A stretch of 33,460 nucleotides of DNA from Planctomycetota bacterium (GCA_023143375.1 JAGLHQ010000258.1:1-33460); one strand, 5' to 3'. Shown: positions 1 through 33,460, counted from the stretch's first letter. The notes: generated by a model not told the origin, from the sequence alone. Numbers and translations are program-made.

Positions 1-175
1 TCCGACGAGCTTTATGGTGGCCCATTCTCGGCGAACTGTGAAATTATGCGGCTAGCAAATCGTAGTTGATTATTTATTTAAGATGAGAAGAAATGAAAAT
101 ATAAAGTGTCAACTTATAATCAGGACTTGACAGGTTAACAGGACGTGTTCGTCATCTGTTTAGCAGTTCAAACTG

Positions 176-526
176 TTATAACTGAAGGGAAGAAATAATT
201 GTCGTTGAAGGGAAATTATAGTTGACGCTGGGCAATGCTGTTTCAAATCTGGCCCCTCGAAGCTTCGGGGTTTTTAATTCAACTTCGCCTGAGGTTGTAT
301 GAAGCTTACGCTTGTAATGGCCTGCTCTGCCATTGGAGCGTTTATCGTTCCGCTCATACTTTTTGGCATTACAAAGCTGGTCAGCTTCAGCGTCCAGCAT
401 ATCGTTAAGAGTTTCCTCAACGGTGCTGCGAACCATCTTGCCGAGATGATCTTTGAACTGGTGCTCATTAATTTTGATAACGCTACTCAAGTCCTTAGCC
501 GTTTCTGTCGATGTAGCTTCTTGCAT
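176..526 (-). pseudogene. Truncated IS256/Mutator-family transposase, N-terminal part only
   Basis: Translation VEETLNDMLDAEADQLCNAKKYERNDKRSNGRAGHYKRKLHTTSGEVELKTPKLRGARFETA matches the N-terminus of IS256-type transposases. After RFETA the family sequence is lost (LPSVNYNF...stop). Confidence 0.85.
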
Positions 527-635
527 AATTTTGTCCTTTCTTTGGAATAATGGTTAATAATCGGTTTATTTACCATCGACCAGAGAAAGGGCTTTTTTAA
601 TCAACTTTTAAAAGTGCGAAAGATATTATACGTTA

Positions 636-914
636 TCAATCCGGATCGCCGTCTTTAGGCATACTTATGAATGTACAGTTTGCTTTTGTGCCTATCAGCT
701 TAAGGAGATGAGGCTTATACGCAAACATGACATCGTCACCTAAAAACAATACGTTTTTCAGACTGGGAACTTCTTTGTTGGGTTTGTGAATCACGATAGA
801 TGAATCACTAGTTTTTGCAAAAGCATCAACACCCAAACAAGACACAATCATGCAAAGGAAAAATAGAAATGCGACCTGATGCCTTTTGTGTGACCGCTTG
901 AATTCACAATTCAT
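636..914 (-). pseudogene. Secreted 92-aa ORF, probable N-terminal remnant of an SGNH-like hydrolase
   Basis: Signal peptide-like start (VAFLFFLCMIVSCLGVDAFA), then VLFLGDDVMFAYKPHLLKLIGTKANCTFISMP, which resembles the first block of SGNH-type proteins. It stops abruptly at 636, next to the IS256 relic. Confidence 0.45.
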
Positions 915-971
915 ATAAAATCCCTATTAGTTATGGTATCGCTATAGAACTCTCATAGCATTTGTTGTAAA

Positions 972-3632
972 TTAAATTGAGTTTAGCCAGCTTTGTGCAA
1001 ACAAACGCAAATCGCCAATATCTACATTGCCGTTTCCGTCAAAATCAGCACCAGAACAATATTCATTCGAGATATCGCAATCGGTTCGCTGCCATTGGCT
1101 TGCAAAAGTTGCAAACTCCGTAAAAGTATAACCGCCTTGTCGTGGACTTTCTGCTGGGCCGGTACCGCCGGGCACAGCACCTTGAGTTACAACAACACGG
1201 TCTATCATATAACCGTCTTCACGGCGAACAATATCTAATGCCTTGCCCCCTGGCGTAGAGACACTAACCGTACCTAAACTTTTCCATATCCACTGATCGG
1301 GATCCTGGCCATTATCCACTACTCCGGTGTTAATTCCTTCAAGGCCCACCCAAACAGAGTTCGAGCCTGCATTGGCTACCTGGCTTGAATCCCAATATCG
1401 ACGAACATAAACAGTGTAGTCGCCCAGGGTTGTGAAATTGATATCATATAACAAACGGGTACCATAAGTGTAATCCGGGTATTGCGGCAAGAACTGACCG
1501 TCCACGGTCCACATGTAAGAACCTACTGCTCCGCTTGCTGTAGTATCTTCGGTCCATATATTTGGGCTGTCAGATCGAGCTTCAAGACCGTCGTAGTTTT
1601 CAGCTTCGAAACAAACTTCGCCGCCCTGCTCGATGAAAGCCATATTAGTCACCGGAATCCCTTGAGATCCCTGATCTAACGCTGCACGAATGACAACCGA
1701 ACCTACACCGCCGCCTTGAGCGTCAGGAAATGAAACCTGAACGGTGTTAACTGCCTGAAGTAGTGAGGCATCGATCTTAATTGACTTTAATGAACCATAC
1801 TCAGTGTCATTTTCAAGTCTATCGGCAGCATCCTCGACTGGAATACTCAAGGTCTGACCATTAAGAACAACATCTATATCCTGATCAGTTCCGGCGGGCC
1901 TGCCTACGCTGATACGAAGTATAGCATAATCAGCTAAGTCATACTCCGGGATATTAACGGTAAATGTAGTCGTGGACGAACCTAATATCTCAGATGAAAC
2001 GATGTCACCATAATAAGGTACTTCGTCAACCTCCGAAGTCTGAGTGATCGTATTTGCATAGTCAATAATAATGACAGCGGACTCTAATCCTGCAATCTGG
2101 ATATTGGACAGGTCGGCAATAACTTGCTCGGTCAGATAGGGAGTGAAATCTGCATTACGACCTAAACGCCTTAGAGTAATAGAATCAACAGTATCAGAAG
2201 AGTTGATCTGAAAATTTAACGCTGTTGTCGACATTGACACATTGTTAAAAATCAACACCACTTTGTCCTGATCTACAAACGCATGGTGCTGCAGGTCAGG
2301 GTCATCAACAAAGGATTTGATCCTGCGGCCCCGAACATCTTTAAAAAACTCATAGAAATGTATCAGCTTGCTTTCAGAATAGTTGTTGACCGGATGTTCA
2401 AAGTTTTCAGAGACCAGCAACGATGCATAATAAGTCGGATCCCAGGCTGCAGATTCATCTAAAATAAAAGGGACTGCTTTTTTAACGGTATGAGGATGGT
2501 TCATATAAGTCATGGTATTACTGATAGCACTGTTGACCATTATATAATTGATGATCGAACGTTTTTGCATTTCCCATTCCCAGGCTGTCCCGAGGAAAGT
2601 GCTCAATGGGAAATAGTGATTAGCAAGATCTTCAGCTACGGTATCGCCTGTACCATCACTGACATAGCCACCCTGCTCGCTAAACACAAAACCAACTTCT
2701 TTGCTGTAATTGTTGTTAGTGTAATTGACTATTGCATCCAAAACCCCATCCAGCGGAAGACTACTGGTGACACGGCCAACAAAATCTCCGGAAGCAGTAG
2801 GCCCTTCCCAATGCATAAAATCGTATGTATGGAAAGAATAAAAATCCAGACCGCAACTTGTGTTATCAATAAAATCTGTGATGGTGCTTAAGTATTGATA
2901 ATTATTTTTATAAAAATAACCAACTGAATAACAAGGGCCGCCGATCTCGGTACTAAGGTTTTCCTGCTTGGCTTTACTATGAATATCCGTATGCAGATCT
3001 ATATACTTTTGATCGCTCCAATATCTCCAGTCTGGTTCATTTCTTATTTCATAAAAAGCCGGACGCATCAAATCCGTAAATCCATATTTCAGTAGATTAA
3101 CAGCTAGATCGGCTGCTGCGACTGTATTAGATGGCAGCCAGCGATCAGCTTCAACACCTGCTACGGTATATTTATCCATAAAATCGGGGTAAACATTGAC
3201 AGCGTGTTCATGTGAAGCAACATTCAGGTTAGGGCTGAAATCATTGATAAAAGTTGCACTTGCACCGTTATTAGTAGGATTGAGTTCAGAGATCATTCTT
3301 GGTATATCGACAGTGCCAGGAGCGGATGTGTCCTCATGAATGGAACTTCCCCAGTCGACCTCACCTTTGACAATGCTAAGATTTCTGCCAAAGGTCATTT
3401 CCAGGTCATTAACATAATAGTCATACCGGGTACCCACTTTTGATTCATACCAGGACCCAGACGATGAAAGATTAATATATTTCAAGCGATCGAGATCGCT
3501 TATCCCATGGATGGATCGTGTAGTGTTCGGTTCAACAGTAACCGTTGCGGCAAAGACACTGCAAGCGTTGAACAATACGATAAGAGCACAGGCGATTAGA
3601 ATGCATAACTTTATCTGATATTTATGAAGCAT
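972..3632 (-). CDS. GH86-like beta-agarase/beta-porphyranase with C-terminal CBM-like module and dockerin-like tail (secreted)
   Basis: Signal peptide; EIRNEPDW and FSEQGGYV catalytic-type motifs and FYSFHTYDFMHWEG shared with the second GH86-like ORF at 17962-19905; C-terminal ADFDGNGNVDIGDLRLFAQSWLN dockerin-like EF-hand. Confidence 0.85.
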   Translation of the reverse strand: MLHKYQIKLCILIACALIVLFNACSVFAATVTVEPNTTRSIHGISDLDRLKYINLSSSGSWYESKVGTRYDYYVNDLEMTFGRNLSIVKGEVDWGSSIHEDTSAPGTVDIPRMISELNPTNNGASATFINDFSPNLNVASHEHAVNVYPDFMDKYTVAGVEADRWLPSNTVAAADLAVNLLKYGFTDLMRPAFYEIRNEPDWRYWSDQKYIDLHTDIHSKAKQENLSTEIGGPCYSVGYFYKNNYQYLSTITDFIDNTSCGLDFYSFHTYDFMHWEGPTASGDFVGRVTSSLPLDGVLDAIVNYTNNNYSKEVGFVFSEQGGYVSDGTGDTVAEDLANHYFPLSTFLGTAWEWEMQKRSIINYIMVNSAISNTMTYMNHPHTVKKAVPFILDESAAWDPTYYASLLVSENFEHPVNNYSESKLIHFYEFFKDVRGRRIKSFVDDPDLQHHAFVDQDKVVLIFNNVSMSTTALNFQINSSDTVDSITLRRLGRNADFTPYLTEQVIADLSNIQIAGLESAVIIIDYANTITQTSEVDEVPYYGDIVSSEILGSSTTTFTVNIPEYDLADYAILRISVGRPAGTDQDIDVVLNGQTLSIPVEDAADRLENDTEYGSLKSIKIDASLLQAVNTVQVSFPDAQGGGVGSVVIRAALDQGSQGIPVTNMAFIEQGGEVCFEAENYDGLEARSDSPNIWTEDTTASGAVGSYMWTVDGQFLPQYPDYTYGTRLLYDINFTTLGDYTVYVRRYWDSSQVANAGSNSVWVGLEGINTGVVDNGQDPDQWIWKSLGTVSVSTPGGKALDIVRREDGYMIDRVVVTQGAVPGGTGPAESPRQGGYTFTEFATFASQWQRTDCDISNEYCSGADFDGNGNVDIGDLRLFAQSWLNSI

Positions 3633-3707
3633 AACACACCCCGGCTAACAAATCGTTCAGTTTTACTACATCCATTTACATTTCGGCTATTCCTGCAAGC
3701 CAATCAA

Positions 3708-3721
3708 CCTCGATATAAAAA
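3708..3721 (-). promoter_or_regulatory. Possible degenerate operator half-site upstream of the GH86-dockerin gene
   Basis: TATATCGAGGTTGATT (minus strand) is near-identical to the proximal half of the 13482-13546 site (TTATCGAGGTTGATT). There is no clear distal half-site and no good -10. Confidence 0.3.
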
Positions 3722-3723
3722 TA

Positions 3724-3758
3724 GCCCCGCACTCAATTCTCACCTTTGTGTGCGGGGC
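3724..3758 (-). terminator. Rho-independent terminator of the PEP-CTERM gene
   Basis: Perfect 9-bp inverted repeat GCCCCGCAC...GTGCGGGGC (3724-3732 / 3750-3758), followed on the minus strand by TATTTTTAT. Confidence 0.8.
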
Positions 3759-3791
3759 ATTTGGTTTTAAAACAAATAATCACTTATGCGA

Positions 3792-4598
3792 TTATTTTTT
3801 TCTGCGAATCATCATTGCACCTAAGCCAAGTATTGCCATTGTAGCAGGCTCAGGAACATTTGACAGAACGACATCATCCATATTAAGATAAGTCATATTA
3901 GAAGTACCCATGTCTTGTGTTTGCACCTTGCCATACCACGTCGATGCTCCTGCCAGCGTTGGCAAGGTTTGAGCAAGATTCAACCGGTCGGCTAATACAG
4001 AACCATCTGGAGCAAGGAGTTCGCTAAGGACGTCGTAACCGACAGCCGCCATAGTCACTGTAACTCTCTGTCCGATCCAACCGCTGGATGCACTATACGC
4101 ACCGCTCATACCCATCTCAGCAGGAGATTCCCATCCCCCAAGAGTCCAAGCCTGTCCGTCCCCGGTCGTGGCAAATCCATAGGCATTATCAGCCCTCCGT
4201 GTGAACAACATCTCGGGTCCGGCGCCACTGGTCGCAGTGTTTTCACTGACAAGACCGAAAGACCAATTATATGTGTTGGGAGTAACGCCAACCACATCTC
4301 CGACGGTAAATTTAAAAGCGGATTCAATGGTGACGAACTCGCCAACAGCAGTCGGTGCAGCCACGCCTTCTACGCTAACAAGATTGTACCAATTAACTGC
4401 CGGGGTTACAGCTCCCTGCGAACCATCTACACCGATACCCGCACCTGCGAACCATCCTTGCCACCCTTTGTTATCATTCCATCCGTTCCCTGATGGATTA
4501 TGGTCGCCAACCGGCGACTCAAAGTCAAATGTAACAATACCCGCCGAAGCACTCACTGCCAACACAACAACAAACGCCATTACTAATGTTTTTTTCAT
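3792..4598 (-). CDS. PEP-CTERM sorting-domain protein (secreted, anchored)
   Basis: Start reset from 4766 to the ATG at 4598 (GGAGGATTGGAAG-ATG, then signal peptide MKKTLVMAFVVVLAVSASAG). C-terminus is NVPEPATMAILGLGAMMIRRKK. Confidence 0.9.
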   Translation of the reverse strand: MKKTLVMAFVVVLAVSASAGIVTFDFESPVGDHNPSGNGWNDNKGWQGWFAGAGIGVDGSQGAVTPAVNWYNLVSVEGVAAPTAVGEFVTIESAFKFTVGDVVGVTPNTYNWSFGLVSENTATSGAGPEMLFTRRADNAYGFATTGDGQAWTLGGWESPAEMGMSGAYSASSGWIGQRVTVTMAAVGYDVLSELLAPDGSVLADRLNLAQTLPTLAGASTWYGKVQTQDMGTSNMTYLNMDDVVLSNVPEPATMAILGLGAMMIRRKK

Positions 4599-4748
4599 CT
4601 TCCAATCCTCCAATCTAAAGATTTTTATTACATTACATAAAATGCCTGGGAGAAATGGGAGGAATAATTTAAATGTATTTTCCACCACTTTCCGCCTCCA
4701 AGCAGAACACACACACAACTTATTTTCAATAACAACACTACGAGTGTT

Positions 4749-4813
4749 ATTATACCAAAAACTCAACTAATAAATAAACCTCTAAATACGACCATAACTC
4801 CTCTTTACGCGAC
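4749..4813 (-). promoter_or_regulatory. XylR-type operator plus promoter (site 6), upstream of the PEP-CTERM gene
   Basis: Minus strand: GTCGCGTAAAGAGG and GTCGTATTTAGAGG, GAGG starts 21 bp apart, then 24 nt, then TATAAT (4749-4754). Confidence 0.75.
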
Positions 4814-4839
4814 AGCGTCCTATAAAAGCAGTAATAACA

Positions 4840-4870
4840 GCAGGCCCACAGAAACCCATGCAGGCCTGCC
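4840..4870 (-). terminator. Possible terminator hairpin after the 1.27-kaa protein gene
   Basis: GCAGGCC...GGCCTGC inverted repeat just 3' of the gene end at 4890; only a weak T-rich tail. Confidence 0.35.
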
Positions 4871-4889
4871 GAAGAGATTATCTATATTA

Positions 4890-7800
4890 TCAAGGTAAGT
4901 ACGGAGCACAATTAATGTCAGTAGGTTCCGTACAATTTAGCCATTCACTGACCAGTATAGCAAATTCGTCCAACTGATAGGTAGTTACCCAGTCAGCGGC
5001 CATTATTACCAGATCGTTGATATCGTCATAGCAGTCGTTATTAAGATCGGCACCTGCCGGTAACACAGTACCAAAATCACCACAGACTGCCGGCAATCCA
5101 TGCCATGTCATATCACGTAAGCGTATTGCCTGCAAGCCAGCAGCATCGACATCGACGTGTAAACCGCCACCGGTGATGTTGTTCATAGAAGGAGTCGCAA
5201 CGGCACCTATAGTAATAGCACCGGGACCTGTGTCACCGTCCATTTCATTCATGTCATCTTCAGCAGCTTGATTGACTTGATACCAAGTCAGGTCGGAGAC
5301 ATCAACCGTAAACGTTGTCCAAGGTGTACCGGTACTGACATCATCAAGTTCGGCCGGAATGCTGGAAATATACCAGTCTCCAAACTCACTTCTGATCAGG
5401 AAGCGATAATCATAAAGGTAACCTGCAGCCATCAGTGCAAATTCAACTTCGATAGCGATAAGCTCATCTACCATCTCAGTCGGATTATAGTTGCCTGTCG
5501 AAGAGAAAATCGAGTATGCATAGGTGCCCCTGTTGTCCTGGTTATAAAACTCGAGTGAACTATTTCCGAAATAAAGCCCTAACCAGCCCGCATCAGGAAC
5601 ATGTGGCGTCCAACCACCCCATGGATAACCCAAACTCGACGATATGTTTGGAGTTTCAGCCTGGTTTGTAGCATGATATACCAATCCAGAGCCTGCTGTA
5701 AAGTCCTGATGGACATTCGATACAGTAGCAGGTGGTGTGTATCCTGACCATTGAATATTATAAAATCTGAGGAAACCATCCTGCAGATCAGGGCTGGATG
5801 CACTATCTTCAATATAGACACCACCACCAGTGCATACGCTCAGATCAGGAACAACATCCGGATCAAGCGGATCAAACAGAATACCCGGACCTGAATCGCC
5901 ACCATCAAGTTGATTCATGTCCAGCTCAGCCGATGCATTTACACGTTTCCAGGTTAAAGCAGAGACATCTACTGTTACTGCAGATACGGCATCATCCGGA
6001 AGGTCATCAAATGCAATGCTTGATACAAACCACTCGCCTGAACCATTTCTCAGTATAATGCGAAGATCAGCTCCAAAAGTATCGAGAGCAACTGGGCCAT
6101 CCTTTATTTCGACCGTAAGGCTTACTGTACCGTTAGCCATATTAGGAACATACTTTGTTGGCAACGGGCTGCCGGATTCTGAGAAAATCGTATAGAAGTA
6201 AGAACCAGCATCTGCCATGTTACCGCTTAATGTTAATCTACTAAATGTCGGCCATGTCTGGAATGCAGCACCACTCCACAGGTAGTATGTTCCAGGTGCA
6301 GTTATAGTAGAGTCACCCCACCCGCCATAACGGAAACCGGAAGTATTAACAGCTGTCTGCTCTGTATCAACTGGAGTTGCTGTACCCTGATACATTTTAT
6401 AAATAGCACCACCTGGATGACTGGCGGAATCGAAATCTTCATATATCGCCAGCGACTCGGTTGGCGGAACATAACCTGCCACGTCAATGCCCTGAATACG
6501 CAGGAAACCGATCTGAGGATATGCAACATCATCCAAATAAAGTCCCATACCTGTAACCATAGACAGATCGGGAGCAATATTAGGATCACCAGACATTATC
6601 AAGCTGCCTGGTCCGTCGTCTGCTGCCATCTCATTCATATTATCCCGCGAAGCAGCATCTATTGTCTCCCATTTAAGGGTACTGACATCAATAGCTGGCA
6701 AAGTAGACGCTGAGGTTGATGAAATATCATCAGCGACAGTTTGCTCAGATAGATACCAATTACCATCACCATTCCTGACCATCAAACGCAGGTCAAGAGT
6801 TGCTGTAGCATTGTGGACAGATACGCCACTTAGAGTAACATATCCACTATCAAAATTCGGTACATACTGCGTCGGCATTCCTGTTCCTATATCTGAAAAA
6901 ATAGTATAGAGGTATGCACCATCTTTTCGAGCCCCTCCAACGACAGCAAGTGCAGAAAGATTAGGCCCAGATGGATTATCATACAATATTTGTGTTTGAA
7001 TAGCGTTCCAACCTGCGGGCATCCCGTCTGGATTTGCATAGCCACCAACTGGGAAGTTGTTATCAGGGAGATTGATCGGTGTTTCAGCTGGAATATTAAA
7101 ATCATCTTCATAAATCAAATCGGCAGTTTCCAGTCCGTCAAAGTTCAGCGACAACGAAACTGTTTCTACCGGTTCAACATAACCGGTCCATGCAATAGAA
7201 CGAAGTCGAACATTGCTAACAAACGGATCTGTTACGTTATCAAGATATAGCCCGCCACCGGTTACTTTTGCCAGGTTCGGATCTGCATCCGGTTCAAGCG
7301 GATCGAACAAGGTTCCCGGACCATCGGGACTGTCCAATTGATCCATATCTGCTGCCGCACCTGTGTTGGCTGCTTTCCACGTTAACGAAGCAACGTCAGT
7401 AGATAACGACACCTCACCGGAAACAGCCGCAAATGCAACACTGGAAACATACCAATTGTCGTCTGCATCACGAATGATCAATCTTAGATCAAGCGGATCA
7501 CCATTTTGCATTATGTCTACGCTCACTGTTCCCATATCCAGGTCAGGAACATACTCGGTAGCATTTCTGTTACCGTTAGTTGAGAAAACAGTATAAACGT
7601 ACGAACCTGTATTTCTTGCTCCGCTTGCAATTGACAGAATATTTTCTTCTCCAACTACTCCTGGATTAAGTGTTTGCATATAGATCTTTGGCCAGATCAT
7701 ATTTCCTGGCCATGACCCATCGTCAGGATCTGCATAACCGCCCCATGTATATCCAGAAGCCAGAACCAGAGGCTGTTCGATCGAGTCATCCGCACCATAG

Positions 7801-8699
7801 ATCGGGCTTGGAAGAGCATTAGGATCAATATGGAATGCATTGAAATTTTCGGTGATCGACGAAACCAAAGTTGCATCATCAAAGATATATGCTGTAAGAA
7901 TTGTATCAACATCGTCAAAAATGAGTGAATAATCAGCATTCGGAGCAGAATCAAAGAATACAATATTGCCGTTATCAATAAAGCCCTGAATATGTGCCCT
8001 TTTATCACCAGTCATGCTTAACATACCATCTGTAATATTTATCACAGCTGTACCGGCACTTCCAAATTCAAGGGCTTGGGCAACTGCTATCTCACCACCG
8101 GTAATATTGACAACGGCAGTGGCATCGGCATTGCTGTTTCCGTTGAGCCTCAATCGCCATGAAGCCTCGATCAACCCATCACTGATGTTCAATGTTCCCT
8201 GATTCTGAGCGTCTGAGGCTATGCTCAGGTCTGCAACATCCATATAACCATCGGTCATTTCGACTAAGCCTACTGCTGCACCGGCGGCTCTGGCAATATT
8301 AAAGGCAAAAGTCTCTACCGTTCCACCGTTAAGATTAAGTGTGCCATTACCTGTAGAGAAACCAACGCCTACATTGATCTCACGTTCCCATGCAAAATTT
8401 GGATCAGCAGGCACTGACGCAAGAAGTGAACCTCCATTGACAGTTACGGTTGAGCCATTGGCTATGATGCATTTCTTATAGAATTGAGCTGTTGTGACCG
8501 CGTCAATTTCTACACTAGGATTACCGCCCGAGTACCATCCATAGATTTCCACATCATCTGACGCGGTTGGCACCTGATCGGGATCCCAGTTTAGAGCATT
8601 GCTCCAAAGATTATCGGGAGCCGCTCCGTCATCCCAATAGAGAGCAAATGCATTCACTGAAATAACACATAAACAAATTAAGAACAAATATTTCCTCAT
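4890..8699 (-). CDS. Giant secreted protein: N-terminal beta-strand repeat region, four tandem ~220-240-aa modules, dockerin-like C-terminus
   Basis: Signal peptide MRKYLFLICLCVISVNAFA; N-terminal YWDDGAAPDNLWSNALNWDPDQVPTASDDVEIYG; recurrent TGxGLYLD, YxYTIFS, RLIIRNxxGxWYxSS and LTWKxxN blocks; C-terminal ADLNNDCYDDINDLVIMAADWV. AAGGGGAAGGTG precedes the start. Confidence 0.85.
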   Translation of the reverse strand: MRKYLFLICLCVISVNAFALYWDDGAAPDNLWSNALNWDPDQVPTASDDVEIYGWYSGGNPSVEIDAVTTAQFYKKCIIANGSTVTVNGGSLLASVPADPNFAWEREINVGVGFSTGNGTLNLNGGTVETFAFNIARAAGAAVGLVEMTDGYMDVADLSIASDAQNQGTLNISDGLIEASWRLRLNGNSNADATAVVNITGGEIAVAQALEFGSAGTAVINITDGMLSMTGDKRAHIQGFIDNGNIVFFDSAPNADYSLIFDDVDTILTAYIFDDATLVSSITENFNAFHIDPNALPSPIYGADDSIEQPLVLASGYTWGGYADPDDGSWPGNMIWPKIYMQTLNPGVVGEENILSIASGARNTGSYVYTVFSTNGNRNATEYVPDLDMGTVSVDIMQNGDPLDLRLIIRDADDNWYVSSVAFAAVSGEVSLSTDVASLTWKAANTGAAADMDQLDSPDGPGTLFDPLEPDADPNLAKVTGGGLYLDNVTDPFVSNVRLRSIAWTGYVEPVETVSLSLNFDGLETADLIYEDDFNIPAETPINLPDNNFPVGGYANPDGMPAGWNAIQTQILYDNPSGPNLSALAVVGGARKDGAYLYTIFSDIGTGMPTQYVPNFDSGYVTLSGVSVHNATATLDLRLMVRNGDGNWYLSEQTVADDISSTSASTLPAIDVSTLKWETIDAASRDNMNEMAADDGPGSLIMSGDPNIAPDLSMVTGMGLYLDDVAYPQIGFLRIQGIDVAGYVPPTESLAIYEDFDSASHPGGAIYKMYQGTATPVDTEQTAVNTSGFRYGGWGDSTITAPGTYYLWSGAAFQTWPTFSRLTLSGNMADAGSYFYTIFSESGSPLPTKYVPNMANGTVSLTVEIKDGPVALDTFGADLRIILRNGSGEWFVSSIAFDDLPDDAVSAVTVDVSALTWKRVNASAELDMNQLDGGDSGPGILFDPLDPDVVPDLSVCTGGGVYIEDSASSPDLQDGFLRFYNIQWSGYTPPATVSNVHQDFTAGSGLVYHATNQAETPNISSSLGYPWGGWTPHVPDAGWLGLYFGNSSLEFYNQDNRGTYAYSIFSSTGNYNPTEMVDELIAIEVEFALMAAGYLYDYRFLIRSEFGDWYISSIPAELDDVSTGTPWTTFTVDVSDLTWYQVNQAAEDDMNEMDGDTGPGAITIGAVATPSMNNITGGGLHVDVDAAGLQAIRLRDMTWHGLPAVCGDFGTVLPAGADLNNDCYDDINDLVIMAADWVTTYQLDEFAILVSEWLNCTEPTDINCAPYLP
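5090..7845 (-). repeat. Four degenerate tandem protein modules within the giant secreted protein (period about 660-725 bp)
   Basis: TGGGLYLDNV, TGMGLYLDDV, TGGGVYIEDS and TGGGLHVDVD recur at about 7252, 6546, 5822 and 5163, each preceded by YVPDLDMGTVSVDI- and GNWYxSS-type blocks. Confidence 0.85.
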
Positions 8700-8785
8700 C
8701 ACCTTCCCCTTATAAAAAAGTAGATTAACTTTCTGTATATTCCGATATGAACATACTCTATTATTTATTTACTCTAAGTTCCTGG

Positions 8786-9685
8786 TTAACCCCCTGTTTG
8801 ACCACCTCCGAGTACTTTGTCAGAGATATCCTTCAAATTTTTCGGAGCAGTCTCAACGTGCCCGTCGTAGAATGCCATATTGGCCCGGCTATCATTTTTG
8901 TGCCAACGCCAAAGATTAGTCAGTTGAGTATTAGCCTCTGCTTCTTCAAAGCTTGTGCCATAAAAAAGATTTGAGTGCCAAGTATCACTGTACCCTTGCT
9001 GTTTAACAGTGTACGCTGTATGATCCATAAAATACATATACTTAGACGGCGTCCGAACATTAGTAAGTTTCACGCTGCCATGTTTACTCCAGAGAGCGAA
9101 TTCGTCTCCATTATAAGACCACATGTCTCTGCCATCATTTCTCCTCGAACTCCTGCCGGGAGCATCTTGGCCTGAATAAGCCAAGATCGAATAGCCATTT
9201 GCAGCATAGCCTTTATACTGGCCTGTTGTTTCATCCTTGAACCCACCCCTAAACGACGAGGTAGGCAGGGCTTCAGCTATCATCATTTCTGCCTTATCAG
9301 GAATCAATGATGGGCACTCATAAAGATCCGCTTTGAAGCCATCGTTCACCTGCATATGTATTGCTTCCCATGACATTGCTGAATTTGTGTAAGGTTGAAG
9401 TGATCCAAGCCAATCCATCGGATCTCCAGTTGTGGAATTAGTGACACTACTAGGCGCAAACCATATTGCCGGAACTGTCCAATCATCGTTTTCATAGGCC
9501 CAAAGGTTGGCTCCTGTTACAATTTGCTTCAGTCTTGATTTACAAACGACTATTCGTCCCCCTTCTTTTACAACAGCCAAAGCCGGCATCAGAATCGACA
9601 AAAGCAACGCTATGATAGAGATCACGACGAGCAATTCGATAAGTGTAAATCCTGAATTTTTGTAATTTCTCTTAATATCATGCAT
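8786..9685 (-). CDS. Type II secretion/type IV pilin-like protein with prepilin N-terminal cleavage/methylation domain
   Basis: KNSGFTLIELLVVISIIALLLSILMPALA prepilin motif; C-terminal ANMAFYDGHVE typical of Planctomycete pseudopilin-like proteins. Confidence 0.9.
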   Translation of the reverse strand: MHDIKRNYKNSGFTLIELLVVISIIALLLSILMPALAVVKEGGRIVVCKSRLKQIVTGANLWAYENDDWTVPAIWFAPSSVTNSTTGDPMDWLGSLQPYTNSAMSWEAIHMQVNDGFKADLYECPSLIPDKAEMMIAEALPTSSFRGGFKDETTGQYKGYAANGYSILAYSGQDAPGRSSRRNDGRDMWSYNGDEFALWSKHGSVKLTNVRTPSKYMYFMDHTAYTVKQQGYSDTWHSNLFYGTSFEEAEANTQLTNLWRWHKNDSRANMAFYDGHVETAPKNLKDISDKVLGGGQTGG

Positions 9686-9769
9686 TGTTTGATATTCCCT
9701 TAATCGTCAAGTATCTCTTAAAATCCCAATCAAAAGAGTTCGACTAATCACCCTGCCAATACAAAGGTT

Positions 9770-9834
9770 ATAATAGCAAATATACCGGCTAAAAAGCAAC
9801 CTCGTATCACGCAAATCCGTCTTTATTTTACGCC
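9770..9834 (-). promoter_or_regulatory. XylR-type operator plus promoter (site 5), upstream of the pseudopilin gene
   Basis: Minus strand: GGCGTAAAATAAAG (degenerate) and TGCGTGATACGAGG at 21-bp spacing, then 24 nt, then TATTAT (9770-9775). Confidence 0.6.
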
Positions 9835-10047
9835 ATGCTACCATTTATTAAAAACTGTAAAAATGTACTAAAAACACCGCCCTAATTAAGATTGAAAACA
9901 AAAGCGTTTTAAATCTCCAAATGCTTAAACCCCAAATATTCCTCGTAAAAACGTCTTTTTATCACGCCAACAATTTTCTACCGATCATGAAATAGATTGC
10001 ATTTGTTATAGAACTTTGCCGGATTTATGCTCCCTCCGCCACTCGAA

Positions 10048-13000
10048 TTACATTCCATTTAACCAGTTTTCTGCAAACAAACACAAATCGTCAATATCCA
10101 CATCACCATCAATGTCAATATCAACACCGCTGCAATTACCATTGGAAGTGCTACAATCTGTCCGCTGCCACTGGCTGGCAAAGATCGCAAATTCTACTAG
10201 TGTTGCATTAAAATCACGCAAGCTTTCTGCAGGCCCGCTGCCAGTTGGGATGGCACCTTGAGTTAGAACAATACGATCGACCATGTAACCATCTTCACGT
10301 CGAACGATATCCAATGTCTTTGCGCCTGCGGTAGAAACATTAACCGTACCTAAGCTTTTCCAAATCCACTGATCAAAATCGTTAGTGTTATCAACTACGC
10401 CGGTGCTGACTCCATCAAGACCTGCCCAAGCAGAGTTCGAACCTGCATTGGCCTGCTGATTCGCGTCTACCCAACGACGGACATAAACTGTATAATTCCC
10501 TAAAGTCGTAAAATTAATATCATACAGCATCCGAGCGCCATAATTATAATCCGGATATTCGGGCAGCAACTGACCGTCAACGGTCCACATGTAAGAGCCA
10601 ACGGCGCCGGCAAAAGTTGTGTCCTCTACCCATAGGTTCGGGCTGTCAGATCGAGCTTCAAGAACATCATAATTTTCAGCCTCGAAACAAACCTCGCCGC
10701 CCTGCTCAAGAAAAGAACCGGCTCCTTCAATAAATGCTCCTGTAGTTGCAGACTGAGAACCTGACCAAGCTGTCATATTACCCGTTGCATCCTGCATTCG
10801 CATCCTATAAGTATATTCGGTTTGAGAGTCAAGACCTTCGTCTATATAGCTGGGACTGGACTGCCAGCCAGAATCATCACCTCCTAAATTGCCGCTGGTT
10901 TCTTCAAAATAGTATTCCACAACTCCGCTGGCATCAGAACCGGTTGTAGCGATCATACTGATCGCAGAACCATCAGCTTGCGGAACAGACGCCCACGTTG
11001 CAGGATCAGGAGTCGGCGGATCGGTCTCACCGATAAACTCGATCCAGTTAAGATTTTGGCCGCCACTCGGGCAAGAAAATTCAATACGCAAAAATACATC
11101 ACTGGCGCCAGTAACAGCAACGCCCGGAACAGTAACATCAACAAAGTTTGCCCAATCTTGGGTTTTGGGAACATTAACGATTGCTATCTGAGTTCCGTCC
11201 AAGAATACGCTAAAGGAACAGTCTGTAAATGTAGATGCAACACGAGCCTTTAACTCATAAACACCTGACGTCGCATTGACTGTATATTCCAACCACTCGC
11301 CATCATCAACCCATCCGACAGTGTATCCTCCGTCACGACTCTCTATGTCCACATCATCGGTTCTAAATTCTCCGCCTGAATTGCCGGAAGTCGTGTCATA
11401 ATATGCAACCCCTTGACCGCCATTATTATATTCCTCAGCTTCAATTCTGCCTGGGATCAATGACGGGCTGCCGTTATAAGGAGTACTCAATAGCGACAGG
11501 TCCGCACCTGCGACCCAATCTGCAGCTCCATACTCATAGGCTCCTGCATCGGGAGCAGCACCTACATAGCCATCTGTAATTCCTGAGATCACCCTTCCGT
11601 AATCGATCGGAGTAGTGCCTGCATTTAATCTAAAATCTCCATTGGCACTGTCAACAAACGGATCGGTTGACATAGTTAAATTATTTTGCAGATCGGATTG
11701 AGGCTCCCAGTTATTATCGCTACCCAGATTGTTCCACACTCTGATATTAGTAAAAGAAGTTCCAGCTGCATGCCAGGCACCCATCACAGCCGAACCATCC
11801 CAGAAAGTGTTATTGAAAACATCTATATCTTTACAATCCAGGTTCATCTGTATACTCGTCCACTCAGTGTTCCATACGACGTTATGATGAACGCTAAAAC
11901 CTTCTGAATCATTGTCTAAATAGATACCAGCAACTTTGGTCTTTGTACCGCTGGAATACGCATCGTGGAACCAGTTGTGATGAATTTCTGTGTTTTTAGG
12001 CCCCCCGGTATTATAGAACAAACCGCAATCATCGGCTATCAAAGCACAAGCAGAAATATCATTGTAGGCTATCTCACAATTATTTGTGACCAACTGGAGC
12101 GCATCTCGACCTGCTCGGGTAATCGTATTACCGATCAAGCGGGTACCATTGCCGCCAGTCCATGACCGGGCCATAACGATCGCGTCATAGTCGCCCAGAT
12201 AATCAAAATCATGAATATAGGAATTCGTTACCAGGTTATTTGTTCCGTCATCCCAGATTCCTGTGCCTGAGCCATAACCTATTTCACAATTCTGGACCGT
12301 ATTATTGGAGCCCGCCAGATAAACGCTTTGACTATTTACGCTAAATCCAGTGACTATACCCCGATGCCAGTTTCCATACAAACTGGTCACACCAAACAGT
12401 AAGTTATTGGAACCGCCAATTTCAATACTGCCGCCAAGGACATTTAGATCTCTGATCTCGATGTAATTTTTTGTACCAAGATCAATGGCAAGTTCACGCC
12501 TTCTCATTGATATCTGACCGTCAGATGGAGCAACACCACCGGGAAGTTGAACATACAATAAATTAGTCGCCGAATCATAATACCATTCGTTCTCATAATC
12601 CAAAGCATCCTTGACCCCCTCAAGCCAGAAGTCGCCTAAATCCTGCGGTGCATGTTCTGTACGTATCCACTCAAGACCGGCACCTGTTTCCAGATCAAAT
12701 GTCACTCGTGTGCTTGTACTGGATTTAATAAACCTGCGCCAAGTCAGCCAACCGGCGCCTGCTGAATCACCGTAGAAATATATCGAACCGCCATCTTCCC
12801 AGTTAATATTGGGAATCCCCGGCGAATAGTCTAGATAGGCATTGTAAATAACAGTGCCATCACTTCCGCTGGTGTTTCGCAGAGAATTTTGCGTCCAGAG
12901 ATCGCCGTCGGTATTGTTGGGCCATCGAGCAAGATCAAGTGCATTTAATCCATCCATCACTAAATTCTTTTGGCCAAGATCCCAGTTTACTGTTGTTTTA

Positions 13001-13329
13001 TAAATTGAACCGGCGTCCGGTGTCCAGCCGCTTAAAGGCTGCATCGCAGAGATCGTAACGTATTCCTCCGGATACGACTGGAATATAATAGGATTGCCAG
13101 ATGTCCCGGAATTGGCTGGGGTAAGTGTCTCTTCGTAGGTCCCCTGACGTACATAACAAACATCACCTGCGACGGCAACACTGGCAGCTTTTGATATAGT
13201 CAGATATGGATCTGAGATCGTGCCAGAATTGGAATCACTCCCATTTGTGGCAACATAAATATCACGTCCAAAGCATACGCCTGAAAACGTAACTAAAAAC
13301 ACCAAAAGTGACACTGTAAAATTCTTCAT
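10048..13329 (-). CDS. Secreted right-handed beta-helix protein (putative glycosidase/lyase) with CBM6-like, FN3-like, CBM-like and dockerin-like modules
   Basis: Start reset from 13458 to the ATG at 13329 (GAGGATGGGT-ATG, signal peptide MKNFTVSLLVFLVTFSGVCFG). IYVATNGSDSNSGTISDPYLTISKA and NTVQNCEIGYG-type beta-helix repeats; RIEAEEYNNGGQGVAYYDTT CBM6-like; C-terminal VDIDIDGDVDIDDLCLFAENWL. Confidence 0.85.
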   Translation of the reverse strand: MKNFTVSLLVFLVTFSGVCFGRDIYVATNGSDSNSGTISDPYLTISKAASVAVAGDVCYVRQGTYEETLTPANSGTSGNPIIFQSYPEEYVTISAMQPLSGWTPDAGSIYKTTVNWDLGQKNLVMDGLNALDLARWPNNTDGDLWTQNSLRNTSGSDGTVIYNAYLDYSPGIPNINWEDGGSIYFYGDSAGAGWLTWRRFIKSSTSTRVTFDLETGAGLEWIRTEHAPQDLGDFWLEGVKDALDYENEWYYDSATNLLYVQLPGGVAPSDGQISMRRRELAIDLGTKNYIEIRDLNVLGGSIEIGGSNNLLFGVTSLYGNWHRGIVTGFSVNSQSVYLAGSNNTVQNCEIGYGSGTGIWDDGTNNLVTNSYIHDFDYLGDYDAIVMARSWTGGNGTRLIGNTITRAGRDALQLVTNNCEIAYNDISACALIADDCGLFYNTGGPKNTEIHHNWFHDAYSSGTKTKVAGIYLDNDSEGFSVHHNVVWNTEWTSIQMNLDCKDIDVFNNTFWDGSAVMGAWHAAGTSFTNIRVWNNLGSDNNWEPQSDLQNNLTMSTDPFVDSANGDFRLNAGTTPIDYGRVISGITDGYVGAAPDAGAYEYGAADWVAGADLSLLSTPYNGSPSLIPGRIEAEEYNNGGQGVAYYDTTSGNSGGEFRTDDVDIESRDGGYTVGWVDDGEWLEYTVNATSGVYELKARVASTFTDCSFSVFLDGTQIAIVNVPKTQDWANFVDVTVPGVAVTGASDVFLRIEFSCPSGGQNLNWIEFIGETDPPTPDPATWASVPQADGSAISMIATTGSDASGVVEYYFEETSGNLGGDDSGWQSSPSYIDEGLDSQTEYTYRMRMQDATGNMTAWSGSQSATTGAFIEGAGSFLEQGGEVCFEAENYDVLEARSDSPNLWVEDTTFAGAVGSYMWTVDGQLLPEYPDYNYGARMLYDINFTTLGNYTVYVRRWVDANQQANAGSNSAWAGLDGVSTGVVDNTNDFDQWIWKSLGTVNVSTAGAKTLDIVRREDGYMVDRIVLTQGAIPTGSGPAESLRDFNATLVEFAIFASQWQRTDCSTSNGNCSGVDIDIDGDVDIDDLCLFAENWLNGM

Positions 13330-13481
13330 ACCCATCCTCAGAAAACATATTATGATGCTTTTCATTATTGCACTACATACAGCCAACAATATCCAAACTC
13401 GCCTATATTGATGAAACACCACACCCCGACTGTATCTTAATACCCCATAAGCAGCCATTGTATTAATATTTCTAGCCTTTT

Positions 13482-13546
13482 ATTGTACCAAATATGACAG
13501 ACCAAAATCAACCTCGATAAGCGCATAACAATCCTCTATACACGCC
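13482..13546 (-). promoter_or_regulatory. XylR-type operator plus promoter (site 4), upstream of the beta-helix/CBM6 gene
   Basis: Minus strand: GGCGTGTATAGAGG and TGCGCTTATCGAGG, GAGG starts 21 bp apart, TTGATT directly after, then TACAAT 24 nt after the proximal GAGG (13482-13487). Confidence 0.75.
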
Positions 13547-13631
13547 AATGCCGAAATTAAATTGCGTAAACATGCTGTTTTGGCCAAAAAAAGGGCTATT
13601 CATTTGTTTGGAAGCTTCCCAGCTTAGAATA

Positions 13632-15332
13632 TTAATCCTGCCTTAGATGCTTTTGGTAGTATTCTAAACGCTCCTTCGACAGCTCAACTGTTAATGGGGG
13701 TGTTTGGGAACCCCTGGCCATAGCCACCTGAGATTGGCAAACCTTTCGCATTTTATTGAGCATCTTAGCATGTTTAGGATCATCTGATAAATTAACGATC
13801 TCATCGGGATCATTATGCAGGTCATAAAGTTCCTCATAGACGGGTTTTTCCCCTGAGACCGATGCATTAAGCCATTGCTTGTAAAGTGCAGCCTGTGGAT
13901 TGGTAACCATGTATTCTTCTGTCCAATGACTAACATTCCTATTGTAGATCGACTGGTCATTTTCAAAATAACGAATATACTTCCAACGTTGGCTTCTGAC
14001 ACTTTCGATCCTTGGATTGCCAAATCGAGTGGCCCATAAATTTTCTGCAAATGCATGTTCACGCCATCTGACATCTTTGCCTTGAAGCAATGGAAGCATT
14101 GAGGCTCCCTGCATTGAATCCGGTGCCGAAATTCCAGCGATGCCAAGTAATGTCGGTGCAATATCAATAGATTGAACCAATTCTTTTCGACGTTTCTTTT
14201 TGCTTGAAACATTAACACGTGGGTCATAGGCGATCATCGGCACATGCAGACATCTCTCGTAATTCAACGCCTTTCCGCCAAGCCCGAACTCTCCCTGCAT
14301 AATCCCATGGTCCGAACTATAGATTATGATCGTATTTTTTGACAGCCCTAGTTCTTCTAGTTTTCGTCGGACATTACCCACATGCCTGTCAATACCGGTA
14401 ACGGCCTGAAAAGTACGAATTTTTCTTTCAAGCATGGTTTTCGGTTTGTCAACATAATCATAGCCATGCTGACGGTATTCTGTCGGTAGCACTTCGGGGG
14501 GAAGTTTTGGGGTTTTAATATTTGACTTTGCCAGATAGAGGTCTCCCAGGCTGATATCATCTTTTTGATCACGATAAAGGGATTTATATATCTCAGGATC
14601 GCCTTCAAGCTGCGCCATCCGGCTGGCACCAAAATCATGCGGGAGATTAAAACATATCGAAAGACAAAATGGTTTATCAACAGGCCTTTCTTCAAGAAAC
14701 TTCTTTGCCCCGGAAGCAAATTCTTCATTTGTCTCAAGGAAATTCATAACACCCTCGTCGATGATCTCAATTTGAGTATCGGCTTTGGCATTATCAAAAA
14801 TATCGGTCTGGTTCTGGCACTGTTTTTTAGGATAGAATCCAATATGGCCGTGTGAAGCATACCAGTAATCAAAACTTTTTTCCATAACACCGCTGCTGTA
14901 TCCATCATTTCCTATCGGCGAATGATTCTTACCAACATAGCCGGTATAATACCCTGCTTTTTTTAACAGAGCAGGATAAGATTTTTGCCAGGCCTCTTCC
15001 GCAACAGCGGTACCGGAGTTAAAATTGACACCATGCCTGCGTTCATACTGGCCAAGGAAATAGCTGATCCTGCTCGGCGTACAAATGGCACTTGTGATCG
15101 ACGCATTTTCAAAAAGCACACCATCTGCTGCCAGTCTGTCGATATTAGGTGTTTGAATTAGAGAATTGCCCATACACCCTAAAGTATCTGCCCGCTGGTC
15201 ATCCGTAAGGATAAAGATGATATTGGGCCGATCTGCTGAGATATCTTTTTCCAATCGACCAATGCCGCAACCAGCCAAAAAAGAACTAGCAGAAACACCA
15301 ACCGTCATTTTAAGAAAACTTCTTCTGTCCAT
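13632..15332 (-). CDS. Sulfatase (formylglycine type), Tat/lipoprotein-like signal
   Basis: Start reset to 15332 (CAGGAGATAATCTG-ATG). MDRRSFLKMTVGVSASSFLAGCG; PNIIFILTDDQRADTLGC; C-T-P-S-R motif. Confidence 0.92.
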   Translation of the reverse strand: MDRRSFLKMTVGVSASSFLAGCGIGRLEKDISADRPNIIFILTDDQRADTLGCMGNSLIQTPNIDRLAADGVLFENASITSAICTPSRISYFLGQYERRHGVNFNSGTAVAEEAWQKSYPALLKKAGYYTGYVGKNHSPIGNDGYSSGVMEKSFDYWYASHGHIGFYPKKQCQNQTDIFDNAKADTQIEIIDEGVMNFLETNEEFASGAKKFLEERPVDKPFCLSICFNLPHDFGASRMAQLEGDPEIYKSLYRDQKDDISLGDLYLAKSNIKTPKLPPEVLPTEYRQHGYDYVDKPKTMLERKIRTFQAVTGIDRHVGNVRRKLEELGLSKNTIIIYSSDHGIMQGEFGLGGKALNYERCLHVPMIAYDPRVNVSSKKKRRKELVQSIDIAPTLLGIAGISAPDSMQGASMLPLLQGKDVRWREHAFAENLWATRFGNPRIESVRSQRWKYIRYFENDQSIYNRNVSHWTEEYMVTNPQAALYKQWLNASVSGEKPVYEELYDLHNDPDEIVNLSDDPKHAKMLNKMRKVCQSQVAMARGSQTPPLTVELSKERLEYYQKHLRQD

Positions 15333-15383
15333 CAGATTATCTCCTGTTTTAAAGTGCCAGGCCAACTTAGTTACATGCTCGCA

Positions 15384-16865
15384 TTAATGCTTAGGCACAG
15401 TTTTATAAAACTCCTCAGCATGTTTGCGATAAGTATGCGGTTCAATAAACTTCATCTTGATATTACTTTTATCCCATTCTTTCCATTTTTCTCTTAATGT
15501 TTTTGCCTCTTTTGATCTGACTGCGATCAGGTCATTTTTTTCGGAGAGATCACTGTTAAGATCGTAATATTCTACATGTTTATCCGACCAGACCGGTTTG
15601 ATAAGTTTCTGCTTATCGTTGCTGACTATACTCCAAATAACCCCGTTCCTTCTACGGAAGTACAGGTAGTCATGCGGTGAGCCTTTTTTGTCTCCTGTCA
15701 AATATGGGATCAGATCCACGCCTTCCAGGTTTGTTTCGTCAGCACCAGCTAGTGAAGCTGTTGTACGCGTAATATCAAGCGAAATGATCGGATTTTCATA
15801 CACCTGCCCTGCCTTTAATTTTCCGGGCCAATACGCTACAAATGGCACATGCACGCCACCTTCATAAAGGGCCCCCTTGCCGCCTCGCAACGGATCATTC
15901 GAGGTAAAACTCTTTTGCGGGTCTTTCTTATTAAGAGGTCCGCCGTTATCACTTAGGAAAAACACTAGTGTTCGTTCACTAATATTGTTCCGCTTAACCG
16001 AATCGATAATCCGTCCTATTCCTTCGTCCATCTTATCGACCATCGCCGCATAGACACGTCTCTGCTTATTTTTGATATGGCTGTATTTTTTAATTGTTTC
16101 TTTAGGAGCCTGCAAAGGAGTATGCGGCGCATTATAGGACACATATAAAAAGAAAGGTTTATCCTTATTGCGATCAATAAAACCTGTAGCTTCATCGCTA
16201 AGCTGGTCCGTCAAATAACCTTCAACATCAGCAGGCTTAGTATTTCGCATTAACGGCTGAAGATACCCCTCATGTACAGGCTTAGTCACATCAACCTTAA
16301 AGTAATCGTGTCCACCACTAAGAAAACCAAAGAAATCATCAAAACCCCTATTGTTGGGATGATGACTATGGCTGGCGCCCAGATGCCATTTGCCAACCAT
16401 ACCTGTGCGATATCCAACTTTCTTGAGACGTTCGGTAATTATCACTTCAGATGCCGGAAGTCCTATATGAGTGTTGTAAACATCATAAACCGGATTTGTT
16501 TCAAATCCAAAACGCTGTTGATATCGACCGGTCATCAAACCTGCACGAGTTGGCGCGCAGAATGCATGCGTTACATAGCCATGTGTAAACTTAACACCCT
16601 GTTTTGCTAAACTATCAATATTAGGAGTTGAAAAGTCAGTACAACCGTTAAAACCAACATCCTGATATCCCAGATCATCGGCCAGAATTACTACTATGTT
16701 AGGTTGTTTAGGCTGGTCTGCAAATCCGTGATCGTCTGCATCAGAGAGCTTTTGGAAACCTTCGGCACAACCGCCCAAAGCCAACGACGCTGCGCCCAAA
16801 CCGGCAAGTTTTATAAAATCACGACGCCTCATAAAACTTCTTCTGTTATTTTTGCACACACTCAT
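15384..16865 (-). CDS. Sulfatase (formylglycine type), Tat/lipoprotein-like signal
   Basis: Start reset to 16865 (GAAGGAGAATCAG-ATG). RRRDFIKLAGLGAASLALGGC; PNIVVILADDLGYQDVG; C-A-P-T-R motif. Confidence 0.93.
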   Translation of the reverse strand: MSVCKNNRRSFMRRRDFIKLAGLGAASLALGGCAEGFQKLSDADDHGFADQPKQPNIVVILADDLGYQDVGFNGCTDFSTPNIDSLAKQGVKFTHGYVTHAFCAPTRAGLMTGRYQQRFGFETNPVYDVYNTHIGLPASEVIITERLKKVGYRTGMVGKWHLGASHSHHPNNRGFDDFFGFLSGGHDYFKVDVTKPVHEGYLQPLMRNTKPADVEGYLTDQLSDEATGFIDRNKDKPFFLYVSYNAPHTPLQAPKETIKKYSHIKNKQRRVYAAMVDKMDEGIGRIIDSVKRNNISERTLVFFLSDNGGPLNKKDPQKSFTSNDPLRGGKGALYEGGVHVPFVAYWPGKLKAGQVYENPIISLDITRTTASLAGADETNLEGVDLIPYLTGDKKGSPHDYLYFRRRNGVIWSIVSNDKQKLIKPVWSDKHVEYYDLNSDLSEKNDLIAVRSKEAKTLREKWKEWDKSNIKMKFIEPHTYRKHAEEFYKTVPKH

Positions 16866-16906
16866 CTGATTCTCCTTCAACCTATTAAACAAATCAAATC
16901 TATTCA

Positions 16907-17929
16907 TTAAGTTTTTTTGAGCTGCAGAACAATTCCTGAACAAGTATTATATTTACCTCCAACAATTGCACAGAACAGGTATTCTGGTTTTCCATCTTTC
17001 ATTAATAATTGCGGGCGTTCAAAACGTCCTTCGCGGGCCAATCCATTAGGCTCTTCATCAAAGTATTTATGCGAATTATAATATGAAATTACCGGATCGC
17101 TCCACTTAATGCCATCATCCGATTCAAACATCAAACCATATTCATGATTATAGAAACCCATGTCACGCATCAACATCTTAAACTTTCCATCCTGAACAAA
17201 TATATACCCATCCTCACACTGCATACCTGCTCCATATGTGCGAACATTGACAACAGGATTGTCTGGGCATTTGACATAAGGGCCTTCAAGTTTGTCAGCT
17301 ATCGCCAACCCATAAGCACGATTTGTATGCAGATCGGCATCTGGAGTAACCGGATCAACATCTCTTAACTTTAAATCGTGTTCCCAGTCATCGACATTCC
17401 AAGCTTTGTAGTACAACCAGAACTGGCCATTGGGGTGCTGAAGGAACGAAGGGTTTGTTGTGTTGATACTGTCCCAGTCCGAGCGAGTTTCTGACGGAAG
17501 TACGATAGGTGTATCCGAACGTTTCCAGGGACCATAAAGGGAATCGGAGATAGCCATACCAACACGCTTTGTATATACTGTTCCGTCACAATTACCCATA
17601 TAGAACAAGGCATACTTGTCACCGACTTTGTGAATCGTCGGATTATGGATCGTCATCGAATCCCACCAATCGCCACCCCTGCCCTTCAATGCACTTTCAA
17701 GCACTTCGTACGGGCCTTCGACTTTATCTGCAACGGCGTGGCCGATCTCGCAGCAAGTAAGCCAGCCTCCAAACTGTGCCTCATTGGGCCATTTTGAATA
17801 GAAGACATGAATTTTCCCATCCGGCCCATAGATCGGAGAACATCCCCAGACATTGTAATCCGGGTCCTCTAAAATACGTCCAACAGGTTCCAGGGATTTA
17901 CAAAAATCGGAAATCTCTTCTTTTTTCAT
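16907..17929 (-). CDS. Cytoplasmic five-bladed beta-propeller glycoside hydrolase (GH43/GH117-like fold)
   Basis: Repeated propeller-blade motifs (GKIHVFYSKWP, DKYALFYMGN, GQFWLYYKAW, GIKWSDPV, GRFERPQLLMKDGKPEYLF). No signal peptide. Confidence 0.75.
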   Translation of the reverse strand: MKKEEISDFCKSLEPVGRILEDPDYNVWGCSPIYGPDGKIHVFYSKWPNEAQFGGWLTCCEIGHAVADKVEGPYEVLESALKGRGGDWWDSMTIHNPTIHKVGDKYALFYMGNCDGTVYTKRVGMAISDSLYGPWKRSDTPIVLPSETRSDWDSINTTNPSFLQHPNGQFWLYYKAWNVDDWEHDLKLRDVDPVTPDADLHTNRAYGLAIADKLEGPYVKCPDNPVVNVRTYGAGMQCEDGYIFVQDGKFKMLMRDMGFYNHEYGLMFESDDGIKWSDPVISYYNSHKYFDEEPNGLAREGRFERPQLLMKDGKPEYLFCAIVGGKYNTCSGIVLQLKKT

Positions 17930-17961
17930 TTTGCTCTCTCCGAATTAATATCAAGTGTGCC

Positions 17962-19905
17962 TTAATTACTATTATTAACCGCAGCCCGGATAACAACCGA
18001 CCCTACGCTGCCTGGCTTATCATCATTAAAAGCGACCTTTACCTTGTTCTCTTTTTTGACAAGATCGACAGGCAGCGGAACGATCTTACAAGATGCATAG
18101 TCACGTTTGTCATGATCCTCAAGCCTGTCTACGCAGGTTTCCAGCGGTATTTCTATCGGTTTGCCGTTAAACCAGACTTTGATACCTTTATCTGTACCTG
18201 CAGGACGAGAGATGCCTATACGAAGAAATGCATAATCCAAACTCCCGGCATTCGGCACTTTAACATTAAAAGTCTCCGCTTCTTTAACCGCCACGTCTAC
18301 GCGATCGCCATAACATGGAACTTCGTTGATAGTTTTCTTGCTCTTGATACTTCTGCCATAATCGGCTATAAGCAAAACAGATTCACGTCCCGCCAGCTTT
18401 ATCTCTTTTGTAAATCTGATCTTCTTCTCAGTATAATATAGAGTAAAGTCTTCGTTCCTGCCTAAACGGCGTACAGATAATTTTCTGGCACGAGGCATTT
18501 CTATAGAAACCGATTCTTCTTCATCCGCAAGGTTATTCATCACAAGGTACAGCTTACTTCCGTCAACAAATGCTTGCGTTTGTATATCCGTATCAGAGCT
18601 TAAAACCTTAGCTCGCCTGCCATCAACCCCTTTGAAAAACTTGTAAAAGTTATGCTGTTGAGTTGGCACCAAACGCGATTTATCCTCAAACTCGTATGGC
18701 ACATATAACGAAGCGTAGTATTTTGGGTCCCAGCGGTAAGGGTCAAAAAGGATAAAGGGAACAGATTTTTTGATCACGTGAGGATGGTCCATGAAAACCA
18801 TCGTATTGGCAATAATGGTGCTAACGTGAATAAATTCGACAATGGATCGCCTTTTCATATCCCATTGGAAACCGGAACCGGGAAAATATTTTTCTGCGAT
18901 CTTCAGCGTAGACGCGGCACCCTGAAAATCGCCATCGTGTTCATTAACATAGCCGCCCTGCTCGCTGACAACAATGGGAACTTCTTTGCCAAACTTGTTA
19001 ACGGTATAATTCGGCACAATATCCAGCACACCTTCTAAAGGAAGACCGCTGGTCACTCGGCCAGCGTAATTGTCGCCTTCCCATTTAAAAAAGTCATAAA
19101 CATGGAAAGAATAGAAGTCCATCTTGCAATCGGTCTTGTCGATAAAGTCAACGTACCCCCTAAAAACCCTATACAAATCCCGATACATATATGACACCGA
19201 CATACAGAAACCGCCGACCTTGACATCGGGAGTCGATTCATGAACCGCTTCCATCGTTTTCATGTGCCAGTCAGCAAGATGATCGCCCTTGAAAAACCCC
19301 CAATGCGGTTCGTTTATCGGCTCATAATACGCAGGTCGATCAAAATCTGTATAGCCGTATTTCAAAACCGCTGCTGAAAACTCTGCAGCAGCATCAATAT
19401 TCTCAGGAAGGTACTCGGCATGATCACCGCTAATAGTATCTTTGGTGGTGTGTTTACCCATGAACTCAGGGTAAGAGTTATGATTGCCATGGGCTGCTAC
19501 ATCGAGATTTTCCCCCATGTCATTTATAAATTTATCTGAGGGACGATATCGCCGCTTGCCCAGATGTTTCTTGAGCAGCTCGATATTTACGTAACCGGGA
19601 CGAGATGGGTCTTCCTCTACTATGGACTTTAGTCCTTTAACAACTCCCAGTCGCCTGCCAAAAACTATCCCAAGCTCGTTAATAAGATAGTCATACATCT
19701 CCTCGTCTTTGCATCGCTTGTCAAACCTGCTGCCAGAATCACACATTGAAAAATAAACTGTACGATCCAATTCACTAATGCCTTGTATACTCCTGGTAAT
19801 CTCAGGATCGACTGTTATATTGACAGTTGCATGCACATCATAACCAACAAACAAAACAATGACTAACGCTGCCAAAACACATAAAAACCGATGAAGCTTG
19901 TCCAT
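17962..19905 (-). CDS. GH86-like beta-agarase/beta-porphyranase without CBM or dockerin
   Basis: Signal peptide; YEPINEPHWGF, FYSFHVYDFFKWEG, VVSEQGGYV; colinear with residues ~1-660 of the ORF at 972-3632. Confidence 0.87.
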   Translation of the reverse strand: MDKLHRFLCVLAALVIVLFVGYDVHATVNITVDPEITRSIQGISELDRTVYFSMCDSGSRFDKRCKDEEMYDYLINELGIVFGRRLGVVKGLKSIVEEDPSRPGYVNIELLKKHLGKRRYRPSDKFINDMGENLDVAAHGNHNSYPEFMGKHTTKDTISGDHAEYLPENIDAAAEFSAAVLKYGYTDFDRPAYYEPINEPHWGFFKGDHLADWHMKTMEAVHESTPDVKVGGFCMSVSYMYRDLYRVFRGYVDFIDKTDCKMDFYSFHVYDFFKWEGDNYAGRVTSGLPLEGVLDIVPNYTVNKFGKEVPIVVSEQGGYVNEHDGDFQGAASTLKIAEKYFPGSGFQWDMKRRSIVEFIHVSTIIANTMVFMDHPHVIKKSVPFILFDPYRWDPKYYASLYVPYEFEDKSRLVPTQQHNFYKFFKGVDGRRAKVLSSDTDIQTQAFVDGSKLYLVMNNLADEEESVSIEMPRARKLSVRRLGRNEDFTLYYTEKKIRFTKEIKLAGRESVLLIADYGRSIKSKKTINEVPCYGDRVDVAVKEAETFNVKVPNAGSLDYAFLRIGISRPAGTDKGIKVWFNGKPIEIPLETCVDRLEDHDKRDYASCKIVPLPVDLVKKENKVKVAFNDDKPGSVGSVVIRAAVNNSN

Positions 19906-19928
19906 AAATAACCTTTCTGTTCACATAA

Positions 19929-21794
19929 CTAAACAACTATATCTGCATCGACATCATGCTGCATTTCTTCCTGTTCATGTTTAAAATCTTCTTTAATACG
20001 CATGACGACCCATAACGTTGAAATCACAAAAATCGCCAGGCAGCCAAGACCCAGCATAGGTTCGCCAAGGAGTAGTTTACCGATAGCAAAGACAAGAGAC
20101 CCTACGCTGATAACAGCAAGTGCCCACGACAACATAGTACGCCAAAACGTCTCAGGTGAATGGTACTCGATATCCATCTGGTCAATGACAGGACGCCATA
20201 GGAATTTCGGAGGTCTGCTTTTTTTAACAAATTTCTTGAGATGCTCTATATCATTTGGCTTACCAAGCAAAGAGACTGTAACGGAAACTATAATTACAAT
20301 CGCTGTTAGAAAGATCATGCGTGCACCCAACAGGTCACCATCTGTACTGAACTCTATTTCCGGATCAAGATTAAGGATTTTGCGGGCGGGTACATCAAAA
20401 ACTTTAAATAGAAGCAGTGCAAAACCAAACACCCACGCAGTAACCGTTCCTGCCAAGTCACCTGCGGTATTGAGCCTCCACCAAAGCCATCGCATCATAC
20501 CAACTACTATCACACCCGGTATGATCACCCAGCATATCTGCAGCAATTGCCCGATACTGTCAGCCATGCATGATATAACACCGCCAAGGATCGCCATAAA
20601 CAACGTCGCGATCCGAGAAACATTTACATAGTGCTTCGTCGTAGCGTCACGAACAATAAATCGTTTATAAAGATCGTTGACAACATACGATCCTCCCCAG
20701 TTGAACAAGGTTGTAACCGTCGAAATAAAAGCAGCGATCAAAGCAGCTACCAATACTCCACGCAATCCCGGACCCAATACAGTAACCATCATCTTAGGAT
20801 ATGCACTGTCATGATCGGCCAAATCCGGAAAAACTATCATCGAACATAAAGCAACTATAACCCAAGGCCAGGCCATTATCGGAAAATACAATATTGAGGT
20901 AAATAGAACGCAATAACTCGAATTCTTGCTGTCCTTACATGCCAGAATTCGCTGTGCAGCATAGTCTCCACAATACGCTGCCCCCCACCAGAAGATGAAG
21001 AAGATACCGATCGCATTCCACACAGACATCTGCGTTGCTCCGCTGCCAATGCTTGGGGCAATATCCAAAGTATGCCCGGGCCAATCCTTCATAGCACTAA
21101 GTTGCTCGACCATGGCGTCAAGTCCGCCAACATAACGTACCGACATAATCGCCAGAAGAATGGTCCCTATCGTAGCTAAAATGAACTGTATAGTCCCTGT
21201 AGCAACAACACCCCATAACCCTGCAGCCATGCACATAACAAGCCCCAGCCCAACAACAATAGCCGTCGTAACAACTCGGTATTCCTCCGGAAGTCCCATT
21301 GCTTCACGTGCGATCACTTCCATAGCTTTTACAACCCAGCCAATGATCAAAGGGCAAAAGAATATTGCTTTCGATCCCCCCTCCCAAAACCTTAGTATAG
21401 GTGCAAGTTTTCCGCTATAACGATTTTCTAAAACTTCCACATCGGTTATTACACCGAGCCTTCGCCACAGGCGGGCAAAGAGAACAGCACCTAAACCAAA
21501 ACCGATAAGCGGTGCCCAATAAACCCAAACATCCTGGATTCCATTTTCTCGAACACGAGCACTAACCCACAACGGCGTATCCGATGCAAAACCGCTTGCA
21601 ACCCATGCCATCGCGCAAACATACCATGGCAATGAACGACCCGAAACAAAGAACGAAGAAATATTCTGGCTGGCCTTTTTGGTGAAGATAAGACCGACAC
21701 ACATTGATCCCAATAGAAATACAGCAACGATCACCCAATCTATCAGGCTTAGTGCCTGCACATGAGCTTCTGCCAATACTTGCATACTAATCAT
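19929..21794 (-). CDS. Sodium:solute symporter (SSS family)
   Basis: Multiple hydrophobic helices; VFLLGSMCVGLIFTKKASQNISSFFVSGRSLPWYVCAMAWVASGFASDTPLW. Confidence 0.92.
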   Translation of the reverse strand: MISMQVLAEAHVQALSLIDWVIVAVFLLGSMCVGLIFTKKASQNISSFFVSGRSLPWYVCAMAWVASGFASDTPLWVSARVRENGIQDVWVYWAPLIGFGLGAVLFARLWRRLGVITDVEVLENRYSGKLAPILRFWEGGSKAIFFCPLIIGWVVKAMEVIAREAMGLPEEYRVVTTAIVVGLGLVMCMAAGLWGVVATGTIQFILATIGTILLAIMSVRYVGGLDAMVEQLSAMKDWPGHTLDIAPSIGSGATQMSVWNAIGIFFIFWWGAAYCGDYAAQRILACKDSKNSSYCVLFTSILYFPIMAWPWVIVALCSMIVFPDLADHDSAYPKMMVTVLGPGLRGVLVAALIAAFISTVTTLFNWGGSYVVNDLYKRFIVRDATTKHYVNVSRIATLFMAILGGVISCMADSIGQLLQICWVIIPGVIVVGMMRWLWWRLNTAGDLAGTVTAWVFGFALLLFKVFDVPARKILNLDPEIEFSTDGDLLGARMIFLTAIVIIVSVTVSLLGKPNDIEHLKKFVKKSRPPKFLWRPVIDQMDIEYHSPETFWRTMLSWALAVISVGSLVFAIGKLLLGEPMLGLGCLAIFVISTLWVVMRIKEDFKHEQEEMQHDVDADIVV

Positions 21795-21817
21795 AAAATT
21801 CTCCTATAAACCGGCGA

Positions 21818-24001
21818 TTATTTCTTCAAGCCCATTTCTTCAAAATGAATATCACTAAAACCTGGGATTTCCTTAAAAACTTTAGCGTCCTTTTTAAAAC
21901 GAAAGTCTTTTTCCTTTGCATTGACAAATCCCGGATCATCTTTGGTAGTCCAGTTATCTTTTTGTATTAACACTTTCTCGTCCGTATCTTTAATAGTCAC
22001 CACCTTGCCAGCGACGGCTTTGGAAGGATTATAGATCACATTTCGCTCAAAAACATTATTGTCCGGGATCAGGCGGTCCTCTTCGAGAAAACGTAATAAT
22101 TCAGGATACTTTTTGCCATGAGGCATTGACGCAAAATCGTACTTTTCAAACATCGCTTCCCATCTTTTCTCATACCATGGTATCCATGATTTGCCCCATG
22201 TCGTCAGCCAGAACGCAGAGTGGTATGGTTTGGCACAATCAACAAAAACGTTGTTACGGATATTCATATACGAACCGCCATGAACCATCACCGTCCAATC
22301 CGAAGCTACTGTACCTATATTGTAAAACATATTTTCTTCAACCGTAAAAGCATTCGTCGATGAATCGAAATATACCGCACCTTGTTTTCCAATATCATCA
22401 GCTAATCCAATATCATGAAAATAGTTCCTGCCAATTACCGTTCCTCGCTCGGCAATACGCTCTCCCAGATTGACATAAATTGCCGACATATCGCGTAATT
22501 CATTAGGTACCGAATAGAACTCGTTATATTCTATCATATGATCGTTGCCATAGATCATAACACCCATATGAGGGCCGTCATGTATCAGGCAATTGGAAAT
22601 CCGCTGACCAACACCACGAATGGTGATCCCAGGATAATAAACCTTATCCCAATAGCCAAAATTATCGATTTCGCAATTATCAAGCACATTACCGGAAGGA
22701 GTCAGTGTTTCAAAATCTCCACCAAGCAAATGTATCGCCGTACCGCCTGTATGATGAATATGCGAATTGGTTATCTGTGTTTCATAAGCGTCAATATACA
22801 TACCACCTGTTGTGAAATTTCGTATCTCACAGTTATCGATAACGATGCCTCTTGATCCCTGGCAGCGAACCGCAAAACCTCTTCCGCCTTCAAATATTAT
22901 ATTTTTAAAAGCGATGTGCTCGGCTTTTTGAAAATCCAATATAGGCCCTACCAAAAGTGAAACAACAAAACCCTCTTGACTGTTGTCCCACGCATCCGGA
23001 GGCCATACGTATAACGTACCGTCATTACGATCCAAATAATATTCACCCGGCTGATCGATCTCTTCAAGCAGATTTTCAAAATAGAAATACCGCTTGCCAT
23101 ACTTTGTTGTGTCATTACTCAGCACACCGCCCTCAAGAACTCCGTAGCGTAAAGTAATCGTTTTCGCAGATGGGGCTATTTTTTCAACCTTGTTATAATT
23201 CCAGGCCCAAGCTTTGCTGAAAAATCCCGACACCCATACATCATCAGCTTTTTGCCATTTCCCCGGGCGCCATGAATTCGCATCTTTAGAATTGAAACGG
23301 AATGTCCCGCCGCTTAGCCAAAATTCCGGCGTATCATCTTTGTCCCAATCCCATGTAGGCCCTGCATCTAAAACCTCAGCCAGTGTTAAATGCCCGGTAT
23401 TTGGCCAACGTGCGATCGTTTGTCGCTGCCCACCGTAAAATAGCTCCATCGGAGCAGGCTGTTTTTTCTGTCTGTGCGGCATCTCAGGGTCATGGTCAGG
23501 AAAACCTCTCATCGATAACTGACCATACTCTTTGATACCGTGCTCATGCAGGTTAACTGAAATAACCTTTCTTTTAGCTTCGTCGCTTATGATCCGCTCA
23601 ACGATAGCAGGATCATTGACGGAACTGAACCACTTTTTAGGAAGTTCCTTGCCGCCAATAAACTTTACAGATTGGTTCTGGTAAGCAGTAAAAACGATTG
23701 GAGAATCTTTCGTCCCGGAATCCTCAGCCGAAAACGTTATGGATTTGTCGAAAGCATACACGCCTTTATGCAGATACACTGTTGTCTCACCTGTATTCTC
23801 AGGTTTATGCTGCCTCAAAATCTGCTGAGCACGTTCTATCGTCCTAAAGGGTTTCACTTCAGTGCCTGGATTGGCATCGTCACCATCTGGAGAAACGTGG
23901 TAGATGATAGCATTATTGTTTTTAGACGGTATCGGAAGATCGCATGACATACAACATATGACGATCATGCACAAACAAAAAACAACTCCGTACTGCTTCA
24001 T
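21818..24001 (-). CDS. Right-handed parallel beta-helix lipoprotein (possibly GH141-like)
   Basis: Lipobox-like CMSC; YHVSPDGDDANPGTEVKPFRTIERAQQILR; IARWPNTG; repeated IDNCEIRNF/ITNSHIHHTG/ISNCLIHDG beta-helix rungs. The GH family is from memory and needs HMM confirmation. Confidence 0.8.
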   Translation of the reverse strand: MKQYGVVFCLCMIVICCMSCDLPIPSKNNNAIIYHVSPDGDDANPGTEVKPFRTIERAQQILRQHKPENTGETTVYLHKGVYAFDKSITFSAEDSGTKDSPIVFTAYQNQSVKFIGGKELPKKWFSSVNDPAIVERIISDEAKRKVISVNLHEHGIKEYGQLSMRGFPDHDPEMPHRQKKQPAPMELFYGGQRQTIARWPNTGHLTLAEVLDAGPTWDWDKDDTPEFWLSGGTFRFNSKDANSWRPGKWQKADDVWVSGFFSKAWAWNYNKVEKIAPSAKTITLRYGVLEGGVLSNDTTKYGKRYFYFENLLEEIDQPGEYYLDRNDGTLYVWPPDAWDNSQEGFVVSLLVGPILDFQKAEHIAFKNIIFEGGRGFAVRCQGSRGIVIDNCEIRNFTTGGMYIDAYETQITNSHIHHTGGTAIHLLGGDFETLTPSGNVLDNCEIDNFGYWDKVYYPGITIRGVGQRISNCLIHDGPHMGVMIYGNDHMIEYNEFYSVPNELRDMSAIYVNLGERIAERGTVIGRNYFHDIGLADDIGKQGAVYFDSSTNAFTVEENMFYNIGTVASDWTVMVHGGSYMNIRNNVFVDCAKPYHSAFWLTTWGKSWIPWYEKRWEAMFEKYDFASMPHGKKYPELLRFLEEDRLIPDNNVFERNVIYNPSKAVAGKVVTIKDTDEKVLIQKDNWTTKDDPGFVNAKEKDFRFKKDAKVFKEIPGFSDIHFEEMGLKK

Positions 24002-24102
24002 AAAGTCTTTTCCTTTTTTCTTGAAACTATAATTACAGAATAGCCATTAATGCTACTTCAAAGCATGAACATTGCTAGTTTTCATTAATTCTCAGACGGG
24101 TT

Positions 24103-24166
24103 ATTGTATCTAATGACTGCAATAAAGAAAACCTCTGATTGCGACATTTAGGCCTCAATACCCGAC
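24103..24166 (-). promoter_or_regulatory. XylR-type operator plus promoter (site 3), upstream of the six-gene beta-helix to sulfatase operon
   Basis: Minus strand: GTCGGGTATTGAGG and GTCGCAATCAGAGG, GAGG starts 21 bp apart, then 23 nt, then TACAAT (24103-24108). Confidence 0.78.
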
Positions 24167-24202
24167 GAAACCATGCCCCAATATACCCATATAAATGGGC
24201 AG

Positions 24203-25354
24203 CTAATCTTGATGGCAGTACTTTAGCCTGTATGCCTGAGGCGTCACCCCGACCTGTTCCTTAAAATACCGAGACAGGTTTTTAGATGACATTAACCCAA
24301 GAGACCTGGCAATCTGGGTTATCGATTTGTCTGTTTTAAGCAACATATGAATTATCGTATCAATCCTCGCACGCTTTAATTCGTCAAGAATTGTACAATT
24401 AAGAACCTTATTAAACCTACGCTCCAGGTTCCTGCGGGATGTCGCAACGTGGGATACCACATCATCTACCCTGACAGGCTTTTGGGCACTACGGCGTATA
24501 AAATGGACAGCCTCTGCAACTAACTGGTCCCTAATATAGAGAATATTAGTCGACTGCCTTTCAACGACCTCCTGCACAGCGACATTTATCTTACGTTTTT
24601 CAGGTTCTTTTCCTTTCATCATCAAGTCAAGATTCCTGGCTGCTTCATATCCGGCTGCCTCGGTATAAAACAGAATGCTTGACAGTTGAGGATTTGAAAA
24701 TTCACATATCACCCTATCGTCGTCAACCCCCAAAACTGCCACATCATGTGGCATATGGAAAGCGTTTTTTTTACAAACTTCAATCACTTCTCTGGCCATG
24801 ACATCGTTACAACCCATTACCGCAAGGGGCCTAGGCAGACTCTTTAGCCATTGAGTCAGGCTGTCACTTTCAGTAGCCCAACTACGCTGGTAACGTGAAT
24901 ACGTACAACGGTACAGATGTGTTTTATAACCGGCTTTGGACAGCTGCTCAATGAAACCTTTTTCCCTCTCTTTAGACCAGACCCGGTCACGGAAACTACA
25001 GAAAGCAAAGTTCTTAAAGCCCAAACCGCGAAGATAATCAGCACCAACCTGTCCTGCTTTGTACGAATCTGGAGCAATACTTATGTGCCCACCCTCAGCT
25101 TTTTCATATATGGTAATAACTGGAACATGCGGGGGTATATGCTTTTGCTTTCGTTTATACGAAAGGTCGCTAATAACAATACCATCACAGTCCCAATTTT
25201 TAAGATGCGGGTAAACCCTTTCTCGTTTGCCAGGACTGCTATAAAAAGACCACGGGCCATGCTCATCGGAATACCGGACAATACCACGGCTTAGTCCGCG
25301 AAAATACCCCCACATTACCGCAATATCTAAAATGATTTTTGGTGAATTCGTAAT
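24203..25354 (-). CDS. XylR-type transcriptional regulator (LacI/periplasmic-binding-like sensor plus AraC-type HTH)
   Basis: RGLSRGIVRYSDEHGPWSFY N-terminus; AVLGVDDDRVICEFSNPQLSSI; C-terminal AraC HTH (ITQIARSLGLMSSKNLSRYFKEQVGVTPQAYR). First ATG is 25315; homology extends upstream to an ATT at 25354. Confidence 0.88.
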   Translation of the reverse strand: MTNSPKIILDIAVMWGYFRGLSRGIVRYSDEHGPWSFYSSPGKRERVYPHLKNWDCDGIVISDLSYKRKQKHIPPHVPVITIYEKAEGGHISIAPDSYKAGQVGADYLRGLGFKNFAFCSFRDRVWSKEREKGFIEQLSKAGYKTHLYRCTYSRYQRSWATESDSLTQWLKSLPRPLAVMGCNDVMAREVIEVCKKNAFHMPHDVAVLGVDDDRVICEFSNPQLSSILFYTEAAGYEAARNLDLMMKGKEPEKRKINVAVQEVVERQSTNILYIRDQLVAEAVHFIRRSAQKPVRVDDVVSHVATSRRNLERRFNKVLNCTILDELKRARIDTIIHMLLKTDKSITQIARSLGLMSSKNLSRYFKEQVGVTPQAYRLKYCHQD

Positions 25355-25406
25355 TTAACAACACTCCAACAAAGGTAATGACCGGCATTCTGTTTCTTTC
25401 ACAATA

Positions 25407-26837
25407 TTATTGAACCGCCATTAAATCCTGATAATACTTTTGATCCCATCCCAACGGCGATTTCATTTGTCGGATCCACGCGATAAACTTTTGCTTCATC
25501 TCGGAAACTATTTCTGGGTATTGACTTGAGAGATCATTTTCTTCACTTATATCGGCCTCAAGATCAAATAATTGCAACGGCCCGTCGCCAGTATCGATCA
25601 GCTTCCATTTCCCCGATCTAACCACCCAGCCGGCAGCGATCGTTTTCCACATACCATGAGGAGGCCATTTGCCGTGCTTTTCGATATAAGCTGTTCTGAC
25701 TTTTAGTTCATCATAGTGCCGATTCGCCCAGATCAGATCTTGATGGACAGGCTTGGGGCTGGTTGCTGTCATTAAACCAGTAATATCCTTACCATCGATC
25801 TTGATGCCTTCGGGCATCGTAAGCCCGGCAGCATTTAGGCTGGTTGGCAAAATATCCATCGCAGAAACAACCTCGTCACATACCTTTCCTTTTGGCACTT
25901 TCCCCGGCCAACGGACCATATAGTGAACCCTGATTCCACCTTCCCAAAGGCTTCGTTTAAAACCACGCAACTTTCCGTTGTTACCCTCGGGCCAATTCGC
26001 CAGCCCCCCGTTATCGCTCAAATAGAAAATCAAAGTATTATCATCAACGCCCGTTCGCTTTAACGCATCCATAATCTTACCAACGCCGTCATCCAAGGCA
26101 TTAAGCATTCCGGAACGCTTATCATGGTCTTCGCTTCCGGTATCAAAACGGTTTTTATATTCCTCTGTCGCCTCAACCGGATCGTGAACAGCGCTATATG
26201 CCAGATAAAGAAAGAACGGCTCTTGATGTTTTCGTTCGATAAACGATACCGCTTCTTTCGTAAATGCGGTGGTTAAATATTCATGCTCGCTTACTTTTTC
26301 ACGACCGCGATACATTATATTAGACTCAAAGTAGCTGGTACCGGAACTGTCAAAACCGTAAAACTCATCAAACCCCTTATCCAAAGGATGTCGCCCGCCC
26401 TTTTCACCCAAGTGCCACTTACCAACCAAAGCTGTCGAATAGCCGGCAGGTTTGAGATATTGCGGAATAGTCTTTTCCGTAACCGGCAGTCCACCTGCTA
26501 CCCACCTTGCCTCATTTGTATAATAACCAAAACGCTGACCATAACGGCCTGTCATCAAGCTGGCTCGTGAAGGCCCGCAAACAGGATTCATCACATACCC
26601 ATTGGTAAAACGCATACCTTCCGAAGCAAACTCATCCAGGTTGGGAGTCCGAACATATTTGGGATCTCCACCATAAGCCCCGGATCCCCCATATCCCTGA
26701 TCATCTGCGAGAATAATAACAATATTCGGTTTGGCTGTTTTTTTCTGTCCGGATATGCGCGAAAAAATATCACAGCTGCCGCAAAAAGAAGCGGCAATAT
26801 TGGCCCCCGTCAATTTAATAAAATCTCTTCTTTGCAT
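25407..26837 (-). CDS. Sulfatase (formylglycine type), Tat-like signal
   Basis: Start reset to the ATG at 26837 (GAGGTGTCT-ATG). MQRRDFIKLTG; PNIVIILADDQGYGGSG; C-G-P-S-R motif. Confidence 0.92.
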   Translation of the reverse strand: MQRRDFIKLTGANIAASFCGSCDIFSRISGQKKTAKPNIVIILADDQGYGGSGAYGGDPKYVRTPNLDEFASEGMRFTNGYVMNPVCGPSRASLMTGRYGQRFGYYTNEARWVAGGLPVTEKTIPQYLKPAGYSTALVGKWHLGEKGGRHPLDKGFDEFYGFDSSGTSYFESNIMYRGREKVSEHEYLTTAFTKEAVSFIERKHQEPFFLYLAYSAVHDPVEATEEYKNRFDTGSEDHDKRSGMLNALDDGVGKIMDALKRTGVDDNTLIFYLSDNGGLANWPEGNNGKLRGFKRSLWEGGIRVHYMVRWPGKVPKGKVCDEVVSAMDILPTSLNAAGLTMPEGIKIDGKDITGLMTATSPKPVHQDLIWANRHYDELKVRTAYIEKHGKWPPHGMWKTIAAGWVVRSGKWKLIDTGDGPLQLFDLEADISEENDLSSQYPEIVSEMKQKFIAWIRQMKSPLGWDQKYYQDLMAVQ

Positions 26838-26896
26838 AGACACCTCAAATTAGTTAACATAGGTCTAACTTGACAATCAATCCTTCTTCAAAGCTA

Positions 26897-26960
26897 ATTG
26901 TATTAAAATGCCACAAAAATTAAAACCTCATTTAGCGCCCACATGGCCTCATTATACGCC
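26897..26960 (-). promoter_or_regulatory. XylR-type operator plus promoter (site 1), upstream of the sulfatase-regulator operon
   Basis: Minus strand: GGCGTATAATGAGG and GGCGCTAAATGAGG, GAGG starts 21 bp apart, then 23 nt, then TACAAT (26897-26902). Confidence 0.8.
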
Positions 26961-27044
26961 ATGCAAATGGAATGCCAAGATATTTATATAAAAAACAATC
27001 GCAAGATATATACTAAAACTAGAAAGTATCATGGAGACATAGCA

Positions 27045-27200
27045 ATGTCCTATGAACATGGTATCACTGCAATAAATCTGGAAATGACAGATCGTGTACC
27101 TCGCACTGAATACAGTGTTGAGAGGCACGGCAAAACACATGTTTTCATCGGCAATGTTCTTTATTATAATCAAGCGTACAAAGAACTGAGCAAAAGATAA
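27045..27200 (+). pseudogene. N-terminal remnant resembling a uroporphyrinogen-decarboxylase-family protein
   Basis: MSYEHGITAINLEMTDRVPRTEYSVERHG resembles N-termini of UroD-family (MtaA/CmuA-like) proteins. GGAG lies about 8 nt upstream of the ATG; the ORF ends after about 51 aa. Confidence 0.45.
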
Positions 27201-27248
27201 CAGAGGCCTATTAATAAATCTCATTAATCTTTACATCACCAAACAAAC

Positions 27249-27312
27249 GCCGTGTAATGAGGGCGACAAGACGCTAAATGAGGTTTTAATTTTTGCGGCA
27301 TTTTCATACAAT
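27249..27312 (+). promoter_or_regulatory. XylR-type operator plus promoter (site 2), upstream of the SGNH-sulfatase-GH2 operon
   Basis: GCCGTGTAATGAGG and GACGCTAAATGAGG, GAGG starts 21 bp apart (27259, 27280), then 23 nt, then TACAAT (27307-27312). Confidence 0.8.
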
Positions 27313-27347
27313 AAAGGATTGAAGCAAGATTAATTTCAGGAAAGACT

Positions 27348-28763
27348 ATGCGTATTTTGAAGCTATTTCTAGTAGCCGTTATTTTTGCGATCACTTCGAT
27401 CGCACAAGCCGCTGCCCCTGCGTTTGAAAAGGGAGACAGGGTAACCTTTATCGGCGATTCGATAACACATGCCGGCAGCTACCACTCTAACATTTACATG
27501 TTTTATGCCACCCGGTTTCCGGATCGCCCCTTCAAATACTATAACTGCGGCATTTCTGGCGACACAGCCCAAGGGACCAATAAGCGGTTCAAAACTGATA
27601 TCGCCGCACACCAACCCAACGTCGCGACTATCATGCTAGGAATGAACGATGCATGGGCGTGGTGCTTCACAGAAGACGAACCGACAGAAGCAATGCTTAA
27701 AGGAAGACAACTGTCCTACGATCTCTATACCACAGAAATGGACATGCTGGCTGCCTCACTTGCAAAGATAAACACTCGCATCATTTTTATTAAGCCATCG
27801 ATATATGACCAGACCGCTAAACTGGAAAAGGAAAACCTGATCGGCAAAAACGACCAGCTTAGACGCTTTGCTGATTTCATTGAAACGCTGGCTGAGAAAT
27901 ATGACGGCAGCATCGTTGACTTTTACACTATAATGTCCCAGATAAACAAAAGGATCCAGAAAGAGGACTCTTCCGCGACGATAGTCGGTCACGACCGGGT
28001 TCACCCAGGCGAGCAGGGCCACTTTATAATGTCCTACGCTTTCCTCAAAGCCCAAGACATGCCGCAACGGGTATCGTCAATTGAACTCAATGCTGATACA
28101 GGTAAGATATTAAAAAGTGAGAACTGTACCATAGAGCTCAAACGCAAAATATCTCCCGACCGGATCGCTTTCACATGCACAGAAAATGCATTACCGTTCC
28201 CAACAACCAAGGAACAGGCAAAAGCGTTACAATTGGTCCCGTTCCAAGATGAGTTCAATCAGCAGTTAGTAAAAATAAACTCTCGAAAGCCGGGCCTCTA
28301 TGAACTGAAGATCGATAATAAAAGCATTGGAACTTATTCATCAGATGAACTGGCGACTGGTATTAATCTGTCAGACAACCGTTCAACCCCACAATATCAG
28401 CAGGCCCTCGAAGTCAAAACCGTCAATAACCAACGGCTTGCAGTGATCAGTAAACTGAGATCCATCGCACTTGTCCGCTATACTATGATAAGCAAACTTG
28501 ACCCTCACCCTCACGTTCCGGAAGATGATATGGAGGCCCTGGAGGCGGCCTTGAATGCTCAGGTCGAAAAGTCTAAAGGTCAACCTTGGTATGATTATCT
28601 GAAAAGCCAAGCTGAAACCTTTCTGGAATTTGTTCCCCAGGAAGATAACCTGAGAGCCCAGGAAGAATCTTTATTAACAAAAACATGGACCATCAATCAA
28701 CCAAAACCTCATCACTGGACACTTACACCGGTTGATGATAAAGTACAAATAGAACCATTATAA
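27348..28763 (+). CDS. Secreted SGNH/GDSL hydrolase-like protein
   Basis: Signal peptide; FIGDSITHAG (block I), GISGDTAQG, LGMNDAW, HDRVHPGEQGH (catalytic D-x-x-H). Confidence 0.9.
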   Translation: MRILKLFLVAVIFAITSIAQAAAPAFEKGDRVTFIGDSITHAGSYHSNIYMFYATRFPDRPFKYYNCGISGDTAQGTNKRFKTDIAAHQPNVATIMLGMNDAWAWCFTEDEPTEAMLKGRQLSYDLYTTEMDMLAASLAKINTRIIFIKPSIYDQTAKLEKENLIGKNDQLRRFADFIETLAEKYDGSIVDFYTIMSQINKRIQKEDSSATIVGHDRVHPGEQGHFIMSYAFLKAQDMPQRVSSIELNADTGKILKSENCTIELKRKISPDRIAFTCTENALPFPTTKEQAKALQLVPFQDEFNQQLVKINSRKPGLYELKIDNKSIGTYSSDELATGINLSDNRSTPQYQQALEVKTVNNQRLAVISKLRSIALVRYTMISKLDPHPHVPEDDMEALEAALNAQVEKSKGQPWYDYLKSQAETFLEFVPQEDNLRAQEESLLTKTWTINQPKPHHWTLTPVDDKVQIEPL

Positions 28764-28847
28764 TAACTTGGCGCAAGAAACCTTGAATGACATGGGTTAT
28801 GCATGTATATTGTGATGCAATTGAGATGACATACATTGGAAAATATC

Positions 28848-30398
28848 ATGAATATGAATCGACGTGACTTTTTGAAGAAAACGGCTTTGGCCTCAGCAGC
28901 ACTGTGCGCCCTACCGATTACAGGTTGCGAGCAGAACAGCCCTAAAAAACCTAACATTATTGTAATTCTTGCCGACGACCTTGGCTACGGAGATGTCAGC
29001 TGCTATGGAGCAACCGAAATTAACACTCCCAATTTAGATAAACTTGCCGACAATGGAATTCGTTTTACACAAGGCTACTGTACTTCGGCTACATGCACAC
29101 CATCGCGTTATGGCTTATTAACAGGACAGTACCCATGGAAAAATAAAAGAGCACATATTTTACCCGGCGACGCCCCTCTTATTATGAAACCGGGCATGAC
29201 AACTATTCCATCAATGTTAAAGAAAGGCGGGTATAGCACAGGTGTTGTTGGAAAGTGGCATCTGGGCATGGGAAATGGAAATGTCAATTGGAACAAAACG
29301 GTCTCTCCTGGAGCAAATGATGTTGGTTTTGAATACTCATACTTGTTAGCTGCAACCCAGGACAGAGTACCTACCGTTATCTTAGAAAATCAAAAGGTTG
29401 TTGGTTTAACCGCTGACGATCCTATCGAAGTTAGCTACAAAAAGAATTTTCAAGGGGAACCTACTGGTCGCGATAATCCTGAATTACTTAAACTACACCC
29501 TAGTCACGGCCACGACATGAGTGTTCATAATGGAATATCTCGCATAGGATATCAACGCGGCGGTAAATCTGCATTATGGGTCGATGAAAATTTAGCCGAT
29601 GTTTTTACAAACAAAGCTAAAAAGTATATTAATGATCACAAAGACGATCCTTTCTTCTTATATTTCGCACTGCATCAGCCTCATGTGCCTCGCACACCAC
29701 ATGCTCGTTTTGTTGGTAGATCGGGTATGGGACCGCGTGGAGATGCAATTATTGAAGCAGACTGGTGCGTTGGCGAAATAGTAAAGGAGCTCAAAAAGCT
29801 TAAGCTGGACAAAAACACACTAATTGTATTTAGCAGCGATAACGGACCGGTTGTTGACGACGGTTACAAAGATCAAGCGGTGGAAAAACTTGGAAAGCAT
29901 ACTCCAGCAGGACCGCTTCGCGGTGGAAAATACAGCCTGTTTGATGCCGGCACCCGAGTACCCTTTATTGTAAGCTGGCCCGGAACCATAAAACCGGATA
30001 CATCCGACGCACTTGTTTGCCAGATTGACCTACTCGCATCTTTTGCTAAACTAACAGGTCAAACTGTTACAGAAGGCGCAGATGACAGTAAGGACCTTCT
30101 TGAGGTCTTAACTGGCAAATCAACCAAAGGTCGTCAGCAACTTATTCTCGAAGCGAGGGGCTACACCTGCATGCGAACTACGGATTGGTATTTCATTCCT
30201 CCGCACGGTGGCGCCAGGATAAATAAGCAAGTTAATATTGAACTCGGCAACCTTCCTAAAAATCAACTTTACAATATTAATAATGACATAGGTCAGCTTA
30301 TAAATTTAGCTAAAGATCACCCACAAATTGTTAATGAATTAGAAGCACAATATAAAAAAGTAATGGGCCAGTTTTATAAACCATTCATGAAGAAATAA
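28848..30398 (+). CDS. Sulfatase (formylglycine type), Tat/lipoprotein-like signal
   Basis: The track starts at a TTG at 28836; the ATG at 28848 (MNMNRRDFLKKTALASAALCALPITGC) is more likely. PNIIVILADDLGYGDVSCYG; C-T-P-S-R motif. Confidence 0.93.
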   Translation: MNMNRRDFLKKTALASAALCALPITGCEQNSPKKPNIIVILADDLGYGDVSCYGATEINTPNLDKLADNGIRFTQGYCTSATCTPSRYGLLTGQYPWKNKRAHILPGDAPLIMKPGMTTIPSMLKKGGYSTGVVGKWHLGMGNGNVNWNKTVSPGANDVGFEYSYLLAATQDRVPTVILENQKVVGLTADDPIEVSYKKNFQGEPTGRDNPELLKLHPSHGHDMSVHNGISRIGYQRGGKSALWVDENLADVFTNKAKKYINDHKDDPFFLYFALHQPHVPRTPHARFVGRSGMGPRGDAIIEADWCVGEIVKELKKLKLDKNTLIVFSSDNGPVVDDGYKDQAVEKLGKHTPAGPLRGGKYSLFDAGTRVPFIVSWPGTIKPDTSDALVCQIDLLASFAKLTGQTVTEGADDSKDLLEVLTGKSTKGRQQLILEARGYTCMRTTDWYFIPPHGGARINKQVNIELGNLPKNQLYNINNDIGQLINLAKDHPQIVNELEAQYKKVMGQFYKPFMKK

Positions 30399-30452
30399 AT
30401 TTAGATTTGTATTCTCCAGAAGGTTACATTTGAAATATTATAAGGAGTTGTA

Positions 30453-32927
30453 ATGTTTAAGTCTTTATATACTACTGTTGGTATGTTTGTAATTTCATTA
30501 GCGCGTCTAAACGCTGCACCTATACCTGACATTGATTTCAATGACAATTGGCAGTTCCACTATGGCAAAGTTAACGATGGGCAATCATTTGACCTTGACG
30601 ATTCGCATTGGCGTAAAGTTGATCTGCCGCATGATTGGGCGATAGAAGGGCCTTTCGATGTCAAGTATAACGCCAGAACCGGAGGACTCCCGGTACATGG
30701 GACCGGATGGTATCGAAAGTCTTTTGAAGTACCTCCGGAATGGGAAGACAAAAAGATCTCTGTTGAATTTGATGGAGCTATGGCAAATGCGCATGTCTGG
30801 GTAAATGGTAATTTCGTAGGGAATAGACCATATGGCTACATTGGTTTTGAGTTTGACATCACCGATAAAATCGAATTTGGAAAAACTAATGTCATTGCTG
30901 TGCGTTTGACCCCGGAAGACCTGGCAATGAGATGGTATCCTGGTGCTGGATTATATAGAAATGTCAAACTCAAAGTCAAAAACCAACTGCATATCCCGCA
31001 ATGGGGAACTTTTATAACCACTCCTACGGTAACAAAAAAAGAGGCCACCGTAAATATTTCTACAACTATTCGAAATGATTTTAAATCTTCTACCAAGGCA
31101 AAACTTGTTACCTTACTGGTAGATACCAATGGAAAAACAGTCTCTAAGGACTCGCTCGAATTAAAAATTAACAGCCTCAAGTCTAAAAATATCGAGCAGT
31201 CCTTTAGAATTAAATCTCCCAGTTTGTGGGACATCGGAAAACCAAATCTATACAAAGCTGTTAGTCAGGTTTGGATAGGCCGAGATCAAGTCGATAATTA
31301 CGAAACCCAATTTGGCATACGCTCAGTGGTTATTGATCCTCAAGGCGTTTCGATCAATGGCAGAAAAATACGTCTTAAAGGCGTATGTATGCATCATGAC
31401 CTTGGCCCGTTAGGTGCCGCAGTAAACTATCGAGCCACAGAGAGGCAAATGCAGATTATGCAAAGCATGGGTGTAAACTCATTGCGCACCAGCCACAACC
31501 CCCCATCCCCTGAAATGCTTCAGGTATGTGATCGCCTGGGGATTTTGGTTATCGTCGAAGCATTTGATGAGTGGCGAATGGCAAAAGTCCCTAATGGATA
31601 TCACAAATACTTTGACCAATGGCATGAAAAAGATCTTCGCGATATGATCAGAAGGGACCGAAACCATCCATCGGTATTTATGTGGAGCATAGGCAACGAA
31701 ATTCTTGAGCAGGGCCAAAAGGATGGTTGGAAGTTAACCAAGCACCTTACGGAGATTTGTCATCAGGAAGATACTACTAGACCAAACACAATCGGGTTCA
31801 ATTATTACCCGGCTCCCTTTAAGAACAAATTGGCCGATTATGTAGATGTGGTAGGAATGAATTACTGGCCGGTCAAATATGCAGAAATTAAAGAACGCAA
31901 TCCTGATATAATTCTTTATGGTTCAGAGACTTCTTCTCAGACCAGCAGCCGCGGAATCTACCACCTTCCATGGTCACCGGATGAGCAACATGAAACAAAT
32001 CAAGTATCCAGCTACGATGTCATTTCAGGCCCTCCCTGGGCTTATGCGCCGGATATAGAATTTGATTTACAGCAGGCAACCCCCTCTCTTTTAGGGGAAT
32101 ATATATGGACTGGATTTGATTATTTGGGTGAACCAACTCCATATGGCGGCCGCGACAATTCTACTAATGGATATTGGAACGACGACTGGCCCTCCAGGTC
32201 ATCATACTTTGCTCCAGTGGATTTGTGTGGTTTTCCGAAGGACCGTTTCTACCTCTATCAAAGCCAATGGACCGAAGAACCCATGGTACACCTTTTACCG
32301 CACTGGAATTGGGAAGGCAAAGAGGGAGAAAACATCCCCGTGGTGGTCTACACAAATTGCGAGGAGGTTGAGTTATTTGTAAATGGAAAATCCGTCGGCA
32401 AGAAAACCAAAGGAGTCGACACGACCACATTTATTGCTGAGTTTTACAGCTTCAAAAAAGGCCCGTACGAATCAAAATATCGCCTGGCATGGCAAGTACC
32501 CTACGAACCCGGCTCTATTAAAGCTGTAGCATACAAAAATGGTAAAATTGCAGCAACCAAAAAGATCACCACAGCAGGTGCACCAGCAAAAATAGAACTT
32601 ACCGCAGACCGCTCAATAATTAGTGCTGATGGCAAAGATTTGTCCTTTATTACCGCACGCATACTGGATGCTGAAGGAAACTTCTGTCCAATGGCTGACA
32701 ACATGGTAAGTTTTAATGTAAAAGGTAATGCAGATATTATTGCTGTAGGCAACGGCGACCCGACTACGACAACATCTTATCAAGCAGATGAACGAGCCGC
32801 TTTCAATGGAATGTGCCTGGCCATCATCCGTTCCCAAAACACTAAAGAAACCGTCTGCATTACAGCGACTTCGGATAAATTAAAGGCATCTACGATTAAC
32901 ATTCTTTGTCAACAAACGAAACGCTAA
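30453..32927 (+). CDS. GH2 family beta-galactosidase-like glycoside hydrolase
   Basis: Signal peptide; VDLPHDWAIEGPF; GTGWYRKSFEVP; GVCMHHDLGPLGAAVN; LRTSHNPPSPEMLQVCDRLGILVIVEAFDEWRM; MWSIGNEILEQ; YGSETSS. AAGGAGTTGTA-ATG start. Confidence 0.93.
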   Translation: MFKSLYTTVGMFVISLARLNAAPIPDIDFNDNWQFHYGKVNDGQSFDLDDSHWRKVDLPHDWAIEGPFDVKYNARTGGLPVHGTGWYRKSFEVPPEWEDKKISVEFDGAMANAHVWVNGNFVGNRPYGYIGFEFDITDKIEFGKTNVIAVRLTPEDLAMRWYPGAGLYRNVKLKVKNQLHIPQWGTFITTPTVTKKEATVNISTTIRNDFKSSTKAKLVTLLVDTNGKTVSKDSLELKINSLKSKNIEQSFRIKSPSLWDIGKPNLYKAVSQVWIGRDQVDNYETQFGIRSVVIDPQGVSINGRKIRLKGVCMHHDLGPLGAAVNYRATERQMQIMQSMGVNSLRTSHNPPSPEMLQVCDRLGILVIVEAFDEWRMAKVPNGYHKYFDQWHEKDLRDMIRRDRNHPSVFMWSIGNEILEQGQKDGWKLTKHLTEICHQEDTTRPNTIGFNYYPAPFKNKLADYVDVVGMNYWPVKYAEIKERNPDIILYGSETSSQTSSRGIYHLPWSPDEQHETNQVSSYDVISGPPWAYAPDIEFDLQQATPSLLGEYIWTGFDYLGEPTPYGGRDNSTNGYWNDDWPSRSSYFAPVDLCGFPKDRFYLYQSQWTEEPMVHLLPHWNWEGKEGENIPVVVYTNCEEVELFVNGKSVGKKTKGVDTTTFIAEFYSFKKGPYESKYRLAWQVPYEPGSIKAVAYKNGKIAATKKITTAGAPAKIELTADRSIISADGKDLSFITARILDAEGNFCPMADNMVSFNVKGNADIIAVGNGDPTTTTSYQADERAAFNGMCLAIIRSQNTKETVCITATSDKLKASTINILCQQTKR

Positions 32928-32935
32928 ACAGATGG

Positions 32936-33046
32936 TGGACACTTGTTGAGGGGTTATAACGCCCCAATTTACAAGGAGTGTCCGAAATGGCGAAGCACCG
33001 ATGCTACAGCAAAGAGTTTAAATTGCAAACCTATTACTTCCTATAA
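32936..33046 (+). mobile_element. 5' fragment of an IS3-family element (terminal sequence plus start of orfA)
   Basis: TGGACACTTGTTGAGGGGTTATAACGCCCC precedes AAGGAGTGTCCGAA-ATG; MAKHRCYSKEFKLQ is the IS3-type OrfA N-terminus, lost after 14 codons (ORF 32987-33046). Confidence 0.7.
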
Positions 33047-33199
33047 AACTGATCGCAATAACGTAAAACCAGCGTAAATCACTTTCAAAAAGCTGGGTGT
33101 GTTCATTTAACTGTGTAAACGGTCATAACGATTTTTAGCAGTTTACACTTCTGCCTTGATTTTTAAACTGTCTTTGTCAATACCCCTTTTTTTGAACAG

Positions 33200-33460
33200 T
33201 TATAATTGGAGAGTCTCACACTTACTTAGCTGTTTTTCCCCTTTTGGCCCTTCACCCAGAACCGCAGGGGTGAAAGGGGGAAAACAGCGGGCATACTCAA
33301 CCGGGCTTTTACCGCTTAGCGAGTCATGGCCTCGATCATAATTGTATTCGATCAGCCATTCGCTTGTCAGTTCTCTGACCTGATGCAAACTTGCAAAAGC
33401 GTACATATCTAAAATGTCCTCACGATAGCTGCGATTAAAACGTTCAACGTAACTGTTCTG
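33200..33460 (-). mobile_element. 3' part of IS3-family transposase OrfB (runs off the window edge)
   Basis: Reading continues upstream of the listed Met to the window edge: [57 protein letters not shown], the typical IS3 integrase C-terminus. Confidence 0.88.

Follow-up and report, generated by a model that had tools for sequence, protein, structure and literature searches.

Jelly-roll carbohydrate-binding modules (CBMs) such as those of families CBM4, CBM11, CBM22 and CBM30 are accessory domains of secreted CAZymes, and they are sometimes arranged in tandem. Here we describe a protein with four tandem modules that resemble these families in predicted fold class, in Foldseek neighbourhood and in their occurrence as accessory domains of this kind. 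The module differs from them in that fold alignments yield only ~7-14% identity, in that it is somewhat longer (~200-240 aa), and in that no Pfam or NCBIfam model and no PDB chain matches its sequence. A second point of comparison is provided by the GH50 exo-beta-agarases (PDB entries 4bq2-4bq5, 5z6p and 6xj9), because Foldseek matches of the module fall within these enzymes, in a part that we take to be their N-terminal CBM-like domain. In contrast to these agarases, the four-module protein has no catalytic barrel, and the resemblance comes with a low TM-score and no sequence similarity. Finally, the SusD-like proteins and SGBPs of Bacteroidota PULs capture polysaccharides without catalysis and are encoded together with degrading enzymes, which is the role that we propose for the four-module protein. 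The latter is constructed differently, however, as it consists of four equal modules, a solenoid-like region and a tail.

Gene content of the window and its conserved block

The gene for the four-module protein lies in a stretch of 33,460 nucleotides from a marine-type planctomycete (Planctomycetota bacterium, GCA_023143375.1 JAGLHQ010000258.1:1-33460), which is called the window below. Given that two GH86-type enzymes, a GH117-like protein, a GH2 enzyme and four sulfatases are predicted together, the window is by its gene content an agaran (agar/porphyran) degradation locus. The main features are as follows.

972-3632, minus strand: GH86-type enzyme with a GH115_C-like C-terminal domain and a dockerin-like tail (PF18206, PF18040; PDB 5ta1, 8h97, 4aw7)
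3792-4766, minus strand: PEP-CTERM protein (PF07589, 1.4e-5), with a probable ATG at 4598
4890-8702, minus strand: four-module, putatively secreted protein; open frame of 1270 aa, stop codon within these coordinates
8786-9685, minus strand: pseudopilin-like gene with an N-methylation motif (PF07963, 3.3e-8)
10048-13458, minus strand: enzyme-like protein with beta-helix and CBM6 (Pfam)
13632-15365 and 15384-16943, minus strand: two sulfatases (PF00884)
16907-17929, minus strand: distant GH117-like protein (PDB 3p2n, 4ak6 and 5ta7 at E ~1e-6; Pfam GH43)
17962-19905, minus strand: second GH86-type enzyme (PDB 8h97, 5ta1, 4aw7)
25407-26843, minus strand, and 28836-30398, plus strand: third and fourth sulfatases (PF00884)
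30453-32927, plus strand: GH2 beta-galactosidase (PDB 5t98, full length)

The sole PDB relatives of both GH86-type enzymes are a beta-agarase, the glycoside hydrolases 5ta0/5ta1 and the GH86A beta-porphyranase, and the C-x-P-S/T-R motif is present in all four sulfatases. The C-terminal unit of the protein encoded at 10048-13458 shares 73% identity with that of 972-3632 over 222 aa. Also encoded in the window are an SSF transporter, an AraC-type regulator, a GDSL protein and another beta-helix protein, and no Pfam match to SusD was observed among the window proteins scanned. A literature search on phycisphaeral porphyran loci and BuGH86 returned nothing.

A scan for close relatives across 84,980 species recovered a single locus, CALKKA010000039.1, from an uncultured Phycisphaerae MAG, which we take to be contig C39 of the genome designated G146. 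The order of sulfatase, sulfatase, CBM6/beta-helix protein, pseudopilin, four-module-protein orthologue, PEP-CTERM protein and GH86 enzyme is retained there. The orthologue (P0004) has three modules and is 53% identical to the four-module protein over 1015 columns, and the corresponding values are 69-75% for the enzymes, 60% for the PEP-CTERM protein and 52% for the pseudopilin.

Architecture, relatedness and predicted fold of the modules

Translation of the four-module protein probably begins at the ATG at 8699, directly after a GTG and with AAGGGGAAGG upstream. From this start, the parts of the protein are arranged in the following order, with module boundaries taken from a joint profile of the four modules.

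8643-8699, minus strand: signal-peptide-like N-terminus MRKYLFLICLCVISVNAFA, judged by eye from the sequence
7860-8639, minus strand: N-terminal region, beta-rich in its AF2 model, no Pfam match
7149-7847, minus strand: module 1, orthologue of module a in G146/CALKKA010000039.1
6441-7145, minus strand: module 2, orthologue of module b
5709-6437, minus strand: module 3, with no counterpart in the three-module orthologue
5088-5705, minus strand: module 4, orthologue of module c
4893-5096, minus strand: dockerin-like tail with one EF-hand-like loop DLNNDCYDDIND and a degenerate second half, as read from the sequence

A first-pass annotation of this DNA had described a giant secreted protein with four tandem copies of an unrecognised module of ~220-240 aa. 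Secretion agrees with the signal-peptide-like N-terminus, whereas a length of 1270 aa is ordinary for such loci. The repeats themselves are well founded. All six module pairs gave Smith-Waterman scores of 195-346, which is 27-50 standard deviations above shuffled sequences (300 shuffles per pair, highest shuffled score 69), with 29-37% identity over aligned columns. The profile boundaries agree with those originally drawn to within ~25 bases, and the quoted motifs are found in the sequence.

The description of the module as unrecognised likewise holds. The full protein matches no Pfam family at E<=0.1 and gives zero NCBIfam matches, and a PDB sequence search with the protein and its modules produced nothing credible. 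When single modules were scanned against Pfam at E<=10, again nothing credible appeared, the sole match being to a beta-propeller model (E 0.094) under that model's cut-off. Several specific candidates were also considered and rejected. Comparisons by hhalign, each with a single sequence on one side, assigned a probability of 0.2% to the module being a divergent Lyase_N domain (PF09092) of the PL8 protein, 0.2% to a GH115_C-like domain (PF17829) as in the neighbouring GH86 enzyme, and ~0.2% to a domain of the PEP-CTERM protein. Searches by tblastn of the whole protein against PLSDB plasmids and of modules 1-2 against INPHARED phages returned no match, and plasmid and phage origins were set aside. 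A deeper alignment contained no stretch of sufficient conservation for scanning viral contigs.

In a tree of the modules, for which the ultrafast bootstrap had not fully converged, support for pairing with the orthologue's modules (ultrafast bootstrap/SH-aLRT) was 95/95 for module 1, 96/94 for module 2 and 100/99 for module 4. These three modules group with the modules of the orthologue and not with one another, which rules out recent tandem duplication for three of the four and indicates that the repeat set predates the split of the two genomes. Each module position is thus a separate lineage on this tree, and module 3 would be either a gain in the window's genome or a loss in that of the orthologue.

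An AF2 model of module 1, computed from an alignment of 16 modules, is a beta-sandwich (pLDDT 89.4, pTM 0.87). Foldseek returned 14 PDB matches at E<=1e-3, and these include CBM11 (6r31, 1v0a, 6r3m), the exo-beta-agarase entries 4bq2-4bq4, and 1wky, a mannanase with a CBM. Matches at weaker E-values were to CBM4, CBM22, CBM30 and the laminarin CBM X584. The top match is a viral turret protein. The presence of FlaA1 and of a complex I assembly intermediate among the top matches shows that the fold class takes in proteins that do not bind glycans. A viral structure library yielded only generic sandwich matches of the tail-fibre or CBM-like type. TM-scores against solved CBMs are low (~0.3-0.4 by query, at most 0.54 by target), and therefore the matches support the fold class without pointing to any specific family. 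With this caveat in mind, the prediction of a jelly-roll or CBM-like fold made in the first-pass annotation agrees with a model whose PDB neighbours are largely CBMs, and no departure from a ligand-binding beta-sandwich was evident from AF2 and Foldseek. The module as modelled is a beta-sandwich of the CBM type and, as judged against Pfam, NCBIfam and PDB sequences, represents a new family.

Conserved module positions are aromatic residues or glycine. Numbered as in aligned module 1, Y87, Y89, W136 and G203 are invariant in all 16 modules, and W161 is present in 15. The aromatic ones may belong to the core of the fold instead of forming a binding face.

The N-terminal region had been passed over in the first-pass annotation. 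Its AF2 model is beta-rich with repeating strand pairs from about residue 60 to 240, a portion that is possibly a short beta-solenoid. Because this model is only of moderate quality (pLDDT 71 overall, ~60-87 in the core, and below 50 at residues 1-47 and 236-276), the solenoid assignment is weaker than that of the module fold. Sequence autocorrelation in the region is weak, as its level was reached by 16 of 500 shuffles.

Distribution of the module and proposed function

The module is rare, and was detected in about 7-8 planctomycete genomes among several hundred searched. These are G000 (the window's own genome), G146, G004, G037, G029 and G333, with a weak match in G013; a count of eight includes CALKKA010000039.1 separately. 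Profile matches were obtained in 4/161 genomes of the order, 5/397 of a class sample, and 3/392 in each of two phylum samples, although these samples overlap and the same few genomes recur.

The proteins in which the module is found are diverse. A PL8 lyase of G037 has two copies, one on either side of its catalytic part, and in G333 the module lies within a GH2-containing protein. In G029 it precedes a beta-helix/CBM96 protein. In G004 it is N-terminal in a PQQ-propeller/malectin protein encoded one gene away from a PL8 lyase, and it recurs in CBM96/LamG/PKD proteins of the same genome. Thus, the module is reused next to complete catalytic domains and behaves like a binding accessory. Given that other members stand with PL8 enzymes of the chondroitin-lyase type, specificity for agaran does not extend to the whole module family.

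On the basis of these characteristics, we consider it probable that the four-module protein, as a product of an agaran locus, is secreted and non-catalytic and binds polysaccharide in a multivalent manner. A multivalent glycan-binding or adhesion protein had been suggested at the outset, and the predicted beta-sandwich, its CBM neighbours and the recurrence of the module with PL8, GH2 and beta-helix proteins support that suggestion in outline. From the fold of the modules, their reuse and the locus context, we infer glycan binding with agaran as the ligand, and the protein is presumably displayed at the cell surface. Four modules in a row would give higher avidity for a repetitive polymer, and by holding agaran chains the binder could keep substrate near the GH86 endo-enzymes and sulfatases of the locus. 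The N-terminal region is probably a spacer, and sorting or anchoring is the probable function of the C-terminal tail. The module adds a CBM-like domain family tied to the degradation of sulfated polysaccharides, as seen in the agaran locus and with PL8 lyases, to a phylum in which little is known about the proteins that capture glycans. Should binding hold true, the modules would also be candidate probes for red-algal polysaccharides.

It could be argued instead that the modules are structural spacers or repeats for adhesion, which keep the cell or its matrix coherent and have no affinity for the algal substrate, an explanation that we judge unlikely but still credible. Surface proteins commonly carry beta-sandwich repeats behind a solenoid-like domain, several relatives contain PKD and LamG domains, and an identity of 53%, compared with 69-75% for the surrounding enzymes, is as expected of a surface protein. 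A pure spacer would be less expected, however, to occur singly or in pairs beside PL8 and GH2 domains, and in two genomes the four-module protein has remained within the same block of sulfatase and GH86 genes.

The first-pass annotation had also noted no catalytic signature, and the module indeed matches no enzymatic domain in Pfam, NCBIfam or the PDB. With no family match, homology offers no argument against a new enzyme family, such as a lyase, esterase or hydrolase present in four copies, and two well-conserved polar residues, E28 (the best-kept acid) and R130, each occur in 14 of 16 modules. Nevertheless, none of the acidic or histidine residues is shared by all 16 modules, the fold neighbours are largely CBMs, and in other proteins the module accompanies catalytic domains that are already complete. 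A tandem run of four catalytic copies would also be unusual, and we therefore regard an enzymatic function as very unlikely.

The C-terminal tail and pilin-like neighbours

The tail of the four-module protein shares with type I dockerins a C-terminal D-x-N-x-D...D EF-hand-like loop, and in this respect its initial description as dockerin-like stands. The resemblance does not extend further, as the tail fails to match the Pfam dockerin model PF00404 even at E<=10, and its second half is without a calcium-binding loop, as is also the case in the orthologue. Tails of a similar kind are common among relatives in the order, and PF00404 matches are frequent in all four genomes tested (G000, G006, G037 and G146). 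No cohesin was detected in the MAG that contains the window (G000, 85.6% complete, 409 contigs) or in G146, which is also incomplete, and cohesin matches occur in only 9 of the 161 genomes of the order. Since dockerins are present in four of four genomes and cohesins in so few, cohesins cannot be a requirement for most tails of this kind, and these more likely function without them, for example in sorting or attachment.

These data also bear on whether the tail docks to a cohesin scaffoldin, with the modules targeting a cellulosome-like complex. The EF-hand-like loop and the abundance of dockerin matches would suit such an arrangement, and G006 and G037 each encode, on a single contig, one open frame of ~2000 aa with two cohesins, as in the two-cohesin scaffoldin reported for Limihaloglobus sulfuriphilus (PMC11557425). 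Regardless, the failure of PF00404 on this tail, the failure to detect cohesins in the two incomplete genomes that carry the gene and their scarcity across the order lead us to consider a cellulosome-like role highly improbable.

Polysaccharide uptake in planctomycetes has been proposed to involve pili of pilin-like proteins, with dextran-binding fibres (PMC5394234), and polysaccharide 'fishing rods' have also been proposed (PMC12078418). The four-module protein might be the substrate-binding element of a pilin-based capture apparatus of this type, a speculative reading that we hold to be rather improbable. Under such a scheme, a surface fibre or its tip would be assembled from the pseudopilin, the tailed binder and the PEP-CTERM protein, and specificity would be set by the module set encoded beside each pilin-like gene. 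These three proteins are concrete candidates on which both proposals could be examined.

As a separate observation, the pseudopilin-like gene adjoins the four-module gene in both genomes that carry the latter, and at each of four more loci, chosen for their pseudopilin homologues (in G037, G002 and G001), a large secreted ORF that ends in a dockerin-like tail lies close by. Such an association between pilin and tailed-protein genes is relevant to the uptake proposals above, and no description of it was found in the literature searched, which was limited in extent. Neighbourhoods were counted in an 800-kb sample of one genome, G037, using regex labels on mechanically called ORFs of at least 150 aa. 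A tailed protein is the immediate neighbour of 6 of 13 pilin-like ORFs (~1.0 expected) and lies within three ORFs of 9 of 13 (2.7 expected), in a test that is post hoc because the pattern was first seen in other G037 loci, with L086 and L087 lying outside the sampled 800 kb. Neither count was reached in any of 2000 label permutations, and local shifts of the pilin positions by 4-20 ORFs gave the same outcome (0/3000). PEP-CTERM-like ORFs are not enriched as immediate neighbours of pilin-like ORFs in this sample, but they occur within three ORFs of 7 of the 13 (2.1 expected, p = 0.0017).

C-terminal unit of the GH86 and CBM6/beta-helix proteins

In the window, the GH86 enzyme (972-3632) and the CBM6/beta-helix protein (10048-13458) end in the same C-terminal unit, which comprises a GH115_C-like domain and a dockerin-like tail.

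972-1637: C-terminal unit, about 220 aa of ORF 972-3632
10048-10713: C-terminal unit, about 220 aa of ORF 10048-13458

These two copies are 73% identical over 222 aa. The unit is also present in the counterparts of both proteins (4561-7824 and 13601-16549) in L038, the CALKKA010000039.1 locus of an uncultured Phycisphaerae MAG. The pattern suggests gene conversion or domain sharing inside the locus.

Pilin-like genes beside tailed proteins

Pilin-like genes (N-methylation motif) adjoin large secreted proteins with dockerin-like tails, often with a PEP-CTERM gene nearby.

8786-9685(-): pilin-like gene, grouped with the tailed protein at 4890-8702(-) and the PEP-CTERM protein at 3792-4766(-)
L038 8060-13376: pilin-like/tailed protein association
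L086-L089 (relatives G037, G002 and G001): the same association

In an 800-kb sample of one genome (G037:C1 1-400000 and 600001-1000000), a tailed protein is the immediate neighbour of the pilin-like gene in 6 of 13 cases, where approximately 1.0 is expected, and none of 2000 permutations reaches the observed count.

Proteins of relatives and other window features

The new module, a predicted beta-sandwich, also occurs in multidomain proteins of relatives.

L041:8160-12587 (G037): PL8 lyase, set between sulfatase genes; two module copies flank the catalytic part, with a dockerin-like tail
L040:7548-12605 (G004): 1685-aa protein, separated by one gene from a PL8 lyase; module, PQQ-type beta-propeller repeats, methyltransferase-like stretch (sub-threshold PF13649 match, E 0.004), malectin and tail

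G006 (L062/L065) and G037 (L063/L064), both single-contig genomes, each combine two cohesin domains and dockerin-like segments in a single open frame of about 2000 aa, whereas no cohesin is detected in most of the order's genomes.

176-526: Mutator-family transposase fragment (PF00872 match), left edge of the locus
24203-25315: regulator with AraC HTH and periplasmic-binding-protein-like domains, whose true start may lie further upstream
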